Shown one piece after another: positions 1 through 64,000 of a stretch of DNA of 64,000 bases. Both the position numbers and the translations under genes were made by a program. The DNA lies in the NCBI GenBank assembly GCA_009787785.1, contig WQSR01000001.1, positions 12-64,011 of the forward strand, written 5' to 3'. How positions within the stretch are numbered: position 1 is the stretch's first letter; each line of letters begins with the position of its first letter. Under the pieces are notes generated by a model. The model was not told where the DNA came from, ran no database searches, and worked only from the letters and a program-made list of their open reading frames with translations. This stretch comes from Defluviitaleaceae bacterium. GTDB taxonomy: Bacteria; Bacillota; Clostridia; Lachnospirales; WQUN01.

Positions 1-72
1 GTGACCTCCTTTTGCTTGCGGTAATTCCTGTAATTTATAGGTAAATCCACGTTCTTGCAAACTTGAGGTCAC
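1..72. repeat. Inverted repeat at the window edge
   Basis: GTGACCTC at 1-8 is the exact reverse complement of GAGGTCAC at 65-72, and the next few bases inward (cttttgc against the complement of gcaaactt) nearly pair too. This could fold into a long-loop hairpin, or be the visible half of a larger element beyond the window. It lies just before the broken papain-fold gene. No function is assigned. Confidence 0.25.
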
Positions 73-85
73 TACATATTATCTT

Positions 86-1057
86 ATGTATCACCGCCAT
101 GGTACGTGCGAAAAATTTATTTTCGACGAGCCGGAGGTTCAAAAGATGGGCAAAAACATCATTGAAAATTACGGCACAACATTAAACCTTGGTGATGCGG
201 AAAACTACTTGTTTTGCGGTGCGTTAGCCAAAACAATGCAGAGAATAGGGCGACAAGATTTTGACTATTGGTTTTTCAGTGGCGTAACGGGTGACATATT
301 CACGCAAGTATTTAGCCGCAATTTCAATAAGTATTATGACTGCTTGTCGAGTGCAATATTTGGCAAAACTCATCTCGACAACATATTCAATGCAATCGGA
401 TATAACTATGAACTTGTGAGTACCACAGAATTTTATCAAGCAACTGAAAAATATATTGCGAAAATCAAAAAATGGATTGATAAGGATGTTCCTGTCATCG
501 TAAAAGATACTGCGGATAGCTGGTATTCACTTGCCGTAGGGTATGATGGCGATGCTATTTTGAAATTTGATATGTTGGGCGATGAGTTGCAAATATACAA
601 CTTTGACCTTAGTGATAACTCAAATTATGCTTTGGTTTTTGTTGGTGATATAGCGCATGAAATGAATATGGCAGAGGTATATAAGGGTGCTGTTTTATCT
701 GTGCCTGCGTTATTAAGTAAAACTTCCACTAATGAAGCTTCATTCGGAAAACAGGCGTTCATCGACTGGGCAGACAGTTTGCTTGTGGGAAGAAGTGAAT
801 TTGCAAGCGATTATTTCGATTGGACAGGCACAAACGCACACATGAATATCGTTTTAGACCGTGCGCTTGTGCTGAACCCTAACTTGAAGTCGATTGTTGA
901 TAAATTGATGGAGCTTTCAAAATTAAACGCCAAACTATTTCTGTTTAGTAGCGAAGCACAATAAGCACTTGCCGAAAATAACAAGGCAAAACTTGAAAAC
1001 ATAAGCACAAAGATACGAGAAATTGCGGCTTGTTGCGATGAAGTTATCAGATTATGA
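86..1057 (+). pseudogene. BtrH-like papain-fold protein, interrupted by an in-frame stop
   Basis: The open frame reads 292 aa to a TAA at 962-964. The same frame then continues for 30 more sense codons (ALAENNKAKLEN... to CCDEVIRL) before TGA at 1055-1057. That tail is charged and helical and reads like a natural C-terminus, so the TAA looks like a nonsense change. Upstream the frame is open back to base 41 with no ATG and no ribosome binding site, so the 5' end is probably also lost or altered. The protein has an FCGAL segment (about residues 44-48) in the position of the nucleophilic cysteine of BtrH-N/C39-like papain-fold proteins, then a beta-rich VPVIVKDTADSWYSLAVGYD block typical of that fold. 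The family assignment is from pattern memory only. It could instead be a shorter functional protein. Confidence 0.45.
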
Positions 1058-1204
1058 TATTCTACGCAGTATAAGCATTGGTGGCGTTATTCCAACCCTT
1101 CACATTATATGTCGAATTATACATTATTTTGATAAGTGATGACGTTTTGATAATAAAAATCGCGTGTTATGTCGATGATGCGCCAAACGCAGAAAATTTA
1201 TACA

Positions 1205-1227
1205 ATACGCAACGGTACGTTGCGTAT
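1205..1227. promoter_or_regulatory. Perfect 10-bp inverted repeat, candidate operator or weak terminator
   Basis: ATACGCAACG (1205-1214) and CGTTGCGTAT (1218-1227) are perfect complements around a 3-base centre and are followed by TTTT. The symmetry and position, about 85 bases before the regulator start, fit a dimeric repressor site. The trailing T run also allows a weak transcription stop for the upstream gene. The 1058-1312 stretch otherwise shows no gene. Confidence 0.4.
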
Positions 1228-1312
1228 TTTCCAACGCATATCGCTAGATTGCAACGGTTATGTGCGTTATTATGTGCCTATGAAATTATTTTATAGAAAG
1301 GTGGCACATAGC

Positions 1313-1909
1313 ATGACATTGGGAGAAAAAATCCTATTGCTACGCAAACAAAATAGTATGACGCAAGAGCAGTTAGCGGAACGCCTTGCCATAACACGGC
1401 AAACTGTTTCAAAATGGGAGTTGGGGGAGAGCGAGCCAGATATAACTTACCTAATACAACTAAGTGAAATTTTTCAAGTAACCACAGACCATCTGTTAAA
1501 AGATGCTCCCAATACGTCACCAACATCAGATTTTCCAAGTGAAAAAGAACCCATGCTACAAAGAAAAGCTAAGATGTGGATAGGTGGTATTTTCACAATA
1601 GTTGGCGTGTTCGGTGTGCTTACGTTTTGGGTGCTTTCGATTGTGCGTCCGGCAGAATATGGTACAGGAACTATTGGTGGAGAGTCTATAATATATACAG
1701 GATTACAAGGCTTTCTCAGAACTTGGAATGCAACAGGGTTGTTTTGGTTTGTCGTAGCCATCGGAGCTATTGGGGTTATACTTCTCTTTTTCCCGAACTT
1801 TGGAAAAGGCTCGGCGGTAGATGCCGCAGAAAAAGAGTTAGCAAGAGTTAAAGATGAAAAACAGAGAGTTGAGCAGTTCTTAAAAGATTTAGAACAGAAT
1901 ACAAAATAA
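1313..1909 (+). CDS. XRE-family membrane-anchored transcriptional regulator
   Basis: This 198-aa protein has an N-terminal XRE/Cro helix-turn-helix (about residues 5-60; recognition helix ITRQTVSKWELGESEPD). A short linker leads to two hydrophobic segments (about residues 90-115 and 145-170) and a charged coiled-coil-like tail. An upstream frame extends to 1169, but the ATG at 1313 follows GAAAGGTGG at a proper distance and begins the helix-turn-helix directly, so it is preferred. XRE regulators with membrane tails are common in Bacillota and often sense envelope or metabolite signals. The sequence does not show the ligand. The perfect palindrome at 1205-1227 is a plausible autoregulatory site. 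It stands alone, with the transporter beginning 86 bases downstream. Confidence 0.85.
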   Translation: MTLGEKILLLRKQNSMTQEQLAERLAITRQTVSKWELGESEPDITYLIQLSEIFQVTTDHLLKDAPNTSPTSDFPSEKEPMLQRKAKMWIGGIFTIVGVFGVLTFWVLSIVRPAEYGTGTIGGESIIYTGLQGFLRTWNATGLFWFVVAIGAIGVILLFFPNFGKGSAVDAAEKELARVKDEKQRVEQFLKDLEQNTK

Positions 1910-1994
1910 GTATTATTGGTAACTGATTATCCACATAGAATAAGTATCATATATTAATTCAACTATATTTTCGAACAACAAAAGGGTCTAAATT

Positions 1995-2888
1995 ATGGAG
2001 CTATGGCTATTGTATGCCATTGGGGCGGCTGTATTTGCGGCATTGACGACGATATTGGCAAAAGTGGGAATCAGGAATGTTGATTCCCATTTGGCCACAG
2101 CCATACGTACTGTGGTTGTGCTGGCTTTCGCATGGCTTATGGTATTTGTTGTGGGTTCCCAAGGCGGTATCGGCTACATACAAGGCAGCACCTGGGTGTT
2201 CCTTATTTTGTCGGGGCTTGCCACAGGGGGTTCTTGGCTGTGCTTCTTCCGTGCCCTTCAACTGGGAAACGTGAATAAGGTTGTACCCATAGACAAAAGC
2301 AGTACCATTTTGACCATGGTTTTGGCGTTTATATTTTTGAGTGAGCCGGTGGGCTGGGTGACGGCACTGGGCATGGTGCTTATGGGAATAGGCACCTGGC
2401 TGATGCTGGAGCTTAAACTACGCTCCGGCAAAAAAGCAGACACGGGCGCGGAAAGCAAGCCCGGCAAAGGCTGGCTTTTCTTTTCGGTTTTGGCGGCGGT
2501 ATTTGCGAGCCTTGTAGCCATTTTCGGCAGAATGGGTGTAGCGGATATGGACGCCAACCTCTGGACGGCCATCCGTACCATGGTGGTTGTGCCATTAAGC
2601 TGGATTTTGGTTTTTATGGTTGGCAGTCAGAAGAAAATAAAAAGAATAAACCGCAAAAGCTGGCTGTTTCTAGTCTTATCTGGTGTAGCGACCGGCGCGA
2701 GCTGGTTATTTTTTTACCACGCGCTACAAATAGGAAATGCCAGCCATGTCGTACCCATTGATAAGCTGAGCATTGTGCTGACCATGGGTTTTGCCCGTTT
2801 GTTCCTGGGCGAACGCTTCACCAAACAGAGCATTGCGGGGCTTGGGCTTTTGACCATGGGGACGCTGATGTCTATTTTACCCGGGTAA
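1995..2888 (+). CDS. EamA/DMT-family transporter
   Basis: This 297-aa integral membrane protein has two tandem EamA repeats. The halves are clearly homologous to each other: RTVVVLAFAWLMVFVVGSQ in the first is matched by RTMVVVPLSWILVFMVGSQ in the second, and GLATGGSWLCFFRALQLGN by GVATGASWLFFYHALQIGN. About ten membrane segments are expected, which is normal for drug/metabolite transporters of 290-300 aa. The central loop (about residues 135-155, charged) joins the halves. AAAGGG lies before the ATG. The 3' end overlaps the convergent helicase gene by 17 bases, so no terminator fits between them. The substrate cannot be read from the sequence. Confidence 0.85.
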   Translation: MELWLLYAIGAAVFAALTTILAKVGIRNVDSHLATAIRTVVVLAFAWLMVFVVGSQGGIGYIQGSTWVFLILSGLATGGSWLCFFRALQLGNVNKVVPIDKSSTILTMVLAFIFLSEPVGWVTALGMVLMGIGTWLMLELKLRSGKKADTGAESKPGKGWLFFSVLAAVFASLVAIFGRMGVADMDANLWTAIRTMVVVPLSWILVFMVGSQKKIKRINRKSWLFLVLSGVATGASWLFFYHALQIGNASHVVPIDKLSIVLTMGFARLFLGERFTKQSIAGLGLLTMGTLMSILPG

Positions 2889-5007
2889 TCTCAAACAGCT
2901 TGGCCAGCCGTTTCCTGTGGCCGATGTTGGGGAAATCAATGGTCAGCTCGTGGTCCGCGCCATTGGCGGCGACGGCGACGACGATGCCCGCGCCCAGACG
3001 GGGGTCGCGCACCTTGTCGCCGGGCTGAAAGGGAGCGGGCGCAAGCTGGCGCGCGGAAGAAGGGCGAAAGGCTTTGGGCCGGCCGTGGGCGTTGACGCCT
3101 TCGAGGTAGCCTTGGGGCACTTCCTTCAGGAAGCGGCTGGGGGCGCATAGCATCCGCTGGCCGTTCCGGGTGCGCATGGTGGCGTGGCTAAGGTAGAGCC
3201 GCTGGCGTGCGCGGGTGAAGCCCACGTAGCAAAGGCGGCGTTCCTCCTCGATTTCGGTGGAAGATTCGCTCAGCACACTGCGGGCGGAGGGGAAGGTGTA
3301 TTCCTCCATCCCCACCATAAAGACCCGGTTAAATTCCAGCCCCTTCGCGCTGTGCAAGGTCATGAGGGATACGGCCTGGGCAGTTTCCTCGTAGTTGTCG
3401 ATGTCGGCCACCAGGCCGATTTCATTGAGGAAATGGGTGAGGGAGGTATCTTGGGCGGCGGCTTCAAATTCCCTGGCCTTGGTGAGTAGCTCGTGGACGT
3501 TGTCCATGCGGGTTTGGGCCTCGGGGGTGCCGTCGTTGAGGGATGCGAGATATTGGGTGTCGGCCAGGATTTGCTGAAGCAATTCGAAGGGGGAGGCCGT
3601 GTCCGCCAGCTGGCTCCATTCGGTAAGTAAAAGGGAAAATTCCGCGAGTTTTTCGCGGGTTTTTTTTGTGATGCCGGGGATGTCCAGCGGGAGAGCCGAT
3701 GCCAGGGAAATACCCTGCCCAGCGGCAAAATTGGCCACCCGGGCAAGGGTAGTGTCGCCAATGCCCCGGCGGGGGACGTTGATAATGCGGCGCAAAGCCA
3801 AGTCGTCGGCGGGATTGTCAATGGCTTTGAGATAAGCCAAAATGTCCTTGACCTCCATCCGCTCATAGAAGCGCACCCCGCCGAAGAGCCGGTAGGGTAT
3901 GCCCGCCAAAATGAGCTGTTCTTCCACGGCGCGGGATTGGGCGTTGCCCCGGTACAGCACGGCGAAATCCTTGTATTGCGCGCCCCGGTTGTGGGCGTAG
4001 CGGACGGCCTGTGCCACGAAAAGCCCCTCGTCCCGCTCGTCCCGGGCGTAGTAGACCCGCAGGGGCACGCCCTGGGCATTGTCCGTCCACAGGGACTTGG
4101 GTGCACGGTTGGTATTGCCGGAGATAATCAGGTTGGCCGCGTCCAGAATCGTCTGGGTGGAGCGGTAATTCTGCTCCAGGGTAATGGTCTTCGCGCCGGG
4201 ATAGTCGGCGGTGAAGCGCAGGATATTTTCAATGTCCGCGCCGCGCCAGCCGTAGATGCTCTGGTCGTCGTCCCCCACCACGCACAGGTTTTTATAGTGC
4301 CCGGCCAGCAACTTGACCAACGCGTACTGGGCGTGGTTGGTGTCCTGGTATTCGTCCACCAGCACGTAACGGAAGCGGTGCTGATAGCGGGTGCGGACGC
4401 CTTCGTTTTCGGTGAGGAGCTTGACGGTGAGCATAATGATATCGTCGAAGTCCAGGGCGTTGTTTTCAAACAATTTGCGCTGATAGCGGGTATAGATATT
4501 GGCTACATTGCCCAGCCGGAAATCCGCCCCGGCGAAAGCCTCGTATTCCTCCGGGCCAATGAGCTGGTTCTTTTGCGCGGAAATCGTATGGGCGATACCG
4601 GCGGCGGGGTAATGCTTGTCGTCCAGATTTTCTTCTTTGATACACAGCTTGAGCAGACGCTCGCTGTCCTGGGCGTCGTAAATGGAGAAGCCCGATTGGT
4701 AGCCCAGCGTGGGGATGTCGCGCCGCAGTATCCGCGTGCAGGCCGCGTGAAAGGTACTGACCCACACCTGGTCGCCCAAGGGTGTAATGCTTGAAATCCG
4801 CTCCCGCATTTCCTTTGCGGCCTTGTTCGTGAAGGTGATGGCAATGATATGATAGGGGTCCACCCCCTCCCGGATAAGCCGCGCCACCCGATAAGTCAGC
4901 ACCCGGGTCTTCCCCGAGCCCGCCCCGGCAAAGACCAAAAGAGGGCCGTCCCCGTGGAGAACGGCCTCTTGCTGGCGCGGGTTCAGCTTTGCTATGTAAT
5001 CCGTCAT
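2872..5007 (-). CDS. pcrA: ATP-dependent DNA helicase PcrA/UvrD
   Basis: This 711-aa superfamily 1A 3'-5' helicase acts in nucleotide excision repair and replication restart. The Q motif LNPRQQEAV is at residues 8-16, Walker A GAGSGKT at 28-34, and the DEYQDTN helicase motif II and VGDDDQSIYGWRGA motif III follow. The conserved TLHSAKGLEF and ERRLCYVGFTRA motifs are near residues 550-600. The last ~55 residues form the basic, Tudor-like tail (PGDKVRDPRLGAGIV onward) that in PcrA contacts RNA polymerase. Its length is slightly below the usual 720-740. The start overlaps the PHP gene by four bases (ATGA), so the two are translationally coupled. UvrA is encoded elsewhere in the window, but not linked. 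Confidence 0.95.
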   Translation of the reverse strand: MTDYIAKLNPRQQEAVLHGDGPLLVFAGAGSGKTRVLTYRVARLIREGVDPYHIIAITFTNKAAKEMRERISSITPLGDQVWVSTFHAACTRILRRDIPTLGYQSGFSIYDAQDSERLLKLCIKEENLDDKHYPAAGIAHTISAQKNQLIGPEEYEAFAGADFRLGNVANIYTRYQRKLFENNALDFDDIIMLTVKLLTENEGVRTRYQHRFRYVLVDEYQDTNHAQYALVKLLAGHYKNLCVVGDDDQSIYGWRGADIENILRFTADYPGAKTITLEQNYRSTQTILDAANLIISGNTNRAPKSLWTDNAQGVPLRVYYARDERDEGLFVAQAVRYAHNRGAQYKDFAVLYRGNAQSRAVEEQLILAGIPYRLFGGVRFYERMEVKDILAYLKAIDNPADDLALRRIINVPRRGIGDTTLARVANFAAGQGISLASALPLDIPGITKKTREKLAEFSLLLTEWSQLADTASPFELLQQILADTQYLASLNDGTPEAQTRMDNVHELLTKAREFEAAAQDTSLTHFLNEIGLVADIDNYEETAQAVSLMTLHSAKGLEFNRVFMVGMEEYTFPSARSVLSESSTEIEEERRLCYVGFTRARQRLYLSHATMRTRNGQRMLCAPSRFLKEVPQGYLEGVNAHGRPKAFRPSSARQLAPAPFQPGDKVRDPRLGAGIVVAVAANGADHELTIDFPNIGHRKRLAKLFEITRVK

Positions 5008-5729
5008 TGCCCGCTCCTTTTCCTGGCGACGGCGGCGAAGAAAAGCTCCGGGTCCGTGTTCAGCACCAAGGAGGGGGGAATGCCCGATTCAAGTATTAAC
5101 GCCTTGGCGTCACGCAACTCGCCCACCAGCGTATGATAATGGGCATCCGAGGACGCCAGCACGGGAACCTGATATTCCTTGCACAAGGCCAGTAGCTTGC
5201 GCTGGGGGCCTTCGCCGCTGTAGCGCAGGGAAATGGGGTTGAGGGTCTGGTTGTTGATTTCCACAATAGTATTCGTGCGGGCGGCGGCTTGTACCACGGC
5301 CTCATAGTCGATGTCGAACCAGGAATCCCCCGGGTGCCCCAAAATACTGACCCAGGGGTTTTCCATGGTTTTTATCATGGCGCGGGTATGGTCGGCTTTG
5401 TTCGTGGGCGCAATCACGCCCCGGTGCATGGCGGCGATGATAAAATCCATCCGCTCCATAATTTCCTCAGACAAATCCACCGCCCCCGCTATATCGCAGA
5501 TATTCACCTCCGCGCCCTTGAGCACCCGCACCCCGTGCATCATTTCCGGCACAATGCGCATGTTGCCGAAGTGGTAAAAATGCGGCGCGCCCGGCATGGC
5601 GGGCCCATGGTCGGCCATGCCGATATGGGTCAGGCCCAAGGAAGCCGCATGGGCGGCGTTTTCCGTGGCGGTGGAGTAGGCATGGCCGCTGGAAATGGTA
5701 TGGCAGTGAACATCCAAGACAAAACGCAT
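5004..5729 (-). CDS. PHP-domain metal-dependent hydrolase (YcdX-like)
   Basis: This 241-aa protein of the polymerase and histidinol phosphatase (PHP) superfamily has the N-terminal metal-binding motif DVHCHT (H8, H10), then GMADHGP, an internal MHRGVIAP segment, GHPGD, and SSDAHYH near the C-terminus. Together these provide the trinuclear metal site of the YcdX group. Members are phosphatases or phosphoesterases, and the substrate of this one is not evident. The stop overlaps the pcrA start, suggesting co-transcription. The gene lies 83 bases downstream of dacF on the same strand. Confidence 0.85.
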   Translation of the reverse strand: MRFVLDVHCHTISSGHAYSTATENAAHAASLGLTHIGMADHGPAMPGAPHFYHFGNMRIVPEMMHGVRVLKGAEVNICDIAGAVDLSEEIMERMDFIIAAMHRGVIAPTNKADHTRAMIKTMENPWVSILGHPGDSWFDIDYEAVVQAAARTNTIVEINNQTLNPISLRYSGEGPQRKLLALCKEYQVPVLASSDAHYHTLVGELRDAKALILESGIPPSLVLNTDPELFFAAVARKRSGQ

Positions 5730-5812
5730 AAAGGCTCATTCCTTATATTCAATTATTGCGGAGCACTGCGGGGGAGTATACCATATTCACAAAGCCAATT
5801 AAAATGGTTCGG

Positions 5813-6973
5813 CTACGCCTCCGTAAACAGCCACCGCCGGAACAGACGCCCCATCATATCCCCCGGTGAAGCCTTGCCGATTTCCTCGGCCACAATCAGC
5901 TCACTGCGGCCTACTTCCTCTCCCTCGTGGGTATAAATCACGATGCCGGCTTTTTGCCCGGATTGAATAGGCGCGTCCAAAGATTCTTCGATGCGAATAT
6001 CGCTATCCACCACGATGTGTTTCCCCTTGGGCGCAAGAACATTTGTTTGCTCTTTGATTACCACAGGAGCGGACTCTACCTTTCCTTTGTAAATCGGTAT
6101 CTCGCCCATGGCCGTGCCCGATTCCTCCTTGGCGATGAGGGCATAGTTGGCATAGCCGTAGTCCAGCAATTTCACCGCGTTATCGAAGCGGATGGTGGGG
6201 TCCGGCGCGGCCAGCACCACGGCGATGAGTTGCATCCCCTCTTTCTCGGCGGTGGCGGAGATGCAATACTTGGCCAGCCCCGTGGAGCCGGTCTTCAATC
6301 CCGTAATGCCGCCATACCGGCGCAAAAGTTTGTTCGTATTCGTCAGGCCAAATTCCTCTTCCCCCCGTGCCGTCTTGTGGGTAATGGAATCCAGCCGGGT
6401 GGTGGCGTATTCAATGACCTCCGGGTATTTGAGAATCAGCTCCCGTGACATGAGGGCGATGTCATAGGCCGTGGTGAGGTGCCCTTCCGCGTCCAAGCCG
6501 CTGGGGTTTACGAAATGGGTGTTCTCCATGCCCAGCTCAGCCGCCTTTTTGTTCATCTGCGTCACGAACGCTTCTTCGCTCCCGGCAATAAATTCCGCCA
6601 TGGCCACGGCGGCATCGTTGGCGGAAGCGATAACCACGGCCTTGGTCAAATCCCGTACGCTCTGCTTTTCCTCCGCTTCAAGGTAAACCTGAGAGCCCCC
6701 CATAGAAGCCGCGTGGGCACTTACGGTTACAATATCGTCCCATTTGACCCGTTCCTGCTCCAGGGCTTCATAGATGAGCAGCATGGTCATCACCTTCGTG
6801 ACGCTGGCGGGCGCGAGCTTCTCATGCATATTGTCCTCTTGCAATACCCGTCCCGTTTCCGCTTCCATCAGCACGCTGGCCTTCGCGTCCACCGTCATGG
6901 CGCGCACCGGGGTATACATCGCCAGTAGCAATACCCCTAGAATCAATGCCGTCCGGCACACTATTCGTTCCAT
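5813..6973 (-). CDS. dacF: Serine-type D-Ala-D-Ala carboxypeptidase (penicillin-binding protein, DacF-like)
   Basis: This 386-aa protein trims the terminal D-alanine from peptidoglycan stem peptides outside the membrane. A hydrophobic signal segment (residues 8-25, likely cleaved after VRA) is followed by the three catalytic motifs of the low-molecular-weight PBP fold: SVTK (S57-K60), SAN (about residues 116-118) and KTGSTG (about residue 223). A C-terminal beta-rich PBP5-associated domain and an amphipathic end, expected for membrane attachment, complete it. GGAGGA lies before the ATG. DacF is sporulation-linked in Bacillus, but similar enzymes also act in vegetative cells, so the symbol is tentative. 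Confidence 0.9.
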   Translation of the reverse strand: MERIVCRTALILGVLLLAMYTPVRAMTVDAKASVLMEAETGRVLQEDNMHEKLAPASVTKVMTMLLIYEALEQERVKWDDIVTVSAHAASMGGSQVYLEAEEKQSVRDLTKAVVIASANDAAVAMAEFIAGSEEAFVTQMNKKAAELGMENTHFVNPSGLDAEGHLTTAYDIALMSRELILKYPEVIEYATTRLDSITHKTARGEEEFGLTNTNKLLRRYGGITGLKTGSTGLAKYCISATAEKEGMQLIAVVLAAPDPTIRFDNAVKLLDYGYANYALIAKEESGTAMGEIPIYKGKVESAPVVIKEQTNVLAPKGKHIVVDSDIRIEESLDAPIQSGQKAGIVIYTHEGEEVGRSELIVAEEIGKASPGDMMGRLFRRWLFTEA

Positions 6974-7046
6974 AAAAAAAGTCCTCCCATGTTCATTTTC
7001 ACTTAGGGTGGACTATTTTTATTTTATTATGCAGGTTGTGGGAATA

Positions 7047-8225
7047 TTACTTCTTATCCGTGGGCCGCTTCCGCTGTAAGAATATGGGTATCTCGAAGGG
7101 GGATTCCGTATCCCTATCTTTGTTCGCATCCCGCACCGAACGTAATTCCTCCCGTTCGGGTTTCTTTTCGGCTTCGCCTTCAGCGGCGGCGGTGTCAGCG
7201 GCTTCAGCACCTTCGGCTTTGGGTTCAACGACCTTGGGCATCTTAAACGGAAGCCGCCCGCTACCCGCGGTTTCGATTAAGCCCGTCGCCACCACCGTTA
7301 CCATGACTTCGTCCTTAAATTCATCGTTGATGGTCGCGCCCACAAAGATTTCCGCCTCCGGGTCCATGGCGGCCCGTATATGATTGGACGCCAGGCTGAT
7401 ATCCTTCAGCGTCATGCTGGAATCTCCGGTAAAGCTGACCAAAATCGCCTTCGCCCCATGAATCGAGGTTTCCAGCAAGGGGGAATTGATGGCGTCGTTG
7501 GCGGCCTTGGTAATTTTATCCTTCCCCGAAGCGCGGCCCACGCCCATGTGGGCGATATGCCCCTTGCCCTGCATCACGGTTTTCACATCGGCAAAGTCCA
7601 GGTTTATCAGACCGTCTTCAAGGATTAAATCACTGATGCCCTTCACGCCCTGGCGCAACACTTCGTCGGCCTTGCGGAAGGAATCAATAATGGAGGTATC
7701 GTCGTCAATAATCTCAAGCAAACGTTCGTTCGGGATTACCACCAAAGTATCCACGCATTTACGCAATTCCTCAATGCCGGAAGTTGCGTTGCGCATACGG
7801 GGCACCCCCTCGAAGGAGAAGGGCTTCGTCACCACGCCCACGGTCAAAATACCCAAATCACGTGCAATAGCCGCGATAACCGGAGCCGCGCCCGTGCCGG
7901 TGCCGCCGCCCATACCCGCGGTGATAAAGAGCAAATCCGTGCCTTCGATGGCGGTGTTTATCATGTCCCGGGTTTCTTCTGCGGCGCGCCGCCCCATTTC
8001 CGGCTTGCCGCCCGCGCCCAGTCCCCGGGTCAGTTTTTCTCCCAGCTGGATGCGAACCGCCGCTTTGGAACGGGCCAAGGCCATGTTATCGGTATTGGCT
8101 GAAATAAATTCTATGTTCGCTACCTTGTCCTCGACCATGCGGTCCACAGCATTGTTGCCGCCGCCGCCTACGCCGATTACTTTTACTTTTGCTTTTATGT
8201 CGTGAGTTATATCAATATCAATCAT
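7047..8225 (-). CDS. ftsZ: Cell division GTPase FtsZ
   Basis: This 392-aa tubulin homologue forms the cytokinetic ring. It has the N-terminal [13 protein letters not shown] loop, the GTP-binding signature [12 protein letters not shown], the T7-loop region NLDFADV, a variable acidic/basic linker and a short C-terminal tail with [12 protein letters not shown]. That tail is more basic than the typical conserved tail that binds FtsA. An upstream in-frame ATG exists (8273), but the ATG at 8225 follows GGGGGA by five bases and gives the usual FtsZ N-terminus, so it is chosen. FtsQ lies just upstream on the same strand with 82 bases between. No ftsA is present in this neighbourhood, as is common in Clostridia. 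Confidence 0.96.
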
Positions 8226-8307
8226 TTTATCCCCCATAGGCGCAAAATTATAATGTTTGTCCACCGCGCACAATTTATTAACATAATTTTAACAATAAAT
8301 CAAGTCT

Positions 8308-9021
8308 TCAGGTTAAAATCGTTAAAAAATATTGCGACGCAATCTCCCTTAAATCAACAAATCCGCGATAAGACGCCACATCCGGCAAGCTATTTAGGAT
8401 TTCTGCCATGGTGCGCACTTTTTCTTCCGCGTCCCGGGCATCGCCCACATTAAACTCTACCTGATTGAACAGTATCCGTGTATTATGAACGTCTGTTACG
8501 TCAATGTGTGTAACCAGCGTCGAAAGTCCATACTGTTGCAACGCCTGGGCGTACTGCGTCACAATGCCGAAGGCCGCGCGGTTGGGCACATCCAGCCGCT
8601 CACCCAATTGGAAGGAAGAAAACTGCAAGCCCGTGACCATGGGCAAGGGCTCGGTAAAAAATGTTCGAACCTCCAACACACGCCCGGTTTCGTCTATAAA
8701 GAGGAAGCTACCGGGCGTATGTTCGATGTAAGCCACCAGCCGCCGCTCGCGCACGGTCACGTTCAACCGTCCGGGCAACACCCGTTCGAAGGAAACGCTG
8801 TCGATATACAAGTTTTCCATAACGCGGCGGCGGGCGGCCGATGTGTTGATGATTAAGATATTGTCACCCAGAACCACATCCAGGCTGTCTTCGATTTCTG
8901 CCCGGCTTACGGTTCCGTTCCCGGTGATTACGATTTCGCGCAGGGCGAAATACGGCGAAAACAAGAACAGCACCAACCCGAGGGCTACAGCACAAAAGGC
9001 AAGGGCTACCTTGAATTTCAC
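8308..9021 (-). CDS. ftsQ: Cell division protein FtsQ/DivIB
   Basis: This 237-aa bitopic membrane protein has a very short cytoplasmic end and one membrane span (about residues 4-24). An extracellular POTRA domain follows (starting FALREIVITGNGTVSRAEI), then a beta domain with the VRERRLVAYIE and FLFIDETGRVLE blocks that are diagnostic of FtsQ/DivIB. The family bridges early and late divisome proteins and interacts with FtsL and FtsB/DivIC. Its length is at the short end for DivIB. The ATG overlaps the end of the NYN gene by four bases, implying coupling. FtsZ is the next gene downstream. Confidence 0.88.
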   Translation of the reverse strand: MKFKVALAFCAVALGLVLFLFSPYFALREIVITGNGTVSRAEIEDSLDVVLGDNILIINTSAARRRVMENLYIDSVSFERVLPGRLNVTVRERRLVAYIEHTPGSFLFIDETGRVLEVRTFFTEPLPMVTGLQFSSFQLGERLDVPNRAAFGIVTQYAQALQQYGLSTLVTHIDVTDVHNTRILFNQVEFNVGDARDAEEKVRTMAEILNSLPDVASYRGFVDLREIASQYFLTILT

Positions 9022-10565
9022 TTCTTAAAGCCGGCAATCCACGCCGCGAAACGCTCTGTGTGTAAAGCGGCTACCCATTCCTTGTACACCAGGTAGAATT
9101 TGCCGTTGAATTTGAAGGTTTCCTTCCAGTACTTGGTTTTTCCGTTTACCTTGCGCTGTTCGTCCAGGTTGCTGTGGGTTTCGATGGCGCGGAAGATGGG
9201 GGTGCGTATGCCGAAGGTCTTTTGCGCATAGTCCTCGTTGGTGAGGCGGCGGGCTTCGGCGGAGGGGAGCTTGTTCTCTTTGGATAGCTCCTCGAATTGG
9301 TTTTTAATCCACTTGCGGATGGAGCCTTCGTCTATGACGATGGGGGGAAGCGCGGGCACGGGCTTCGCCTTCGGCTCTCTGGCCTTCCTGGGCTTTGGGC
9401 TCTCCTTCACAGGCTTGGGCTTTTCCAGTTTCGGCTTGGCCTCTGCCGCCTTGGCCCTAACGGATACAGGCTTTGGTTTTGGCTCCGACTTCGCCTTGGT
9501 TCTGGGCTGAAGGGGCTTGGGCGTGGGTTTTTCCTGGGGTGTGATGGTGTGGATGAAGGACGAACCCTCCGGCACGTCAAATATTGAGTTGTAGCGGCTT
9601 GCGTCGGGCAAAATGAATTGCAACCCCGCTATATCTTCAATGACTTCGCCCTTCTCGCCGATGGTGCCGCGCCTTGCGATTTTGTGGCTGTTTTCCGCCA
9701 CATACAATGTCAGGGGGCTTCTGGTGAGCATGAAGCGCATAAAATTGCTGAACCGGGAGAAGCCGAAACGGTTCACCTTGAACCCCGGCACATAATGGTT
9801 GAGATAGGTCATGAAAACGGAAATCTCCAAGTCGGGTAAATCCTGGGTCGCGTCTGTGTGCAGCACCTCCAGCAATTTACGCACCGCCATCAAGGAGCCT
9901 GAAGCGTCGGCGATGTCGCGCCACACGGGTATATTCGCGGCGACAATGGCGTCGGAATATTTTGTTTTGGGGAATTTGCTGGGAACCTTTGCCGGGACGG
10001 CGGGGGCTTCATCCGCAGGGGCGGCAGGGAGGACATGGGGCTTTTGCTCGATTTTTTTGATGGAATGGATGGTGTCAACCAAGGTTTTGTCCGTTTTTTC
10101 CAGCCCGATGTACACGTCACAGGCATTGCGGAAAATCATGTTCACGATTTTGTCGAAGCCGATACCGATGACCCGCTTGCCGTGCTCGTGGAGTTTCTTG
10201 GCCAGAAAAGCGAAAATCCCGTCCCCCGAGGCAATGACATAGGTTGAAATGTCGGGGCGTTTGGCGATGAGTTCAACGGCGTCGATAATCAGGCTTACAT
10301 CGGCGGCGTTTTTCACCTTGTCATAGGGATTTGTGTTGAAGATTTGTACCGGCTCGATGCCTACCTGCAATACTGAGCCGCGCAGATTGCGGTGAATGGG
10401 GAGCACCCAGTCGGCGTAGGCGCGCTGTATAGAAACGCCCTCCACCCCTTCCGCCGCCAGTACACGGCGATAAATTTCGTCCAGATGCAAGATTGTGTTC
10501 GCCTTGCCGGTGAACGGACCGATGAGATTCTCGATGTCATAAAAAATTGCTGTGTTTGGAGCCAT
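9018..10565 (-). CDS. NYN-domain (LabA-like) protein with LOTUS domain
   Basis: This 515-aa protein begins with an NYN/PIN-like nuclease domain (residues 1-150): AIFYDIENL supplies the first acidic residue, KNAADVSLIIDAVEL the central ones and YVIASGDGIF the last. A LOTUS/OST-HTH-like winged domain follows (about 210-300, ending GFSRFSNFMRFML). A long Lys/Pro/Ala-rich linker (about 345-420) leads to a basic helical C-terminal domain. NYN proteins are predicted RNA nucleases, and LOTUS domains bind RNA, notably G-rich structures. RNA processing is therefore a reasonable inference, but the target is unknown. AGAGGTG precedes the ATG, and a promoter is recognisable at 10598-10625. The gene is coupled to ftsQ. 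Confidence 0.82.
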   Translation of the reverse strand: MAPNTAIFYDIENLIGPFTGKANTILHLDEIYRRVLAAEGVEGVSIQRAYADWVLPIHRNLRGSVLQVGIEPVQIFNTNPYDKVKNAADVSLIIDAVELIAKRPDISTYVIASGDGIFAFLAKKLHEHGKRVIGIGFDKIVNMIFRNACDVYIGLEKTDKTLVDTIHSIKKIEQKPHVLPAAPADEAPAVPAKVPSKFPKTKYSDAIVAANIPVWRDIADASGSLMAVRKLLEVLHTDATQDLPDLEISVFMTYLNHYVPGFKVNRFGFSRFSNFMRFMLTRSPLTLYVAENSHKIARRGTIGEKGEVIEDIAGLQFILPDASRYNSIFDVPEGSSFIHTITPQEKPTPKPLQPRTKAKSEPKPKPVSVRAKAAEAKPKLEKPKPVKESPKPRKAREPKAKPVPALPPIVIDEGSIRKWIKNQFEELSKENKLPSAEARRLTNEDYAQKTFGIRTPIFRAIETHSNLDEQRKVNGKTKYWKETFKFNGKFYLVYKEWVAALHTERFAAWIAGFKK

Positions 10566-10597
10566 GCAACACCTCTTATAAAATTAGATTTTGAGTC

Positions 10598-10625
10598 ATT
10601 ATAGCATGTATTTGTGCGATTACAA
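10598..10625 (-). promoter_or_regulatory. Extended -10 promoter for the NYN-ftsQ genes
   Basis: On the minus strand TGCTATAAT (10606-10598) is an extended -10 box with a perfect TATAAT. TTGTAA (10625-10620) sits 16 bases upstream and agrees with four of six -35 consensus positions. It lies over the 3' end of the DUF2161 gene and about 33 bases before the NYN start codon. Confidence 0.5.
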
Positions 10626-11321
10626 TGCCTTCATGCGATAATATACAATTAAATTTTGCGCGGCGTTTTCTTGCAGATAGGCACGGCCCGCTTCGGATAG
10701 GCTGTAGGTTCCGCGGCTCACTTTTTCATACCAGCCATAGACATTTGCGCGCAAAATGTGAGAAGCGTCCCCCTCACAGCCATATATACGAACCAACGCG
10801 GGGCCGTTTAACGGCGCGTGCGCTTCTAAAATAGTGGCGATACGCACGCACCGCTCCCGGTAGGCGGTGTTGACTTTTTCCTGGGTTCCGCCTTGGGTAT
10901 CTACGGTGCGCCCGGCGATTTCTTGCTTCACCCGGGCGGCTTTTTTATTGTTTTTTGTATCCTTCCCCGTGGGAAAATGGATGATTTGCGCCAGGCGGGC
11001 CGGGCTGTCCAGTGCCACGGTGATTAGACCGATGCCGATTTTTTTCAGCAATTTCGCGAACTGGGTGAAATGCTTGTCCCTTGCTTTGCGGGGGCGCGGG
11101 ATGGCCACGAAAACCCAATCCGTGGCCCCTTGCCGCTCCATGGCCTGGAATATGAGCTTCAAATTGGCGGTGAGCTTCATTTCGATGAGCCAGAGCGCGT
11201 CGTCCTTTACGGCGGCGATGTCGCATCCCTTCACCTCGCCGCGCACGGTGAAGCCCTGCTGGGTGAGCAGGGTGCGGATGGGGTTGTATAAGTCGGTTTC
11301 CTTATATGTAATTTTTTTCAT
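10620..11321 (-). CDS. DUF2161 PD-(D/E)XK-fold protein
   Basis: This 233-aa protein has the DUF2161 opening (YKETDLYNPIRTLLTQQGF). A restriction-endonuclease-like core follows, with the catalytic-looking acidic residue in VKGCDIAAV and ExK in WLIEMKLT (about residues 30-55), then FVAIPRPR. The C-terminal half (about 150-233) looks like a winged helix. Family members are predicted nucleases or phosphodiesterases of unknown role. No Shine-Dalgarno is visible before the ATG, and an extended -10 element ends only seven bases upstream (see the promoter entry). The gene is divergent from the RCC1-kinase operon and precedes the NYN gene on the same strand. Confidence 0.78.
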   Translation of the reverse strand: MKKITYKETDLYNPIRTLLTQQGFTVRGEVKGCDIAAVKDDALWLIEMKLTANLKLIFQAMERQGATDWVFVAIPRPRKARDKHFTQFAKLLKKIGIGLITVALDSPARLAQIIHFPTGKDTKNNKKAARVKQEIAGRTVDTQGGTQEKVNTAYRERCVRIATILEAHAPLNGPALVRIYGCEGDASHILRANVYGWYEKVSRGTYSLSEAGRAYLQENAAQNLIVYYRMKAL

Positions 11322-11327
11322 AGGATG

Positions 11328-11336
11328 AGTATAGCA
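11328..11336 (-). promoter_or_regulatory. Extended -10 element abutting a start codon
   Basis: TGCTATACT reads on the minus strand from 11336 to 11328. The start codon of the DUF2161 gene is at 11321, so the predicted transcription start falls on or next to the A of the ATG. There is no convincing -35 box. Confidence 0.35.
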
Positions 11337-11340
11337 TGAT

Positions 11341-11369
11341 TTGCACCGGACGCGCCGATAAAATATAAT
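11341..11369 (+). promoter_or_regulatory. Sigma-70/SigA-type promoter of the RCC1-kinase-recombinase operon
   Basis: TTGCAC (11341-11346) and TATAAT (11364-11369) are separated by exactly 17 bases. The first gene of the operon begins 44 bases downstream of the -10 box. The spacing and the perfect -10 make this the best promoter seen in the window. Confidence 0.65.
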
Positions 11370-11413
11370 GATGACATATTCTAAGAAAATGTCCGCTGTA
11401 AGGATTTGACGCG

Positions 11414-12616
11414 ATGATGCTACCCGTAATCACCCGCATCCTGACGGAGTTCGGGGACGATGTGTTCAAGAATATGCAACGCACCAACGCCATGCTGATG
11501 GATTTGGCCCCCGGCCAGGCCCGTGAGCGTATCTTGGTGCGTAATTTTATTGAAGCGGAGGGCTACGAGGCCCTCACCCGGGGAGAGGTCTACGCCCTGG
11601 TGGAGCAAAAGCTGGTACAGCAGTTATGCGAAACCTTTTCCCTGGAAAAAAGCGCGGCCATATGGGTAGTACGGCTTTTTGCCGCCGCGCTGGGGCAGAT
11701 ATCCGAAGCCGAATGGACGGAGGATTCCACGGCGAGCATTTCCGCCTACTCTTTGCCTTATTTGTATGGGCAGGTGGCCTTGGGCAAGACCCATGTGGCG
11801 GCGGTTTCCGCCGAGGGGACGGTCTTCGCCGGGGGCGCGGACGAATCCTATCAGTGCAATGTATCGGGGTGGCGGGACGTGGTGGCCGTCGCCGCCGGGG
11901 ACGCCCACACTTTGGGTCTGAGGTCCGACGGAACGGTGCTGGCCGCCGGCTCCAACGCCTATGACCAGTGCGACGTGGTACACCTCAGTGATGTGGTGGG
12001 GGTATATGCCTTCGGCCATGACAGCGTTTTTGTCTTTGCCGATGGGAAAGCCACCGCCGTGGGACGCTCGAAGTGGGATTTATCCGGCTTTGAACGGATA
12101 ACTTCCATTGCGCCCTACCCGGAGGGGGTCATCGGCATACGGGAGGACGGCACGCTAACCTTGGCCTCCCGCGCTGTGGATGAGGATTTGCAACGGGAGC
12201 AGGAGTGGCTACTGGCGCAAACAGATGTTGTGCAGGTAATTTCTACCTATATAAATGGAAGCATTGCGTTGAAAAGGGACGGCCGGCTATACAAAAGCGG
12301 CGAGCCGGACAATTATTTCGCCCAGTGGCGGGATGTAGTGGCCCTCACCAATGTGACCGACGGCTTCGCCATTTTGTGCGACGACGGCACGGTGCGGATT
12401 CTGTCCTATGACCGGGCCAAGCCGCGCATTTCTACTTATGCCGACCGGTGGCAGAACGTGAAGGCTATTTTCGGTGGGTACCGGCGGCTTATCGGCCTGA
12501 CCCACGACGCCCGTTTGCTTGCCGCCTGCACGAATTTGGGCTGGCTCTGGCACAATACGACCATGAGCATCGACTATGTTACCGATTGGTATCCGGTGAG
12601 CGCGTATTATGGATAA
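11414..12616 (+). CDS. RCC1-like repeat protein with N-terminal helical domain (copy 1)
   Basis: This 400-aa protein has an all-helical N-terminal domain of about 100 residues with the pattern VFKNMQRTNAMLMDLAPGQ, then ...AIWVVRLFAAALG. That pattern recurs in the next gene. From about residue 110 onward come RCC1/BLIP-II-like repeats, each roughly 40 residues, with signatures such as VAAVSAEGTVFAGG, VAVAAGDAHTLGLRSDGTV and VYAFGHDSVFVFADGK. These repeats form beta-propellers that bind partner proteins. There is no signal peptide, so it is probably cytoplasmic. It is the first gene of a four-gene operon and overlaps copy 2 by eight bases. The later repeats are less regular than in copy 2. A sensor or scaffold role for the downstream kinase is inference. 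Confidence 0.75.
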   Translation: MMLPVITRILTEFGDDVFKNMQRTNAMLMDLAPGQARERILVRNFIEAEGYEALTRGEVYALVEQKLVQQLCETFSLEKSAAIWVVRLFAAALGQISEAEWTEDSTASISAYSLPYLYGQVALGKTHVAAVSAEGTVFAGGADESYQCNVSGWRDVVAVAAGDAHTLGLRSDGTVLAAGSNAYDQCDVVHLSDVVGVYAFGHDSVFVFADGKATAVGRSKWDLSGFERITSIAPYPEGVIGIREDGTLTLASRAVDEDLQREQEWLLAQTDVVQVISTYINGSIALKRDGRLYKSGEPDNYFAQWRDVVALTNVTDGFAILCDDGTVRILSYDRAKPRISTYADRWQNVKAIFGGYRRLIGLTHDARLLAACTNLGWLWHNTTMSIDYVTDWYPVSAYYG

Positions 12617-13925
12617 GCGAATCATTGACACCTTGGCCGCGATACGGGACACCTTTGGCGACGCGGTGTTCTACAATGTCACCACTACGAAGAATCTCCT
12701 TGCGGATTTGGCCCCCGAGTTGCAAAAGGAGCGTATCCAGCTCGCGCATTTCTTGGAGATGGGGGGCTATTTTCCGCTCAAATATGCGGGTAAGGACTAC
12801 GAAGTGGTGCGCACCCGCCTTTCAGAGCAATTTATCTCCACCTTTGCGGTGAACAAAAGCACCGCAGACTGGGTGCTGGATGTTTACAGCAAGCTGTTGG
12901 GGCTGGATATGTCTGCGGAAAAAGCCGCCTACAAGCCACCGAAATCCCCCACGGGCAAGCCTCTCATCGGCGACCGGGTGGAGCACTACGTTAAAAAGCC
13001 CGAGTACAAGCCGGACAAGGAATACGTGAAAAAAATTTTACCCAACCCGGGCGTACCCGCGGCCGCGCCCAAAAGTATGGCCAAGAAAGACGACCCCGCT
13101 TTGCGCGTTGCCGCCGACCATCACAGCGTGGCCATCACCCGGGACGGCTTCGTGAAGGCCACGGGGCCCAACTCCGACGGGCAGTGCAACACGATTACTT
13201 ACGACTGGCGGGACATGGCGGCGGTGGCGGCGGGGGCGTATTTTACCGTGGGCTTGCGCAAGGACGGAACGCTGGTGGGTACGGGATGCAATGAGTTTAA
13301 GCAACGGGATTTTCTGGGCTGGCGGGAGGTGGCGCAGGTTTCTGCCGGGGCGCGGCATACCGTGGCCCTCCGGGCCGACGGGACGGTGCTTTCCACAGGC
13401 CAAAACAAGTACGGGGAATGTGACGTGCGCCATTGGCGAAATATCGTTCGAATAATTGCGGGCAACACTTGCACGTTTGGTATAAAAAAAGATGGCCGCG
13501 TTATTGTAAGCGGGCAAAATAAAAAGGGCGACTTGCAGGTTTCCCATTTGAACGGCGTGGTGGATATCGCCTACGGCGGGCCGGGGCGGGTGATTGCCCT
13601 CCTCTCCGACGGGCGCATTGCCCGGGTGGGGCAGGAGAATTATATGCGCCGGAGTTTCACCCTGTACAAGGACGTGAAGCAAATCTCCGCCGCGCCGGAC
13701 TATTTCGCGGGGCTGATGGAAGACGGCACGGTAAAGCTCCTGGCCTACTTCTGGAAGGACTGCGGCACGGAGGCCGCCACTTCGGACTGGCAAAATATAA
13801 CCGCCATCGCGGCGGGGCGGTATCATATCTTGGGCTTGCAGGGGAACCGGCTCATCGGGGCCATGCTACACCCCGATATAGCCAAGGACAAGGGCCAGCT
13901 CAACGTAACCCGGTGGGAAATGTAA
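12609..13925 (+). CDS. RCC1-like repeat protein with N-terminal helical domain (copy 2)
   Basis: This 438-aa paralogue of the preceding gene has an N-terminal domain aligning by eye with copy 1 (DAVFYNVTTTKNLLADLAPEL... STADWVLDVYSKLLGL). A basic, Pro/Lys-rich linker follows (about residues 110-160). Then come RCC1-type repeats with clear units: VAAVAAGAYFTVGLRKDGTL, VSAGARHTVALRADGTVL, IAAGRYHILGLQG. The linker is absent from copy 1. It overlaps copy 1 by eight bases and ends 22 bases before the kinase start, so the three are almost certainly co-transcribed. Tandem duplication followed by divergence is the simplest origin. No catalytic residues are apparent. Confidence 0.75.
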   Translation: MDKRIIDTLAAIRDTFGDAVFYNVTTTKNLLADLAPELQKERIQLAHFLEMGGYFPLKYAGKDYEVVRTRLSEQFISTFAVNKSTADWVLDVYSKLLGLDMSAEKAAYKPPKSPTGKPLIGDRVEHYVKKPEYKPDKEYVKKILPNPGVPAAAPKSMAKKDDPALRVAADHHSVAITRDGFVKATGPNSDGQCNTITYDWRDMAAVAAGAYFTVGLRKDGTLVGTGCNEFKQRDFLGWREVAQVSAGARHTVALRADGTVLSTGQNKYGECDVRHWRNIVRIIAGNTCTFGIKKDGRVIVSGQNKKGDLQVSHLNGVVDIAYGGPGRVIALLSDGRIARVGQENYMRRSFTLYKDVKQISAAPDYFAGLMEDGTVKLLAYFWKDCGTEAATSDWQNITAIAAGRYHILGLQGNRLIGAMLHPDIAKDKGQLNVTRWEM

Positions 13926-13947
13926 ACCAACGAAAGAAGGAATGGCT

Positions 13948-15225
13948 ATGTTATACGCACTCAAGGACGGCACGAAATTATTGTCCAAGCACCATATGAC
14001 TTATACGGTGAAGCGTTTTATCGCCTCCGGCGGGCAGGGGGAGGTCTACGAGGTTCAGGACAAAAAGGGTCAGCCCTACGCGCTGAAGTGGTACTATCCC
14101 CACGCCGCCACCAAATATCAGCAGAAGCTCATCGAGCGTTTAATCGAGCGCGGCGCGCCGGACGCCCGCTTCCTCTGGCCGCTGGATATTATCTTCAAGG
14201 AGAATTTATTCGGCTATGTGATGCGCCTGCGCACGCCCACCTACAAAAGCATCGTGGACTTGATGAAGCGCAGGGCCGAGCCTACGTTCTCCGCGCTGTG
14301 CATGGCGGCCATAAATCTGGCCGACGGCTACCAGAGCTTGCATTCCCAGGGGCTGTGCTACCGGGACATTTCCTTCGGGAACTTATTCTTCAACCCCGCC
14401 GACGGCGAGGTGCTCATCTGCGACAACGACAATGTCACCGTGAACCAGGACACGGAAAGCGGCACCTATGGTACCCCCCGCTTCATCGCGCCGGAAATCA
14501 TCACCGCGAAGAAATCCCCCTCCACGGAGACGGATTTATATTCCATGGCGGTGCTTTTATTTTACATGTTCATGCTCCACCATCCCCTGGAGGGGGCCAT
14601 CGAGGCCAATATTAAATGCTTCGACGCCAAGGCCATGGAAAAAATCTACGGCCACGACCCCGTCTTCATCTGGGACCCGAACAACCAAACCAACCGCCCC
14701 ATCCCCGGCTACCAGGACAACGCGATTATTTTCTGGCACATGTACCCGCCCTACCTGCGGGAGATGTTCACAAAAGCCTTCACCGACGGCCTGCGCAACG
14801 GCAACGCCCGCATCGTGGAAAAGGAATGGAAGGACGCCTTCGTGCGTCTGCGCAACGGGATTTTATACTGCCATACCTGCGGCGCGGAGAATTTCTTCAA
14901 CAAGAAGCCCGCTTGCTGGAAATGCAAGGCCGCCATCACCCCCCCACCCCGCCTGAGCATGGGAAGGCAGTTGGTTATGCTCAACCACAACAGCGTGATT
15001 TACGCCCATCACCTGCACGAGAATTTTGATTTCTCCACCCGGGTGGGGAAGGTTTCCCAGCATCCCCAGCACCCCGGGCGATGGGGCCTGACCAACGAGA
15101 GCGCAGACAGCTGGACCTATACCAAAACCAGCGGGGACACGGCAGTCATCGAGCCGGGGCGCACCGCGCCGCTGGTCAACGGAGCCAAGATTAATTTCGG
15201 CCCCATTGAGGGGCTCATAGAGTGA
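13948..15225 (+). CDS. Serine/threonine protein kinase-like protein with zinc ribbon and FHA-like tail
   Basis: This 425-aa protein has a Hanks-type kinase fold. The Gly-rich loop ASGGQGEVYEV is near residue 30, the ATP lysine in YALKWYY is about 15 residues later, YRDISFGNLFF replaces the HRD loop, and CDNDNVTV carries the Mg-binding Asp where DFG usually sits. TPRFIAPE is the activation segment end. After the kinase comes a four-cysteine zinc ribbon (CHTCGAENFF... CWKC, about residues 305-330), then a ~90-residue beta-rich tail resembling a degenerate FHA domain. Two ATGs compete; the one at 13948 has AAGGA at a proper distance, while that at 13942 abuts it. It is co-transcribed with two RCC1 proteins and a recombinase. 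Confidence 0.8.
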   Translation: MLYALKDGTKLLSKHHMTYTVKRFIASGGQGEVYEVQDKKGQPYALKWYYPHAATKYQQKLIERLIERGAPDARFLWPLDIIFKENLFGYVMRLRTPTYKSIVDLMKRRAEPTFSALCMAAINLADGYQSLHSQGLCYRDISFGNLFFNPADGEVLICDNDNVTVNQDTESGTYGTPRFIAPEIITAKKSPSTETDLYSMAVLLFYMFMLHHPLEGAIEANIKCFDAKAMEKIYGHDPVFIWDPNNQTNRPIPGYQDNAIIFWHMYPPYLREMFTKAFTDGLRNGNARIVEKEWKDAFVRLRNGILYCHTCGAENFFNKKPACWKCKAAITPPPRLSMGRQLVMLNHNSVIYAHHLHENFDFSTRVGKVSQHPQHPGRWGLTNESADSWTYTKTSGDTAVIEPGRTAPLVNGAKINFGPIEGLIE

Positions 15226-16262
15226 CCTACCACGAGCAAAAAAAAGCCCATGAAGTATTGAAGGTGCGGGAGATTCTGAAACAGCTCCCCACCTTCCTGG
15301 GGCTGTATTTTATGAGCCTGGGCGACCAGACTTCCTCCCTTACGCGGCTGGGCTATGCCCACGACCTGCGGATATTTTTCCGTTACCTGTCCGAAGAAAT
15401 CCTCGATAACCGCCCCATCCGCGAGATTACTATTGATGACCTGGCGCGGGTGGACTCTGACCATTTGCACTATTTCATGGAGTATTTGAGCTACTACATA
15501 CCCCCCGGCGAGGGGGAGGAAGCCTTGCAAAACGCCGCCTTGGGCAAGTCGCGCAAGCTGGCGGCGGTGCGCGGGCTATTCCGCTATCTATATATGAAGA
15601 AACACCTCCCGGCCAACCCGGCAGAGCTGGTTTCCTTCCCCAAGATTGGCAACAAGGTTATAACCACCCTGGAAACCGACGAAATTGCCAAGCTATTGGA
15701 CGAGGTGGACTCGGGCGAGAAGCTCTCCCCCCATCAGAAAGCCTTCCACCAGCGCACGAAGCTACGGGACGCGGCGATAATCACCTTACTGCTGGGTACG
15801 GGAATGCGCGTGTCGGAGTGCGTGGGCATTGATTTAAGCCATATCGACTTCGAAATCGGCGGCATCAAAGTGACCCGCAAGGGCGGGGACGAGATGATTT
15901 TATACTTTGGGGAAGAGGTGGCTGCCGCGCTGGAAAATTACCTGGAAATGCGTGAAAGCATTATTGCTTTAGACGGGCACGAACAAGCATTATTCCTTTC
16001 GTTGCAGAACCGCCGCATCACCGACCGCGCCGTGCAAAACCTGGTAAAGAAATACGCGTCGCTGGTGACACGGCTGAAAAATATTTCCCCGCACAAATTG
16101 CGCTCCACCTTCGGCACCCAATTGTATGCCGAAACGGGGGATATTTACCTTGTGGCCAATGTCCTGGGCCACGCCGACGTAAACACCACCCGCAAGCATT
16201 ACGCCAAAATGGACGAGAACTATCGCCGCCGCGCCGCCAACGCGGTCAAACTGCGGGAATAG
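15222..16262 (+). CDS. Tyrosine recombinase (XerC/D-like), coupled to the kinase gene
   Basis: This 346-aa protein has an N-terminal SAM-like core-binding domain (about residues 15-125). Its catalytic domain carries GTGMRVSECVGI (Arg I), VTRKGG (the beta-hairpin Lys), SPHKLRSTFG (His-x-x-Arg), NVLGHADVNTTRKHY (His and the nucleophilic Tyr). All catalytic positions appear intact. The GTG start overlaps the kinase stop (GTGA), so translation is coupled. The length is somewhat greater than XerC/XerD (about 300). No att-like repeats, excisionase or phage genes are nearby, so a resident recombinase is as likely as a mobile-element integrase. Why it should share an operon with a kinase is not known. 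Confidence 0.87.
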   Translation: MTYHEQKKAHEVLKVREILKQLPTFLGLYFMSLGDQTSSLTRLGYAHDLRIFFRYLSEEILDNRPIREITIDDLARVDSDHLHYFMEYLSYYIPPGEGEEALQNAALGKSRKLAAVRGLFRYLYMKKHLPANPAELVSFPKIGNKVITTLETDEIAKLLDEVDSGEKLSPHQKAFHQRTKLRDAAIITLLLGTGMRVSECVGIDLSHIDFEIGGIKVTRKGGDEMILYFGEEVAAALENYLEMRESIIALDGHEQALFLSLQNRRITDRAVQNLVKKYASLVTRLKNISPHKLRSTFGTQLYAETGDIYLVANVLGHADVNTTRKHYAKMDENYRRRAANAVKLRE

Positions 16263-16287
16263 TTATTATAAAATATGGAGGAAAACA

Positions 16288-17430
16288 ATGCAGGTACAAC
16301 GCGTATTTAACAAACAGCTTGGGGTGGAGCTGGCTCCGCTGGGCTTTGGGGCCATGCGCCTACCCACCTTGGACAACGGCAAAATCGACTGGGGCCACGC
16401 CACCAAAATGGTGGACCTGGCCTATGAGGCAGGCATCAATTATTTTGACACCGCGCACCCTTACCACGGCGGCGAGTCACAGGTATTTCTAGGGGAAACC
16501 CTCAAAAAATACCCCCGGGACAGCTATTACTATGTCACCAAGCTACCCACCTGGGCCATTGACACCAAAGAAGCGTCGCCACGTATTTTTGAAGAGCAGC
16601 TGGTTAATTGCCGCATGGACTATTTTGACTTTTACATGATTCACGGCCTGGGGGAAGACCGGTACGACATTATCGACCGGCACGGCATCTATGACTATCT
16701 CCTGGCCCAGAAAAAAGCCGGGCGTATCCGCTTTCTGGGCTTCTCCTACCACGGCAATACCGAAACCTTCAAAAGGCTTTTTGCCAACTATGCCTGGGAT
16801 TTTGCCATGATTCAGCACAACTATGTGGATGATATTATGCTCAAAACCGGGGAACAATACGATATTATGGCGGCCCACAATGTGCCCTGCATGGTGATGA
16901 GCCCCATACGGGGCCGCTACCTGGCCGAGCCGCCGCCGCAAGCAAACCTGGATGACGCATATACCCCTGCGGCGTGGGCCTTGCGCTGGTGCCGGGATAA
17001 ATCTAACGTCGCCGTCACCCTGTCGGGCATGTCCAACCTAGCCCAGGTGGAGGAAAATATCCGCACCTTCGCCCAAGCCCCGCTAAAGCTAACCCCCGAC
17101 GAAGCCGCCATGCTGGCCCGGGCCAGAGACATTATGCTGGGGATTAAAACCATGCCCTGCACCTACTGCGGTTATTGCATGGATTGCCCCAAGGGAGTAG
17201 ACATACCCCGGATACTGGAGGTCTATAACCAGTTCAAGCTATTCCCCAACGAATTTCGGGCGGGCATAGGCTACGGCAAGCTGGTGCGCGACGGCAAGGG
17301 CTTCAACAAGTGCACTGAATGCGGCATATGCACCCCCCAATGCCCCCAGAAAATCGCCATCCCTGAAAGCCTTGCCGCTGTACAAACGGAGCTGGAGCCG
17401 CTCCGGCAACGCTTCATCGCCTCGGTATAA
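16288..17430 (+). CDS. Aldo/keto reductase with C-terminal 4Fe-4S motifs
   Basis: This 380-aa protein has a TIM-barrel aldo/keto reductase domain (residues 1-280) with FGAMRLP, YFDTAHPYHGGESQ (Asp and Tyr of the tetrad), VTKLP (Lys) and FYMIHGL (His). The C-terminal ferredoxin-like part has CTYCGYCMDCP (about residue 290) and CTECGICTPQCP (about residue 345), so two 4Fe-4S clusters are expected. This architecture is widespread in anaerobes and couples carbonyl reduction to iron-sulphur electron transfer; the substrate is unknown. A strong GGAGG precedes the ATG. It lies 25 bases after the recombinase, so it may be in the same transcript. Confidence 0.9.
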   Translation: MQVQRVFNKQLGVELAPLGFGAMRLPTLDNGKIDWGHATKMVDLAYEAGINYFDTAHPYHGGESQVFLGETLKKYPRDSYYYVTKLPTWAIDTKEASPRIFEEQLVNCRMDYFDFYMIHGLGEDRYDIIDRHGIYDYLLAQKKAGRIRFLGFSYHGNTETFKRLFANYAWDFAMIQHNYVDDIMLKTGEQYDIMAAHNVPCMVMSPIRGRYLAEPPPQANLDDAYTPAAWALRWCRDKSNVAVTLSGMSNLAQVEENIRTFAQAPLKLTPDEAAMLARARDIMLGIKTMPCTYCGYCMDCPKGVDIPRILEVYNQFKLFPNEFRAGIGYGKLVRDGKGFNKCTECGICTPQCPQKIAIPESLAAVQTELEPLRQRFIASV

Positions 17431-17517
17431 TAAACTTTATTTATACTCATCTTTCCTCTTTTTCATGTAAAAATCCTTTATTATACTAAGGCCGGTATAT
17501 TAAAAGGAGTGATTCCC

Positions 17518-20500
17518 ATGGACATTGTAATAACCGAATACCAGCCCCACATGGCGGCAACCCTGGCCGATATGTGGAACAAAAGCAGTGACGACTGGGG
17601 CGGCGGCAACGACATAAAAACCCCCGGAAACGTCGTTACCCGCATCGAAAGCGGGGCTTGTATCCACCACTATGTGGCCCTTGACGGCGAGGAAGCCGTG
17701 GGCTACTGCTCCCTGGGGCGGTATTTTGGCGACGCCGACGCGCTCTACATCGAGCTGTTGGGCGTACGGCCAGACTATCAAGGAAAAAAGGTTGGTAAAG
17801 CATTAGTGCTTAAATGCGTGGAGCGCACCATAGAGCTGGGCTACCCCCGCTTGGATATCCATACCTGGCCGGGCAACACCAACGCCGTCCCCCTGTATAA
17901 AAAATGCGGCTACCTGTGGGAGGACCGCTCCGACAGCACCCATCTGGTCAACTTCATACCGGAGATATTGCGGACGGATTTGTTCAAGCCCTTCTTTGAA
18001 AAGGCCGATTGGTACGCGGATTCCACCCGCAGTTGGGAAATCATCCCCGACGGGGTGAAGGTAAATAAATTTGAGGTGTTCGGCTACACCTGGGAAAAGG
18101 ACGGCGACACTTTGGCCGTGGGCTACGAGCGCACCGGCCGCCGCATTCGCCTCATCGAAACCCCGGACTATAAAATCGAGCTGATGGCGGAAAACCACGA
18201 ACTGGCCTTCGGCTTGAAATACCAATGCACCCTCACGGCAACCAACAAGACCGGCAAGGATTTGCATGTAAAAGTCACCGGGCGCGCGGACAAAAACATC
18301 GCCTTCGATTTCGCGCTGGATGCACATATTACGGGGACGCAGGTATTTCCGGGGGAATTTTTCGTGGGTGAAATGCTCGCCCTGCAAGACAAGTGGCAGG
18401 TGCACCCCTGCTTGCTGGCCGATGTGGAAATCAACGGGCAAAGCGTCTCCTTCGGGCTGGGCATCCACGCGAAATACCCCCTACAGGTGTGCGCTTCGCC
18501 ACAGGCCAAGGTGATGCAAGCCGGCATGGAGGTAGACACCTGCATCAACCTCCGCTCGGCGTTGTTGCAAGACGCCACGGTTACATTCTCCTTCCCGGAA
18601 AATGAAATCATATCCTTCAAGGATAATTCCTTTATGGCAAAAATCCCCGCCAAAGGCAAGACAAACATCCAAACAAAGATGATAATTCTCGCCGGCGGCT
18701 ACCACGCCATGCCCATCCGGTACAACCTCACTTTGGCTGACGGCACAACCATTTCCTTCGAGAAGCCCTTCCATCAGCTCAACCAAAACCTTACCGCCGC
18801 CTTTTCCGGCGAGAACGATTACCACCATTTTATTATCAACGGCCCCTGGAAGGTGGGGCTGAACAAATCAGACAACGAGGCTTGGATAAACCACCTCACC
18901 AACCCGGCCTTCAACAAGGGCTGGCTCAACCCGCCCCAATTCGGCAAGCCCTACGACGACGAGTTCAACCTGATTAAACCCAAGGTGCAATCCTTCGCCC
19001 GGGGCAACGACATGATAATGGAAGCGGAATACCCCTCGGAGAAGTTCAAGGGAATGTACTTGACCCTTATTTTGACCCTGTCGGCGGCGGGCGTCATCAC
19101 CCGCCATTACCGGGTGGAAAACCGGGGCAAAAAGGCCCGGGACATGTACCTCCACGACAAATATTGGCTGGCTTTGGGCGAGCATACAACCTTTTGCTAT
19201 CGTGGCCAGTTTACCCAAAACCACAGCTTCCCCCACTCCGACGAGCCCATCTACGGCATTGATTCCATTGATTCCGACAGCTTTGAGGAAAACTGGATTT
19301 TCGAGGCCAATCCCACAGGAGGCCGGGGCTTCTGCTGGTCCCCCGACGCAAAACCCAGCTTCCAGTGGGGCAACCACGTGATTTTCGAAATCAACCTGGG
19401 ACGGCTGGAGCCGGGGCAAACCTTCGAGACCCCGCCCGTGGCCTATGTATACGGCGCGTTCAACGATTTCGGGGATTTCCGTAACTACGCCATGCAACTA
19501 TGGGACAAAAAGAACTACGTCCCCGCCCGCCGGATAGAAATCCGCGCCAACCACTACAATCCCATCCTGGACGAAAACCGGGAAATCGCCCTGGACATCC
19601 TCAATAACCGGGAAACCACTTTGGAGGGAACCATCCGCGTGTCTTCCGACCTCTTCGAAACGCAGACATATATAAAGGAAGAAACACCTACCGAAACCAA
19701 CGACGATGACGACGACGACGATTGCACCCCCACCAAGGAAATCAATTTTACCCTTCACCCGGCGCAAGACCCTGCGGAATATGTACGCATCCACGTGGAC
19801 ATGAAGCTGTCCACCTACGAAAAATCCTACAACCGCGTCCTCTTCGCCCCCTCCGGGGAGGTAAAGCAAATACAAAACGGCACCATCCTGACGGTGGACA
19901 ATGGCAAAATCGCCTTCCGGGTGGACCCTGCTTACGGGCCGGTCTGCTACTCCCTCACCACCCCCGACGGCAACGAATGGCTCACCCACCAGCACCCCCA
20001 CCGCAAGCCCTTCGCCTGGTGGAATCCCTTCCTCGGCGGCATCCGCATCCTCCCCCACGGCATGAACAACGGCACCATGCTGAAGGAAGCCTTTTGTGCA
20101 GACTTCGCCCAGGTGAAGGACAGCTACGGAAATGCCTGGCAGGGCATCCGCACCGCCATAACCATCCAGGAAGATGACGAGCTTCGCGGCGCGGTATACG
20201 AAATCTATTTCCTCACTTTGCCCGGCCTGCCCCTGCTGTGCGCCTTCTACCGCTTTATCAATGGCACGGGGGTATACCGTTGCGACACCCTGGAATTTGA
20301 CGCCTTCCTCCAGCCCGCCGACCCAGGAAAGGACTTCTTCACCGAATCCACGGACAAAAACGGCTATTTCAGCCGCCTCCACTTCGGCCTGGGCGGCGAC
20401 CTGGACGTCGAATTTGAAAACACCCTAAAACTCATCAGCTCCCGCCCCCAAAGGCTCTACGTCTTCCACGGCAACAAAAATAACGGCAAAACCAACGACA

Positions 20501-20661
20501 TCGGCGGCGACGTAAAATTCCCCGCCGCCGTCAGCTTCTACATGGAATCCCCCGCCGCACCGGGCGCAACCTTCACCTCCAGCCCCGCCTTCTTCCTGCT
20601 CTCCCCACAGGACTTCGATAAAGACGCTTTCGAGGATTTCGAGCGGCTGAGGTTTGTCTAA
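17518..20661 (+). CDS. GNAT acetyltransferase fused to a very large beta-rich region
   Basis: This is a 1047-aa protein. Residues 1-150 are a GNAT domain: LLGVRPDYQGKKVGKALV is the acetyl-CoA-binding motif A and NTNAVPLYKKCGY the C-terminal motif. The remaining ~900 residues are beta-rich, with several sandwich-like segments, aromatic WNPFLGG and GVYRCDTLEF blocks and a run of seven Asp residues (near residue 730) that looks like a flexible or Ca-binding linker. There is no signal peptide, so it is likely cytoplasmic. AGGAG eight bases before the ATG at 17518 favours it over the GTG at 17509. The large part may recognise a polymer, but I recognise no named catalytic family. It is followed by a strong terminator. 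Confidence 0.7.
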   Translation: MDIVITEYQPHMAATLADMWNKSSDDWGGGNDIKTPGNVVTRIESGACIHHYVALDGEEAVGYCSLGRYFGDADALYIELLGVRPDYQGKKVGKALVLKCVERTIELGYPRLDIHTWPGNTNAVPLYKKCGYLWEDRSDSTHLVNFIPEILRTDLFKPFFEKADWYADSTRSWEIIPDGVKVNKFEVFGYTWEKDGDTLAVGYERTGRRIRLIETPDYKIELMAENHELAFGLKYQCTLTATNKTGKDLHVKVTGRADKNIAFDFALDAHITGTQVFPGEFFVGEMLALQDKWQVHPCLLADVEINGQSVSFGLGIHAKYPLQVCASPQAKVMQAGMEVDTCINLRSALLQDATVTFSFPENEIISFKDNSFMAKIPAKGKTNIQTKMIILAGGYHAMPIRYNLTLADGTTISFEKPFHQLNQNLTAAFSGENDYHHFIINGPWKVGLNKSDNEAWINHLTNPAFNKGWLNPPQFGKPYDDEFNLIKPKVQSFARGNDMIMEAEYPSEKFKGMYLTLILTLSAAGVITRHYRVENRGKKARDMYLHDKYWLALGEHTTFCYRGQFTQNHSFPHSDEPIYGIDSIDSDSFEENWIFEANPTGGRGFCWSPDAKPSFQWGNHVIFEINLGRLEPGQTFETPPVAYVYGAFNDFGDFRNYAMQLWDKKNYVPARRIEIRANHYNPILDENREIALDILNNRETTLEGTIRVSSDLFETQTYIKEETPTETNDDDDDDDCTPTKEINFTLHPAQDPAEYVRIHVDMKLSTYEKSYNRVLFAPSGEVKQIQNGTILTVDNGKIAFRVDPAYGPVCYSLTTPDGNEWLTHQHPHRKPFAWWNPFLGGIRILPHGMNNGTMLKEAFCADFAQVKDSYGNAWQGIRTAITIQEDDELRGAVYEIYFLTLPGLPLLCAFYRFINGTGVYRCDTLEFDAFLQPADPGKDFFTESTDKNGYFSRLHFGLGGDLDVEFENTLKLISSRPQRLYVFHGNKNNGKTNDIGGDVKFPAAVSFYMESPAAPGATFTSSPAFFLLSPQDFDKDAFEDFERLRFV

Positions 20662-20757
20662 ATGATAGCCAACGATGTATTCGACAACCAACGCGGCGCA
20701 CTGGAAAGCTTAAACCGGATGAAACTCACCACCATTCAAACAACAACTGTATTATAA
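20662..20757 (+). CDS. Possible 31-aa peptide
   Basis: An ATG directly follows the GNAT stop codon (taAATG) and opens a 31-codon frame (MIANDVFDNQRGALESLNRM...) that ends just before the terminator hairpin. Coupling by re-initiation is possible. There is no ribosome binding site of its own and no recognised family, so chance is a real alternative. Confidence 0.2.
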   Translation: MIANDVFDNQRGALESLNRMKLTTIQTTTVL

Positions 20758-20766
20758 ATGAAGATT

Positions 20767-20801
20767 CACCCCACGCAGATTTTGCCTGTGTGGGGTGTTT
20801 T
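20767..20801 (+). terminator. Rho-independent terminator
   Basis: CACCCCACGCAG (20767-20778) pairs with CTGTGTGGGGTG (20786-20797), with a single G-U wobble, around a 7-base loop. TTTT follows. It separates the GNAT gene from the glycan island. Confidence 0.78.
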
Positions 20802-20816
20802 ATGTCTTGTGTTGTT

Positions 20817-20825
20817 TGATATAAT
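20817..20825 (+). promoter_or_regulatory. Extended -10 promoter of the glycan island
   Basis: TGATATAAT is an extended -10 element with a perfect TATAAT. No good -35 hexamer is present at the usual spacing, which extended -10 promoters tolerate. It lies just after the terminator and 80 bases before the first glycosyltransferase, with an AT-rich leader between. Confidence 0.5.
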
Positions 20826-20905
20826 ATGGTAGCATTAGCCATTGTGGAAAAGTTGCTTTATAGCCGAATAAAACAACTCCCAATTTTAAGGGATAGTGCA
20901 TATTT

Positions 20906-21673
20906 ATGAACGGACACCCCCTGGTAAGCGTTATCATGCCAACATACAACGCTGGAAAAACAATCAAAGATTCTATCCAATCCGTGCTATCACAAAGCTA
21001 CACATATTTTGAATTAATCATTATTGATGACTGTTCAACCGACAATACAAATGAAATAATCCACATGTTTACAGACCCCCGAATACACTATATTTGCAAT
21101 GAAAAAAATAGCGGCGTCGCAACAAGCCGCAATGTTGGGATAAAAATAGCAACAGGTGAGTGGATTGCTTTTTTAGATTCAGATGATATTTGGGATGCTG
21201 ACAAGCTAACATTACAATTGTCCTTTGCCAACAAAGTAAACGCGAAAATTTCCTACACTGCTTCATTTTTTATGAACTTTGAAGGACGCCGCTACAATTG
21301 GGTTATGCCCGCGGTTTACAAATTAAACTATAAAGCCCTTCTCCGGCGCAACCTGATATCCTGCTCCTCCGTACTGATAAAACGAGAGCTCATGTCAAAG
21401 CACCTTTTTCCAACCAAACCCAAAACACACGAAGACTATGTTGCATGGTTAAAAATCGTACGCGAGGTTGGGGTTGCATATGGTTTGGACGAGCCTTTAC
21501 TCAGATATCGCTTATCTAAAATTTCCAAATCGTCAAGCCGTTTGAAATCAGCTATCATGACATACAATGCATACCGGGAATCAGGCTTCAATCTTTTTTT
21601 AGCGACAATGCTGACAATACGTTATGCTAAATACAGCATAATGAAAAGACATAAAATATTACGAGGTGTTTGA
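20906..21673 (+). CDS. Glycosyltransferase family 2
   Basis: This 255-aa GT-A-fold enzyme has an N-terminal SVIMPTYNAGKTI nucleotide-binding strand, IIIDDCSTDNT, the NVGIKIATGEWIAFLDSDD DxD-like metal motif (about residues 75-95), and KTHEDYVAWLKI as the acceptor-side ED motif. It has no membrane segment. It would add one sugar to a lipid-linked or polymer acceptor at the cytoplasmic face. It is the first gene of the glycan island and abuts the exporter permease gene with no gap. The predicted Shine-Dalgarno (AAGGGA) is unusually far from the ATG (about 12 bases). Confidence 0.88.
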   Translation: MNGHPLVSVIMPTYNAGKTIKDSIQSVLSQSYTYFELIIIDDCSTDNTNEIIHMFTDPRIHYICNEKNSGVATSRNVGIKIATGEWIAFLDSDDIWDADKLTLQLSFANKVNAKISYTASFFMNFEGRRYNWVMPAVYKLNYKALLRRNLISCSSVLIKRELMSKHLFPTKPKTHEDYVAWLKIVREVGVAYGLDEPLLRYRLSKISKSSSRLKSAIMTYNAYRESGFNLFLATMLTIRYAKYSIMKRHKILRGV

Positions 21674-22651
21674 GTGACAAAAAAGCACTACGGAACCATT
21701 GCCTTGGGGTTGACCGTTATACTGTCCATACCCTTTTTCCTTTACTTACCCATTGAAGTAGCGGGTCAGCGTCCCGGTAATGTCCCCATGCTTATGCTGT
21801 ACGCCGGGTTTTTAGCCTTTACGGTTGCGATATTATTCGTTTTTATATTAATTCTTGCTACTAAAACGGACTATGTAAAAGGACACATTGCTACGCTTTA
21901 CCGCTTTCGCCATCTGCTGTTTATGATGGTTAAGCGTGATTTTGTGACTCGTTATCGACGTAGTGTGCTGGGTATTTTATGGTCGGTACTCAACCCGCTG
22001 TTGACTATGCTGGTTATTTCTATGGTTTTTTCACTACTGTTCAGGGCTGATATTCCCAACTTTCCATTATACGTATTGAGCGGGCAGTTAATATTCAATT
22101 TTTTTAGCGAATCTACCAGTCTAGCCATGACTTCCGTTCTTGGTAACGGAGCTGTGATAAAAAAAGCATATATACCTAAATATATATTTCCGGTGTCTCA
22201 GGTTGTTTCCTCCTTGGTCAATGTCTTATTTTCTTTCATTGCTTTTCTCATCGTCTTTATCGCAACCCGTGAAACCTTTAGCTGGACTATGTTGCTTGTA
22301 CCCTTACCCATTTTATATACCTTTGTTTTCGCATTGGGGTTTGGGATGCTTCTTTCATCAATTATGGTATTCTTCCGTGACATTGGCTATATTTATAGCG
22401 TAGGCATTACCCTGTGGATGTTCTTGTCAGCCATCATGTACCCCGTTGAGATATTACCGCCCCGTATATTTCATCTGATACATTTCAACCCCATGTTCCA
22501 TTACATAAGTTATTTTCGTGATTTAACCCTCAATGGGGTTGTACCGGGTTTGTGGGCCAATATCATATGCATCGGTTTTGCCTTGGCGGCCTTGTGTGCG
22601 GGGATGTATGCAATGATAACTCAGCAAGATAAATATATCTTATACCTATAG
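21674..22651 (+). CDS. ABC-2 type polysaccharide/teichoic acid export permease
   Basis: This is a 325-aa integral membrane protein. The C-terminal ~260 residues are the ABC-2 permease of the Wzm/TagG/RfbA type (FMMVKRDFVTRYRRSVLGILWSV start, then FPLYVLSGQLIFNF and the final NPMFHYISYFRDL loop), with about six spans. The N-terminal ~65 residues add two membrane spans not found in typical TagG/Wzm proteins of about 265 aa. The GTG start overlaps the preceding stop region. It pairs with the ATPase gene ten bases downstream. It is expected to flip an assembled lipid-linked glycan across the membrane. Confidence 0.88.
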   Translation: MTKKHYGTIALGLTVILSIPFFLYLPIEVAGQRPGNVPMLMLYAGFLAFTVAILFVFILILATKTDYVKGHIATLYRFRHLLFMMVKRDFVTRYRRSVLGILWSVLNPLLTMLVISMVFSLLFRADIPNFPLYVLSGQLIFNFFSESTSLAMTSVLGNGAVIKKAYIPKYIFPVSQVVSSLVNVLFSFIAFLIVFIATRETFSWTMLLVPLPILYTFVFALGFGMLLSSIMVFFRDIGYIYSVGITLWMFLSAIMYPVEILPPRIFHLIHFNPMFHYISYFRDLTLNGVVPGLWANIICIGFALAALCAGMYAMITQQDKYILYL

Positions 22652-22661
22652 GTGTGATATA

Positions 22662-23402
22662 ATGAATAGTCCTGTAATTTCTGTCAACAATGTTTCCATG
22701 ATGTTTAACCTAAGCCGGGATAAAGTTTTAGGAATCAAAGACTATGTCGTTAAAGCATTGCAACGCAAATTGTTTTATGATGAATTTTGGGCACTTAAAA
22801 ACATTAGCTTTGAAGTGCAAAAAGGAGAAGTCTTAGGAATTTTAGGGTTAAACGGTTCCGGCAAATCTACTTTGCTTAAAATTATTGCTGGTGTGTTTAA
22901 GCCTACCCAAGGTTCTGTGTATGTGCAGGGCGAAATTGCACCCTTGTTGGAGCTTGGCGCAGGTTTCGACCCCGAATTTTCAGCTAAGGAAAATGTATAT
23001 TTCAATGGTGCCATGTTTGGCCGCTCCCCCCTCCATATGAAAGCTATATATGATGAAATTATAGATTTTGCTGAACTGTGGGAATTTGAGGATGTGCCTA
23101 TAAAGAATTTTTCCTCCGGTATGAGTGCCAGATTGGGTTTTGCTGTAGCAACATGTATAAACCCGGAGGTGTTAATTCTTGATGAGGTATTGGGGGTTGG
23201 CGATTTTCTCTTTAAAGAAAAGTGTGAAAAAAGAATTGCCGAAATGCTTTCCTGCGGGGCCACAGTATTACTAGTTTCTCACGCTGTTGACACAATAAAA
23301 AGCATGTGCTCTCGTGCGATATTATTAAAAAAAGGTGAAATGGTGCATTCAGGCGATGTTGATGAGGTATGCCAGGTGTATGAAGAAGGAGCGAATATAT
23401 AG
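22662..23402 (+). CDS. ABC transporter ATP-binding protein (Wzt/TagH type)
   Basis: This 246-aa ATPase partners the preceding permease. Walker A GLNGSGKST is near residue 65, the signature FSSGMSARLGFA near 150, Walker B EVLILDEVLGVGD near 170 and the switch His in LVSHAVDTI. The N-terminal segment before the first strand (about 45 residues with KDYVVKALQRKLFYDEFWALKNI) is typical of O-antigen and teichoic acid exporters. There is no C-terminal carbohydrate-binding extension, so export probably does not depend on recognition of a modified chain end. Confidence 0.9.
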   Translation: MNSPVISVNNVSMMFNLSRDKVLGIKDYVVKALQRKLFYDEFWALKNISFEVQKGEVLGILGLNGSGKSTLLKIIAGVFKPTQGSVYVQGEIAPLLELGAGFDPEFSAKENVYFNGAMFGRSPLHMKAIYDEIIDFAELWEFEDVPIKNFSSGMSARLGFAVATCINPEVLILDEVLGVGDFLFKEKCEKRIAEMLSCGATVLLVSHAVDTIKSMCSRAILLKKGEMVHSGDVDEVCQVYEEGANI

Positions 23403-24686
23403 TTGGAAAGACCGAATTTTCCCCTGGGGAGCGTTTGTGGAAGACTAGACCGCTTTCCGGTTGAAGGTGGCTTTGAAGGTGGATTGCGTACTGATGGGAT
23501 TTACAAAAACGATACACTAGATTTGCCATTGGTTTCTTATATAACAGTAGTACGCAACCAGGCCGATACTATAATCCGTTGCATAGAGAGTGTTTTTCAA
23601 CAAGAGTACCCTAACATAGAGTATATAATAATTGACGGTGCCTCCACAGATGGCACATTGGATATCATAAAAACATATGCAGACCAAGTTGATTATTTTA
23701 TATCACAGCCAGACAGCGGCACAAGTGAAGCCATTAATAAAGGCATCGCGCTTGCCTCCGGTCAATTAATTAGCTTGATAAATAGCGATGATGTGCTTTT
23801 GCCTGGTGCAACCCAGATTGTAATAAATGAATATAAAAAAACCAAAGCAGACATGATTTGTGGAAGAGTAGATAGGTTAAATGGTTCGATTGTTGAGGCT
23901 ACGCTCAATGTTCCGCGGTTTTCAATACCTAAAATGACTGTAAAATATAACTATATATATGTTCTTGCCTTATACACATGTAGGAATGTTTTTGATACTG
24001 TGGGTGGATTTAATGAATCTTATCGTATTATTAATGATTTTGTTTGGACGCAGTTATGCATTAAACACAATTTTAATATCAAATATATAGATAATAAATT
24101 AACACTCTTTTCATATGGAGGAATGGCCAGCACTAATTTAAAAATATTATGCAAGGAACATTTTAAGTTTTCTCAAGAAGAATTTCCGTTTTTGACAAAA
24201 CGGCAAGCAGAGCATTATTTTTTTGGATTTTTTGAATGGGGTGCTCATAGGGTTAGCTTTTATCCCATATTTAGTAAATTAAATAAATTATTATATCAAG
24301 AAAATGAATTTCGCCTAGCTGTTTACAGAACAGCTTTATATATATGCATACATGATTGTTGGAAAATCATAAATTTATTTAACATTGATACGGAAGCAAC
24401 AATTGAATTAACAAGTGTATTTGATTATTTGATAAAAACATTAAATGAAAGCTTATCACAAGGGTCTGATTATAATGTAAGCATGAAGAAATTTGAAGAA
24501 TTAGCTAATTATAAAAAAATACAAAATAGATATTATCAAAAATATTATCCGGCAACTGTGAAGGGAACTGCTTTAAAACTAATTATCTCTATATTTTTAT
24601 TTGCTGATAGGCTAATAGGGAAAAATTTATATATTTTAAGTTGGTTTGCAAAGAGAGCTATATCTACTTATCAATTGTGGAAATAA
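23403..24686 (+). CDS. Glycosyltransferase family 2 (tandem paralogue 1)
   Basis: This 427-aa protein has a ~40-residue N-terminal preface (FPLGSVCGRLDRFPVEGGF, then GGLRTDGIYK) that is shared with the next gene. The GT-A domain follows: YITVVRNQADTI, YIIIDGASTDGT, SQPDSGTSEAINKGIALA and INSDDVL carry the nucleotide and DxD features. The C-terminal ~180 residues are helical and basic. It starts with TTG directly after the preceding stop codon. Members of this WcaA-like subgroup decorate surface polymers. Base composition is markedly AT-rich in the second half. Confidence 0.85.
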   Translation: MERPNFPLGSVCGRLDRFPVEGGFEGGLRTDGIYKNDTLDLPLVSYITVVRNQADTIIRCIESVFQQEYPNIEYIIIDGASTDGTLDIIKTYADQVDYFISQPDSGTSEAINKGIALASGQLISLINSDDVLLPGATQIVINEYKKTKADMICGRVDRLNGSIVEATLNVPRFSIPKMTVKYNYIYVLALYTCRNVFDTVGGFNESYRIINDFVWTQLCIKHNFNIKYIDNKLTLFSYGGMASTNLKILCKEHFKFSQEEFPFLTKRQAEHYFFGFFEWGAHRVSFYPIFSKLNKLLYQENEFRLAVYRTALYICIHDCWKIINLFNIDTEATIELTSVFDYLIKTLNESLSQGSDYNVSMKKFEELANYKKIQNRYYQKYYPATVKGTALKLIISIFLFADRLIGKNLYILSWFAKRAISTYQLWK

Positions 24687-24708
24687 AATAAAAAAAGTAG
24701 GGAAGAAA

Positions 24709-26139
24709 ATGACACGAGAACAATTGATGAAAATGGAAAAAGAAAAAGCCATAGGTTTTTTATTTGATGAAATAAACAATTTGAAAGAAAAATTAGCTTT
24801 AAATGAACCATCTGTCCCCCCACGTATTTCAACTTTGCAAAACTGCGTTAAAACCTGTCCTCAGTTTCCGTTGGGAGAGGTGTGTGGAAAATTGGAACGT
24901 TATCCTATAAAAGAAGGTGATTATGAAGGGGGAATGCGAACACAGGGTATATATAAACGCGACACTGCAGAGCTACCGCTTATTACGTATATAACTGTGG
25001 TACGCAATGGTGCTACCACCATACAGCGGTGTATGGAGAGCGTTTTTGAACAATGTTATCCGAACATTGAATATATAATCATCGACGGTGCTTCCAATGA
25101 CGGAACGATGGAAGCAGTACTTACACATGAATGTAATATTGATTATTTTATTTCCCAGCCAGACAATGGCACAAGCGATGCCATTAATAAAGGCATTGCG
25201 CTTGCCAGTGGTAAAATAATAAGCTTTATTTTTTGCGATGATATACTTACTCAAGGCACAGCACAAACTGTTATCGACCACTATAATGAAACCAAAGCTG
25301 ATGTTTTCTTTGGGCGGTTAGATTTTACCCCCGAATCAAAAATTGAAGCATCCGCGAAATATGGTTGGCATATTTTTTATTATGAAAAGACGTTCATGAT
25401 ACCATATTTAACTGTTATACCAAACCAAATGCATATGCCGGCCCTTTATTGTACTAGGAGTACCTTTGAAAATGTAGGTGCATACAATGAATCTTATATA
25501 GTAATAAATGATTATGAATGGTCACAAAAATGCATAGAACAAAATCTTAACATCTGTTTTATAGATAAAACGCTAACACTTTTTGAACTTGGCGGGATTT
25601 CATCCGGCAATATGAAAACAAGAATTTTGGAAGCAATTCGTTTAACACAAGAAAAATTCCCGTTTTTGACAGAGGCTCAAGCATCCTTATATTACTTTGG
25701 CGTTCATGGTTATGGTCTTCGTTCTTTGGGATACGTAAATGTATTTAACAAATTTAACAATTTAATAAAAAGAGAAAAATACTTCCGTGTAGCCATGTAC
25801 AGGATTGTCTTATATACATGTATATTGGATTGTTATTCTTTTATGAACAATGATACTGTATATAATAAAAAACTGATTAGCTTATGCCAATGGATGGAAA
25901 ACAAGCTGAGTGACCATATTGCCCTGGGAGAAGAGGGTGATGCCACAGACGATGATTTATACGAACTTGTTAAAGCAAGGGTATATTGTCAATCATGTTA
26001 TTTCAAGTATAATATAACTACGGCATCCCTACGGGGAAAGGTTAAGCTTTTGATTCTGAAATGTATTTCAATCGTAATTAAACGTAATACAAAATTATAT
26101 CTTTTTTCAATGAAGCTAATGATGAAAAAATTTAAATAA
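24709..26139 (+). CDS. Glycosyltransferase family 2 (tandem paralogue 2)
   Basis: This 476-aa protein is homologous to the preceding gene over most of its length: FPLGEVCGKLERYPIKEGD, GGMRTQGIYKRDT, YITVVRNGATTI, YIIIDGASNDGT and SQPDNGTSDAINKGIALA. In the metal-site region it has IFCDDIL where the paralogue has INSDDVL. An extra N-terminal stretch of ~40 charged residues (LMKMEKEKAIGFLFDEINNL) may form a coiled coil. GGGAAGAAAATG supports the start at 24709 rather than an upstream frame extension. The pair looks like an old tandem duplication with divergence of acceptor specificity. Confidence 0.85.
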   Translation: MTREQLMKMEKEKAIGFLFDEINNLKEKLALNEPSVPPRISTLQNCVKTCPQFPLGEVCGKLERYPIKEGDYEGGMRTQGIYKRDTAELPLITYITVVRNGATTIQRCMESVFEQCYPNIEYIIIDGASNDGTMEAVLTHECNIDYFISQPDNGTSDAINKGIALASGKIISFIFCDDILTQGTAQTVIDHYNETKADVFFGRLDFTPESKIEASAKYGWHIFYYEKTFMIPYLTVIPNQMHMPALYCTRSTFENVGAYNESYIVINDYEWSQKCIEQNLNICFIDKTLTLFELGGISSGNMKTRILEAIRLTQEKFPFLTEAQASLYYFGVHGYGLRSLGYVNVFNKFNNLIKREKYFRVAMYRIVLYTCILDCYSFMNNDTVYNKKLISLCQWMENKLSDHIALGEEGDATDDDLYELVKARVYCQSCYFKYNITTASLRGKVKLLILKCISIVIKRNTKLYLFSMKLMMKKFK

Positions 26140-26151
26140 GGAGCACTGAGT

Positions 26152-26991
26152 ATGAATATTTGCATACCAACATTAAAAGAAAAGGCATATAACTTGCGAA
26201 AAACTACCCTGGAAATAACCGCAAGTGCGCAAGCCGGAAGAATAGCCTCTTCGTATTCGTGTGCGGAAATTTTAACTGCGCTATACTACACGGGGATTAT
26301 GCGCTTTGACCCTAAAGACCCTGTATCTGCTGCGAGAGACAGATTTATAATGAGCAAAAGCCATGCAAGCCCCATTTTATATGCGATTTTGGCAGATTGC
26401 GGATTTTTTGATAAATCCGAATTGGATAAATACGCAAAGCCCGATGGTATATTAGGCACACTATTGGACGAAAACGTACCGGGTGCAGAAATATTGGGCG
26501 GTTCTTTGGGGTGTGGCTTTGGTATTGCCGCAGGGATGGCCTTTGCTTTAAAAAGAGAGCGAAGCAGAAGCATGGTTTTTACATTATTGGGAGATGGGGA
26601 ATGTGGCGAAGGCTCTATATGGGAGACGGCAATGTTTGTAGGATTCCAACGTTTGAATAATTTAATAACCCTTATAGACAGGAATCATATATCTGCCTCA
26701 GCTTTTATACAGGACGACTTTGGTAACGAGCCCTTTGCGGATAAGTGGAGGGCCTTTGGATTTAACGTAGTTACAATAGACGGGCATTCCTTTGTTGAAT
26801 TATTAGAAACTTTAAAAGATGTGCGAAGTAGGCGCAGTGCCTCCCCAACGGTTGTCATTTGCGAAACCGTTAAAGGGAAGGGAATAGATTTTGTGGAAAA
26901 CGAACCGTTTTGGCATAGTAAAGCCGTAACACAAGACCAACTGGAAGCCGCTAGAAAAAGTCTGACTTTATTGAATAGAGGTGATGAATAA
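26152..26991 (+). CDS. Transketolase, N-terminal (TPP-binding) subunit, copy 1
   Basis: This 279-aa half-transketolase carries the thiamine diphosphate site: LLGDGECGEGSIWET with the downstream Asn in LIDRNHIS forms the GDG-x(~28)-N motif. SKSHASPILYA and GSLGCGFGIAAGMA are family blocks. AAGGAG precedes the ATG. The partner subunit begins three bases after its stop. Split transketolases move a two-carbon ketol unit between sugar phosphates. In this locus a likely role is supplying sedoheptulose 7-phosphate for the heptose genes (inference). Alternatively it may catalyse a dedicated ketol transfer. Confidence 0.88.
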   Translation: MNICIPTLKEKAYNLRKTTLEITASAQAGRIASSYSCAEILTALYYTGIMRFDPKDPVSAARDRFIMSKSHASPILYAILADCGFFDKSELDKYAKPDGILGTLLDENVPGAEILGGSLGCGFGIAAGMAFALKRERSRSMVFTLLGDGECGEGSIWETAMFVGFQRLNNLITLIDRNHISASAFIQDDFGNEPFADKWRAFGFNVVTIDGHSFVELLETLKDVRSRRSASPTVVICETVKGKGIDFVENEPFWHSKAVTQDQLEAARKSLTLLNRGDE

Positions 26992-26993
26992 AA

Positions 26994-27911
26994 ATGAATA
27001 CAAGGGAAGCTTTTTTATCAGAGCTATATAGTATTGCTCACCGGGACAACGATATTTTTTTTATCGCTACAGATTTAGGGTCGCCTTCTTTGGATGTGTT
27101 CCGAAAAAACCTATCCGGGCAATTCTTAAATGTGGGTATAGCTGAACAGAACGCTGTTTTGGTTGCTTCCGGGATTGCTTTAAGTGGAAAGCGTTCATAT
27201 GTGTATGGATTGGCACAATTCTTAGTTTTACGCGCTTTTGAACAGGTGCGCATTTATCCGGCGGGAATGAACCTTGATGTTACTTTATTGGGTACAAGCG
27301 TAGGTGTCGCCAACGATGTAGCCGGCCCTACACATCACACGATTGAAGATATTGCTTTAATGCGTATTTTACCTAATATGCAAATATGGAGTATTTCAGA
27401 TGAATATATGGCGAAAGCCTTTGCACGTATGTCTTACGAGGTAAAAGGCCCTAAATATATCCGATTTGATAATGAAATGCTTCCAGCGGTATATAACGAA
27501 AGCGCGGATTTTACTCAAAGGATTCACACATTTGGGGAAAAGAGTGATATATGTATTTTATCTTGTGGGAATATGTTGCATGTCGCTTTAGCGGTTAAAG
27601 ATGTGCTTAACAAAAAGGGCGTACAGGTATGTGTAGCTGACACAGCAATTTTACCCCTAAGCTCCAATGAAATTGAAGAATTGTCTGCTAAAGTAATATT
27701 TACATTAGAAGAGCATACATTGCCTGGTGGATTAGGAACGCATGTCTTAGAAATTATTTCTGATAATAACCTCCAAATTCAAGTACGGCGGGTTGGCTTT
27801 GACTTTTCAAAAGGATATTACAGAAAAAACGGAAACCGAAGTCAAATATACCGGGATTGTAAAATGGATGCGATGGCTGTAGCAGATAGAATACTGAGGG
27901 AGATGCAATAA
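26994..27911 (+). CDS. Transketolase, C-terminal subunit, copy 1
   Basis: This 305-aa protein comprises the pyrimidine-binding and C-terminal domains of a split transketolase. GIAEQNAVLVASGIALSG contains the catalytic Glu that activates thiamine diphosphate, GVANDVAGPTHHTIEDIALM is the conserved phosphate-side His segment, and FTLEEHTLPGGLGTHVLE is in the C-terminal domain. It partners with the gene three bases upstream, and its stop overlaps the next start by one base. All expected catalytic features are present. Confidence 0.88.
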   Translation: MNTREAFLSELYSIAHRDNDIFFIATDLGSPSLDVFRKNLSGQFLNVGIAEQNAVLVASGIALSGKRSYVYGLAQFLVLRAFEQVRIYPAGMNLDVTLLGTSVGVANDVAGPTHHTIEDIALMRILPNMQIWSISDEYMAKAFARMSYEVKGPKYIRFDNEMLPAVYNESADFTQRIHTFGEKSDICILSCGNMLHVALAVKDVLNKKGVQVCVADTAILPLSSNEIEELSAKVIFTLEEHTLPGGLGTHVLEIISDNNLQIQVRRVGFDFSKGYYRKNGNRSQIYRDCKMDAMAVADRILREMQ

Positions 27912-29410
27912 TGATGAATAAGAACAGCCGCTCCAGCCTTGTTTTGGTAAGGCCCAATGGTAAAGCCACTATGTATCAGGGTATAAAGCCCGGCGCGGTA
28001 GCGGTCGACCCCCCTTATTGGATGGCTGTGATGGGGGGGTATCTACGGGACAGAAATATTGATGTTTCTTTAATAGATGCGGATGCCGCCGGTCAAACTC
28101 CCGAGGAAACCGCAGAAGAAATAAAAGCATTGAAGCCAGATTTAATAGGTGTTTTTACCTTGGGTAATAATTTGGGTGCCAGCACTTGGACTATGCCGGG
28201 TGCAGGGATGCTGTGCAGGGCTATAAAGAACACCGCGCCAAATATCCCGGTATTTATTTGGGGTAATCACCCCTCCGCCTTGCCGGAACGCACATTACAA
28301 GAAGAAGCGGTTGACTATGTTATTGTGGGCGAGGGATTTGATGCCGTTGAAGGATTGCATCATTATTGCATGACCGGAAAACCCGGTCGTGAATCCATTA
28401 AAGGCATACGCTACTTGGAAGATGGAATATTGTGCGGGGATGGAGCGGTTTCGTTAATACATGATTTGAACGTGTTGCCTGTTGATGGATGGGATTTATT
28501 CCCAAGCACCCAGCGTCATTATCGGAATCATTTGCATTTTGCCTTCGAGGATTTGAACAAGCGCGACCGATACGGTACGATAGCTTCTTCTTTAGGTTGT
28601 CCGTATGGATGTACCTTTTGTGCAATACACGCTTTTTCCGGCAACACACGAAAAGTTCGGCAAAAAACCGTGGACAGGCTTTTGGATGAAGTGGATTGGT
28701 GGGTAAAAAACCGAAATGTTTATTTCTTGCGCATATTAGACGATTGTTTTACAATAAATAGAGCGTTTGTGATTGAATTTTCAAAAAAATTAAAAACACG
28801 AGGTTATGATTTATCTATTTGGATTTATGCACGTATTGATAATGTGGATGAGGAATTATTGTCTGCAATGCGGGGAACTGGCATCAAATGGATTGGCTAC
28901 GGCATTGAAAGTGTAAGCGACCATGCAAGAGAAGACACTAATAAAAACCAATACAATTACGAAAAGACTAAAAAAATAGTAGCATTAACACAGGATTGCG
29001 GTATGTATGTATGCGGGAATTTGATGTTTGGCCTTCCGGGCGAGACCCTTGAGGATATGAAGTTTGACTTGGCCGCCGCCCGTGAAATGAATGTAGAATA
29101 CCCCAATTTATATTGTACAATGGCATATCCCGGTTCGCAATTATACAATGAAATATTAAGTAAAAACCCGAATTGGTTACCAGATACATGGGCGGGATAT
29201 GCACAATATACCTATGATACCAAACCCTTGCCCAATGAACACCTAACAGCAGAGGAAATACTCCGTTTTCGTGATTATGCTTTTACAGCGTTCTTTAACG
29301 ACAACAAGAGATATTTCGATATGATAAACAATAAATTTGGTCTGCCCGCTGTTGATGCGATTAAAAATATGCTAAAGGGCAAGATAAACCGCAAATTATT
29401 GGGGGATTAG
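27911..29410 (+). CDS. B12-binding-domain radical SAM protein
   Basis: This 499-aa protein has an N-terminal cobalamin-binding-like Rossmann domain (residues 1-170; WMAVMGGYLRDRNIDVSLIDAD, then FIWGNHPSALPE and DYVIVGEGFD). The radical SAM domain has the CPYGCTFC cluster motif (about residue 235) and the downstream LRILDDCF and GIKWIGYGIES strands. A helical tail is typical of class B radical SAM methyltransferases and cyclases. Reaction chemistry cannot be told from sequence: C-methylation, ring contraction or another radical rearrangement of a sugar are options. It contains a 7-G run at 28033-28039. It overlaps the preceding stop by one base. Confidence 0.82.
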   Translation: MMNKNSRSSLVLVRPNGKATMYQGIKPGAVAVDPPYWMAVMGGYLRDRNIDVSLIDADAAGQTPEETAEEIKALKPDLIGVFTLGNNLGASTWTMPGAGMLCRAIKNTAPNIPVFIWGNHPSALPERTLQEEAVDYVIVGEGFDAVEGLHHYCMTGKPGRESIKGIRYLEDGILCGDGAVSLIHDLNVLPVDGWDLFPSTQRHYRNHLHFAFEDLNKRDRYGTIASSLGCPYGCTFCAIHAFSGNTRKVRQKTVDRLLDEVDWWVKNRNVYFLRILDDCFTINRAFVIEFSKKLKTRGYDLSIWIYARIDNVDEELLSAMRGTGIKWIGYGIESVSDHAREDTNKNQYNYEKTKKIVALTQDCGMYVCGNLMFGLPGETLEDMKFDLAAAREMNVEYPNLYCTMAYPGSQLYNEILSKNPNWLPDTWAGYAQYTYDTKPLPNEHLTAEEILRFRDYAFTAFFNDNKRYFDMINNKFGLPAVDAIKNMLKGKINRKLLGD

Positions 29411-29414
29411 GATT

Positions 29415-31055
29415 ATGAAAAATATATTAGTTGTATTAAAATATTTTGATTTAGCAATAATGGAGTCTACGCAATTTATCCCTTTGGGGATTATTTACAT
29501 TGCCACAGTATTAAAAAGAAATAGATATAATGTGATTACTTTAACGATTAAAGAAAATGATGCAAGTCACATGAAATATATTGAAATACTAGATGAAACA
29601 ATAAAAAAGCACAATATTGATGTTGTATGTTCAGGAGCATTATCTCCCGACCATTGGTTTATAAAAAATATGTTTAAGACTGTAAAATCTATCAATAAAA
29701 ACATTGTAACCATTTTGGGTGGAGGCGGGATAAGTTCCAATCCAAAGATTGTGTATGAGGATACATTAACAGATTACGGTATCATTAACGAAGGTGAATT
29801 TTCAATTATTCAATTAATGAAACACATAAGTGGGGGGGGGGGCGACACAGAGATAATAAATATTCCCGGACTTGTATATAAAAATCATAAAGGTGAAACA
29901 ATTATCAACCCCTCTTCTAATATTGAAAATTTGGATGCGATTCCTTTTCCCGATTTTACATTATTTCCAGAATTTGAAAAAGCAATTCTTAAAACAGGGG
30001 AGTATCCCATTTTATTAAGCCGCAGTTGCCCTTTTAAGTGTACATTCTGCTTTCATACATGCGGTTCAACATATCGGAAGAGAAGCCTTGATAATATTTT
30101 TCAAGAAATCAGTTTTGCTGTTAATAGATATAAAATACGTAAAATTTATTTAAATGATGAACTTTTTATAGATAATAAGGAGCGCATAAAAGATTTTTGT
30201 GAGAGAATAAAAAAGTTTAATTTAAGCTTTAATGGTCAAACACGTGCGGATGTTATTACTAAAGAGACATTGGTTATGCTTAAAGAAGCCGGATGTAAAA
30301 GTATTGGCATTGGTTTGGAGTCAATGAATAATGATGTGTTAAAAAGCATGAAAAAAAGAGTAACAAGACAACAAATTGATGATGCATATAAAATGACCAA
30401 AGAAATCGGATTATCGGTTGGCGGAAATATTATTGTGGGTGATATTGCTGAATCATTGGAAACGGCAGATGAATCAATTAAATGGTTTGTACAAAATTAT
30501 ACGCAGTATAACTTAGACATAATTAATATACGTGTTCTACCTGGCACAGAATTATATAATTATGCAGTAAAAAAGGGTATTATTAAATGTGAAACCGAAT
30601 ATATAAACAGCGGAAATTATGAAATTAATATAACTAACATGTCTGATGAGGAATTTGCTTATATTAATAAAAAAATTGCACAGCTAGGATATTGCATTCA
30701 CCGGGGGGTCGAGTTTTTAGAAGTTATTAATATAAATAGAGAAAGTCATACTGTGGATTTGAATATAGAATGTCTCTCCTGTCGGAAAGCATTTATTGTT
30801 AATGATAATCCCGTGGATAAAGTGTTATATGTTTGTCCATATTGTCATTCTAATATTTTATTATATATGAAAAAAATATTAAAAGAGCATGACTTGGAAT
30901 TAAGCAAGGATATTGAAGCAGTTGAAGCAATTGATTCGAATATTAGGAAGAAAAGAAATTACAAAGAAAGAATTAAAAACATAATTAAAAAATATTTACC
31001 ATTTCGAATTTATATAATTATGAGAGCATTGAAAAACAGAATATATAATAAATAA
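29415..31055 (+). CDS. B12-binding-domain radical SAM protein with C-terminal zinc-finger-like tail
   Basis: This 546-aa protein has a cobalamin-binding-like domain at residues 1-150 and radical SAM motif SCPFKCTFCFHTCG near residue 205, followed by KIYLNDELF and CKSIGIGLESM. The last ~130 residues are unusual: IECLSCRKAF and VCPYCHSNILLY make a probable four-cysteine zinc knuckle before a basic tail. An 11-G run (29832-29842) encodes Gly-Gly-Gly-Gly within the first domain and is in frame here. It follows the preceding radical SAM gene by four bases. It shares only the general family architecture with that gene, so it is probably not a recent duplicate. Confidence 0.82.
   Translation: MKNILVVLKYFDLAIMESTQFIPLGIIYIATVLKRNRYNVITLTIKENDASHMKYIEILDETIKKHNIDVVCSGALSPDHWFIKNMFKTVKSINKNIVTILGGGGISSNPKIVYEDTLTDYGIINEGEFSIIQLMKHISGGGGDTEIINIPGLVYKNHKGETIINPSSNIENLDAIPFPDFTLFPEFEKAILKTGEYPILLSRSCPFKCTFCFHTCGSTYRKRSLDNIFQEISFAVNRYKIRKIYLNDELFIDNKERIKDFCERIKKFNLSFNGQTRADVITKETLVMLKEAGCKSIGIGLESMNNDVLKSMKKRVTRQQIDDAYKMTKEIGLSVGGNIIVGDIAESLETADESIKWFVQNYTQYNLDIINIRVLPGTELYNYAVKKGIIKCETEYINSGNYEINITNMSDEEFAYINKKIAQLGYCIHRGVEFLEVININRESHTVDLNIECLSCRKAFIVNDNPVDKVLYVCPYCHSNILLYMKKILKEHDLELSKDIEAVEAIDSNIRKKRNYKERIKNIIKKYLPFRIYIIMRALKNRIYNK
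29832..29842 (+). repeat. Homopolymer run of 11 G inside a radical SAM gene
   Basis: Eleven consecutive G bases occur in otherwise AT-rich coding DNA. In the current state the reading frame is maintained (Ser followed by four Gly then Asp). A gain or loss of one base would truncate the product shortly downstream, making this a contingency-type tract. Confidence 0.85.
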
Positions 31056-31067
31056 AGGGTGAAAGAA

Positions 31068-31913
31068 ATGGATTTGCGGGAAAAAATAAATTCACATGAT
31101 GCTGGTGAAGCTGTAGCCGTTTTAAATTACCAACCTTTCATCATATCCGATGATATTCAGACAGGTTGTGCTTATTCGTTTTGTTCCGGTGATGACCCAA
31201 GAGTTGCCCCCCCCCTGGTATTCCATAAAAACGATTGGACTGATGAAAAATGGGATTTTATTTCCAAATGCAACGGACAATTGAGAGCAATGTATGATGA
31301 TATATTGGATGAAATCGCTTCCCGGTTTCCCGGGGCATCCCTTTTAGATATAGGGTGTAATAATGGTTATTTTCCAGTTGGCGCAGAAATACGCGGAATG
31401 AGGGGAACGGGAACAGATGGAAACGGTGCGCATGAAAAATCGATGCATTTCTTGAATAAAGCACTTGATACTCAAGCGGAATTTATTCTTGGGTTATACG
31501 ATAGCATTACGCACAAGTTGCCCGATGTAGGTATACATGATGTTGTTACGCTGTCTGCAATCATGTGTCATTTGCCTGACCCGTTATACTTTCTTTCAGA
31601 GGTCGGCAAAATTGCACAGCGTGCAATTTTATATTATGGACAGATAATTGATACCGATAAATTTCTAATATCATATAATCCACCTCACCCCAATTTATCC
31701 CATATTGTTGAATTTCCGCATAATTTTAATGATAACACCCGATTATCCTTAGGATTGTTTAAAGAAGCTTGCTCACAAATGGGATTTAATAATTTTTATA
31801 AGATACCGCCGCGTGATTCATGGTTGGAAATGTGCCATGGCCCTATTTCGCTAACGCTTGAACAAGAATTAAAAGATGTTTCTTGTCATGTCGCAATTCT
31901 TGCAATGCGATAA
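31068..31913 (+). CDS. Class I SAM-dependent methyltransferase
   Basis: This 281-aa protein has the SAM-binding motif I SLLDIGCNNGYFPVGAE (about residues 90-106), an acidic residue after the second strand (TGTDGNG) and LSAIMCHLPDPLYFL as motif post-I/II. AAAGGG eight bases before the ATG at 31068 supports that start over the GTG at 31059. A 9-C run (31207-31215) lies in the N-terminal part, in frame (Ala-Pro-Pro-Leu). It probably methylates a sugar hydroxyl in the glycan pathway; the target is not identifiable. It lies between the radical SAM and heptose kinase genes. Confidence 0.82.
   Translation: MDLREKINSHDAGEAVAVLNYQPFIISDDIQTGCAYSFCSGDDPRVAPPLVFHKNDWTDEKWDFISKCNGQLRAMYDDILDEIASRFPGASLLDIGCNNGYFPVGAEIRGMRGTGTDGNGAHEKSMHFLNKALDTQAEFILGLYDSITHKLPDVGIHDVVTLSAIMCHLPDPLYFLSEVGKIAQRAILYYGQIIDTDKFLISYNPPHPNLSHIVEFPHNFNDNTRLSLGLFKEACSQMGFNNFYKIPPRDSWLEMCHGPISLTLEQELKDVSCHVAILAMR
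31207..31215 (+). repeat. Homopolymer run of 9 C inside a methyltransferase gene
   Basis: Nine consecutive C bases encode part of Ala-Pro-Pro-Leu and are in frame in this copy. The surrounding gene is AT-rich, so the run stands out. Confidence 0.8.
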
Positions 31914-31950
31914 TATACGAATAAGAAATTATGATGGGAAGGAACAATTC

Positions 31951-32946
31951 ATGATTATAACAAAAACACCATACCGCATGTCTTTTTTCGGCGGTGGCAC
32001 TGATTATCCCACTTGGTTTATGAAAAACGAAGGCCGTGTACTTTCTGCAACCATAAATAAATATTGCTATATTACTTGCCGTAGTTTGCCGCCCTTTTTT
32101 GACCATGATATCCGTGTCGCGTGGTCCAGGGTTGAAAATTTAACTAACATTGACGATATACAGCATCCTGCTGTACGCGAGGGTTTGCGTTTTATGGGTA
32201 TAAAACGGGGTATTTCCATTACTCATGAGGGTGACCTTCCCGCAAGGACGGGCTTGGGTTCATCATCGTCGTTCATGGTGGGGTTGCTTCATGCGTTATA
32301 TGCTTATCAAGGCCGAATGGCAGATAAAATGACTTTAGCTACAGAAGCTATTCATGTAGAGCGCGAGATGATTAAAGATAATGTGGGTTGCCAAGACCAA
32401 ATCGCCGCGTCTGTTGGAGGATTAAACAAGATTTCCTTTTCATCCCAAGGTTATACGGTATCTCCGCTAGTGTTAAGCAGTGAAACCTTGGAAACCCTAG
32501 AGAAACATTTGATGATGTTCTATACTGGAATTGCCAGAACTGCGTCAGAAGTGGTAGCCGAGCAATTAAAAACAATGAACGATAAACAAAAGGAGATGCA
32601 CCAAGTACTGGCCTTAGTGGATAAAGCGGAAAGTCTGTTGCTTTCCGGTGATATTCCTTCTTTTGGCCGGTTATTAGATGAAACTTGGAAGCTTAAACGT
32701 TCACTGTCTATGAAAATTTCTAATTCATATATAGATGATGCCTATGCATTGGGGATAAAAGCTGGTGCGTATGGCGGGAAATTGCTTGGGGCTGGCGGCG
32801 GTGGGTTTTTGCTTTTTTTATGCCCGCCGGAAAAACAAGCCAGTATGAAGAAAGCATTAAAGGATTTTTTACATGTACCTGTTAGGTTTGAATTTAACGG
32901 TACGCAAATTATTCATTATGTCCCGGATAATTATGAAACATTTTAA
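31951..32946 (+). CDS. hddA: GHMP-family D-glycero-D-manno-heptose 7-phosphate kinase (HddA-like)
   Basis: This is a 331-aa kinase. The N-terminal TPYRMSFFGGGTDYP signature is the hallmark of HddA-type GHMP kinases. The ATP loop PARTGLGSSSSFMVGLLHAL is near residue 100, and the C-terminal GAYGGKLLGAGGGGFLLF is GHMP motif 3. It converts heptose 7-phosphate to the 1,7-bisphosphate in the GDP-heptose pathway. GGGAAGGAAC before the ATG at 31951 sets the start; an upstream frame to 31876 overlaps the methyltransferase and is unlikely. Companion enzymes HddC-GmhB (36047) and GmhA (37315) are in the same locus. Confidence 0.9.
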   Translation: MIITKTPYRMSFFGGGTDYPTWFMKNEGRVLSATINKYCYITCRSLPPFFDHDIRVAWSRVENLTNIDDIQHPAVREGLRFMGIKRGISITHEGDLPARTGLGSSSSFMVGLLHALYAYQGRMADKMTLATEAIHVEREMIKDNVGCQDQIAASVGGLNKISFSSQGYTVSPLVLSSETLETLEKHLMMFYTGIARTASEVVAEQLKTMNDKQKEMHQVLALVDKAESLLLSGDIPSFGRLLDETWKLKRSLSMKISNSYIDDAYALGIKAGAYGGKLLGAGGGGFLLFLCPPEKQASMKKALKDFLHVPVRFEFNGTQIIHYVPDNYETF

Positions 32947-32964
32947 ACATGGGGGAATTCTAGA

Positions 32965-33891
32965 ATGAATAAAGATAGCGTTATATTTGTAGCCCAAAAC
33001 GATGACCTGATAGGTGCAGCCATAGCTATGGAGTTAAAAAACAAAGAGTTTATAAACATACTGACATATAATAAAGATGAACTTGATTTAACAGATGCTT
33101 CTGCAGTATTCAGTTTTTTTGAAAAAAATAAACCGGAATATGTTTTTTGTTTTGCGGGGCCCCATGGAGGAATAACCATGAACACCCAATACCCCGCCGA
33201 TTTGATTTACACCAACCTTCAGGTGCAATGCAATTTAATACACAGTGCATATAAGCATGGCGTAAAAAAGTTTTTATTTATGGCCAGCAGTTGCGTATAC
33301 CCCAAGGAGTGTCCGCAACCCATTGCTGAAGACTATTATATGACAGGTAAAATGGAGCCTACAAGCATTGCTTATTCTACCGCACGTGTTGCTGGAATAG
33401 AAATGTGCTTAGCTTATAATAGGCAACACAAAACAAAATTTATCCCTTCAATAATGACAAATTACTTTGGGCCGGGTGATGATTTTTCCGACGATGGGCA
33501 TGTACTGGCCAGTGTGCTTCGAAAAATGAGCCAAGCAAAGGAACGCGGCGATGCTTCCCTAACATTATGGGGTTCTGGAAAACCAAAGCGGCAGTTTATG
33601 TTTACTCATGACATAGCTAAAGCGGCAATATTAATTATGCAGAAATATAATGAAAACGAACTTATTAATATTGCTGGGGGGAAGGAGTTTTCTATTGCAG
33701 AGTTGGCCAATGAATTAAAAGAAATAACCGGATATCAAGGGGAGATTTTATTTGACACCAGCAAGCCGGACGGAGCGATGCGTAAGTTATTGGATAATAA
33801 TAAGTTGAAATTATTAGGCTTTGCTGAAACGGTGGATTTTCATGAGGGCTTGTCAATTTTGCATAAGGACTTTATACTTTCACAAAAATAA
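32965..33891 (+). CDS. GDP-fucose-synthase-like SDR with altered active site
   Basis: This 308-aa extended SDR of the Fcl/WcaG/Cj1428 group is recognisable by FLFMASSCVYPKE, the EPTSIAYSTARVAGIEMC helix, TNYFGPGDDF and RQFMFTHDIA. Three positions depart from the family. The Gly-rich cofactor loop is VAQNDDLIG instead of a GxxGxxG pattern. The YxxxK catalytic pair is Y137-x-x-x-R141. The His that with Cys109 forms the epimerase pair in E. coli GDP-fucose synthase is replaced (GPGDDF, not GPHDNF), while the Cys (SSC) remains. This suggests a C4 reductase without epimerase activity, or a much altered enzyme. It is flanked by hddA and the ColD-like gene. Confidence 0.75.
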   Translation: MNKDSVIFVAQNDDLIGAAIAMELKNKEFINILTYNKDELDLTDASAVFSFFEKNKPEYVFCFAGPHGGITMNTQYPADLIYTNLQVQCNLIHSAYKHGVKKFLFMASSCVYPKECPQPIAEDYYMTGKMEPTSIAYSTARVAGIEMCLAYNRQHKTKFIPSIMTNYFGPGDDFSDDGHVLASVLRKMSQAKERGDASLTLWGSGKPKRQFMFTHDIAKAAILIMQKYNENELINIAGGKEFSIAELANELKEITGYQGEILFDTSKPDGAMRKLLDNNKLKLLGFAETVDFHEGLSILHKDFILSQK

Positions 33892-33908
33892 GGAAGGGAT
33901 TGATTTAT

Positions 33909-35072
33909 ATGTACTACCCCTTGATGGATAATAATATTATCCGTGAAGATTTGGATGCATTGATTGAGTTTCTCAAAGGCGACCACATGCTTACCCAGTC
34001 AAAAAATGTCCGTAAATTTGAAGAACAGTGGTCAAATTGGCTGGGCGTAAAGCACAGTGTATTTGTCAATTCGGGTGCTTCGGCAAACCTTGCCACCATC
34101 GGAATGTTAAAGCAGAGATTCCCGGAGGGGGGGGAGATTATTGTACCGCCCTTAACTTGGGTATCCGATGTGGCTTCTGTATTGTGGAACCAATTTACCC
34201 CCGTGTTCGCCGACATTGACATGAATCATTTGGGCATGGACACGGATAAAATACTGGAAAAAATTACGGATAAAACACGTGCTGTTTTTATCACCTATGT
34301 ATTGGGCTTTAACTGCCTTACCGAGAAGCTGGTAAATGAATTGGACAAGCGCGGAATCATTTTGATAGAGGATGTATGTGAATCCCATGGTGCTACATGG
34401 AATGGAAAAAAATTGGGTTCCATCGGATGGGCATCCAATTTTTCGTTTTATTATGCGCACCATATGAGCACAATAGAAGGCGGTATGATTTGTACCAATG
34501 ACGATGAAGTATATAATATGGCCAGACTCTTCCGCTCCCACGGAATGACACGTGAATCTCTATCCCAGGATTTCAAAGACGGATATATTCATAAATACCC
34601 TGACTTGAATCCTGAATTTATATTTGCATATCCGGCATTGAATATACGCTCGACAGAACTTAACGCGGTGCTGGGGCTTGCACAATTACCCCGGTTAGAT
34701 AATAATGTAAAAAAACGCAATGAGAATTTCAGTTATTTTTTGAACAATTTGAATCCAAACAGATATAAAACAGACTTTGACCTTGTAGGCATGTCAAATT
34801 ACGCCTTTACATTAATTTTAAAACATCCAGACGCAGATTTATGGAAAAAAGTACGTGCCGCACTTACTGCCGCCGGAGTAGAATATCGTTGCGGGACAGC
34901 CGGAGGCGGTAATCAACTGCGGCAACCTTATCTTAAAGGGTTGTTGGATGTAAACTATGATGATTACCCCCATGTTGACCATGTGCATTTTTATGGGATG
35001 TACTTGGGCAATTATCCTGATTTAGCTAAAGAGAAAATTGAAAAAGTATGTAAAATTCTAAATGAATTATAG
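33909..35072 (+). CDS. ColD-like PMP-dependent C3 dehydratase (DegT family, His in place of Lys)
   Basis: This 387-aa DegT/DnrJ/EryC1-family protein has the PLP-binding blocks (FVNSGASANLATIG, VPPLTWVSDV, ILIEDVCESHGATW). The Schiff-base lysine position in NFSFYYAHHMSTIEGG is His (about residue 184). In ColD and the E1-type 3-dehydrases the same replacement converts an aminotransferase into a PMP-dependent 3-dehydratase of NDP-4-ketosugars. Its length matches ColD (388 aa), and no 2Fe-2S cysteine cluster is seen, again as in ColD. AAGGAAGGG precedes the ATG at 33909. An 8-G run lies at 34127-34134. Neighbours suggest a GDP-4-keto-heptose substrate (inference). Confidence 0.85.
   Translation: MYYPLMDNNIIREDLDALIEFLKGDHMLTQSKNVRKFEEQWSNWLGVKHSVFVNSGASANLATIGMLKQRFPEGGEIIVPPLTWVSDVASVLWNQFTPVFADIDMNHLGMDTDKILEKITDKTRAVFITYVLGFNCLTEKLVNELDKRGIILIEDVCESHGATWNGKKLGSIGWASNFSFYYAHHMSTIEGGMICTNDDEVYNMARLFRSHGMTRESLSQDFKDGYIHKYPDLNPEFIFAYPALNIRSTELNAVLGLAQLPRLDNNVKKRNENFSYFLNNLNPNRYKTDFDLVGMSNYAFTLILKHPDADLWKKVRAALTAAGVEYRCGTAGGGNQLRQPYLKGLLDVNYDDYPHVDHVHFYGMYLGNYPDLAKEKIEKVCKILNEL
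34127..34134 (+). repeat. Homopolymer run of 8 G inside the ColD-like gene
   Basis: Eight consecutive G bases encode Glu-Gly-Gly-Glu in a conserved region before VPPLTW. The run is in frame in this copy. Confidence 0.75.
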
Positions 35073-35086
35073 AAAGGGGTAGGAAA

Positions 35087-36025
35087 ATGAAAGAAAAAGT
35101 TTTGTTAATTGGAGGCGCGGGGTATATTGGAACGTCATTGGCACCCCTGTTGCTCAATGAGGGTTACAAGGTAACGGTGCTGGATATGTTCTTGTTTAAT
35201 CAAACCCCCATGCTGGATTTGTGCCTCAACCCGGATTTTGAGGTAATACGGGGTGACTTCCGCGAAGAAGAAATATTATCAAAAGCCCTTACAGGGATGG
35301 ATTACATTGTACCCCTTGCCGCGATAGTGGGCTATCCCCATTGTGACGCCGACAGAACCGCCGCCAAAACAACGAATGTTGGGGCTATACAAACGTTACT
35401 CTCCCTTAGAAAGCCCGAGCAAAAAATTATTTATCCTTGCACCAACAGCGGGTATGGCATAGGTGAACAGAATGATTTTTGCACAGAAGATTCGCCGCTC
35501 AGGCCCATATCGCTTTATGGTAAAACGAAAGTAGAAGCTGAACGGTTGGTATTGGAAGCCGGCAATTCTTTATCCTTCCGCTATGCAACGGTTTTTGGCG
35601 CATCACCCCGGATAAGACTTGACCTGCTGGTTAATAATTTTATCTTCCGTGCTGTGATGGATAAAACCGTTACTATTTTTGAAGGGCATTTCAGACGCAA
35701 CTATATTCATGTGAAGGATGCGGCTGGTGCTGTATTACACGCAATGAAAAATTTTGATGCCATGAAGGGATTGCCTTATAATTGCGGCTTATCTACCGCC
35801 AACCTTACCAAAATCCAGCTTTGTGAAAAAATCAAGCAACATATCCCTGATTTTGTTTATATCGAAGCCCCCGTAGGCGAGGACCCCGATAAACGTGATT
35901 ATAATGTTTCCAACGCACGCTTGGAAGCTACCGGTTGGGTGCCACAGGTTAGCTTGGATGACGGTATAAAAGAATTAATAAAAGCGTTTAAAATAATTCA
36001 ATTTTATGAAGCATCTATGCGGTAA
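35087..36025 (+). CDS. Extended SDR resembling GDP-heptose C4-dehydrogenase (Cj1427 type)
   Basis: This 312-aa Rossmann-fold protein has an intact NAD loop GGAGYIGTSLAP and a YGKTK catalytic pair. Several blocks match what I remember of Campylobacter Cj1427, which oxidises C4 of GDP-D-glycero-D-manno-heptose: TNSGYGIGE, ESPLRPIS-like EDSPLRPIS, FRRNYIHVKD, GLSTANLTK and GEDPDKRDYNVSN. The TNSGYG segment stands where 4,6-dehydratases have TDEVYG, so it is not a canonical dehydratase. The assignment rests on recall without an alignment. It lies between the ColD-like and HddC-GmhB genes, which fits a role on GDP-heptose. Confidence 0.78.
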   Translation: MKEKVLLIGGAGYIGTSLAPLLLNEGYKVTVLDMFLFNQTPMLDLCLNPDFEVIRGDFREEEILSKALTGMDYIVPLAAIVGYPHCDADRTAAKTTNVGAIQTLLSLRKPEQKIIYPCTNSGYGIGEQNDFCTEDSPLRPISLYGKTKVEAERLVLEAGNSLSFRYATVFGASPRIRLDLLVNNFIFRAVMDKTVTIFEGHFRRNYIHVKDAAGAVLHAMKNFDAMKGLPYNCGLSTANLTKIQLCEKIKQHIPDFVYIEAPVGEDPDKRDYNVSNARLEATGWVPQVSLDDGIKELIKAFKIIQFYEASMR

Positions 36026-36046
36026 TTACGGGAAGGGGCGGTTTCA

Positions 36047-37315
36047 TTGCACGCCATAAAAGCGGTAATCATGGCCGGAGGCTTGGGTACGCGACTGGCA
36101 TCATTAACACCAGACATCCCCAAGCCGATGATACCTGTCGGCGGGAAACCTGTGCTTTTACACCAAATTGAATGCTTAAAAAAAAATAATATAACGGATA
36201 TAACCTTCATAACCGGATACAGTGCGGATAAAATAGAAGCGTATTTTGGCGACGGCGGCACCTGGGGGGTTAATATTTCCTATATAGTTGAGGAAATTCC
36301 CTTGGGCACCGCCGGAGGATTATATTATTTAAAGGAATGTCTCCATGATACTTTTTTGCTTATTAATGGAGATATTCTATTTGACGTAGATTTTTTTCGC
36401 ATGTTCCGCTGGCACAAGAAAAAAGGAGCCGTTGCGACACTACTCACCCACCCCAATAACCACCCCTATGACAGTGCGCTGGTTATTACCGATGAACAGA
36501 GCCGGGTTACAAATTGGTTGCACAAGGAAGAGCCTCGGGAAGATTATAATAACAGGGTTAATGCAGGTATACACATGTTGGAACCGGAAGTGCTCGAAAA
36601 AATGAAAGCACCTGTTAAAACAGATTTAGACAGGGACATGCTCAAACCAATGGTAATAACAAAAGGCGTGTTTGCATATGACACACCGGAATATGTAAAG
36701 GATTTGGGTACACCGGATAGGTATGAGCGGGTGTGCCGGGATTTTGAAAATGGATTAGTAGAAGCAAAGAATCTTAGACACAAACAAAAAGCGGTTTTTT
36801 TAGACAGAGACGGAACTATTAATAAATATAGTGGATTTATTACCCATCCCGACCAAATCGAATTATTACCGGGCGTTTCTGAAGCCATTCGAAAATTAAA
36901 CAACTCTGCATATCTAACCATTGTGGTTACAAATCAACCTATAATAGCCCGTGGTGATTGCGACCATGATGAATTAAATGCTATACACAGACGCTTAGAA
37001 CGATTACTGGGAGAAGCGGGTGCGTACTTGGATGCGATTTTTTATTGTCCGCACCACCCGGACAAAGGATTTACCGGGGAACGCGCTGAATATAAAATCG
37101 AATGCCCCTGCCGCAAGCCCCAACCGGGAATGCTTCTACAAGCACATGAAAAGTTTAATATTGATTTATCTAAATCTTATATGGTTGGCGACCATGACCG
37201 GGATGTACAAGCGGGGTTGGCTGCCGGGTGCACATCCTTGAAAATAGATGCCCAAACACCCCGGCGAACTTCATTGCTGGAATGCGTTGATGCGATTTTG
37301 GAAGGAGTAGTATAA
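36047..37315 (+). CDS. HddC-GmhB fusion: heptose 1-phosphate guanylyltransferase and bisphosphate phosphatase
   Basis: This is a 422-aa two-domain protein. Residues 1-235 are a nucleotidyltransferase (IMAGGLGTRLASLTPDIPKP; LLINGDILFDVD; NRVNAGIHML) of the HddC type. Residues 245-422 are a HAD phosphatase of the GmhB type (VFLDRDGTINKYSGF; a zinc-loop-like CPHHPD...CPCRKPQPGML; GDHDRDVQAGLAAG). GmhB removes the 7-phosphate after HddA has acted, and HddC then forms GDP-heptose. The fusion puts these consecutive steps in one chain. It starts with TTG, preceded by GGAAGGGG at good spacing. The stop overlaps the gmhA start by one base. Confidence 0.88.
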   Translation: MHAIKAVIMAGGLGTRLASLTPDIPKPMIPVGGKPVLLHQIECLKKNNITDITFITGYSADKIEAYFGDGGTWGVNISYIVEEIPLGTAGGLYYLKECLHDTFLLINGDILFDVDFFRMFRWHKKKGAVATLLTHPNNHPYDSALVITDEQSRVTNWLHKEEPREDYNNRVNAGIHMLEPEVLEKMKAPVKTDLDRDMLKPMVITKGVFAYDTPEYVKDLGTPDRYERVCRDFENGLVEAKNLRHKQKAVFLDRDGTINKYSGFITHPDQIELLPGVSEAIRKLNNSAYLTIVVTNQPIIARGDCDHDELNAIHRRLERLLGEAGAYLDAIFYCPHHPDKGFTGERAEYKIECPCRKPQPGMLLQAHEKFNIDLSKSYMVGDHDRDVQAGLAAGCTSLKIDAQTPRRTSLLECVDAILEGVV

Positions 37316-37956
37316 TGAAAAGCAAGCATGTGCTGGATGAACTGTTTATATCTTATGCATGTCTTGAGGTATGTAGAGATGCTATTTTTCAAGCCTTCGG
37401 TATTCTTCGTGATGTATATGCCCAAAACGGAAAGGTTTTACTTTGCGGTAACGGTGGCAGCGCGGCCGACTGTGAACATATCGTTGGCGAATTAATGAAG
37501 GGCTTTAAATTAAAGCGACCGCTTCCCCATGATTCCCATGATAAGCTATCCTCCTTTGGCGGTGGAGAAATTGCCGATTATTTACAAGGTGCGCTTCCAG
37601 CTATTTCTTTAGTTAGCCACAACGCGCTTATTTCAGCCTTTACAAACGATGTCGGTGCTGATTATGTTTTCGCACAGCAAGTATATGGATATGGGAAAAA
37701 GGGTGACGCGCTTATTGCACTTTCAACCTCCGGGAATGCAACCAACGTAGTTAACGCTTGCCGTGTGGCCAAAGCATTGGAGATGAAGGTAATCGGCCTT
37801 TCGGGAAAAACTGGTGGGTTGTTGAAAAATCTTTGTGACACATGCATTTGTATACCCTCAGCTGACACAGCATCTATTCAAGAAAGGCATTTGCCGGTAT
37901 ATCACGCACTGTGTGCCGCGCTAGAGGTTGAGTTTTGGGGAAGCTTGGTGTGGTAA
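37315..37956 (+). CDS. gmhA: Sedoheptulose 7-phosphate isomerase GmhA
   Basis: This 213-aa SIS-fold isomerase has CGNGGSAADCEHIVGELMKGF (the phosphate-binding loop and conserved acidic side chains), LSTSGNATNVVNAC (second SIS loop) and the C-terminal IQERHLPVYHALC with the conserved Glu and His. The central loop (about residues 62-95) is longer than in the shortest homologues. It converts sedoheptulose 7-phosphate to D-glycero-D-manno-heptose 7-phosphate, the first step of the GDP-heptose route. ATG overlaps the preceding stop (ATGA-type). Confidence 0.92.
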   Translation: MKSKHVLDELFISYACLEVCRDAIFQAFGILRDVYAQNGKVLLCGNGGSAADCEHIVGELMKGFKLKRPLPHDSHDKLSSFGGGEIADYLQGALPAISLVSHNALISAFTNDVGADYVFAQQVYGYGKKGDALIALSTSGNATNVVNACRVAKALEMKVIGLSGKTGGLLKNLCDTCICIPSADTASIQERHLPVYHALCAALEVEFWGSLVW

Positions 37957-37965
37957 AGAAAAATA

Positions 37966-37996
37966 TTGACAACTTGCAGTTGATATTATTAATACT
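37966..37996 (+). promoter_or_regulatory. Candidate internal promoter
   Basis: A perfect TTGACA (37966-37971) is followed by AATACT (37991-37996) at 19 bases. The gap between gmhA and the sialyltransferase-like gene is one of the few longer gaps in the island, so an internal start is plausible. The -10 box and spacing are weak. Confidence 0.3.
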
Positions 37997-38043
37997 ATGT
38001 TAAAAGGCAAGGTGCAGAGAGCATTATAAGGAGATTGAGTGAG

Positions 38044-39231
38044 ATGCGTTTAATAACCAAAGCAATAAAATCCCTTCAAAAAAGAGGATTGCGTGAATCA
38101 ATTAAGAGATTTTTGTTTTATATGATGGTTAATAATAAAATGTTCGAAGATTGGATCGTTCAAAAGACTACACAGCAAGTAAATTTGACGCTTAATGATT
38201 GTATTAATCAACAAATCGATTTGATAGTTAATAAACTTACAAGAAATGACTTGTTTGAGACATACATGAGTCATCGAATCGAACCTCAAGCTAATGATCT
38301 TATATATTATGCGAAGCATAGAAGAATATTATTTTCATGGTATTATTATTGGCCAAATAATATGATATTACATGAATTGGAAAATTTGGCATTAAGTCAT
38401 TGGTCATGGAAATATGAATATAAGCAGTTATGGTTAATCTATTGTGCATGTTTATTGGACAAGGGGCGAGATGAGGAAGCCGAACGTGTGCTAAAAAGAT
38501 ACGAAAAATTATATAAAAAACATGAAATTGAACAATTGTTGCCTGTAGCTGACTTTGCAAGTCGCATAGGCATTTCCAATGATTCAATAGAAAAGTCAAG
38601 TTTGATATATAAAATGTTTCAAAAAAACAAAAAAACTAACCATATAGTAAGTTATATGAAAGATAAAAAAATTGCAGTGGTTAGTAATGGGGATGCCTGT
38701 CTCGGTAAAGGCTTAGGCAAAGAGATTGATGCAAATGATATAGTTGTCCGGTTTAATTGTTTTGATAACACAGCGCGGGGAAATGATTATGGCAATAAAA
38801 CATCGATTTGGGTAAAATGTTTATCCGTTCAGGACGAAGATAAAAATATTGAAAATATGGATTATGTTTTATACAGTTGGGACGTGAATCGCTTTTTTTT
38901 TAGTGAAAACCATCTTAATATATTGTATGATTATGCTTGTTCCCATCACGATAAGCTAACATACATCGACGGTGATTTAATTCGTTCATTGCTTGATGAT
39001 TCTCTACTTACTATTTCAACATCAGGATGTAACGTTTTTTACTATTTATATAAATTGTTTGGTAATTTTCACAATATTAACGCTTACGGATTTAGCTTCT
39101 TAACTTTAGACTATGATAATAGGAATCATTATTATGAAAACAAAAAAATCCCTGATGAACTTGCTAAATTTAATGATTTATACACAGAGTATAACTTCTT
39201 GAATAACCTATATTTTAATAATAAGGAATAA
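38044..39231 (+). CDS. GT29-like (sialyltransferase-motif) glycosyltransferase
   Basis: This is a 395-aa protein. The N-terminal half (residues 1-200) is charged and helical with no recognised domain. The C-terminal half carries the sialyl motifs otherwise best known from animal GT29 enzymes. Motif L is IAVVSNGDACLGKGLGKEID followed by NDIVVRFNCF. A motif S-like segment is TISTSGCNVFYYLYKLF...NAYGF, and a motif VS-like H-Y-Y-E is near the end. GT29 members transfer sialic acid or Kdo-type sugars from CMP donors; the donor genes lie downstream in this locus. AAGGAG favours the ATG at 38044 over the TTG at 38035. No transmembrane anchor is visible. Confidence 0.75.
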   Translation: MRLITKAIKSLQKRGLRESIKRFLFYMMVNNKMFEDWIVQKTTQQVNLTLNDCINQQIDLIVNKLTRNDLFETYMSHRIEPQANDLIYYAKHRRILFSWYYYWPNNMILHELENLALSHWSWKYEYKQLWLIYCACLLDKGRDEEAERVLKRYEKLYKKHEIEQLLPVADFASRIGISNDSIEKSSLIYKMFQKNKKTNHIVSYMKDKKIAVVSNGDACLGKGLGKEIDANDIVVRFNCFDNTARGNDYGNKTSIWVKCLSVQDEDKNIENMDYVLYSWDVNRFFFSENHLNILYDYACSHHDKLTYIDGDLIRSLLDDSLLTISTSGCNVFYYLYKLFGNFHNINAYGFSFLTLDYDNRNHYYENKKIPDELAKFNDLYTEYNFLNNLYFNNKE

Positions 39232-39367
39232 AGAAAATCCATGAAAATATGGTGCAATATCTATAAATAAAAAGAATTATTGTAAAGTAAATATATACAA
39301 ATTAGGGAGCCTTGCTTTTAAACCAACAAATGCTTCCTTAATTATATAAAAAAAGGATGAAGATAAA

Positions 39368-40180
39368 ATGAGAAATATTCTTGTATGCGGTAATGGCCCA
39401 TCGTGTACGAAAATTGATTTTACCCGAGTACCAGATGACGTAAAAATTATGAGAGCGACTTCTTTTTATTTCGAGGATAAATATTATGCGGGTAAGCGTG
39501 TGGATTATTACGTAGATTACATGAAGCGGATTGTGAACCAGTATTTTGTTGTTCGTACCGTTCACGATAAAGGCGAGTACGATATTGATTTAGCAAATAC
39601 ATGGTGGACGGTAATGCATGAAAAAAACCCACATTTCCCCGCTGCCAAATCATGTACGGATTATATACAGCAAAATATATACATTGCTGAGTTTAGATGC
39701 TTTTACGAATATTACTACGGACAATATTTACCTACGGGAATGCAAGCACTTGCATTGGCTTTTTGCTTGGGGTATGAAAATATTTATGTTGCCGGGTTTG
39801 ATATGTTTACAGACCCCAACAATATGCATCCTTTCCCTTACGGGGGAAAGGTAATGCAGGCCGCGCTTGAAAGCGTTCCTTCTACGGGCATTTATGATAC
39901 GAGCGAAGTGAAAAGCGAAAATAAGTCCGAATTTGAATATGTGCAAGTGCTTCGTCCAACCGATATGCAGGTAAAGTTTGTACAATTATTGCAAAAATGT
40001 TTTCCCAAAACAAAAATCATGAGTGTGGTTGAAAATAGTATTATGAATCAACATGTGACCGTTGCACCCATTATACATGATGTGCCTTGGTATGTGCCAC
40101 AAAAAAAGCCGACAGACAGAACAACCGATTGGTATCCCCTACCGGAAAGTATGCCTAGCAGAAGGAGAAACACACAATGA
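39368..40180 (+). CDS. GT42-like sialyltransferase (Cst-II type)
   Basis: This 270-aa protein begins ILVCGNGPSCTKIDFTRVPDD, then MRATSFYFEDKYYAGKRVD. This matches the conserved N-terminal CMP-binding pattern of Campylobacter Cst-II (AGNGPSLKEIDYSRLP... FYFEDKYYLGKK). TGMQALALAFCLGYENIYVAGFDMF corresponds to the second half of the CMP-binding fold. GT42 enzymes transfer sialic or related nonulosonic acids from CMP donors. The 136-base gap before it holds only AT-rich sequence with a weak hairpin (39304-39338). Its stop overlaps the next start by four bases. Confidence 0.85.
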   Translation: MRNILVCGNGPSCTKIDFTRVPDDVKIMRATSFYFEDKYYAGKRVDYYVDYMKRIVNQYFVVRTVHDKGEYDIDLANTWWTVMHEKNPHFPAAKSCTDYIQQNIYIAEFRCFYEYYYGQYLPTGMQALALAFCLGYENIYVAGFDMFTDPNNMHPFPYGGKVMQAALESVPSTGIYDTSEVKSENKSEFEYVQVLRPTDMQVKFVQLLQKCFPKTKIMSVVENSIMNQHVTVAPIIHDVPWYVPQKKPTDRTTDWYPLPESMPSRRRNTQ

Positions 40181-41220
40181 CGGTAAAATACGGCAAGCCT
40201 ATGGCGGGTGTTATGCCTTTTAAGGAATTGTTTTTTAATGAAAACGAAAAAATGCTAAAGTGGGGAGCGGCGGCCTTAGCACTGTATAAACAACAACCCA
40301 AAAGAACCGGTTGCAAGCTGTGTAGCACCCCCCTTCCGAAAGAATTTTATGTTAAAAGCCACGGGTTTGCATTTTATTTATGCGGTGAATGTGGGCATTT
40401 AAACGGTGAATTTGAAGAAACCGATGCCTATAACAGGAATTTTTTTGTGCTACCGGAAAGTAAAATAAGTGACATGTATCATGTGGAGTCGCAAATAAAA
40501 TTTGATGAAAGAACCGATAAGATTTATGTGCCCAAGGTGCAATTTATTATAGATTCATTGGCGGAAACAGGTGTTAACGTAGCAGCATTACAATATTTGG
40601 ATGTGGGTGCAGGTTCGGGTTATATGGTTGCGGCTATGCGAAAAAAAAGATTGGCTGCAAGCGGTGTAGAGGTAAGTGCGCCGCAGGTGGCACTGGCTAA
40701 CACAATGATACCCGCGCCGCAGGCGGTACGTGTTTGCGACCCTTCGGACATTGTACAAATCGCGTTAACAGAAGAAGCCGATGTACTTACTTTTATAGGG
40801 GTGCTTGAGCATATCCCTAATTTGCAGGCGGTATTACAAGCAATAACACAAAATAAAAGTGTTAAATATATGTTTTTTTCTGTGCCCTGTTTGGCATTTT
40901 CCAACGCTATTGAAGCAGTTTTTCCGCAGGTATTTGGCAGGCATATGGGGCACGGGCACACCCACGCGTTCAGCAATCGCTCATTGGAATGGATGTATAA
41001 AAACTATGGCTTTGAGCCTATTGCCGAATGGCGGTTTGGCGGAGATATTATGGATTTATACAGGTCAATAATGGTGTCGCTTAAAGAAAATACTGACGAA
41101 AATTTCATGCGAATGATAGCGGACTTTTTTCAAGAAAATGGTGATGCCCTACAGCTTATTATTGATAAAGCGGGTTTATCATCAGAAATACATGTATTAG
41201 TAAAAAATGCAGGAGCATAA
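40177..41220 (+). CDS. SAM-dependent methyltransferase with N-terminal zinc finger
   Basis: This is a 347-aa protein. A four-cysteine zinc knuckle CKLCSTPL...YLCGECGHLNG lies near residues 45-75. It is followed by a class I methyltransferase domain with YLDVGAGSGYMVAAM (motif I), ASGVEVSAPQ and LTFIGVLEHIPNLQAVL. A C-terminal HTHAFSNRSLEWMYKNYGF segment resembles motifs in sugar C- and O-methyltransferases. C-methyltransferases of deoxysugars also begin with such a zinc finger, so sugar methylation is likely, on a nonulosonic acid or deoxyheptose. It overlaps the GT42-like gene by four bases. Confidence 0.83.
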   Translation: MTVKYGKPMAGVMPFKELFFNENEKMLKWGAAALALYKQQPKRTGCKLCSTPLPKEFYVKSHGFAFYLCGECGHLNGEFEETDAYNRNFFVLPESKISDMYHVESQIKFDERTDKIYVPKVQFIIDSLAETGVNVAALQYLDVGAGSGYMVAAMRKKRLAASGVEVSAPQVALANTMIPAPQAVRVCDPSDIVQIALTEEADVLTFIGVLEHIPNLQAVLQAITQNKSVKYMFFSVPCLAFSNAIEAVFPQVFGRHMGHGHTHAFSNRSLEWMYKNYGFEPIAEWRFGGDIMDLYRSIMVSLKENTDENFMRMIADFFQENGDALQLIIDKAGLSSEIHVLVKNAGA

Positions 41221-41221
41221 A

Positions 41222-42853
41222 ATGAATATATTAGCCGTTATCCCTGCAAGGGGCAATTCAAAAGGTATACCCCGCAAAAATATGCGTTTGATGCACGGTA
41301 AGCCTTTATTGTTTTATTCCATTGCCACAGCAAAGAAGTGTAAATATATTACACAGGTGGCGGTTTCATCAGAGGATGCGGAAATATTGGAATATGCGCA
41401 GTCGATGGGTGTAACGGCACTGCCCAGAAGTATTGAGTTGTCGGGCGACGACATAACCCTAGACCCGGTTGTGTATGACGGGTTAGTTAAAATGGAAGCA
41501 CATATGCATTGTGCATATGATTATATAATTACTATGCAACCCACCTCACCTTTATTGTCTGCTTTAACATTGGAAAGTGCGATTGAATGCGCGGTTAGTA
41601 ATGCGTACGAAACGCTGATAAGCGCGACCAATAAGCCCTCTCTTTCGTGGCGAAGAGAGGGCGATTCTATTTTACCCAATTACCAAAAACGCCTGAACCG
41701 GCAACGGCTACCCGCGAACTATATAGAAACGGGGGCCTTTGTTGTTAGCAAGCGGCATGTGGTAACCAACGCTACACGCATTGGGAAGTATATAAATGTA
41801 TACGAGTTGCCCGGCCATGAGATAATTGATATAGATACTATGGAGGACTGGTTTGCTTGCGAGGCTTTGATGAACCGCAAGCGTATTGTATTCCGTGCCG
41901 ATGGGTCAAGAGAATTGGGTATGGGGCATATATACCGGTGCTTAACCTTGGCATATGAGCTTACGGGGCATGACATTTACTTTGTGTGTGACGAACGGTA
42001 CTTGCCGGGGATAGAAAAAATTGAAGGCAGCTACTTTTATTGTTATAAAATCAATAGTAGCCCCTTGTTTTACAGCCTGTTGGATGAGATAAAGCCGGAC
42101 ATAGTGGTAGTGGACATGCTTAACACCCATGAAGCCGACATGAAGGAGATTAAAACCCGTACGGGTCGGCTGGTTACGCTGGAGGATTTGGGGACGGGAA
42201 CCCATGTAGCCGACGCGGTTGTAAATGAATTGTATACAAATAAAGATAGTCGGCCCCATGTATATACCGGGCATAAATATGCTTGCTTGCGAGAAGAATT
42301 TTTAAGAAGAATGCCTAAGCCGTTTTCCCCGCAGGTTAAAAATATTTTTATTATGTTTGGTGGCAGTGACCCTTCAAACCTAACAAAAAAAGTATATGAA
42401 ATGGTATGCAATTACAATGCGCAGCTTGCGGGTATTTGTTTTAACTTTATCACGGGATTGGCGTATGATTATGAGGTAAACTGCATTGTTGATAACCCCG
42501 AAAAAAATATTTATGTGCATAACAACACACATAAGGTAAGCTGGTTTATGCAACAGGCGGATTTGGCAATATCATCTAAGGGTAGGGGAACGATGGAGCT
42601 AGCCTCCATGGCTGTGCCCGCTATTGTGCTGGCAGCAAATAATAAAGAAAAATCCCACGGGTTTGCTAAGCTGGAAAATGGGTTTGTTAACTTGGGTTCG
42701 GGTGCTGACATCTCTGAGCAAACCTTGTTTAATACATTAAAATGGTTAATTGATACCCCGCAAACGAGAAAAGAAATGCGTGAGTTGATGCTGGGCTTGG
42801 ATTTAACAAATGGGATAAACCGAGTGAAAAAAATTATCTTAGGTGATAAATAA
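41222..42853 (+). CDS. CMP-nonulosonate synthetase fused to PseG-like UDP-sugar hydrolase
   Basis: This is a 543-aa bifunctional protein. Residues 1-225 are a NeuA/PseF-type cytidylyltransferase (VIPARGNSKGIPRKN; TMQPTSPLLSALT; IIDIDTMEDW). Residues 230-543 are a PseG-like GT-B-fold hydrolase (GMGHIYRCLTLAY with the catalytic His; FIMFGGSDPSNLT; SSKGRGTMELASMAVPAI). PseG removes UDP to give the hexose used by the synthase encoded next. The fusion thus joins the hydrolase and activation steps on either side of the condensation. AGGAG before 41222 defines the start. PseB, PseC and PseH partners are not in this window. Confidence 0.88.
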   Translation: MNILAVIPARGNSKGIPRKNMRLMHGKPLLFYSIATAKKCKYITQVAVSSEDAEILEYAQSMGVTALPRSIELSGDDITLDPVVYDGLVKMEAHMHCAYDYIITMQPTSPLLSALTLESAIECAVSNAYETLISATNKPSLSWRREGDSILPNYQKRLNRQRLPANYIETGAFVVSKRHVVTNATRIGKYINVYELPGHEIIDIDTMEDWFACEALMNRKRIVFRADGSRELGMGHIYRCLTLAYELTGHDIYFVCDERYLPGIEKIEGSYFYCYKINSSPLFYSLLDEIKPDIVVVDMLNTHEADMKEIKTRTGRLVTLEDLGTGTHVADAVVNELYTNKDSRPHVYTGHKYACLREEFLRRMPKPFSPQVKNIFIMFGGSDPSNLTKKVYEMVCNYNAQLAGICFNFITGLAYDYEVNCIVDNPEKNIYVHNNTHKVSWFMQQADLAISSKGRGTMELASMAVPAIVLAANNKEKSHGFAKLENGFVNLGSGADISEQTLFNTLKWLIDTPQTRKEMRELMLGLDLTNGINRVKKIILGDK

Positions 42854-42854
42854 T

Positions 42855-43925
42855 ATGCAAAGTATAATTATTGAAAGAGCAAAAAAAGGCACGTTTACAC
42901 TTATTGCCGAAATTGGTGTAAATTATTACGATATTGCCGCGCAAAGGGGCATAACGCCCATTGCGGCCGCTTGCTTAATGGTTGACCATGCCTTGGCAAG
43001 CGGGGCACATGCGGTAAAATTTCAAACCTATAAGGCGCAAACCCTTGCCGCGAAAGCGTCTCCCTCGTATTGGGATTTAAGCGAGGAACCTACCTGTTCT
43101 CAGTTTGAGCTGTTTAAAAAGTTTGATAGCTTTAACGAGCAAGAATATGCGCAAATAGCAAAGCATTGTATGGACATGGGTATAGAGTTTTTATCCACCC
43201 CTTTTGACTTTGAAAGTGCGGATTATTTGGATAAATATATGGCTGTATATAAAATATCTTCCTCTGATTTAACCAATATCCCTTTTATTAAACATATCGC
43301 GGGTAAGGGAAAGCCCATACTCTTATCTGTAGGCGCATCCAACGTGGATGAGATTGATGCTACGGTGCGCACAATTAGGAAGATAAACCAACAGCCCCTT
43401 GTGTTATTGCACTGTGTTTTAGAATATCCGACCCCTGTGACCCACGTTAACTTAAACCGCATCGTTTCTTTAAAAGAGCGATACGATGGTGCATTTATCG
43501 GTTATTCAGACCATTCCGTACCTGACGCAACCAAGGATGTAATTAAAGCGGCTTACCTTTTGGGTGCGCGTGTTATTGAAAAGCACTTTACATTGGATAA
43601 AACACTGAAGGGGAATGACCACTACCACGCTATGGATGTAGCCGATGCAAAGGACATACTTAACAAAATAAGCCATATTGAAGCCCTTTGCGGAAACGGA
43701 GATTTGGTTGTGCTTGAAACAGAGGCAGCTGCGCGCCGCAATGCGCGTCGTTCTGTAGTAAGCACAAGAGAAATTTCTGCCGGGCAAGTTATAACGACAG
43801 AAATGCTAACCTGCAAGCGGCCCGGCACGGGCATACCCCCCGGTGAGCAAGACAGGTTGGTAGGCATGAAAGCAAAAATAAACATAAATGAGGACACCCT
43901 TTTGCAATGGGATATGTTTAATTAA
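42855..43925 (+). CDS. NeuB-family nonulosonic acid synthase
   Basis: This 356-aa protein has an N-terminal TIM barrel (FTLIAEIGVNY, AVKFQTYKAQTL, FLSTPFDFESADYL, YKISSSDLTNIPFI, IGYSDHS, VIEKHFTLDK) and a C-terminal SAF/antifreeze-like domain from about residue 295 (RRSVVSTREISAGQVIT). It condenses phosphoenolpyruvate with a 6-carbon diacetamido or N-acetyl sugar to a nine-carbon acid. The neighbouring PseG-like domain suggests pseudaminic acid, but legionaminic or another acid cannot be excluded. AGGTG before the ATG at 42855 supports the start. Confidence 0.9.
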   Translation: MQSIIIERAKKGTFTLIAEIGVNYYDIAAQRGITPIAAACLMVDHALASGAHAVKFQTYKAQTLAAKASPSYWDLSEEPTCSQFELFKKFDSFNEQEYAQIAKHCMDMGIEFLSTPFDFESADYLDKYMAVYKISSSDLTNIPFIKHIAGKGKPILLSVGASNVDEIDATVRTIRKINQQPLVLLHCVLEYPTPVTHVNLNRIVSLKERYDGAFIGYSDHSVPDATKDVIKAAYLLGARVIEKHFTLDKTLKGNDHYHAMDVADAKDILNKISHIEALCGNGDLVVLETEAAARRNARRSVVSTREISAGQVITTEMLTCKRPGTGIPPGEQDRLVGMKAKININEDTLLQWDMFN

Positions 43926-43943
43926 ACATTTGGAGAGATTTAT

Positions 43944-44951
43944 ATGGCTAAAAGTGTTATGGACAGAGGCTCAATTAAACGTTATAGCAATGAGGCAGTT
44001 TTCGATGAATTGAGAAAAATATACGGCGGTGCCTATGATAAATACCGTAACGATTGGGAAACGGCGGGTAAATTGCAGGTGAAGGAGGAACGTCCAAGCC
44101 ATTTGTTGATGGAATTAACCTCGCATTGTAATATGTTGTGTAAAATGTGCTACCGCAATTACGTACCTGAACGTGTTGAAGGGTATATGAAAATGGAGAT
44201 TGTTGACAAGATAGTGTGCGAAGCAAAAGCCTTAAAGGTACCCAGCATATTTTTGGGGGCAGGGTCTGAATGTTTGTTACACCCTGAAATTACATTAATT
44301 TTAAAGAAATTTGCTGAAGTTGGGGCTATGGATTACTGGATGATATCAAATGGCTCATTACTTACGCACGAAATAAGTGAGGCAATTATTGACGCGCAGC
44401 TCACGGTATTTTCTGTATCATTGGATGCCGCTACGCCGGAAACCTATGAAAAAATACGGGGAAACGGGGGCAAATACAACTTGGAAACGGTTACACGCAA
44501 TATTATGGAGTTAATAAACCTACGGGAGCGTAAAAACAAAATGTTCCCAAGGATTCGCCTTTCTTACGTAGTGATGGATGAAAACGAGCATGAAGTAGAA
44601 CGATTTAAAAAACAATGGGATGAATATGTAGATATGTTTGATTTTCAAGCATTAACGGATTACGCTTTATATGAGAAAATTATTGAAGATGTCAGTATTG
44701 AAGAAGATTATCACTGTCCGGATCCGTTTTCAAGAATTGTAATAAATTATAAGGGAGATATGCACCCTTGTGTAAGTAATTTTTATCGGCCGGAGGAGCC
44801 CGTAAATATACAAGATATGTCGATAAAGGAATATTGGTATTCATCGGCGATAGAGGCATTACGTGTAGCCGTTAAAAATAGAGCGTTTCCGAAAAGTTGT
44901 ACTCGGTGTGTGGCAGCACGGCTGGCAATGGAGAACACTAAAAAGTGGTGA
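43944..44951 (+). CDS. Radical SAM protein with SPASM-like C-terminus
   Basis: This 335-aa protein has the 4Fe-4S motif TSHCNMLCKMCYRNYV near residue 60, LGAGSECLLHP and FSVSLDAATPETYEKIRG as the radical SAM barrel blocks. The C-terminal cysteines (YHCPDPFSR, MHPCVSNF, KSCTRCVAA) form a SPASM/twitch-like auxiliary cluster site. Enzymes with this layout carry out dehydrogenations or epimerisations, including on aminosugars (as in BtrN), or modify peptides. Its place between NeuB and FkbH suggests sugar chemistry. Confidence 0.8.
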   Translation: MAKSVMDRGSIKRYSNEAVFDELRKIYGGAYDKYRNDWETAGKLQVKEERPSHLLMELTSHCNMLCKMCYRNYVPERVEGYMKMEIVDKIVCEAKALKVPSIFLGAGSECLLHPEITLILKKFAEVGAMDYWMISNGSLLTHEISEAIIDAQLTVFSVSLDAATPETYEKIRGNGGKYNLETVTRNIMELINLRERKNKMFPRIRLSYVVMDENEHEVERFKKQWDEYVDMFDFQALTDYALYEKIIEDVSIEEDYHCPDPFSRIVINYKGDMHPCVSNFYRPEEPVNIQDMSIKEYWYSSAIEALRVAVKNRAFPKSCTRCVAARLAMENTKKW

Positions 44952-44957
44952 TTATAA

Positions 44958-46679
44958 ATGGTAAATGAAATCATTTCTTACCCTTTTGACAGTATTGAGA
45001 TTATTAAAAAGAAAAAAGCGATAAAGCGACAATTACGGCGGCAAGACGCCCTGCTGGAGGTGCGTATTGCCATAATGAGCGGCTCAACCGTGGGGGTTGT
45101 TAGTGATGTGCTTGAGCTTTTCTTATTGTATTTTGGCATAAAGCCAATTTTTTTTATAGGCAATTATAACCGCTATTATGAGGAGCTACTGTTTGAAAAC
45201 CGGGAGCTGTTTGCTTTTTCGCCTGATATAATTTATATACATACGTCGATACGTAATGTAACGGATACCTTTGAAATTGAAAAATTTAAGGTGATGTGGG
45301 ATAAAATTAGAGAAGTTTACGCATGTACGATAATACAAAATAATTTTGAATTGCCCGGTTATTATGAAGCTGCCCTATGTAAAAAAATAAATGAATATAA
45401 TGTGTTTATTGCTGATTATGCCTTGAAAAACAATAATTTTTATGTTAATGATATTCAGTTTTTGTCTGCTTGGTATGGTTTAGGCGCATGGTTGGACGCA
45501 CAGGATTATATGCTGTATAAATACGCGCTAAGTATAAAAGCGATTCCTCATTTATCCTATCAAATTGCAAAAATTATAAAGTCAATGTATGGTAAAAACC
45601 AAAAATGCTTGGTGCTTGATTTGGATGACACCCTATGGGGTGGAATAGTTGGGGAAATTGGCACGGAGAAAATAGAAATAGGAAGCGATACTGCCCTTGG
45701 CGAGGGGTATAAAGCGTTCCAAAAGTATGTAAAGACGTTGCATGAACAAGGAATTATCTTGGCTGTTTGCTCTAAAAATGAAGAAAAAATTACAAGGGAT
45801 GCGTTTAATAATCCCAACATGGTTTTATCCCTTGAAGATATTACCGTTTTTTGCGCAAATTGGGATAATAAGGCGGATAATATAAAATATATTGCCGCGC
45901 AATTAAACATACTCCCAGAAAGCATCGTATTTATTGACGACAACCCCGCAGAGCGTGAGCTGATACGGCAGGCCATACCGCAGGTAAAGGTGCCGGAGGT
46001 AAATAATGTAGTCGATTTTATACGGCACATTGAGGAGGCCGGATATTTTTATACTACGAGGGTAACCGAGGAGGATAAAAAACGCAATCAATATTATGCA
46101 AATGAAGTAAAGAGAGCGAATGAGGAGGAGCTGTTTGCGGACTATAGTGCCTATTTGCGTTCTTTGTGTATGACAAGTGAAATAGAGGCGTTTTCATGGG
46201 CAAGCATAGAAAGAATTGTGCAGTTAATAAATAAAACCAATCAGTTTAACTTTACAACTCGGCGTTATAGTATCCATGAAATAAATGATGTAATGATAAA
46301 TAGCCAATATATTACCTTGTATGGTACCCTTGATGATAAATTCGGAAGTAATGGTATTGTGTCGGCAATCATTGGTAAAGCCCAAGCGGATGTTTTGCAC
46401 ATTACGCTGTGGGTGATGAGTTGTCGCGTTTTTAAGCGTGATATGGAGTGTGCTATGCTTGACCGATTGGTTAAAATGGCGCGGGATGCCGGAATAAGCA
46501 AAATAGTAGGCTGTTATTACCCAAGTGCCAAGAATGGAGTTGTACGCGAATTATATAAGGACATGGGTTTTAATAAAACCAGCGAGGATGAAAGCGGCAA
46601 TACGGTGTGGGCGTTGCATACAAGCAGCTATGTTAATAAAAATAAAGTAATAAGTGTTACGCGAGGAAGGACGGTATAA
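44958..46679 (+). CDS. FkbH-like HAD-IIIC protein
   Basis: This is a 573-aa protein. It has an N-terminal SGNH-like region (IAIMSGSTVGVVSDVLELF), a central HAD-IIIC domain CLVLDLDDTLWGGIVGE with the two nucleophile-loop Asp residues (about residues 215-225) and VFIDDNPAERELI. A C-terminal GNAT-like domain (VMSCRVFKRDMECAMLDRL... YYPSAKNGVVRELYKDMGF) follows. FkbH-type enzymes dephosphorylate 1,3-bisphosphoglycerate and load glyceryl onto an acyl carrier protein; an ACP gene lies 1.7 kb downstream in the same operon. The overall layout is complete. Its product is likely a C3 acyl-ACP used to decorate a sugar (inference). Confidence 0.86.
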   Translation: MVNEIISYPFDSIEIIKKKKAIKRQLRRQDALLEVRIAIMSGSTVGVVSDVLELFLLYFGIKPIFFIGNYNRYYEELLFENRELFAFSPDIIYIHTSIRNVTDTFEIEKFKVMWDKIREVYACTIIQNNFELPGYYEAALCKKINEYNVFIADYALKNNNFYVNDIQFLSAWYGLGAWLDAQDYMLYKYALSIKAIPHLSYQIAKIIKSMYGKNQKCLVLDLDDTLWGGIVGEIGTEKIEIGSDTALGEGYKAFQKYVKTLHEQGIILAVCSKNEEKITRDAFNNPNMVLSLEDITVFCANWDNKADNIKYIAAQLNILPESIVFIDDNPAERELIRQAIPQVKVPEVNNVVDFIRHIEEAGYFYTTRVTEEDKKRNQYYANEVKRANEEELFADYSAYLRSLCMTSEIEAFSWASIERIVQLINKTNQFNFTTRRYSIHEINDVMINSQYITLYGTLDDKFGSNGIVSAIIGKAQADVLHITLWVMSCRVFKRDMECAMLDRLVKMARDAGISKIVGCYYPSAKNGVVRELYKDMGFNKTSEDESGNTVWALHTSSYVNKNKVISVTRGRTV

Positions 46680-46680
46680 A

Positions 46681-47523
46681 ATGGATAATGAGGCGACTGC
46701 GCTAAAAAAAATAAGAAAAAATATTTTCCTAACCGCCTGTGCGGGTGGGGTTGGGCATTTGGCATCTGCTTTTTCGATTGTTGAAATTATTTACGCATTA
46801 TATATAAAAGGTGTGCTTTGCCATGACAGTAAAAACCCAACATGGGAGGGCAGAGACCGATTTATATTAAGCAAGGGGCATGGTTGCTTGGCACTGTATA
46901 ATGTGCTTAGTCTTGGCGGATATTTTGAGGAAGATGAGCTGTGGACGTTTTGCCGCCCGGGGTCACGTATGGGGGGCGAGCCAAATGTTTTGGAACTGCC
47001 CGGGGTTGAGGCTTCTACCGGTTCGCTGGGGCATGGCTTGTCTATTGGCGTGGGTATGGCGTTGGCCGCAAGGGCAGATAACATGGACAATAAAATATAT
47101 GTGCTGGTTGGTGACGGTGAATGCCAAGAGGGCTCCATATGGGAAGCCGTTATGGCGGGAATGGCATTTGGGTTGGACAACCTTTATGTGATTCTTGACG
47201 AAAATAAATTGCAAAAGATGGGCTTTGTCAGTGATATTATGCGAATCAATTGTTGGGAGGAAAGGTTTAAGGCATTTGGGTGGCAGGTAAAAAAAGCAAA
47301 TGGACACAATGTGGCGGATATATATAAGCAATTAACGGGGGAATGGACGGCCGGTGTGCCGCGGGTGTTAATTGCCCAAACAACAAAGGGTAAGGGCGTT
47401 TCGATAATGGAAAACGCACCGGGCTGGCATTGGAAAATGCCAAACAAGCGAGAACTTAAAATAGTAATGCAGGAATTAGGTATAACCGAGGAGGAGCTTG
47501 AAAAATGCAAAAGGCATATATAA
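46681..47523 (+). CDS. Transketolase, N-terminal (TPP-binding) subunit, copy 2
   Basis: This 280-aa protein has ILSKGHGCLALYNVL, GSLGHGLSIGVGMALA, and the TPP motif VGDGECQEGSIWEAV with the paired Asn in ILDENKLQ. All catalytic residues of the family are present. It differs clearly from copy 1 at 26152 and has the more canonical His in SKGHG and GSLGHG, where copy 1 has SKSHA and GSLGCG. It overlaps its partner gene by 19 bases. Placement between the FkbH and ACP genes suggests a role in making an acyl or ketol unit, not only pentose-phosphate chemistry. Confidence 0.88.
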   Translation: MDNEATALKKIRKNIFLTACAGGVGHLASAFSIVEIIYALYIKGVLCHDSKNPTWEGRDRFILSKGHGCLALYNVLSLGGYFEEDELWTFCRPGSRMGGEPNVLELPGVEASTGSLGHGLSIGVGMALAARADNMDNKIYVLVGDGECQEGSIWEAVMAGMAFGLDNLYVILDENKLQKMGFVSDIMRINCWEERFKAFGWQVKKANGHNVADIYKQLTGEWTAGVPRVLIAQTTKGKGVSIMENAPGWHWKMPNKRELKIVMQELGITEEELEKCKRHI

Positions 47524-48422
47524 CCGCACTGTATGGGCTGATGCTTGGCGATAAACGGGTTTGCTCTTTATTGTCAGACAGTGGAACGGAGTATGACGCG
47601 CTTATTTTTCGTGAGTTTCCTAACCGGTGCTTTAACTTTGGTATTGCCGAGGAAAACAAGGTGGCGGCAGCCTCCGGGTTGGCTGCGTTTGGAAAAATCC
47701 CCTTTGTGTATACTACGGGGGCATTTCTTGCGTATCGGGCATATGAATTTATAAGAAATGATATATGCATACAAAAGAGTAATGTAAAGCTTACCGGAAT
47801 GGGGACCGGAATGGGGTGGAGCACATTAGGGCCCTCTCACCACACTACAGAAGATATAAGCGCGTTGCGCGCATTACCCAATTTAACGCTGTTTATTCCG
47901 GCAAGCCCGATGGAGCTGCAGGCTTGTGTTAAGGCGGCGTATGAAATAGAGGGGCCTGTATATATTCGTATGTGTATGCACGATAATGACGAGATATATG
48001 ACGCGGGCTATACATTTGTACCGGGCAAAAATATAGTATTGGCAAATGGAAGCGAAATTGTTGTTTTTTCAACGGGGAGTATTGTATCGGAAGGGCTTGC
48101 GGCGACAAAGCTTCTTGAGGAAAAGGGTGTTTCTGTAAGGTTTGTTAACGTTCATACACTTAAACCGCTGGACAAAGAGAACATTATTGCCGTTGCAAAG
48201 GATGTACGGCATATTTTTACGCTTGAGGAGCATACGGTTTTAGGCGGATTGGGCGGGGCCGTTGCAGAGGTGCTTGCAGAGGCGGGGCTGGGTGTGCCGG
48301 TAAAGCGAATTGGCTTGAACGATTGTTTTGCCGCGGGGTATGGTACGCAGGCAGAGGTTAAAAAAATGAATGGACTGGATAGTGCGCACATATTTAATAA
48401 AATTTGGGAGGCCATAAAATGA
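47505..48422 (+). CDS. Transketolase, C-terminal subunit, copy 2
   Basis: This 305-aa partner of the preceding gene has FNFGIAEENKVAAASGLAA (catalytic Glu), GMGWSTLGPSHHTTEDISAL (phosphate-side His pair) and FTLEEHTVLGGLGGAVAE. It has no lipoyl or fused carrier domain. The stop overlaps the ACP start (ATGA), so the ACP is translationally coupled to this transketolase half. That is the strongest hint that the two act together. Confidence 0.88.
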   Translation: MQKAYITALYGLMLGDKRVCSLLSDSGTEYDALIFREFPNRCFNFGIAEENKVAAASGLAAFGKIPFVYTTGAFLAYRAYEFIRNDICIQKSNVKLTGMGTGMGWSTLGPSHHTTEDISALRALPNLTLFIPASPMELQACVKAAYEIEGPVYIRMCMHDNDEIYDAGYTFVPGKNIVLANGSEIVVFSTGSIVSEGLAATKLLEEKGVSVRFVNVHTLKPLDKENIIAVAKDVRHIFTLEEHTVLGGLGGAVAEVLAEAGLGVPVKRIGLNDCFAAGYGTQAEVKKMNGLDSAHIFNKIWEAIK

Positions 48423-48664
48423 CAAGAGAAATTGTATTGGAAAGAATGACACAAATATTCCGTGACATATTTGACGACGAAAGCATTAATGTGGTTGACG
48501 CTACTCATGCCGACGACATTGAGGATTGGGATAGCTTGGAGCATATTAACCTGGTGTTGGCGGTTGAAGAAGAATTTGACATTAAATTTACCCTGCCTGA
48601 GGTTACCGATGCGAAAAATGTGGGCGATATCGTAGACATTATCGTACAACGCGGTACGTTGTAA
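48419..48664 (+). CDS. Acyl carrier protein
   Basis: This 81-aa acidic four-helix protein has the 4'-phosphopantetheine attachment serine at S39 in IEDWDSLEHINLVLAVEEEF. GGGAGG precedes the ATG at 48419, favouring it over an upstream TTG. It overlaps the transketolase stop and the MaoC start. It is a dedicated carrier within the glycan operon, not the housekeeping fatty-acid ACP, judging by context. Confidence 0.9.
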   Translation: MTREIVLERMTQIFRDIFDDESINVVDATHADDIEDWDSLEHINLVLAVEEEFDIKFTLPEVTDAKNVGDIVDIIVQRGTL

Positions 48665-49095
48665 TGAAGGAATATACATTTGAGGAGATAACGATAGGGC
48701 AAGAGGAAAGCTTTTGCGTTGAAATAACGAAAGAAAAAATGGATGCGTTCCGTGTAATTACCGGGGATGAAAACCCCCTTCACCATGATGCGGTTTATGC
48801 GGCATCTCAAGGATTTGGGGGCGGGGTTGTCTCTTATGGTTTGCTTACCGCCTCTTTTTTATCCACGTTGGCGGGTATGTATTTGCCGGGTAGGTATAGT
48901 CTTATCCATAGCGTTGAGGTGAAATTTCCGAAGGCTGTGTGTGTTATGGATAAAACAACCCTTGTTGTACGCGGAAAGGTTGCCGAAAAGCAGGATATAT
49001 TCAACGTACTTATGATAAAGGTTGCCATTGAAAATGAAGATGGTGAAAAGGTTTGCAGGGGTACAATGAAGGTAGGGGTAAGGGATGAAAAATAA
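48664..49095 (+). CDS. MaoC-like hot-dog dehydratase/hydratase
   Basis: This 143-aa protein has the hydratase motif TGDENPLHHD (about residues 36-45), with the catalytic Asp and His spaced as in R-specific enoyl hydratases, and GFGGGVVSYGLLTASFLS. It would act on an acyl group held by the neighbouring ACP, adding or removing water. It overlaps the ACP stop by one base and the SDR start by 11 bases. Confidence 0.85.
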   Translation: MKEYTFEEITIGQEESFCVEITKEKMDAFRVITGDENPLHHDAVYAASQGFGGGVVSYGLLTASFLSTLAGMYLPGRYSLIHSVEVKFPKAVCVMDKTTLVVRGKVAEKQDIFNVLMIKVAIENEDGEKVCRGTMKVGVRDEK

Positions 49096-49819
49096 AAAGG
49101 TGCTTATGGTAACGGGGGCATCTTCAGATGTAGGCATGGGGCTGATACGAAAAATACAAAGTAATTACACCCACATTATTGCCCATTATAACCGTAGTAA
49201 AGACAGGGTACAGGCACTGGAACATGAATTGGAGGGCAGGGTTGTACCCATGCAGTGCGACTTTGCTGATAAAGACGCAGTTGACGCGCTGGCACAGCAA
49301 ATTATTGACCTTGATATAGTGCCAACGCATTTTGTGCATATGCCCAATAGCCCATTAAACAACGCAAAATTTAATAAAATGCAATGGCATGATTTTGAAG
49401 ATGAAATGTATACTTCGTTTCGCTCGGCTGTTATATTGCTTCAATCGTTTGTTCCTGCAATGGTTAAACAAAAAAACGGGAAGGTTGTTTTTATGCTGAG
49501 TTATTGCTTGGTAAACACGCCGCAAATAAAATTTGCGGTGCAATATACCTGTGCTAAATACGCGCTTTTGGGGCTTATGCGGGGTTTGTCCACGGAGTAT
49601 GCCCATAAGGGTATCACCGTAAATGGGGTATCCCCATCCATGATTGAAACACGGTATTTGAAGGACGTACATGCGTTAATTGTACAAAAAAATGCCGCCG
49701 AGAGCCCTTTGAAAAGAAACTTGTATGTTGATGATGTAATAGGCGCGTTTGAATTTTTTTTATCCGAAGGTGCGAATTGTATAACCGGCCAAAATATTGC
49801 CGTGACGGGTGGAAAATAA
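49085..49819 (+). CDS. Short-chain dehydrogenase/reductase (FabG-like)
   Basis: This 244-aa classical SDR has the cofactor loop VTGASSDVGMG, the VHMPNS strand (replacing NNAG), the catalytic S in MLSYCLVN, and YTCAK as the Tyr-x-x-x-Lys pair. The C-terminus has the CITGQNIAVTGGK end typical of FabG. It would reduce a 3-ketoacyl-ACP or oxidise the matching alcohol. Tight overlap with the MaoC gene supports joint action on the acyl group. Confidence 0.86.
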   Translation: MKNKKVLMVTGASSDVGMGLIRKIQSNYTHIIAHYNRSKDRVQALEHELEGRVVPMQCDFADKDAVDALAQQIIDLDIVPTHFVHMPNSPLNNAKFNKMQWHDFEDEMYTSFRSAVILLQSFVPAMVKQKNGKVVFMLSYCLVNTPQIKFAVQYTCAKYALLGLMRGLSTEYAHKGITVNGVSPSMIETRYLKDVHALIVQKNAAESPLKRNLYVDDVIGAFEFFLSEGANCITGQNIAVTGGK

Positions 49820-49822
49820 GCT

Positions 49823-51895
49823 ATGTCATATATAAGCTTTCTGCAAATAGCCCATGTGTTGGGAATAAAAAAAGGTGATAATATTTTGGTTTCTTCGGAT
49901 ATTACCCGGTTGGCGTATTTATGCTGTTCACATGGCGAAAAATTTGACACAAACCTGTTTATTGACAGCCTAAAAGAAGCGGTGGGTGAAGGAGGCAGCC
50001 TTGTTTTTCCAACCTATAATTGGGATTTTTGTAAAGGAATTGCGTTTGATTACCGTGCTTCCAAGTCAGAGGTAGGTTCCCTTTCAGATGCGGCATTAAA
50101 AAGAAATGATTTTACGCGTACAAGGCATCCTATTTATTCGTATGCTGTTTGGGGGAGGGATAGGGAAGCACTGTATTCCCTTGCTAACAGGAGTGCATGG
50201 GGTGAGGGTAGCCCATTTGATTATTTTTACCACAACGGGTACAAAAATTTAGCTATTGATGTTGCATATGATAAATTTGCCACCTTTATCCATTATTGTG
50301 AGGAAAAGGTAGGTACTACCTATAGATATATGAAGGATTTTACCGGGGAATACATAAACGAACGCGGTGTAAGTGAAGGGCGCACCTATTCCATGTATGT
50401 TCGCCCACAGTATTATAACGTCACAACGCAAATATATAAAATGGATGAGATATGGCAAAAAAATGGTGTTGTTAGGGAATTTGAAATAAACGGGTTGCCG
50501 TTTGTATTAGTTGATATGAAAAAGGCATGTGATTTAACAGAGGCGGATATAAAATACAACCACAGTAGAAACATTGTAGCTTACCCGGGGTATGGAATGC
50601 CTACTAATACAGGAATAAGCATTCATATGCTGGCTGTTCGTCTGTTCCCTATCTGCCGTAGTTTAACGGGTAATGGTGTACGAAAAACATTAAATGTTTT
50701 ACAAGAAATAGTACCGCAAATGCAGATAAATGAAGTGCCCAGCGGCACGCAGGTTTTTGATTGGACGGTGCCTAATGAATGGAATATAAAGGATGCCTAC
50801 ATTAAAGACGAAAACGGAAGCACGATATTGTCATTTGCCCATAACAATCTTCATGTTGTGGGTTATTCCGCACCTATTGATAAAATGGTAACGCGGAATG
50901 AGCTTATGGAAATGGTGTATACACAGCCTGACCAGCCGGATGTGATTCCTTATGTGACATCCTATTATAAAGAGCGGTCCGGCTTTTGCATGACCGAACA
51001 CCAACGAGAAACGCTTAACGGGGCACGGTATCATGTTTATATTGACAGCGAATTAAAAAAGGGGTCGCTTACGTACGGGGAAATAGTTATCCCTGGAGAA
51101 AGTGAACAAGAAATACTTTTATCTTCTTATATTTGCCACCCCTCTATGGCGAATAATGAATTGTCCGGCCCTTGTGTTGCGATTCATCTTGCAAAGTGGT
51201 TGCTGGAGCAGCCACGCCGTTATTCTTATCGAATTATTTTTATACCCGAGACTATTGGTCCAATTACGTATTTAAGCCGCAATTTAGAAGCTATGAAAAA
51301 GCGGGTAATTGCCGGATTTAATTTGACCTGTGTGGGCGATAATCATGCGTATTCCTATATTGCTTCCCGTTATGGCGATACATTGGCTGACCGTGTCGCC
51401 AAAAATATTTTACGTTTCCACGCGCCCGGGTATAGGTCCTATTCCTACTTGCAACGCGGGTCGGACGAACGGCAGTATAACGCGCCGGGGGTTGACTTGC
51501 CGGTGTGTGTTATCTGCCGCAGTAAGTTTGGTGAATTTCCCGAATATCATACTTCTGACGATAATTTAGAGTTTATTTCCCCGGAAGGGCTGGGGGGCGC
51601 GTTTGATGTTTACCAAAGATGTATTATAGCGTTGGAGAATAATTATAAATATAGAATAAAATGCTTGGGCGAGCCGCAACTGGGGAAGCGCGGATTGTAT
51701 CCAACGGTTAGCCAAAAAGGGCAATATGATGAAGTGAAAAGTATGATGGATTTTATCGCCTATGCGGATGGTTTAAATGATTTAATATCAATTAGTAATA
51801 TAATAAATGTGTCGATAAATGATTTGATTCCAATTATAAAAAAATTATGTGATGTAGAATTGCTGGAAATCGGAGGAAATAAAGAACATGCGTGA
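49823..51895 (+). CDS. AAC(3)-like acyltransferase fused to DUF4910 aminopeptidase-like domain
   Basis: This is a 690-aa protein. Residues 1-260 are an AAC(3)-family N-acyltransferase-like domain (GEGGSLVFPTYNWDF, ASKSEVGSLSDAALKR, RHPIYSYAVWG, FATFIHYCEEKVG). Residues 265-690 are a DUF4910/M28-like zinc hydrolase domain (LFPICRSLTGNGVRKTL; SSYICHPSMANNELSG; FIPETIGPI; SEFPEYHTSDDN-like GEFPEYHTSDDN). A short winged-helix end follows. The first domain can attach an acyl group to an amino sugar and may take it from the operon's ACP. The second might remove or rearrange such amides. Both roles are inference from families and context. Confidence 0.82.
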   Translation: MSYISFLQIAHVLGIKKGDNILVSSDITRLAYLCCSHGEKFDTNLFIDSLKEAVGEGGSLVFPTYNWDFCKGIAFDYRASKSEVGSLSDAALKRNDFTRTRHPIYSYAVWGRDREALYSLANRSAWGEGSPFDYFYHNGYKNLAIDVAYDKFATFIHYCEEKVGTTYRYMKDFTGEYINERGVSEGRTYSMYVRPQYYNVTTQIYKMDEIWQKNGVVREFEINGLPFVLVDMKKACDLTEADIKYNHSRNIVAYPGYGMPTNTGISIHMLAVRLFPICRSLTGNGVRKTLNVLQEIVPQMQINEVPSGTQVFDWTVPNEWNIKDAYIKDENGSTILSFAHNNLHVVGYSAPIDKMVTRNELMEMVYTQPDQPDVIPYVTSYYKERSGFCMTEHQRETLNGARYHVYIDSELKKGSLTYGEIVIPGESEQEILLSSYICHPSMANNELSGPCVAIHLAKWLLEQPRRYSYRIIFIPETIGPITYLSRNLEAMKKRVIAGFNLTCVGDNHAYSYIASRYGDTLADRVAKNILRFHAPGYRSYSYLQRGSDERQYNAPGVDLPVCVICRSKFGEFPEYHTSDDNLEFISPEGLGGAFDVYQRCIIALENNYKYRIKCLGEPQLGKRGLYPTVSQKGQYDEVKSMMDFIAYADGLNDLISISNIINVSINDLIPIIKKLCDVELLEIGGNKEHA

Positions 51896-52866
51896 AAATC
51901 CTTTTAACCCTATATATAAAAAACTAAACACAGGCTTGGCTAAAACAATTTCACATGAAATGCCATTGCTTATTGATATAGAAGTAACCAATGCGTGCAA
52001 TTTTAATTGTCTTTTTTGCTATACAGGAACGAAAGCGCATAAGCGGCGTACAGGTTTTATGAGCAAGGAGTTGTTTAAAAAAATTATAAATGAGACTATG
52101 CCCTATAAAATACCATTGCGTTTTAGTCGGTGGGGGGAGCCTACAATGCACAAGGACATATTGTATTTCTTGAGCGAAACAAAGCGGGGGGGGGGCGTTG
52201 TGTCATTTGAATACAAATGGTTCTATGGTGGATGATGAATTTTGTGATGCGATATTGCAGATGAAGCTCGACAGTTTAAAGTTTTCATTTCAAGGAACCG
52301 ACGAAAAAACATATAGTGAAATGAGGTATGGGGAAAGTTTTAACAAATTAGTGGATTCGGTAAAAAGAATTTATCGAATGCGTGGCACTCTTTTATACCC
52401 TTATATACATGTAGCAACGACAATCACTTATGAGACGCCGGAAATGGTTGCGGCATTTAAGGATATGATAAGCCCTTATTGCGATTATGTTTCGGTTGGG
52501 GCAACAAATTTAACGCATATATCGTCAGAACAGATTAAATTACCTGTTGAAGCAAAAGTGTTACTTGATGAGTTGAAGTCTATTGCATCAATAAAAAAAG
52601 AGTATCGGGTTTGTAATGAAGTGTATGATAAACTATCACTAAATTGGGACGGTACGGTAAGTGCCTGTTGTGGCGATTATGACAATTATATGATAGTAGG
52701 GAATATAAATGAAACCTCAATTCAAGAAATTTGGAAAAATAGTAGTGAATTAAAACGTTATCGTTCTTTGTTAACTGATTTTAAACATGAAATGTTACCG
52801 TTGTGTAAGAATTGCTACGATACGATGAATTTAAAAGCATCAAGTGTAAAAAACAAAGGAAAATGA
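51888..52866 (+). pseudogene. Radical SAM/SPASM protein, out of frame at a 10-G run
   Basis: The first frame (51888-52235) has the radical SAM motif TNACNFNCLFCYTG and then FSRWGEPTMHKDIL. The second frame (from about 52198 to 52866) continues with LNTNGSMVDDEF, the SFQGTDEKTYSEMRYG block and SPASM-like cysteines (CNEVYDKL, ACCGDYD, LCKNCYD). Deleting one G from the run at 52186-52195 joins them as ...KRGG-ALCHLNTNGS..., exactly the conserved strand expected after the cysteine motif. The whole protein would be about 325 aa. It is therefore either switched off in this copy by slipped-strand mispairing or affected by a homopolymer sequencing error. The start overlaps the preceding gene by eight bases. 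Confidence 0.85.
52186..52195 (+). repeat. Homopolymer run of 10 G at the frameshift
   Basis: Ten consecutive G bases occur inside the radical SAM coding region. Nine (or twelve) would restore a full-length reading frame, and ten does not. Confidence 0.9.
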
Positions 52867-52872
52867 GTTATT

Positions 52873-53154
52873 ATGAAAGCAATTATTTTTGGAGCCGGTG
52901 AAGGCGGAAAGCCTTTATTTGCTGAAATGAAAAGAAATGGTGAACCATATGAAATAGTGGGGTTTATTGACAACAGGCTAAAGGGCACAGAGTTGTATGA
53001 TTTACCTGTTATTTCGCCTGAACAAATACAATCTTAACGGTTGCTTTTTGCAAATTCTATTCCTCTAATTATACGCGAAACCGAAATGCAGGATATTGAT
53101 ACAGAAGATGATTGGGCGATTGCTGAAATGAAATATAACCGGCAAAGGGTATGA
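52873..53154 (+). pseudogene. Remnant joining a NeuD-like N-terminus and a NeuA-like C-terminus
   Basis: Bases 52873-53037 encode 54 aa beginning MKAIIFGAGEGGKPLF and IVGFIDNR, the start of a PglD/NeuD-type or related Rossmann domain, then stop. The same frame resumes directly (53038-53154) for 38 codons with PLIIRETEMQDIDTEDDWAIAE. This is the typical C-terminal motif of acylneuraminate cytidylyltransferases. Two unrelated gene ends have thus been fused by deletion and then interrupted. Both parent families belong to nonulosonic acid biosynthesis. The identification of each short fragment is by motif only. Confidence 0.6.
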
Positions 53155-53208
53155 CGGCCCGTTCCCGTTTTATTCGGCTATACGATTCTGGAATTTGGTT
53201 CACCTTGT

Positions 53209-53236
53209 AACACTTCCCCCGCCCTCGCATATACTA
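53209..53236 (+). promoter_or_regulatory. Possible mother-cell sporulation (SigK-like) promoter
   Basis: CATATACTA (53228-53236) fits the CATAnnnTA -10 pattern of SigK-type promoters, and AACA (53209-53212) fits the short -35 pattern 15 bases upstream, one or two less than usual. It precedes a small hypothetical gene by 56 bases. Such degenerate patterns occur by chance, so support is weak. Confidence 0.2.
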
Positions 53237-53292
53237 CCAGTACAAGTCCTGCTTGGACTAAGTGATGGTTGAGGGGGGAGGTGAGAGAAGTG

Positions 53293-53595
53293 GTGAATAC
53301 GCAAACTACGCAAGAGAATCATGATAAGAAGAAGTCTATTGTGTGCAAGACCAAGACCTGTGAGAATATTTCCTTTACCGTACCGGTGGAGGTACGCGCC
53401 CATGCGGATGTGCGGGATATTGATTTGAAGTGTAAGGGATTTTATGTCATCAAGGACGAGGGAAAGCATAGTAAAGTGAGCAAATTTGAGATTGTGCAGG
53501 AGGTTTCCGCGCAAATTCCTATAGATTTTGTTACGGAAGTCGAGGTTAGGGATGAGTTCGTTGACTTTGACCCACGTGAATGTAATATTGGGTAG
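53293..53595 (+). CDS. Small hypothetical protein
   Basis: This 100-aa protein has two cysteines near the start (VCKTKTCENI), then beta-rich alternating segments (FTVPVEVRAHADVRDID, FEIVQEVSAQIPIDFVTEVEVRDEF). I do not recognise a family. The alternating valine-rich pattern resembles small clostridial structural proteins, including some spore-surface ones, but this is only an impression. GGAGGTGA sits eight bases before the GTG at 53293; GTG at 53290 is also possible. It is followed by a hairpin terminator shared with the convergent uvrA gene. Confidence 0.6.
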   Translation: MNTQTTQENHDKKKSIVCKTKTCENISFTVPVEVRAHADVRDIDLKCKGFYVIKDEGKHSKVSKFEIVQEVSAQIPIDFVTEVEVRDEFVDFDPRECNIG

Positions 53596-53603
53596 GTAAA
53601 GCG

Positions 53604-53635
53604 CGGCGGGGTTTATGTTTTGGCCCCGCCGTTTA
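53604..53635. terminator. Hairpin terminator between convergent genes
   Basis: CGGCGGGG (53604-53611) pairs perfectly with CCCCGCCG (53624-53631) around a 12-base T-rich loop and is followed by TTTA. It can stop transcription of the small gene and perhaps, from the other side, uvrA. Confidence 0.55.
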
Positions 53636-53643
53636 CATATTTA

Positions 53644-56478
53644 TCACAGCATGGGGCGCAGGAACTGCCCGGTGAAGGAGGCTTCGCATTGGGCTATGGC
53701 CTCCGGGGTGCCGGTGGCGACGACTTGGCCGCCCGCGCCGCCGCCTTCGGGGCCTAAGTCGATGATGTGGTCGGCGGTTTTGATGACGTCCAGGTTGTGC
53801 TCGATGACGACGACGGTGTTGCCCCAGTCGGTGAGTTTTTGGAGGATGGTGATGAGTTTTTGCACGTCGGCGGCATGGAGGCCGGTGGTGGGCTCGTCCA
53901 GGACGTAGAGGGTTTTGCCCGTGGCGCGGCGGGAGAGCTCGGTGGCCAGCTTGACGCGCTGGGCTTCGCCGCCGGAGAGGGTGGTGGAGGACTGACCCAG
54001 CTTGATGTAGGAGAGGCCCACGTCGTGGAGGGTCTGGAGCTTGTCACGTAGGCGGGGGAGGGCATCGAAAAAGGAGAGGGCGTCTTCCACGGTGAGGTTC
54101 AGCACCTCGGCGATGGTTTTTTGTTTGTATTTGACTTCCAGGGTCTCCCGGTTATAGCGTTTGCCGTGGCACACCTCGCAGGGGACATAGACATCGGGGA
54201 GGAAGTGCATCTCGATTTTGATGATGCCGTCGCCGGCGCAGGCTTCGCAACGGCCGCCCTTCACATTGAAGGAGAAGCGGCCTTTTTGGTAGCCGCGAAT
54301 TTTGGCCTCCGGGGTTTGGGCGAAGATGTCCCGGACCAGGTCGAAGAGACCCGTGTAGGTGGCCGGATTGGAGCGGGGGGTGCGGCCGATGGGGCTTTGG
54401 TCGATGCTGATGATTTTGTCCAGGTGCTGGAGGCCGGTGATGTCGGCGTGCTTGCCGGGCTTGACACGGGCGCGGTTCAAATCCCGTGCCAGGCGTTTGT
54501 AGAGGATTTCGTTGATGAGGGAACTTTTGCCCGAGCCGCTGACGCCGGTGACGCAGGTAAATACGCCGATGGGGATGCTCACGTCGATATTTTTCAGATT
54601 GTTTTCCGCCGCGCCGGTGATGCGCAGGATTTTGTCCGGGGCGGGACGGCGGGTGGCGGGGGTTTCGATGCGTTTTTTACCGCTCAGGTACTGGCCTGTG
54701 ATGCTTTCCTTGCATTTGAGCAGACCCTTTGCGTCGCCGGAATACACCACCCGGCCGCCATGAACCCCGGCGCGGGGGCCGATGTCCACGATATGGTCCG
54801 CCGCGTACATGGTGTCGGCGTCGTGCTCCACCACGATGAGGGTGTTGCCGATGTCGGTAAGGTGGCGCAGGGTTTTCAACAGGCGTTCGTTGTCCCGCTG
54901 GTGGAGCCCGATGGAGGGCTCGTCCAAAATATACACCACGCCCACCAGCCCCGAGCCGATTTGGGTAGCCAACCGGATGCGCTGGGCCTCCCCGCCGGAA
55001 AGGGAGCCCGCCGCCCGCGCCAGCGTGAGATAGTCCAGCCCCACGTCCATGAGAAAGCCCGTGCGGGCATGGATTTCCTTGAGGATGGGCCCGGCGATGA
55101 TGAGCTGGGTTTCGTTGAGCCGCAGGGCCTTGAAGAAATCCCGTACCTCGCCGATGGTCATTTCCGTCACGCCGGAGATATTCGTTTCCCCCAACGTAAC
55201 GGCCAGTACCTCGGGCTTGAGGCGGCGACCCTTACAGGCGGGGCATTTGATTTGCGTCATCAGGGTCTCGTATTCCATGCGCATATAATTGGAAGCGGTT
55301 TCGCGGTAACGCCGCCATTGGTTGTTCATGATGCCCTCGTGGGTGTAGGGATAGGAGCGGGCCTGTCCGTCCTGCCCGGTGTAGGATATACGCATTTGCT
55401 TGTCCGTGCCGTGCATGATGATATCTTGTATTTCCGGGGAAAGTTCGCTGTAGGGGGTGTTCAAATCAAAGCCAAAAACCTCCGCCAGGGCGATGAAAAT
55501 GGCGTGGGAGCCGCTGTTCTCCGCTTTGATGGCGTTCCAGCCGGGGGCGACGATGGCCCCCTGGGCCAAGGAGAGGGCGGGATTGGGCACCAGCAAATCC
55601 GGGTCGAAAATCATCTTCATGCCCAGGCCGGAGCAGTCGGGGCAGGCCCCGGCGGGATTGTTAAAGGAGAAGGCCCGGGGCTCGATTTCCGTCAGGGATA
55701 TGCCGCAGTCGGTACAGGCAAAATTGGCACTGAAAACCAAATCCCCTCCCCCGCCGGCGTCTGTCATGGCGAACACCACCAGCCCGCCGGAGAGCTGCAT
55801 GGCGGTTTCGATGGATTCGCTCAGGCGTTGCCGGATGCCCTCGCGCACCACCAGCCGGTCCACTACGATTTCTATGGTGTGCTTCTTATTTTTTACCAAA
55901 TCCGGGGTTTCGCCCAGGTCGTACACCTCGCCGTCGATACGGGCACGGACATAGCCACTGCGCCTCGCGTCCTCCAACAGCTTGGTATGCTCGCCTTTGC
56001 GGGCGCGTACCACGGGGGCCAGCACCTGCAAGCGCGTCCCCTCCCCCAGCGCGGAAACACTGTCCACAATCTGGTCCACGGTTTGCTTTTCCACCACCCG
56101 GCCGCACCGGGGACAATGGGGAACCCCCACCCGTGCGAACAGTAAACGCAGATAATCATATATCTCCGTCACCGTCCCCACCGTAGAGCGGGGGTTTTGG
56201 CTTGTGGTCTTTTGGTCTATGGAAATGGCGGGGGAAAGCCCCTCGATGAAGTCCACGTCGGGCTTTTCCATCTGCCCCAGAAATTGCCGCGCATAGGCCG
56301 AGAGGGACTCCACATACCGCCTCTGCCCTTCGGCGTAAATCGTGTCAAAGGCCAGGGAGGTTTTCCCCGAGCCGCTCAATCCGGTGAATACCACCATTTT
56401 GTCCCGTGGTATGGTCAAACTGATATTCTTCAAGTTATGACTGCGCGCACCCTTGATGGTGATTACATTTTTGTCCAT
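53644..56478 (-). CDS. uvrA: UvrABC system protein A
   Basis: This 944-aa excision-repair damage sensor is an ABC-type ATPase. The N-terminal Walker [15 protein letters not shown] is near residue 32. Zinc-finger cysteines ([16 protein letters not shown] and CPACKGRRL) follow, and the first signature is in [14 protein letters not shown]. The second Walker A is [13 protein letters not shown] near 640, the zinc finger is CEACAGDG...CEVCHGKRY, and the C-terminal signature [15 protein letters not shown] with [11 protein letters not shown] closes the second cassette. Length and all motifs are normal. GAGAGGA precedes the ATG at 56478, so the extra 20 residues of the longer upstream frame are excluded. 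Confidence 0.97.
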
Positions 56479-57228
56479 GTGTATGTCCTCTCCGGTCAAA
56501 GTCGAACATACTATACAACAACGCAATGGCAATAGCAAGAATAAATGTTCTTGTCACCCTTTCCCGTCCGCTTCATAAAATGATACGAACAAACCATTAT
56601 GGGAGGTTGTTATGGGAACAGGCTTTTTGGAGGTTGTCACTTCCACCGGCATAGGCGCGTTGCCGCTGGCCCACACAAGGATAATTGTTTCCAGAGATGG
56701 GAATGTAGTGCATGAATTTCTAACCGATGAAAGTGGCATAGGTGAATCCGTGCCGTTGGAAGCACCCGAAGTCGCGTTGACCCTGGACGTGGAATACTAT
56801 GGCGTACCCTATTCCTTGTACGATGTGCGGGCGGAAGCCCCCGGCTTCATGACCACCATTATCCGCGGCGTGGAAATTCTGGATACCGAAACCAGTATCC
56901 TACCGATAAACATGCTCCCCGCTACGGAAGAAGGCGGGGTGAATGAGTTTGACGTGGGCGTCCACAACCTGACCTCTACCGAAGACCGCCACATGGAACG
57001 CCCCGGCCCCTTCAGCCCCCGGGTGCTCTCCGAAGTAATTATTCCCGAATTTATCACCGTCCACCTGGGCCGCCCCGACCGCGTGGCCCGCAACGTCCGC
57101 GTCCCCTTTGTCTACTATATCAAAAACGTTTGCTCCCACGAAATCTACGCCACCTGGCCCGCCGCTTCCCTAGAGGCGAATATCTATTGCCAGATTTCTT
57201 TGGCGTTGAATCGGATTTTTACAAACAG

Positions 57229-57262
57229 CCACCGGTTGGGAAGGGAACTTCGCAACCGGTGG
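57229..57262. repeat. Perfect 10-bp inverted repeat at the truncation junction
   Basis: CCACCGGTTG (57229-57238) and CAACCGGTGG (57253-57262) are perfect complements with a 14-base loop. TTGACA begins at the next base. It may be a hairpin, a recombination scar or an operator. Confidence 0.5.
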
Positions 57263-57296
57263 TTGACAAATTGCCAGCTTAAATTGGTAGACCCCG

Positions 57297-57306
57297 GTTG
57301 CGCAAC
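57297..57306. promoter_or_regulatory. Palindrome GTTGCGCAAC before TATACT, candidate operator
   Basis: A perfect 10-base palindrome lies five bases before a TATACT -10-like box (57311-57316) and 32 bases before the XRE start. A repressor bound there would block the promoter. No convincing -35 hexamer is seen. Confidence 0.35.
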
Positions 57307-57338
57307 TATGTATACTCCACAGGAAAGAGGTGAGGCAA

Positions 57339-57947
57339 ATGGACATTGGGCGCAGGGTTCAGGCGTTGCGCGTGAAAAGTGGCTTATCGCAGGAGGCCCT
57401 CGCAGACCAGATAGGCGTCACACGGCAGTCCATTTCCAAGTGGGAATTAGGACAAGCCTTGCCCGACACGGAAAAAATCGTACAGCTTAGCCGATTGTTC
57501 GGCGTGGCTACAGACTGGCTTTTGCTTTATGAAGGCCCCATGCTCGCGAAACCGAATAGACAATCATTGCGTTTTGGCATGTATTTGATTGTCAAGGATT
57601 TCAGCAAATCCGTTGATTTCTATGAAAAGCTACTCAGCATGAGGGTGTCCACCGTGGGGGCCAACCGCTTCGCACAATTTTTCTTTGACGGCATTTGTAT
57701 GTCAATCATGAACGAAGCCCACTTGCCCGGTCATGATTATAGCGGCTGCGGAGACCACAAGTTCGCCTTGAATTTTTGGATAGCAGACTTGGCCACAGAA
57801 TATGAGCGGGTAAAGAGCCTTAACATAGGGCGCACAACGGAAATCATCCACCCCCATTCCAATTACTATTTTTTCAATGTCTATGACCCCGATGGGAATG
57901 TTATAGAAATAACCGGCCATTATGAGCCAATCGAAGGAGATGAATAA
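57339..57947 (+). CDS. XRE helix-turn-helix regulator fused to a glyoxalase/VOC domain
   Basis: This is a 202-aa protein. Residues 1-62 form an XRE helix-turn-helix (QEALADQIGVTRQSISKWELGQALPD). Residues 75-202 form a vicinal oxygen chelate domain (FGMYLIVKDFSKSVDFYEKLL; AQFFFDGICMSIM; FFNVYDPDGNVIEITGHYE). A VOC domain here probably serves as a ligand sensor for the attached DNA-binding head, or as an enzyme controlled with it. The final Glu of a metal site (VIEI) is present, and the other ligands are uncertain. AGGTGAGG precedes the ATG. It is directly adjacent (0-base gap) to the zinc-ribbon gene. Confidence 0.85.
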   Translation: MDIGRRVQALRVKSGLSQEALADQIGVTRQSISKWELGQALPDTEKIVQLSRLFGVATDWLLLYEGPMLAKPNRQSLRFGMYLIVKDFSKSVDFYEKLLSMRVSTVGANRFAQFFFDGICMSIMNEAHLPGHDYSGCGDHKFALNFWIADLATEYERVKSLNIGRTTEIIHPHSNYYFFNVYDPDGNVIEITGHYEPIEGDE

Positions 57948-58220
57948 ATGTCTAAATCCACTGTAACTCCGCTGTGCCAAAGCTGTGCGATGCCCATGGA
58001 TGCACCCGACAAATTCGGCTTGGATGCAGATGGAAGTCAAAGCGCGGACTACTGCTGTCATTGCTGGAAGAAGGGAAAATTTGCCTACAACAGCACACTT
58101 GAGCAAGCGGTAGAAAACAACATACCGTGGTGGCGTGAAGATGGCGATAAAAGCGATGACGAAGCCCGCACCCGCATCATGGAGGTTTTTCCAAAGCTAA
58201 AACGCTGGGCCAAGGCATAA
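57948..58220 (+). CDS. Zinc-ribbon domain protein
   Basis: This 90-aa protein has LCQSCAMPM near the start and DYCCHCWKKGKF (about residues 34-45), giving a four-cysteine zinc ribbon of the putative zinc-ribbon family (PF12674-like). It has an acidic helical tail. Starting one base after the XRE-VOC stop, it is part of the same transcript. A strong terminator follows. The function is unknown; it often accompanies small stress-type regulators. Confidence 0.8.
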   Translation: MSKSTVTPLCQSCAMPMDAPDKFGLDADGSQSADYCCHCWKKGKFAYNSTLEQAVENNIPWWREDGDKSDDEARTRIMEVFPKLKRWAKA

Positions 58221-58227
58221 TAGCTGA

Positions 58228-58267
58228 AAGAGTGTCGCAGTCGCCAAAAACTGCAACACTCTTTTTT
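58228..58267 (+). terminator. Rho-independent terminator
   Basis: AAGAGTGTCGCAG (58228-58240) pairs with CTGCAACACTCTT (58251-58263), with one mismatch, around a 10-base loop, followed by a T run. Confidence 0.8.
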
Positions 58268-58370
58268 ATATGTGCGGCTCTATTGCATAAAAAATAAGGG
58301 GTTGGTAATTATCCCTATTTTGCATATAATACGGGCATTGAATGACGATTACTTTACCGAGGTGTATAAA

Positions 58371-58589
58371 ATGCCAAATTATGACTTGCGCTGTACCAAG
58401 TGCAACACCGAGCATAACATCCGTGCCAGCATGAAGGAAAAATCCGAAATGCAAATCCCTTGCCCGGATTGCGGCTCCTTTGAATTGGAAACCGTATTCA
58501 AATCTGCCCCCGCGTTTGTAAAGGGCATGAGTTCGCCCCCCTGCCCACAGCGTAGCACCTGCGGTGCGGCTTGCCCCCATGCGGGATAA
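58371..58589 (+). CDS. FmdB-type zinc-ribbon protein
   Basis: This 72-aa protein is of the FmdB/regulatory zinc-ribbon type. YDLRCTKCNTEHNIRASM has the first CxxC and PCPDCGSFELETVFKS the second. A Cys-rich end (SSPPCPQRSTCGAACPH) could bind another metal. CGAGGTG before the ATG at 58371 defines the start. The role is unknown; such proteins are widespread and small. Confidence 0.8.
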   Translation: MPNYDLRCTKCNTEHNIRASMKEKSEMQIPCPDCGSFELETVFKSAPAFVKGMSSPPCPQRSTCGAACPHAG

Positions 58590-58723
58590 AAAATTATACG
58601 AAAACAATGCGAGCCATTTGCTCGTTATTTTTTTGCCCATTTTTGCTTTCCAAATTTTCCCTTGACGCATTCGTTTTAGCGAAGTATAATTTTATAACAA
58701 AGCAAGCAACCCGGAGGTGGAAA

Positions 58724-59239
58724 ATGCAAGGGTTTATTACCGTTCATCAAGCGGCTGAGAAATGGCATGTTACCCCGCGACAAATTCAACTGTGGTGCAA
58801 GACAAAAAAAATCCTTGGCGTGCAAAAATGGGGGCGTGATTGGGCAATTCCGATGGATGCAGTCAGACCACCCATTAAGCACAAAAACAATATAACGACT
58901 GCGATGCAAGAAATAACAGAAGAAGCAAAAATCTTATTTGGCGACTCGCTGGTGAAAATTGTTATGTTTGGTTCATATGCACGGAACGATTTTACCGAAG
59001 GCGAATCTGACTTGGATGTCGCATTATTCTTGGAGTGCAAACCCCTTGAAGTTATTGCAAAACGAAATGAATTAATAGATGCAACTATAAACTTAGACTA
59101 CAAGCACAATATAATGGCTTCATACAGAATTGTTTCTGCAAATCAGTTCGAAGATTGCAAGGATGGGGTAGGATTGTATTCCAATATTTTAACGGAAGGC
59201 GTGTCTTACTATGAGCGACCACAGAAAACATTTAGTTGA
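58724..59239 (+). CDS. MNT-type nucleotidyltransferase antitoxin with N-terminal helix-turn-helix
   Basis: This is a 171-aa protein. Residues 1-55 are an excisionase/MerR-like helix-turn-helix (ITVHQAAEKWHVTPRQIQLW, then GRDWAIPMDAV). Residues 75-171 are a minimal nucleotidyltransferase domain with VMFGSYARNDFTEGESDLDVALF, the GS-x(9+)-DxD catalytic pattern. MNT proteins pair with HEPN RNases, and they modify or inhibit the toxin. The HTH fusion suggests that the antitoxin also regulates its own promoter. CGGAGGTGG precedes the ATG. It overlaps the HEPN gene by 29 bases. Confidence 0.85.
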   Translation: MQGFITVHQAAEKWHVTPRQIQLWCKTKKILGVQKWGRDWAIPMDAVRPPIKHKNNITTAMQEITEEAKILFGDSLVKIVMFGSYARNDFTEGESDLDVALFLECKPLEVIAKRNELIDATINLDYKHNIMASYRIVSANQFEDCKDGVGLYSNILTEGVSYYERPQKTFS

Positions 59240-59627
59240 AAATTGGATTGAGAAAGCGGAGGCACGATATAAAGCAGCACAAGTGTTATTTGATTCAAAA
59301 CTTTACGGGGATGCGGCATCAAAGCTCTATTATGCAATTTACAGCACACTTCGGGCAGTATTTGCCGCAGATAATATTATTGCAAAAAATGACCGAGATA
59401 TTAAAAAGCACCCCACATTAATCGGCACGTTCAACAAGCGTTATGTTCACGAGGAAAAAATTTTCCCACCTTCGTTTCCGGCATTCATTAAAAAAGTGGA
59501 AGCCCTTCGCGTCGACATAGATTACGGCGACATGGTGGATATATTGGAAGATGATGTTTCACCACATATGCTATTTTTCCAAGAGTTTTATACAGCAGTA
59601 ACCGAATATATCAAAAGGAGGACGTAA
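59211..59627 (+). CDS. HEPN-domain protein (toxin partner)
   Basis: This 138-aa helical protein of the HEPN/UPF0332 group has AEARYKAAQVLFDSKLYGDA, KLYYAIYSTLRAVFA, and RDIKKH, which fits the R-x4-6-H RNase motif. It would act as the toxin, an RNase, controlled by the overlapping MNT gene. The start at 59211 has GGAAGG 11 bases upstream. The Mrr-like gene begins four bases after its stop. Confidence 0.82.
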   Translation: MSDHRKHLVENWIEKAEARYKAAQVLFDSKLYGDAASKLYYAIYSTLRAVFAADNIIAKNDRDIKKHPTLIGTFNKRYVHEEKIFPPSFPAFIKKVEALRVDIDYGDMVDILEDDVSPHMLFFQEFYTAVTEYIKRRT

Positions 59628-59631
59628 AACA

Positions 59632-60555
59632 ATGGCCATCCCCACCTTTCAAGATGTAATGCTACCGATTATGAAGTTTGCCGAGGGCGTTGAAAGCCGG
59701 TCGGTTAAGGAATCCGTCGAACATATTGAAAAACTGTACAATCTCACCGATGAGGAGAAGCAGGAGCGTGTTCCCAGCGGAAGAACACGCTCTGTTCACA
59801 ATCGTGTAGCGTGGGCATTTGCTCACTTGAAAAAAGCCGGTCTTCTTGAGTCTGTGCATGGAAAACGCGGTTTTTATAGCCTCACTGAACCCGGAAAAAA
59901 AGTGCTGGCTAACAATCCGCAGCAAATAGACATGAGAACCCTGAGTGAGCATCCCGGATACTATAACTTTCGCGGGCAAGGTGAAAGTGTTTCGGAAACA
60001 GTGCTTCATGATGATATTAAAAACGCCGATAAAACCCCCGAGGAAATCATGGGAACTTTATCCTCGCAGTTGGATTTGCAACTTGCAGATGAACTGTTGG
60101 AATCCATATACAATAACTCACCCACATTTTTTGAATTTTTGGTAGTCGATTTATTACTAAAGATGGGCTACGGCGGCCTCGAAGGTTCTGGCGAGGTCAC
60201 AAAAAAATCCGGCGATGGTGGAATCGATGGCGTTATAAAACAAGATGAACTAGGGCTTGATATGATTTACATACAAGCCAAGCGGTGGGATAAAGACTCC
60301 ACCGTTTCTCGCCCGGATATTCAGAAATTTGCCGGAGCTTTGTTGGGCGAAGGTGCTACCAAGGGTGTATTCATCACAACAGCGAGTTTTGCAAAGCCTG
60401 CGGTGGATTATGCGAAATCTGTACCTAACGCCAAAATTATCCTTATCGACGGATTATCCCTGGCAAAGCTGATGATAAAACATGACATTGGTGTCGGAAC
60501 AAGCAATATTATCCGAATTAAAAAAATCGATTCTGATTATTTTGAAGAACAATAA
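59632..60555 (+). CDS. Mrr-like restriction endonuclease (type IV)
   Basis: This is a 307-aa protein. An N-terminal winged-helix region (about residues 1-90; SGRTRSVHNRVAWAFAHLKKAGLL) is the Mrr-N-type DNA-binding part. A catalytic PD-(D/E)XK domain of Mrr-cat type spans about 160-280: KKSGDGGIDGVIKQDELGLD and IYIQAKRW give the D and QxK residues, with GVFITTASFAKPAV following. Mrr proteins cut modified foreign DNA. AGGAGG precedes the ATG. It follows the HEPN gene by four bases, making a compact defence cluster. Confidence 0.87.
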   Translation: MAIPTFQDVMLPIMKFAEGVESRSVKESVEHIEKLYNLTDEEKQERVPSGRTRSVHNRVAWAFAHLKKAGLLESVHGKRGFYSLTEPGKKVLANNPQQIDMRTLSEHPGYYNFRGQGESVSETVLHDDIKNADKTPEEIMGTLSSQLDLQLADELLESIYNNSPTFFEFLVVDLLLKMGYGGLEGSGEVTKKSGDGGIDGVIKQDELGLDMIYIQAKRWDKDSTVSRPDIQKFAGALLGEGATKGVFITTASFAKPAVDYAKSVPNAKIILIDGLSLAKLMIKHDIGVGTSNIIRIKKIDSDYFEEQ

Positions 60556-60570
60556 TGGGACGGTGAAGGC

Positions 60571-60987
60571 ATGAAATCCTACCGAAAAGAACTAACCATC
60601 CGCGCCAAAACCCGCCGCGCATACATCAACATAACATCCGATGTGGAAGCCGCGCTGGCCGAAAGCGGTATCCGCGAGGGGCTGTGCCTCGTCAATGCCA
60701 TGCACATAACCGCCAGCGTGTTCATAAACGACAACGAAAGCGGCTTGCACCGGGATTTCGAACGCTGGTTGGAGAAACTTGCACCGGAAAAGCCCCATGA
60801 GCAATACGACCACAACGGTTATGAAGACAACGCCGATGCACATTTGAAGCGTTCTGTGATGGGACGCGAAGTTGTGGTGGCTGTCACCAACGGCAAGCTG
60901 GACTTCGGCACATGGGAGCAGATTTTTTATGGTGAATTTGATGGTATGCGTGACAAACGTGTGCTGATAAAAGTAATCGGGGAATAG
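60571..60987 (+). CDS. YjbQ family (UPF0047) protein
   Basis: This 138-aa protein has [48 protein letters not shown]-like spacing ([18 protein letters not shown]), and LGTWEQIF-type [14 protein letters not shown] at the end, all hallmarks of the YjbQ family. Members have secondary thiamine-phosphate synthase activity; the biological role is unclear. The fold contains the conserved His residues. It is the first gene of a tightly packed run of small genes. Confidence 0.86.
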
Positions 60988-60989
60988 GG

Positions 60990-61118
60990 GTGGCCGCCAT
61001 CACCATTTACCCAAACCCAAATTGCAAAACATTCATTGCCACACGATACATGACAAAGATGGATAAAAAGGAAGCCTATCGGCTTGTGCCGTCCGGGTTC
61101 AACAAAAAGAAAATCTGA
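60990..61118 (+). CDS. Possible 42-aa protein
   Basis: A GTG two bases after the YjbQ stop opens a 42-codon frame (starting VAAITIYPNPNCKTFI, ending GFNKKKI). GGGG lies immediately upstream, too close for a normal Shine-Dalgarno. It may be a small basic peptide or the remnant of a larger gene. I recognise no family. Confidence 0.35.
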   Translation: MAAITIYPNPNCKTFIATRYMTKMDKKEAYRLVPSGFNKKKI

Positions 61119-61135
61119 TGGGAGCGTGAGCAAAT

Positions 61136-61489
61136 ATGGGAATAACCGAAGGCGGCATTGTCTTTGCGATTATTATTGCGTTCTGCGGGCTTTGTTTTTG
61201 GGGTATCGCCCTATGGGCCTTCAGGCGTAAAACACCCATGCACTTTTGGGCAGGTACTGAGGTGAACCTCGTAGAAATAAAAAATGTTCCTGCGTTCAAT
61301 CGCGAAAATGCTATTATGTGGCTGGTATATGGGTGTGCTTTCATCATCCCGGCGATTATTGGGCTTTTTGATATGGCCGCAGGTGCGATTTGGGTGGGCT
61401 TTGTTTCAGTGGCAGGAATTGTGCCATTGATTTTGAACTATCGGCGCATTTACAACAAATATAAAACAAATGCTGAAAGAGAGGTCTAA
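61136..61489 (+). CDS. Small membrane protein
   Basis: This 117-aa protein has three hydrophobic spans (about residues 5-28, 60-80 and 82-105). A basic loop (RRKTPMHFW) follows the first. No family is recognised. GGGAGCG precedes the ATG. It lies in the same-direction run with the MBL-fold gene six bases downstream. Confidence 0.7.
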   Translation: MGITEGGIVFAIIIAFCGLCFWGIALWAFRRKTPMHFWAGTEVNLVEIKNVPAFNRENAIMWLVYGCAFIIPAIIGLFDMAAGAIWVGFVSVAGIVPLILNYRRIYNKYKTNAEREV

Positions 61490-61494
61490 CGCAC

Positions 61495-62085
61495 ATGGCA
61501 AAGCTATTTTATCAAGGCCACGGAAGTTTTCGGCTGACTGCCGCTGATGGGCGCGTGGTCTATGTTGACCCGTTTGCGGGGGAGGGCTATGACATGCCCG
61601 CTGATTTAATTTTGGTTTCTCATGACCACTTCGACCACAATCAAACTGACCTTTGCACCAAGAAGCCGGATTGCAAAATCATTTCCAATGTAGAAGCCCT
61701 GCAAGGCGGCAAGCATAACAACTTCGACATTGACGGCATACAAATCCAAGCCGTGGAAGCCTATAACAAAAACCATAATCCAGCGAAGTCTGTGGGCTTC
61801 ATCATTACAATAGACGGTGTGAAGATTTACGCCAGCGGCGACACCTCCAAGACCGCACAAATGGAAACCTTTGCCGACATGGGCTTGGATTACGCCATCC
61901 TCTGCGGGGACGGCTTTTACAACATGGGGCTGGAAGAAGCGACCGAGTGTGCGCGGCTAATCAAGGCGAAGCACAATATCATTATCCATGTGAAGCCCAA
62001 AGCCCTGTTTGACCGGGAATTGGCCGAGAAATGGGATGCGCCAAACAAGCTGATTATCGAACCGAACGAAGAAATCACGCTATGA
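61495..62085 (+). CDS. Metallo-beta-lactamase-fold hydrolase
   Basis: This 196-aa protein has VSHDHFDHNQTDL, the H-x-H-x-D-H metal motif (residues 44-49), plus KIYASGDTSKTAQM with the bridging Asp and IIIHVKPK near the end. It belongs to the short UlaG/YtkL-like branch. The substrate is unknown. GAGAGG precedes the ATG. Its stop overlaps the dtd start by four bases. Confidence 0.85.
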   Translation: MAKLFYQGHGSFRLTAADGRVVYVDPFAGEGYDMPADLILVSHDHFDHNQTDLCTKKPDCKIISNVEALQGGKHNNFDIDGIQIQAVEAYNKNHNPAKSVGFIITIDGVKIYASGDTSKTAQMETFADMGLDYAILCGDGFYNMGLEEATECARLIKAKHNIIIHVKPKALFDRELAEKWDAPNKLIIEPNEEITL

Positions 62086-62522
62086 AAATCGTCCTGCAAC
62101 GTGTTAACCGCGCCTCCGTCACCGTTGACGGCGAAATCACCGGGAGCATCAATAAGGGCTATCTCGTTCTGCTTGGCGTGGGCGCGGGTGACGATAAGGC
62201 GAAAATCGAAAAAGCCGTGGATAAAATCCAAAAGCTACGGATTTTTGCGGATGAGAACGGCAAAACCAATCTGTCCATTGCCGATGTGGGCGGCGAATTG
62301 CTGGTGGTTTCGCAATTCACGCTGTACGCCGACTGCCGCAAGGGCAACCGCCCCAGCTTCACCGACGCCGCGCCCCCCGCTTTGGCAGAGGAATTGTACG
62401 CATATTTTATTGAATATGCGAAGGATAAATTTGCGCGGGTAGAACACGGCGTTTTCGGCGCGATGATGGACGTAGAGTTGGTTAATTCCGGCCCGTTTAC
62501 CGTAATTATGGAGGATTTTTAG
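62082..62522 (+). CDS. dtd: D-aminoacyl-tRNA deacylase
   Basis: This 146-aa protein frees D-amino acids mischarged on tRNA. It has MKIVLQRVNRASVTVDGEI at the start, LLVVSQFTLYADCRKGNRPSF in the middle (the conserved SQFTL strand), and the C-terminal LVNSGPFTVIMEDF. The GP residues of the cross-subunit Gly-Pro motif are present, although SGPFT differs slightly from the commoner NDGPVT. The ATG at 62082 (ATGA overlap) is chosen over a longer upstream frame because it gives the exact family start. Confidence 0.94.
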   Translation: MKIVLQRVNRASVTVDGEITGSINKGYLVLLGVGAGDDKAKIEKAVDKIQKLRIFADENGKTNLSIADVGGELLVVSQFTLYADCRKGNRPSFTDAAPPALAEELYAYFIEYAKDKFARVEHGVFGAMMDVELVNSGPFTVIMEDF

Positions 62523-62872
62523 TGAACATTCAAATTTTCGGAAAATCCAAGTGCTTTGACACCAAAAAGGCGGAGCGATATTTTAAGGAACGGCGCATTA
62601 AATATCAGCTTGTCGATATTGTTAAATTCGGCTTGAGCAAGGGCGAGTATCAGAGCGTGAAATCTGCCGTTGGCGGCATGGACGCGCTGATTGACGAAAA
62701 ATCGAAGGAATACGAAGCACAATATATCGCGCATATTGGCGATAAAAACGACGTCGAGGAACGCTTGCTGGAAAATCCAGGCATGTTTAAGACACCCATT
62801 GTGCGGAACGGGAAAAAAGCCACCATCGGATACCAGCCGGATATATGGACTGTTTGGGAAAAGGGTGAGTGA
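62522..62872 (+). CDS. ArsC/Spx-family glutaredoxin-like protein
   Basis: This 116-aa protein has IQIFGKSKCFDTKKAERYFKER at the start: one active-site-position Cys (C11) without a second CxxC cysteine, followed by a helix. Its end, TPIVRNGKKATIGYQPDIW, is the conserved cis-Pro region. ArsC-like relatives are thiol reductases or transcription modulators. With a single Cys the role is uncertain. The GTG start shares one base with the dtd stop. Confidence 0.8.
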   Translation: MNIQIFGKSKCFDTKKAERYFKERRIKYQLVDIVKFGLSKGEYQSVKSAVGGMDALIDEKSKEYEAQYIAHIGDKNDVEERLLENPGMFKTPIVRNGKKATIGYQPDIWTVWEKGE

Positions 62873-62873
62873 A

Positions 62874-63332
62874 ATGGCAATACGAAACCTCACAAATTGG
62901 AGCGACCCACTTTTTCGCAAAGCCAGCAAGCCCGTCACGAAATTCGATGACCGCCTCGCAATTTTACTGGAGGACATGCGCGACACCCTCGAACGGGTGA
63001 AGGGCTACGGATGCGCCGCTGTGCATGTGGGCATTTTGCGGCGTGTGGTTGTCGTGCTGGATGAGGGCGGCGTAATCGAACTGATAAATCCGACCATTTC
63101 GGAGGCAAGCACAAAAATGGAGCGCGTACTGGAAGGTTCAATCGCGCCCGGTGCGCCTCGCGGCTATGTGGAGCGACCCAACAAAGTGACCGTTTCCGCG
63201 CTGGACAGGCACGGCGAATCCATCACGGTAATGGGCGAAGGATTCCTCGCGGCCACGTTTTGCCACGAAATCGACCACCTCGATGGGATTATATTTACAG
63301 ATAAGGTACACCCCGGCGAAGCCGGTGAGTGA
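62874..63332 (+). CDS. Peptide deformylase-like protein lacking key residues
   Basis: This 152-aa protein is aligned by eye with peptide deformylase. Motif I reads GYGCAAVHVGILRR where active enzymes have GxGLAAPQVG, so the oxyanion Gln is His. Motif II reads EGSIAPGAPRG where active enzymes have EGCLS, so the metal-ligand Cys is Ser. Motif III FCHEIDHLDG is intact. Missing both residues suggests loss of ordinary deformylase activity, or a changed metal site. AAGGG precedes the ATG at 62874. The upstream frame extension overlaps the ArsC-like gene and is spurious. Confidence 0.82.
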   Translation: MAIRNLTNWSDPLFRKASKPVTKFDDRLAILLEDMRDTLERVKGYGCAAVHVGILRRVVVVLDEGGVIELINPTISEASTKMERVLEGSIAPGAPRGYVERPNKVTVSALDRHGESITVMGEGFLAATFCHEIDHLDGIIFTDKVHPGEAGE

Positions 63333-63351
63333 AGCGAAGGCCGTCCGGCCA

Positions 63352-63368
63352 GTTTTGCGAAGCAAAAC
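63352..63368. repeat. 7-bp perfect hairpin
   Basis: GTTTTGC and GCAAAAC flank GAA in the gap after the deformylase-like gene. No T run follows on the plus strand, so it is a poor terminator. The 63333-63457 gap shows no gene. Confidence 0.35.
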
Positions 63369-63457
63369 GGTACGCCCAGTGGATTGCCGAAGCCTTTGAT
63401 GCCCCCCGTTTTGCAACCACAGAAATAAAACCCCACTAATTAAAGGACTATGATATA

Positions 63458-63649
63458 GTGATATATGGTGGCGGATTATATGCGGGCGAAATTAACGGAA
63501 TTAAGACAATTACAAAAAATGCTTGCAAATCCCTCGAAATGATTGAAAAAATGCCACCTTCCGAACGCAAAAGCGATGACATGGGTGTACTTGAAACCTA
63601 TGATAAAACATTGATTTTACCGACAAAACAACCATTGAACCGCTTATAG
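63458..63649 (+). CDS. Hypothetical small protein
   Basis: This is a 63-aa frame from a GTG (MIYGGGLYAGEI... to LPTKQPLNRL). I recognise no family. A rival 25-codon frame begins with ATG at 63464, and no clear Shine-Dalgarno distinguishes them. It lies upstream of the YdbC gene on the same strand. It may be a fragment of an older gene. Confidence 0.35.
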   Translation: MIYGGGLYAGEINGIKTITKNACKSLEMIEKMPPSERKSDDMGVLETYDKTLILPTKQPLNRL

Positions 63650-63673
63650 CATATGTAAAAGGAGAAATCTCGC

Positions 63674-63892
63674 ATGGCAGACATTAAATTTGAAGTAACG
63701 AAGCACATCGGCGTTTTGTCCGAAGGCTCGAAGGGCTGGCAAAAGGAACTTAACCTCGTAAGCTGGAACGACCGCGAACCCAAGTACGACATCCGCGACT
63801 GGGCTCCAGAGCGTGCCAAGATGGGCAAAGGCGTAACGCTGTCGGCTACGGAAGTCACCGAGCTGAAGCGATTATTAGAGGAAATCGCGTGA
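63674..63892 (+). CDS. ydbC: YdbC/PC4-like single-stranded DNA-binding protein
   Basis: This 72-aa protein is a full-length match in pattern to YdbC: FEVTKHIGVLSEGSKGWQKE, LNLVSWNDREPKYDIRDW, ERAKMGKGVTLSATEV. The PC4 fold binds single-stranded DNA as a dimer, and a role in transcription or repair is suspected. AAAGGAGAAA precedes the ATG. The stop overlaps the next GTG start (GTGA). Confidence 0.92.
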   Translation: MADIKFEVTKHIGVLSEGSKGWQKELNLVSWNDREPKYDIRDWAPERAKMGKGVTLSATEVTELKRLLEEIA

Positions 63893-64000
63893 AAAACAGG
63901 AATGATTTTGCCTTCAAAATGGCATTTTCTAAGGTCTACCCCATGTATATCCAAAAGGTGGAGCGAAAAGGCCGCACCGTGGCAGAACTGCACGAGGTAA
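63889..64000 (+). CDS. DUF2200 family protein (partial, runs off the window)
   Basis: This is a GTG-started frame that overlaps the YdbC stop and continues past the end of the window (37 codons visible). DFAFKMAFSKVYPMYIQKVE and RKGRTVAELHEV match the N-terminal pattern of DUF2200 proteins, whose function is unknown. Confidence 0.75.
   Translation, partial: MKNRNDFAFKMAFSKVYPMYIQKVERKGRTVAELHEV

Follow-up and report, generated by a model that had tools for sequence, protein, structure and literature searches.

The stretch of DNA analysed here (the window) comprises 64,000 nucleotides of contig WQSR01000001.1 from a Defluviitaleaceae bacterium (GCA_009787785.1). A row of genes at 26152-37956, running from TK1 through GmhA and spaced by -1 to 37 bases, forms an operon. 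In the preliminary description the open reading frames were correctly placed, but its interval (31951-37956) is too short, since the operon begins at 26152 and five genes therefore fall outside it. The genes are:

26152..26991, + strand: TK1, N-terminal ThDP-binding half of a split transketolase-like carboligase (PF00456, 99.7 bits)
26994..27911, + strand: TK2, C-terminal half (Pyr + C) of a split transketolase-like carboligase (PF02779, PF02780)
27911..29410, + strand: B12-binding radical SAM protein, BchE/HpnJ-like (PF02310 + PF04055)
29415..31055, + strand: second B12-binding radical SAM protein (PF02310 + PF04055)
31059..31913, + strand: class I SAM methyltransferase (PF13489, 28.9 bits)
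31951..32946, + strand: HddA (NF049969, 149.8 bits, cut-off 600)
32965..33891, + strand: Fcl-like SDR (NF047922, 339 bits, cut-off 500)
33909..35072, + strand: ColD-like PMP-dependent 3-dehydratase of DegT fold (best PDB match ColD, E 2e-53; Lys to His)
35087..36025, + strand: Cj1427-type GDP-heptose C4-dehydrogenase (PDB 6vo6, E 7e-108)
36053..37315, + strand: HddC-GmhB fusion, heptose-1-P guanylyltransferase + 1,7-bisphosphate 7-phosphatase (NF049965, PRK08942)
37315..37956, + strand: GmhA, sedoheptulose 7-phosphate isomerase (TIGR00441, 145.8 bits, cut-off 209)

The earlier assignment of HddA, HddC-GmhB and GmhA to GDP-heptose synthesis holds in NCBIfam profile searches, where each matches the right model, though below its curated cut-off: HddA scores 149.8 bits against 600, the HddC part of the fusion 103.6 against 300 (NF049965), the GmhB part 170 against 178 (PRK08942), and GmhA 145.8 against 209 (TIGR00441).

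The SDR at 35087, previously likened to Cj1427, matches PDB 6vo6, which we take to be Cj1427, at E 7e-108 (runner-up 3e-21), with 165 of 305 aligned residues identical (54%). Both fall in one clade (support 100), apart from the 4,6-dehydratases compared. The SDR Tyr and Lys are retained (YGKTK), and TNSGYG stands where five compared GMD-like dehydratases show a Glu (SEVYG, SEVFG, SELYG, SEEFG); this Glu is absent from all 60 aligned C4-dehydrogenase rows of the wider gene cassette described below. Ping-pong turnover with alpha-ketoglutarate is a trait of Cj1427-type C4-dehydrogenases. The by-product of Cj1427 is the substrate that L-2-hydroxyglutarate oxidase (LhgO) would clear, according to the available part of one report (PMC10680097); no LhgO scored over cut-off in the window genome, and the gene occurs in 9 of 80 related loci (best 80 of 269).

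Profile searches with PF16363 and TIGR01472 across the genome (99 contigs, 97% complete) found no GMD-type 4,6-dehydratase, as the preliminary description had supposed from the operon. TIGR01472 gave no match over cut-off genome-wide, and the PF16363 matches comprised the two window SDRs, one GalE, one GalE-like SDR and a fifth protein, read as CapD-type, of the UDP-HexNAc kind. Sequence evidence gives good support to the route proposed earlier, in which C4 oxidation would supply the 4-keto group without a 4,6-dehydratase and with O6 kept, and a ColD-type enzyme would then catalyse C3 dehydration; the chemistry also runs in vitro. Two of the refuting conditions set earlier were checked and do not overturn it: the SDR stays apart from the 4,6-dehydratases compared, and these genome searches gave no separate GMD-type dehydratase.

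The DegT protein was said to carry His for the catalytic Lys, as in ColD, and its best match is indeed ColD (E 2e-53; 109 of 350 residues identical), with the His aligning with the aminotransferase Lys. At this column the ColD PDB entries 3b8x and 2r0t have N and K. All 81 aligned bacterial cassette DegTs, with the window's among them, carry the His, as do all 78 viral ones. The phylogeny proposed earlier sets the cassette DegTs apart from Lys-type aminotransferases, on one side of a branch with support 99, but leaves ColD unsurely placed: it lies on the cassette side (97) of a midpoint-rooted quick tree, as one partial sequence on a long branch. In yersiniose biosynthesis the 3-deoxygenation uses an iron-sulfur dehydratase, whereas that of the window is ColD-type.

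An Fcl-like gene is present as described, but its suggested reductase role at C4 is doubtful, because neither the glycine motif for NAD(P) nor the Lys of YxxxK survives (QNDDLIG and YSTAR stand in their places). Similar changes are seen in the Fcl of the closest relative (L022), while most other cassette Fcls keep the glycines and YxxxK. Equivalents of the epimerase Cys and His, presumably C109 and H179 in Fcl numbering, are retained (SSCVYP, GHVL).

The operon belongs to a cassette found across bacteria and their viruses. Bacterial conservation was scored in the best 80 of 269 DegT-related loci, 60 of which are at least 8 kb long. In these 60, genes for a ThDP carboligase (58), HddA (57), the C4-dehydrogenase (53), HddC (52) and the B12 radical-SAM protein (50) recur, all of which the window carries; an Fcl-like gene was found at E 1e-8 in 43 (42 in another count). 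By record origin, loci with the cassette DegT gene span 11 bacterial phyla, some names possibly being wrong because many of the loci are MAGs. DegT relatives occur in 78 virus contigs with the same core mostly present, and the 63 viral loci of at least 9 kb hold HddA in 59, the ThDP gene in 57, the radical-SAM gene in 55, the C4-dehydrogenase in 50 and, at E 1e-8, an Fcl-like gene in 8. GmhA was detected in none of these 63, and HddC is mostly absent from the virus records, of which 1 in the 16 scored has an NTP_transferase match over cut-off. The ThDP gene went undetected in two long bacterial loci (L086, L092; best 80 of 269) and six long viral ones, and in L083 it lies on the opposite strand. 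The contig of L022, whose DegT is the closest (77%) among the best 80 of 269, is 4.5 kb long and has a GMD-like 4,6-dehydratase, with no C4-dehydrogenase or ThDP gene seen on it. GMD-like genes in 6 of the 80 loci (best 80 of 269) suggest 4,6-dehydrated substrates for some cassettes.

The radical SAM protein at 27911 is likely the orthologue of the cassette protein, being the sole strong match to the cassette query in the window genome (E 9.6e-68; next 2.2e-6). The second radical SAM protein (29415..31055) has a homologue in just 1 of the 80 loci and is not cassette-conserved, and the SAM methyltransferase (31059..31913) has one in 0 of 80 (both for the best 80 of 269).

The ThDP gene is usually found just upstream of DegT; that of the window is 6 kb upstream, within the same row of genes. 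Its slot is occupied by a transketolase, a short E1 pair, a full or fused E1 or, in four virus loci, three of them nearly identical, an acetolactate-synthase-like enzyme whose best PDB match is 8rph (E 5e-87). This entry is JanthE, a YerE-like enzyme, in the available part of its report (PMC12188165). A quick DegT tree with 114 rows implies 25 or more switches of ThDP type. The accessible sections of a 2025 review (PMC12247030) name the transketolase, E1 and YerE-like classes as making, or as proposed to make, branched sugars by acting on ketones. As in yersiniose-type loci, genes for an NDP-3-deoxy-4-keto sugar stand beside one for a ThDP enzyme from a class that branches ketones. In control DegT loci outside the cassette, transketolase and E1 queries detected a ThDP gene in 2 of 26 (1/11; 1/15). 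Adding the acetolactate-synthase-like query raised this to 10 of 26, so that DegT and ThDP genes also pair up outside the cassette; the ThDP-bearing controls may be branched-sugar loci themselves.

TK1 and TK2 each group with 27 of 28 cassette transketolases (SH-aLRT 95 and 99), although the window enzyme forms a long branch in both subunit trees (1.91 and 1.67) and the AU test leaves a position as mere sister to the 27 possible (p 0.78). The ThDP catalytic residues E411, H66, H261 and H473, in what we take to be TktA numbering, are retained at every column in the window enzyme and in 28 of 28 cassette transketolases. At H26, H100, R358, S385, H461, D469 and R520, presumably the donor and sugar-phosphate residues of TktA, the window has R, L, R, P, S, A and N; six of the seven thus differ from the housekeeping enzyme, though several also vary in ordinary split transketolases, those of relatives doing so at S385, H461 and D469. 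A second transketolase pair in the window lacks H100, S385, H461, D469 and R520, and among the seven residues the first pair differs from it by H26 to R only. Position 26 holds Arg in the window enzyme and in 25 of 28 cassette enzymes, compared with His in 27 of 28 transketolases of relatives; phage enzymes mostly retain H26 (11/14) and R520 (12/15).

On the basis of sequence and synteny, with all reactions assigned from enzyme families, the operon's probable product is a C4-branched 3-deoxy-heptose, activated with GDP and destined for the surface glycan that the surrounding genes encode. The Cj1427-type enzyme would oxidise C4 with O6 retained, and the ColD-like enzyme would remove O3 using PMP and glutamate. 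The split transketolase-like enzyme would then place a two-carbon acyl unit, more likely acetyl from pyruvate than glycoloyl, onto the C4 ketone to give a tertiary alcohol, a step modelled on YerE acting on CDP-3,6-dideoxy-4-keto-glucose. It is only a guess that the radical-SAM protein, the Fcl-like SDR and perhaps the methyltransferase tailor the product, with the SDR epimerising C5 or acting on the branch ketone. The preliminary observation is confirmed and its interpretation supported in part: C4 oxidation and the 3-deoxy step are well supported, but a plain 3-deoxy-heptose reduced by Fcl is probably incomplete as the end product, and a ThDP enzyme consuming the C4 ketone would leave nothing for the proposed C4 reduction.

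It is unlikely that C4 oxidation, C3 dehydration and C4 reduction by the Fcl-like SDR end in an unbranched 3-deoxy-heptose, with the ThDP and radical-SAM enzymes serving another sugar. Those reactions were shown in vitro with Campylobacter enzymes (PMC10680097, in its available part) and Fcl-like genes are frequent in the long bacterial loci, yet the ThDP gene follows DegT better than Fcl does (both scored at E 1e-8: 58 against 43 of 60 bacterial loci from the best 80 of 269; 57 against 8 of 63 viral), and the window Fcl has lost its motifs. The synteny is silent on which bond the ThDP enzyme forms, and it could extend the chain at an aldehyde (e.g., an oxidised C7) or act on another keto-sugar, the 3-deoxy step belonging to a parallel product. 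This, too, has a low probability, given that the ketone expected from the conserved core is at C4 and that YerE acts on a 3,6-dideoxy-4-keto sugar (PMC12247030, accessible sections).

That the transketolase pair merely feeds sedoheptulose 7-phosphate to GmhA is very improbable. Transketolase does yield this compound, GmhA shares the operon, and several of the window residue changes recur in ordinary split enzymes; however, a full-length transketolase is encoded elsewhere in the genome (L102), E1 and acetolactate-synthase-like enzymes, which are not known to make sedoheptulose 7-phosphate, can hold the slot too, the H26 to Arg change largely separates cassette enzymes from those of relatives, and the slot is mostly kept in long viral loci lacking a detected GmhA. 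A true aminotransferase making a 4-amino sugar is scarcely credible: the DegT protein belongs to that family (PF01041), but His replaces the transamination Lys in every aligned cassette member and the tree separates these from Lys-type rows.

Caryose is 4,8-cyclo-3,9-dideoxy-nonose (PMC9026286, in part), and is parsed here as a 3-deoxy-heptose chain with acetyl-derived C8-C9 on C4 and an extra C7-C8 bond. It is quite unlikely that the radical-SAM, ThDP, HddA, DegT and C4-dehydrogenase core makes a carbocyclic nonose of this kind. In that case the C4-C8 bond would come from the ThDP enzyme and C7-C8 from the BchE-like radical-SAM protein, and T4-like phages would use the core for rewriting host or virion glycans. 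If true, a carbocyclic-sugar route would be broadly spread and the origin of caryose testable.

For the branched 3-deoxy-heptose, the following comparisons draw on the available parts of the cited papers. Cj1427 and the C3-dehydratase of C. jejuni HS:5 give GDP-3-deoxy-heptose in vitro (Xiang et al., 2023; PMC10680097), and as in the window a C4-dehydrogenase and then a PLP/PMP C3-dehydratase act on GDP-heptose with O6 kept. Unlike the operon, this is an artificial cross-serotype mixture ending in C4 reduction, described there with neither a ThDP nor a radical-SAM enzyme. The GDP-3,6-dideoxy-heptose pathway of C. jejuni HS:5/HS:11 (Ghosh et al., 2023; PMC10440746) shares GDP-heptose, a ColD-type 3-dehydratase, an epimerase and a reductase, but as described there forms its 4-keto group by a 4,6-dehydratase with loss of O6 and has no branching. 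Yersiniose branching by YerE (PMC12247030) shares 3-deoxygenation beside a 4-ketone and subsequent ThDP addition, and YerE/JanthE-like enzymes hold the ThDP slot in the four virus loci; yersiniose is built on a CDP-hexose, whereas the window has GDP-heptose, a ketone from a C4-dehydrogenase and a transketolase as the ThDP enzyme. In miharamycin and amipurimycin synthesis a split transketolase is likewise proposed to put a two-carbon unit on a keto-sugar, although these are Streptomyces antibiotics whose enzymes are described as uncharacterised in vitro (PMC12247030), and the window is a GDP-heptose, surface-glycan setting.

If the branched-heptose proposal is right, C4 oxidation of GDP-heptose, ColD-type deoxygenation and ThDP branching, so far studied apart, are united in one cassette, and many candidate tertiary-alcohol-forming enzymes become available for biocatalysis. 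It would also give ketone-adding transketolases and E1 enzymes a surface-glycan setting; in its accessible sections the 2025 review places them in secondary metabolites (PMC12247030). As closely similar gene sets turn up in many bacterial phyla and in viruses of bacteria, the unassigned sugar may be widespread. A quaternary C4 and a C3 methylene are predicted in a GDP-heptose-derived sugar of cassette-bearing isolates, which include Azonexus hydrophilus ZS02 (L072) and Rhizobium sp. Leaf262 (L080).

The genes from 26152 to 37956 all lie on one strand, with intergenic gaps of -1 to 37 bases. Six of them had been listed in the preliminary description as a GDP-heptose pathway (GmhA, HddA, HddC-GmhB, a DegT protein and two SDRs). 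All six are present and of the kinds stated, with the heptose genes scoring under the NCBIfam cut-offs, but the operon is larger than described and begins with the two halves of a split transketolase (TK1 and TK2), followed by a B12-binding radical-SAM protein. The features needed here are:

26152-37956, all on one strand: the operon
32965-33891, within the operon: Fcl-like SDR
35087, within the operon: SDR, the proposed C4-dehydrogenase
46654-48422, outside the operon: a second split transketolase pair

The SDR at 35087 had been likened to the C4 dehydrogenase Cj1427, and its best PDB match is 6vo6, which we take to be that enzyme (E 7e-108, the next entry 3e-21; 165 of 305 aligned residues identical). 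In the tree the two form one clade (support 100), and the 4,6-dehydratase-like, GalE and Fcl rows included all fall outside it. The protein carries TNSGYG, a site at which all five GMD-like rows compared have Glu; on this motif and the clade with 6vo6, a 4,6-dehydratase role was rejected. A separate 4,6-dehydratase of the GMD type was sought in the whole genome with PF16363 and TIGR01472, and none was found. PF16363 retrieved five proteins (the two window SDRs, GalE over the cut-off, a GalE-like SDR and one read as CapD-type), and TIGR01472 (gmd) gave nothing over the cut-off. The DegT protein has His at the position of the aminotransferases' Lys, as had been claimed, and the ColD entries 3b8x and 2r0t differ from it at exactly that His. 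An aminotransferase role was rejected because the catalytic Lys is replaced by His in cassette DegTs, both bacterial and viral.

The cassette, a recurring core of radical-SAM, ThDP enzyme, HddA, DegT and C4-dehydrogenase genes, was surveyed by scanning genome contigs with the window DegT, which gave 269 relatives. The best 80 were retained, so counts are weighted towards close relatives. Genes were counted per locus by tblastn, at E 1e-8 for the ThDP enzyme and 1e-20 for the others; the ThDP count of 58 is unchanged at 1e-20.

Gene content of bacterial loci of at least 8 kb (from the best 80 of 269) and virus loci of at least 9 kb
Gene; bacterial loci; virus loci
ThDP enzyme; 58/60; 57/63
HddA; 57/60; 59/63
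C4-dehydrogenase; 53/60; 50/63
HddC; 52/60; 2/63
Radical-SAM; 50/60; 55/63
Fcl-like; 42/60; 7/63
GmhA; 25/60; 0/63
GMD-like 4,6-dehydratase; 4/60; 12/63

GmhB was found in 8 and LhgO in 7 of the same 60 bacterial loci. The ThDP gene usually lies directly upstream of DegT; in the window it lies 6 kb upstream, and at one locus (L083) on the opposite strand.

Controls comprised 26 loci around non-cassette DegTs, all from Bacillota, in sets of 11 and 15 from which the window and a duplicate (G040) had been removed; two are shorter than 8 kb, and the DegT is of the Lys type in at least three (L140, L141, L147). Transketolase and E1 queries found a ThDP gene in 1/11 and 1/15 of these. When an acetolactate-synthase-like query was added, the count rose to 10/26 (L137, L139, L245, L247, L249, L251, L252, L255, L256 and L257), or 9/24 of those of at least 8 kb. 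Nine of these genes are acetolactate-synthase-like, 31-38% identical to the phage enzyme, and transketolases occur in L137 and L245, L137 having both kinds. The cassette (58/60) has a ThDP partner far more often than the controls do, yet such a partner is not peculiar to it. The positive controls are possibly branched-sugar pathways of another kind; known yersiniose-type pathways would show the same pairing. In addition, a cyanophage DegT, 38% identical, has two genes for nucleotide-sugar epimerases next to it, and the 19-kb stretch carries no gene annotated as a ThDP enzyme.

The ThDP slot is filled by several enzyme families. Within the best 80 of 269, 69 loci have a ThDP gene: 29 a split transketolase, 30 a short E1-type pair and 10 a full or fused E1. 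Representatives of the short pair have 201 and 178 residues (L044:4816-5418 and L056:5137-5670), and the C-terminal transketolase domain gives no match in the second. Four virus loci, three of them near-identical, have an acetolactate-synthase-like enzyme. Among solved structures it matches 8rph best (E 5e-87), named as JanthE, a YerE-like enzyme that joins alpha-keto acids to ketones (PMC12188165). A quick tree of 114 DegT rows (69 bacterial, the window and, by subtraction, 44 distinct viral rows, from viral loci that include near-duplicates) shows at least 25 changes of ThDP class, a number that tree error can inflate. Since different ThDP families swap beside a constant C4-dehydrogenase and 3-dehydratase, a single shared reaction is suggested, and the evidence points to acyl transfer to the ketone made by these two enzymes. 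Ketone addition is described or proposed in a 2025 review for YerE-like decarboxylases in LPS sugars and for E1-type enzymes (aKADH2) in secondary metabolites; split transketolases are also proposed, from 13 sequences, all from Streptomycetes and none characterised in vitro (PMC12247030).

Where the preliminary description had ended at a plain 3-deoxy-heptose, the best explanation, and one we consider rather probable, is that GDP-heptose would be oxidised at C4, deoxygenated at C3, branched at C4 by the ThDP enzyme and then tailored. The first three steps, from GDP-heptose to C3 deoxygenation, are supported by homologues and by in vitro precedent for C4 oxidation and C3 deoxygenation of GDP-heptose (PMC10680097). 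ThDP addition at C4 would be the fourth step, judging from synteny and enzyme class, and the radical SAM, Fcl and methyltransferase proteins may be tailoring enzymes acting on its product. The pathway follows the same logic as that of yersiniose. Reviews also mention a C4-branched sugar in R. palustris. A caryose-like carbocycle, proposed from matching carbon and deoxy positions alone, is an improbable product. Cj1427 releases 2-hydroxyglutarate (PMC10680097), and LhgO, present in 9/80 loci (best 80 of 269) with the L048 match over the NCBIfam cut-off, fits a role in removing it; in the window genome no protein scores over the LhgO cut-off. No report of a ThDP carboligase in a GDP-heptose pathway was found in the open-access literature, including parts of the 2025 review (PMC12247030). 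By title, the same literature gave no paper on branching for transketolase with branched-chain, heptose or O-antigen sugars, and none on a phage-borne module.

TK1 and TK2 each cluster with 27/28 cassette transketolases (L096 is the exception; SH-aLRT 95 for TK1 and 99 for TK2), and the split transketolases of relatives stand apart from them in both trees. Both window sequences sit on long branches; by the AU test (p 0.78) the window may lie inside the cassette group or be only its sister. The second pair at 46654-48422 was considered as the cassette's transketolase and discarded, as it groups with the relatives' ordinary split transketolases and its placement with the 27 cassette rows is rejected (TK1 tree, p 0.005). 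Its neighbours appear to be an FkbH-like gene and an SDR. Residues were compared in TktA numbering with the genome's own full-length transketolase (L102) as reference. The ThDP catalytic residues are kept in the window and cassette enzymes, as is R358, one of seven residues that presumably bind donor and sugar phosphate; the other six are replaced.

Presumed donor- and phosphate-binding residues (TktA numbering)
Residue; cassette transketolases; window; kept in relatives' split transketolases
H26; R in 25/28; R; 27/28
H100; I in 26/28; L; 24/28
S385; P in 26/28; P; 10/24
H461; G in 28/28; S; 8/24
D469; S in 27/28; A; 9/24
R520; A in 26/28; N; 19/24

The second pair keeps H26 and has lost H100, S385, H461, D469 and R520, and phage transketolases keep H26 in 11/14 and R520 in 12/15. 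The changes in the window enzyme are only partly telling. H100 is assumed to contact the donor's C1 hydroxyl, and its loss would be in keeping with pyruvate, for instance, as the donor. That the transketolase instead supplies sedoheptulose 7-phosphate is very unlikely, given the full-length L102 in the genome, the E1 and acetolactate-synthase-like enzymes in the same slot and the change of H26 to R.

The Fcl-like SDR of the window (32965-33891) and that of the closest relative of its DegT (L022:991-1917) have lost the glycine motif and have Arg for the Lys of YxxxK, both of which most other cassette Fcls keep. The window protein retains the Cys and His that we assume to be the epimerase pair, and we take it as a putative epimerase or weakened reductase. 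L022, a short contig, has a GMD-like 4,6-dehydratase and no C4-dehydrogenase, which suggests a swap of the ketone-forming enzyme within the family. Among the best 80 of 269, the C4-dehydrogenase occurs in 64 loci and a GMD-like gene in 6, with both in some.

The cassette is also carried by phages. A scan of IMG/VR gave 78 contigs (L165-L242), every one with a DegT relative, and all 78 DegTs have the His. A ThDP enzyme is present in 64/65 virus loci with at least 3.2 kb upstream of DegT. The core in one contig (L172) is flanked on one side by homologues of tail-tube, UvsY and UvsW proteins and on the other by those of a late sigma factor and the SbcD/SbcC-like nuclease, the last three of which we take to be T4 gp55, gp47 and gp46; at least one such T4-type neighbour occurs in 53/78 virus loci. 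A nucleotidyltransferase was over the cut-off in 1/16 virus records searched, and thus the GDP-heptose used by the phages probably comes from the host. A Synechococcus phage (ACG-2014f, L136) has GMD-like, Fcl-like and ColD-like genes, akin to the GDP-colitose route.

Among the rows listed, the origins of the cassette records cover 11 phyla, and many are MAGs. At E 1e-80 or better, the DegT was found in the window genome only, of 398 genomes drawn from its phylum, and L022, the nearest relative found, is an Oscillospiraceae MAG. The cassette is therefore patchy in this phylum and was probably acquired by the window genome; plasmids gave no DegT match at E 1e-60. The cassette radical-SAM query has one strong match in the window genome, the first radical-SAM of the operon (E 9.6e-68, the next 2.2e-6). 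A second B12 radical-SAM and a methyltransferase (29415-31913) lie inside the operon and outside the conserved cassette, being found in 1/80 and 0/80 loci (best 80 of 269). Finally, 38041-43925 holds a GT29 (sialyltransferase) Pfam match, with an apparent NeuA that has a fused PseG-like domain, and an apparent NeuB, further downstream; because of these genes, the same glycan may include a sugar like sialic or legionaminic acid.

Follow-up and report, generated by a model that had tools for sequence, protein, structure and literature searches.

Among described systems, the Cj1295-Cj1302 system of Campylobacter jejuni, which yields 5-N-(2,3-di-O-methylglyceroyl) pseudaminic acid, provides a precedent for placing an unusual acyl group on an amino sugar. 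In this bacterium, cj1295, which encodes a DUF4910-like protein, is required for N5-dimethylglyceroyl pseudaminic acid, and the working hypothesis published for it is that a glyceroyl-type group takes the place of an N-acetyl (PMC3068675); strain 12664, which has a broken fkbH gene (cj1302), is without the dimethylglyceroyl group (PMC7099621). In other settings, FkbH-type proteins provide precedent for glyceryl-ACP chemistry (PMC3679948; PMC4979870) and for a route to D-lactate-ACP (PMC7901079). A literature search for Cj1300/1302/1304 together with an acyl carrier protein (ACP) returned nothing direct.

The window analysed here (64,000 nucleotides of contig WQSR01000001.1 from a Defluviitaleaceae bacterium) contains seven genes in one tightly packed operon, all on the + strand, that adjoins PseF-PseG and NeuB-type genes. 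We consider it probable that the enzymes of this operon assemble a single short hydroxyacyl group on an ACP of their own, that the group is extended to C5 by a transketolase, and that it is then swapped onto an amino sugar of a glycan. The operon and its flanking radical SAM genes are as follows.

43944-44951, + strand: radical SAM/SPASM protein, possible operon member (PF04055, PF13186)
44958-46679, + strand: FkbH-type protein, HAD-IIIC fold with N- and C-terminal domains (TIGR01686; DLDDT, CSKN and DDNPAE motifs; PDB relative 3slr)
46681-47523, + strand: split transketolase N subunit (TKN), ThDP-binding domain with an altered pocket (PF00456, E 5e-42; closest solved structure 6yak)
47505-48422, + strand: split transketolase C subunit (TKC), Pyr and C domains (PF02779, PF02780; closest solved structure 6yaj)
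48419-48664, + strand: discrete ACP (PF00550 above cut-off; DSL serine motif, DSLEHI)
48664-49095, + strand: MaoC-fold (hot-dog) hydratase/dehydratase (PF01575, E 3e-12; GDENPLH motif; D35/H40)
49085-49819, + strand: FabG-like SDR reductase (PF13561, E 1e-33; YTCAK)
49823-51895, + strand: AAC(3)+DUF4910+DUF2172+HTH_47 fusion (PF02522, PF16254, PF09940, PF16221; PDB relatives 3k9t, 3e4f)
51888-52866, + strand: second radical SAM/SPASM gene, split into two frames at a G tract (52186-52195)

An earlier note on this DNA had described these genes as consecutive, with overlapping ends, and probably as one pathway. All of the genes it named were found in the order it gave, and they are consecutive; the ends overlap at most junctions, the exceptions being two gaps of 1-3 bases (neighbour distances from FkbH to the fusion are +1, -19, -4, -1, -11 and +3 bases). 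The radical SAM genes lie +6 (upstream) and -8 (downstream) bases from the module, and a radical SAM gene is likewise found 5' of FkbH in loci L092 and L088. The gene order is not due to chance, since L035 and L099, from two further genomes, both show FkbH-TKN-TKC-ACP-MaoC-SDR arranged identically.

The FkbH-type protein scores 273 bits against TIGR01686, above the curated cut-off of 146.65, and is predicted to take D-glyceryl from 1,3-bisphosphoglycerate and load it onto the ACP. From what is known of its family, it would thus provide an ACP-bound C3 unit, which MaoC, by dehydration, and the SDR, by reduction, would rework; in loci that lack the transketolase, these two steps would yield a lactyl-type group. 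The D35/H40 dyad of MaoC is kept across the family alignment, and its activity on glyceryl-ACP is argued by analogy with polyketide synthase precedents. In the weakest step of this proposal, the split transketolase, with a pocket unfit for sugar phosphates, would lengthen a keto or aldehyde intermediate on the ACP by two carbons and so give a C5 hydroxyacyl. The DUF4910 domain would strip the resident N-acetyl from an amino sugar, probably a nonulosonic acid; its fusion partner AAC(3) would then place the ACP-borne acyl group on the freed amino group. Several observations count against this explanation: the transketolase is missing from most relatives, L084 and L091 have their ACP and MaoC with no SDR close by, PseB and PseC do not exceed their family cut-offs in the genome, and further amino-sugar genes of the locus could supply the acceptor.

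By comparing genomes, it was found that module-type MaoC is present in 20 of 392 genomes of the order, every one of which also contains an FkbH over cut-off. A class-wide search with a MaoC profile identified 3 of 391 genomes, two of them G113 and the one from which the window comes; the module is therefore found chiefly in this order, though outliers exist. The earlier proposal of one pathway is supported by this distribution, as ACP, MaoC and SDR travel together, FkbH accompanies them, and the enzymes predicted to acylate sugars are exchanged at the same place beside ACP-MaoC-SDR, where an MBOAT protein, a PglD-like hexapeptide acyltransferase or AAC(3)/DUF4910 can be found. For example, the ACP module adjoins MBOAT genes in L035, L083, L099 and L115, most of them with SGNH/AlgX-type partners; a literature search for FkbH with MBOAT returned nothing direct. 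A strict six-gene pathway is rejected on these same comparisons, because most loci lack the transketolase and some genomes have ACP-MaoC-SDR with FkbH elsewhere; genomes of this sort are what the earlier note had named as its refutation. For the same reason, the commonest arrangement being FkbH-ACP-MaoC-SDR, the transketolase pair counts as an optional extra of this module and not as an integral part of it.

The fusion protein consists of an AAC(3)-type N-acyltransferase (about residues 1-260), a DUF4910/DUF2172 zinc-aminopeptidase-like region of the Cj1295 type, and HTH_47, and it looks like a de-acylase/re-acylase. The features that define the Cj1295-type system (DUF4910/DUF2172 plus an AAC(3)-like domain, here fused, with FkbH and ACP in the same cluster) are present, and the N-acyl reading has precedent because DUF4910, AAC(3) and FkbH match the Campylobacter system. 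The earlier suggestion that the AAC(3) domain transfers an N-acyl group gains from the recurrence of an AAC(3)-ACP-DUF4910 trio, loaded by either FkbH or an AMP-ligase, and further from C. jejuni cj1295 and cj1302 (PMC3068675; PMC7099621). DUF4910-AAC(3)-ACP-FkbH genes are contiguous in L104 and L106, where MaoC, SDR and transketolase are absent; an AMP-ligase takes the place of FkbH beside AAC(3)-ACP-DUF4910 in L110-L112; and L084 and L091 contain AAC(3)-DUF4910 or DUF4910 with ACP and MaoC, and no SDR nearby.

These simpler loci bear on the reading that, as in Campylobacter, N-acylation uses a C3 acyl only, glyceroyl or lactoyl, made by the module, with the transketolase acting on a sugar or supplying a small metabolite. 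The sets in L104 and L106, the frequency of FkbH-ACP-MaoC-SDR loci and the C3 glyceroyl derivative of Campylobacter (PMC3068675) are all consistent with it. We nevertheless regard it as unlikely, as it leaves unexplained why genes for an altered transketolase separate those of FkbH and ACP, and why the pair was perhaps inherited with MaoC, whose tree fits a single origin of the pairing in a weak clade (support 68/46).

The case for extension to C5 depends on the transketolase pair itself. Alignment shows that the catalytic and ThDP-binding residues are kept in the module pair (the GDGE motif, the catalytic Glu, and the GH and SKGH His). In all complete module pairs R358, H461, R520, D469 and H100 (E. 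coli numbering) are replaced by Q, G, M, L and E, so that the C subunit has lost the phosphate-binding Arg/His/Arg and retained the catalytic Glu. The His of the GHP motif is a donor contact in transketolase; every module member whose N subunit is complete has Glu there, and GSLGHG in place of GSLGQG. The nearest solved structure by sequence for both subunits is the split transketolase of Carboxydothermus hydrogenoformans (6yak/6yaj), in which the phosphate- and donor-binding residues missing from the module pair are conserved. A housekeeping role was rejected for the pair, since a full-length transketolase is encoded elsewhere in the same genome and the pocket residues differ.

The altered pair is also found in four other species, each time adjoining FkbH, and the Bacilli locus L100 combines it with FkbH-ACP-MaoC in a shuffled order, an aldo/keto reductase replacing the SDR. 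The module-clade C subunit occurs in only 3 of 385 genomes, each of which also carries module MaoC and FkbH; these three score 586, 578 and 324 bits, and the next hit 259. In the FkbH tree, the pair-bearing proteins do not form one clade, and several changes are needed, at least three of them on well-supported branches; this led to rejection of a single co-inherited transketolase-FkbH block and means that transketolase and FkbH came together on more than one occasion or were reshuffled.

The persistence of the pair with FkbH-ACP-MaoC across a changed order, a changed reductase and separate FkbH lineages, together with the loss of every aligned phosphate-contact residue checked and the presence of the full-length enzyme, argues against a role outside the acyl pathway, in which the pair would be merely co-operonic and would form or use up a ketose phosphate in the metabolism of one of the locus sugars (sedoheptulose 7-phosphate, say, to serve the heptose genes). 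That alternative draws on a second split transketolase pair (26152-27911) ahead of the heptose genes of the same locus, on ordinary split pairs in the glycan loci L043 and L107, and on the many module loci without a pair; it too seems improbable to us. Much less credible still is oxidative loading of a two-carbon glycolyl onto the ACP, the tetrahydroisoquinoline-type parallel raised in the earlier note. A ThDP enzyme pair does adjoin a carrier protein here, but a domain search found no lipoyl domain in any module protein, as the earlier note had said, the module has no other oxidant, FkbH is already the predicted loader, and the donor-contacting His is lost; oxidative loading was rejected for want of a lipoyl partner. 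A literature search on the vazabitide transketolase returned nothing direct.

Two-carbon extension of an FkbH-loaded C3 unit on the ACP, with no ketosynthase, is inferred to be the likely role of the pair. Put in full, the pair could be a carrier-protein-dependent, ketosynthase-free extender that joins the ACP-held C3 unit to a C2 unit, giving a branched or linear C5 hydroxyacyl. The fused de-acylase/acyltransferase would exchange this for the resident acyl group of an amino sugar, or, in related loci, MBOAT enzymes would place it on a polymer; we favour this complete version only tentatively.

The putative acceptor is suggested by genes upstream of the operon.

39368-40180, + strand: CST-I (GT42) sialyltransferase-like protein, possible nonulosonate transferase (PF06002, E 2.5e-19)
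41207-42853, + strand: PseF-PseG-like fusion, cytidylyltransferase plus UDP-sugar hydrolase (TIGR03584 and TIGR03590, under cut-off)
42843-43925, + strand: NeuB/PseI-type nonulosonate synthase (TIGR03569 294 bits, TIGR03586 215 bits, both under cut-off)

This neighbourhood makes a nonulosonic acid a plausible acyl acceptor: PseF-PseG and NeuB run straight on into the operon, the AAC(3)-ACP-DUF4910 trio of L111 adjoins PseF, PseG and NeuB, and the Campylobacter acceptor is pseudaminic acid. Transfer to another sugar, such as an amino-heptose or the product of the DegT aminotransferase at 33900, which could supply an acceptor, is less probable, yet somewhat better placed than the C3-only and ketose phosphate readings. 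The same locus contains GDP-heptose genes and epimerases as well as DegT, no PseB or PseC exceeds its family cut-off in the genome, and the DUF4910 loci L104 and L112 are without NeuB in the stretch examined.

These observations suggest a plug-in acylation kit, common to many Clostridia and relatives, in which the loader (an FkbH or an AMP-ligase), the enzymes that tailor the ACP-bound unit and the sugar acyltransferase can each be swapped, and they bear on the open question of how bacteria make the many odd N- and O-acyl substituents of their glycans. For the Cj1295/DUF4910 family, which is poorly understood, they also suggest a mechanism that can be tested, in which an N-acetyl would be trimmed off and the amino group then re-acylated from an ACP. 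The altered transketolase pair may lengthen the acid in a manner not seen before; if this step is true, it would be a new way of making C-C bonds on a carrier protein.

The methoxymalonyl-ACP pathway combines FkbH and ACP with 3-hydroxyacyl-CoA dehydrogenase, acyl-CoA dehydrogenase and O-methyltransferase. The FkbH-ACP units of this and other polyketide pathways (tetronates, glycerate and D-lactate starters, FR901464) share FkbH and a discrete ACP with the module, and lactate starters involve DH/KR-like tailoring of carrier-bound glyceryl, as proposed here; in contrast, the module lacks a ketosynthase and, by domain search, both dehydrogenases, and its output enzyme is a glycan acyltransferase. 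The ACP-MBOAT modules of relatives resemble MBOAT-based (Dlt/Alg-like) surface O-acylation, in which a carrier protein feeds DltB, except that the loader is FkbH rather than an AMP-ligase; MBOAT is absent from the module in the window and present in many relatives. The Campylobacter system, a likeness set by shared families and published annotation rather than direct sequence comparison, has in common with this locus DUF4910/DUF2172, AAC(3)-like and FkbH proteins in a nonulosonate locus, and homopolymer tracts. It differs in that AAC(3) and DUF4910 are a single protein here, MaoC, SDR and split transketolase are extra, and sialyltransferase-like genes and an ABC exporter stand where Campylobacter has its Maf/flagellin setting. 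Finally, azinomycin AziC5/C6 is a two-gene transketolase recruited for two-carbon extension of a non-phosphorylated aldehyde (PMC9570651); its acceptor is a glutamate semialdehyde derivative, whereas the acceptor proposed for the module pair is ACP-bound.

The module occupies positions 44958-51895 of the window as seven reading frames on the forward strand, as follows.

Reading frames of the module in gene order, all identified by profile search
+ strand; FkbH (TIGR01686, 273 bits), motifs DLDDT, CSKN and DDN intact
+ strand; transketolase, its N and C halves (TKN, TKC) as separate frames
+ strand; acyl carrier protein (ACP), DSL motif intact
+ strand; MaoC-fold protein, GDENPLH motif intact
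+ strand; FabG-like short-chain reductase (SDR), YTCAK motif intact
+ strand; a single fusion of AAC(3), DUF4910, DUF2172 and winged-helix domains, with FIHYCEE intact in AAC(3) and CHPS, PETIG and HTSDD in DUF4910

The earlier note had described these genes as consecutive with overlapping ends; they are consecutive, and the intervals (+1, -19, -4, -1, -11 and +3 bases) comprise four overlaps and two short gaps. The module runs on unbroken into PseF-PseG, NeuB-type and radical SAM genes of a glycan locus that is low in GC (39%, vs 51-54% outside) and also encodes an ABC exporter. This single bacterial locus further contains two adjacent sialyltransferase-like genes (38035-40180) that belong to different families, GT29 and CST-I/GT42.

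The proposal that the module genes form one pathway gained support from their co-occurrence elsewhere. Searching 392 genomes in the order with a profile built from the module's MaoC recovered 20 at E <= 1e-49 (next best, 6e-36), all 20 of which encode an FkbH over the curated cut-off; for comparison, any FkbH match was present in 24 of 146 related genomes, a set that overlaps the 20 and is not phylogenetically independent of them. Among 22 MaoC loci outside the window, ACP lay in the same stretch in 19, SDR in 19 and FkbH in 15, these stretches being at most 20 kb long, some cut by contig ends and several from fragmented metagenome assemblies. FkbH-ACP-MaoC-SDR is the recurrent core, and the acyl-handling enzyme after it differs between loci (L numbers denote loci in other genomes, G numbers those genomes): an MBOAT protein, often with SGNH/AlgX-type partners (L035, L083, L099, L115 and others), a hexapeptide acyltransferase (L088, L089, L090, L092, L093), or AAC(3)-DUF4910 (the window and L084, 53% identity over 685 residues). 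This exchange of output enzymes is the strongest indication that the module makes an acyl group, which ACP passes on to a sugar or polymer. Two loci with DUF4910 and without SDR carry a SIR2-family gene straight after MaoC (L084:10376-11095, L091:8765-9517).

The transketolase pair is rarer than this core. Its C-subunit clade was found in only 3 of 385 genomes of the order (586, 578 and 324 bits; next, 259), all three of which also encode the module MaoC and FkbH; in the third (G023) the pair sits on a 3 kb contig of its own. When the C subunit was used to scan about 85,000 species genomes, four further clade members emerged, all adjoining FkbH. An Oscillospiraceae MAG (L099) and a Clostridiales MAG (L101/L035) have their genes in the order seen in the window, followed by MBOAT, the locus of a Peptococcaceae MAG (L102) ends at a contig end, and an uncultured Bacilli genome (L100:2246-9915) has FkbH-ACP-MaoC-MBOAT-SGNH-aldo/keto reductase-TKN-TKC. 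The shuffled order of L100, with an unrelated aldo/keto reductase where other loci have SDR, argues for a functional link between the pair and FkbH-ACP-MaoC and not a frozen operon. Pair-linked FkbH proteins are not one clade in the tree (well-supported branches require three or more changes), and pair-linked MaoC proteins might be one (support 68/46).

Module pairs were aligned with the Carboxydothermus split transketolase, with human transketolase, and with the transketolase and DXS of the genome itself. By sequence, the nearest solved structures for the two subunits are those of the Carboxydothermus enzyme (6yak and 6yaj). The module pairs retain the catalytic Glu and the His residues of the ThDP pocket. 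Every complete module pair has Q, G, L and M at the positions aligned with E. coli R358, H461, D469 and R520, respectively, which were located by way of the genome's own transketolase, and has Glu in place of the donor-contact His of the GHP motif; E. coli numbering and residue roles are as generally given. These replacements suggest that sugar phosphates would no longer fit the pocket, and a separate full-length transketolase is encoded elsewhere in the genome. Given such a pocket, and an operon that otherwise appears to act on ACP-bound units, an ACP-bound acceptor is the most economical reading. A second, different split pair lies in the glycan locus at 26152-27911, ahead of two B12-radical SAM genes and the GDP-heptose genes, and in the alignment it also lacks the usual GHP and THxG..GED motifs.

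What the sequences show is the gene set, its motifs, its co-occurrence and the exchange of its parts; the chemistry of the pathway is predicted. From family knowledge, FkbH would make glyceryl-ACP, the known product of the family (PMC3679948; PMC4979870). MaoC could dehydrate this to an enol/pyruvoyl unit for reduction by the SDR, a sequence matching the D-lactate-type starters that can come from FkbH loading modules (PMC7901079, citing Zhang 2011). With the transketolase, a two-carbon carbanion would be added to the ACP-bound pyruvoyl ketone. Acetohydroxyacid synthases add such a carbanion likewise, with pyruvate. Alternatively, the addition may be to a tartronate-semialdehyde unit made by the SDR working in the oxidative direction, for which the methoxymalonyl route offers a comparison. 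The resulting 3-keto product would suit a FabG-like reductase. Oxidative C2 loading, which the earlier note mentioned for tetrahydroisoquinoline pathways, is disfavoured because profile search found no lipoyl partner among the module proteins. A precedent for a non-phosphorylated acceptor is azinomycin biosynthesis, where a transketolase likewise encoded by two genes, AziC5/C6, extends a non-phosphorylated aldehyde (PMC9570651).

A search for the fusion in 385 genomes found its halves as separate neighbours in G204 and G229, in contiguous DUF4910-AAC(3)-ACP-FkbH sets (L104, L106) that contain no MaoC or SDR. In L110, L111 and L112, an AMP-binding ligase replaces FkbH beside the AAC(3) and DUF4910 genes, accompanied by a carrier protein in L110 and L111 and by a carrier-sized gene with no Pfam match in L112; L111 also has PseF, PseG and NeuB. 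As judged from gene neighbourhoods, AAC(3), ACP and DUF4910 are therefore a recurring trio with interchangeable loaders. As to the acceptor sugar, the window's nonulosonate genes fall short of the cut-offs set for pseudaminic acid enzymes, and family profiles found no PseB or PseC over cut-off in the genome; the acyl group could therefore go to a different amino sugar of the glycan locus.

At the operon end, a 10-G run (52186-52195) breaks a radical SAM/SPASM gene (51888-52866) into two frames, a pattern resembling that of phase-variable genes of the Campylobacter type or, alternatively, reflecting an assembly slip. Three further G/C tracts, 8-11 bases long, lie inside B12 radical SAM, methyltransferase-like and DegT genes (29832-29842, 31207-31215 and 34127-34134, respectively), and no comparable runs occur elsewhere in the window; this confinement to glycan locus genes suggests that the glycan of this uncultured organism is phase-variable. 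Downstream of the operon, 52874-53160 holds short remnants, read by eye, that resemble sugar-nucleotide genes in decay, with an NAD-binding start and a PseF-like end.

The window fusion can be likened to Cj1295 of Campylobacter jejuni through shared families and published work, not sequence comparison; we take Cj1295 to be a DUF4910 member and Cj1296/7 to be of the AAC(3) family. In strain 11168, 5-N-(2,3-di-O-methylglyceroyl) pseudaminic acid requires cj1295, which encodes an aminopeptidase-like protein proposed by the authors to cleave the N-acetyl group, and its neighbour Cj1296/7 is listed as an N-acetyltransferase (PMC3068675). In addition, strain 12664 carries the FkbH gene cj1302 as a pseudogene and has no dimethylglyceroyl sugars, a correlation from one strain (PMC7099621). 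Whereas Cj1295 and Cj1296/7 are separate proteins, the corresponding AAC(3) and DUF4910 domains are fused in the window, where by analogy a proposed de-acylase and re-acylase would be joined in one chain.

Follow-up and report, generated by a model that had tools for sequence, protein, structure and literature searches.

Poly-G tracts in described systems

Switching of glycan genes by poly-G tracts is regarded as classic in Campylobacter, according to work cited in PMC13317340. The contingency genes cited there include maf4 and Cj1295, which carry poly-G tracts and act on the flagellar glycans of Campylobacter jejuni. Similar behaviour has been described in the gut commensal Bifidobacterium breve, where G-tracts in bbr_0113 and bbr_1889 switch sortase-dependent pili and the variation has been measured by deep sequencing (PMC9187656). 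A survey of 99 prokaryote genomes indicates that poly-G/C runs are generally under-represented (PMC2831843). We searched the open-licence literature for poly-G phase variation in glycan loci of Clostridia, and found no description of it.

Here, we describe a radical SAM gene that is divided at a run of ten Gs in a Defluviitaleaceae bacterium. The stretch of DNA that was analysed, referred to below as the window, comprises 64,000 nucleotides of contig WQSR01000001.1. The resemblance to the C. jejuni genes (PMC13317340) is twofold: a run of about 9–10 Gs lies inside a glycan-modification gene and its length sets the reading frame, and the context is that of a nonulosonic-acid glycan, represented in the window by NeuB and PseF/PseG-like genes in the same genomic island. 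The differences are also considerable. Variation has been demonstrated in C. jejuni, whereas the window case is known from the sequence of one assembly. In addition, the window genome belongs to an unrelated lineage, has MutS and MutL, shows no excess of tracts, and carries its tract in a radical SAM gene. The locus resembles that of B. breve in that two open reading frames of a surface-structure gene are joined or split by G-tract length, but the B. breve pilin gene is split near its signal peptide, whereas the glycan enzyme of the window is split in the middle of the gene (PMC9187656).

A radical SAM gene divided at ten Gs

The two reading frames and the tract are arranged as follows:

51888..52235, + strand: ORF1, the N-terminal radical SAM half, with CNFNCLFC (4Fe-4S/AdoMet site) and a GEP motif; PF04055 profile positions 1–71
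52186..52195, + strand: G10 tract, the sole lesion separating the radical SAM halves; the frame stays open with nine Gs or another multiple of three
52198..52866, + strand: ORF2, the remaining radical SAM barrel (TNGS strand) and SPASM domain; PF04055 profile positions 80–159, PF13186 SPASM E 5e-15

Read directly from the letters, the tract is exactly ten Gs long. ORF1 encodes 115 amino acids and runs out of frame past the tract, the part of its translation that leads up to the stop reading LSETKRGGGVVSFEYKWFYGG and its C-terminus KRGGGVVSFEYKWFYGG. ORF2 encodes 222 amino acids in a different frame. When the tract is set to nine Gs, ORF1 and ORF2 form a single protein of 325 amino acids, which reads ETKRGGALCHLNTNGS across the junction. 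The spacing between the GEP and TNG motifs is then 26 residues, a value shared by 11 of the 20 homologues measured and the commonest among them, and nine Gs is therefore the natural tract length. Joining the frames by a four-letter reading (GGGG=G, then GGCG=A) was rejected, because that reading took effect at other sites as well. The first-pass annotation had proposed that the two frames make one radical SAM/SPASM protein once a single G is removed, and the length of the joined product, its PF04055 and PF13186 matches and its motif spacing all bear this out.

No second lesion was found in the gene, and all of the expected cysteines and motifs are retained. The joined protein has the CxxxCxxC motif, the barrel, and a SPASM domain with its cysteines, as is typical of radical SAM/SPASM enzymes. 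The AdoMet-cluster cysteines (37, 41, and 44) are encoded by ORF1 and the SPASM cysteines by ORF2, so neither half should function alone, and any product from an internal start within ORF2 would be without the AdoMet cluster. The G10 homopolymer lies inside the reading frame and is long enough to slip, and run length alone determines whether the product is full-length or truncated.

The tract-bearing gene occurs as one copy in the assembly. No orthologue was detected among 38 genomes of the same family or among 392 genomes of the order, apart from a C-terminal fragment in genome G026, which is also the closest relative sequence (46% identity). No orthologue carrying the tract was thus present in the 392 genomes, and no relative keeps the same two-frame arrangement. 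A search of wider genome contigs returned only distant Omnitrophota matches, and the same locus was not found in viral contigs.

The surrounding surface-glycan island

The radical SAM gene is the final intact-looking gene of an island of about 32 kb, which has a GC content of 39%; most of the other parts of the genome that were sampled have 52–58%. The features of the island, besides the divided gene, are:

20906..53040, + strand: low-GC (39%) surface-glycan island
29832..29842, + strand: G11 tract, in frame, in a B12-binding radical SAM gene (29415–31055)
31207..31215, + strand: C9 tract, in frame, in a methyltransferase gene (31059–31913)
34127..34134, + strand: G8 tract, in frame, in a DegT-type sugar aminotransferase-like gene (33900–35072; named from its translation)
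52872..53152, + strand: deletion remnant directly downstream of the radical SAM gene (from translation; family names by reading)

Export and transfer functions are represented by ABC-2 export genes, glycosyltransferases, and CST-I and GT29 sialyltransferase-like genes, and nonulosonic-acid functions by NeuB and a fused PseF/PseG-like gene. Further genes encode FkbH, transketolase halves, an ACP, a MaoC-like dehydratase, an SDR, and an AAC(3)/DUF4910 fusion. Within the downstream remnant, a NeuD/CoA-binding-like N-terminus is followed by a stop and then, in the same frame, by a NeuA/PseF cytidylyltransferase-like C-terminus, which indicates that DNA has been lost from the 3' end of the island. 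A sequence of about 30 bases, CGGCCCGTTCCCGTTTTATTCGGCTATACG, lies at that end (53152–53183) and is repeated at several sites in the genome, some of them close to where contigs C7 and C58 begin.

Long tracts within the genome

Across the genome as a whole, long G runs are not in excess when run counts are compared with geometric decay: 51 G/C runs are exactly 8 long and 5 are at least 10 long, against about 4 expected. The genome has 21 distinct runs of at least 9, seven of which are at or near contig ends. Of the 14 interior runs, 11 are in frame in coding genes, two are at gene junctions, and only the G10 of the window splits a gene. The in-frame runs, which are 9–11 long, lie in many housekeeping genes, including recN, dxs, secD, secA, and trmD (named by reading translations). 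An apparent second split gene at C58:12258 was rejected, as the tract reads at what appears to be the fliP/fliQ junction, outside any single gene. A 7.7-kb stretch at the end of contig C34 (L069) is present again, with 100% identity, in contig C70 (L074), which ends exactly at the G10 run of trmD. In this genome the assembly repeatedly breaks at G runs.

The island, which makes up 1.2% of the genome, holds 3 of the 14 interior runs of at least 9 (binomial probability about 7e-4, computed with 15 runs). Markov models predict only 0.17–0.28 such runs in the island, while protein-preserving codon shuffles predict 0.21, with 4 of 5000 shuffles reaching three. This clustering is suggestive, no more, because it was spotted after the fact. 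Tracts appear over-represented in the island and in the relative G006 considered below, but not across the source genome. Loss of mismatch repair was ruled out as a cause of long tracts, since MutS and MutL are both present and open. Frequent slippage, if it occurs, would consequently not stem from missing mismatch repair.

Long tracts in related bacteria

Runs of at least ten Gs gave 177 matches in 24 genomes of the same family. In 14 genomes from other families of the order they gave 13, and a single genome accounted for 7 of these. Most of those other families have almost no such tracts. Many genomes have poly-G runs at contig ends; these probably reflect where sequencing or assembly stopped, and they are left out of the evidence. 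Within the family, tracts of 10–19 occur in glycan and surface-protein genes, several of which are split at the tract.

In G006, run lengths are clearly two-peaked: 3 runs are exactly 8 long, 21 are at least 10 long, and 16 are at least 12 long, 9 of these 16 being interior. Genes split at a tract in G006 encode an FkbM methyltransferase (G13), an AlgX-like acyltransferase (G15, following the membrane anchor), a pyruvyl-transferase-like protein (G19), and a methyltransferase (C14). A GDP-sugar epimerase gene and methyltransferase genes carry further tracts that keep the frame. The glycan genes split at G13–G19 lie at loci L157, L169, and L164. The split glycan genes of G006 make a stronger case for phase variation than the radical SAM gene of the window. 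Splits of transketolase and epimerase genes in the same genome (L168 and the first tract of L169) were not counted as OFF, as the tract falls in the in-frame tail of the gene.

Other relatives show varied arrangements. G015 has radical SAM, FkbM, and TylF genes with G12–G14 tracts in frame. In G005, two RCC1-repeat/dockerin surface paralogues (L141 and L150) have a tract in the signal-peptide region, one being C10 and out of frame and the other G12 and in frame. G002, a member of the same genus, has a surface-type protein that is out of frame at C12 just past its signal peptide. The B. breve pilus switch is matched more closely by these G005 and G002 surface-protein cases than by the window gene. 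In G008, a G14 tract lies in frame in the gene for release factor 1 (L178:3002–3015), where GGGGG stands in place of the usual PGTGG. Release factor 1 is essential and its tract is very prone to slip, so the long tracts of the family are not confined to genes able to be OFF. We give about even credence to the idea that the family broadly uses poly-G contingency loci, with 10–19 Gs in enzymes that modify glycans and after the signal peptides of large surface proteins. These would form a Campylobacter-like phasome that arose independently despite intact mismatch repair, with the window gene as a short-tract member.

A candidate switch and its alternatives

On a modest leaning, we consider the radical SAM gene to be a contingency gene of the slipped-strand type, here in the OFF state, and this is the most likely reading because similar surface genes of relatives are split by G runs of greater length. 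Slipped-strand changes in the G run would set expression of the enzyme. A tract of nine Gs, or of another multiple of three, would give the complete enzyme. With ten, the frame would be lost after the GEP motif and translation would stop about 15 codons on, leaving the AdoMet-cluster cysteines and the SPASM domain on separate products, from which an active enzyme would not be expected. The reversible change in length, the glycan role, and a selective benefit (for example, escape from phage or immune attack) are all inferred. In support are the single lesion exactly at G10, the right spacing at nine Gs, and the retention of motifs; the cluster of tracts in the island and the tract-split glycan and surface genes of same-family relatives also appear to favour a switch. 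Against it stand the lack of a genome-wide excess of G runs, the other coding runs, which are in frame and often in housekeeping genes, the intact MutS and MutL, the adjoining deletion remnant, the absence of a tract-bearing orthologue among the 392 genomes of the order, and the G14 in release factor 1 of G008. Consequently, the phase-variable switch proposed in the first-pass annotation holds up in part. Its points that the tract splits the gene, that the setting is a surface-glycan one, and that the state is OFF stand and gain from the split genes of relatives, while the genome's own other long coding runs, all in frame, and the adjoining remnant weaken the case for switching.

The chief alternative is that the frameshift is fixed: a single slip at a mutational hot spot would have left a dead or dying gene at the eroding 3' end of the island, and no switch would have been selected. 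We regard this as possible, if rather unlikely. It accords with the NeuD-like/NeuA-like remnant next door, with the closest relative being itself a C-terminal fragment, and with the absence of tract excess and the in-frame state of the other tracts in this genome. However, ORF2 remains open over its 222 codons with motifs complete and without a second lesion, and the island tract cluster and the glycan genes split at tracts in relatives also count against it. An error of assembly or consensus, in which the gene is intact with nine Gs in reality, is improbable. Short-read homopolymer lengths are error-prone, those of G tracts especially (PMC9187656), and this assembly has poly-G at several of its contig ends. 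Nevertheless, the other coding runs of 9–11 are in frame in 11 of 11 cases, recN, trmD, secD, and secA among them, which implies that tract lengths have generally been called rightly. Least probable is that the gene is expressed despite G10, by transcriptional slippage or ribosomal frameshifting that yields a steady low amount of enzyme. Long homopolymers can make RNA polymerase slip, and both halves of the gene are intact, but no relative keeps the same frame arrangement and nothing at this locus shows slippage or frameshifting.

If the gene is indeed a contingency gene, a poorly known family would vary its surface sugars and proteins by the slippery-G trick of Campylobacter. This would bear on escape from phages and immunity, and on strain-level variation in metagenomes.

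A predicted role for the enzyme

The best solved-structure match of the joined protein is to BtrN-type radical SAM enzymes (PDB 4m7s and 4m7t, E 9e-13). The match spans the cluster-binding region and the C-terminal auxiliary-cluster region, although similarity to BtrN is low. No NCBIfam cut-off for BtrN or any other named radical SAM equivalog was reached, the best score being 114 bits against 380. The most likely role of the enzyme is to modify a sugar in the surface glycan predicted for the island. On the NeuB side of the island, the cluster at 43944–49819 contains FkbH, the split transketolase, ACP, MaoC, and SDR genes, and appears equipped to make an acyl group, bound to ACP, for the glycan.
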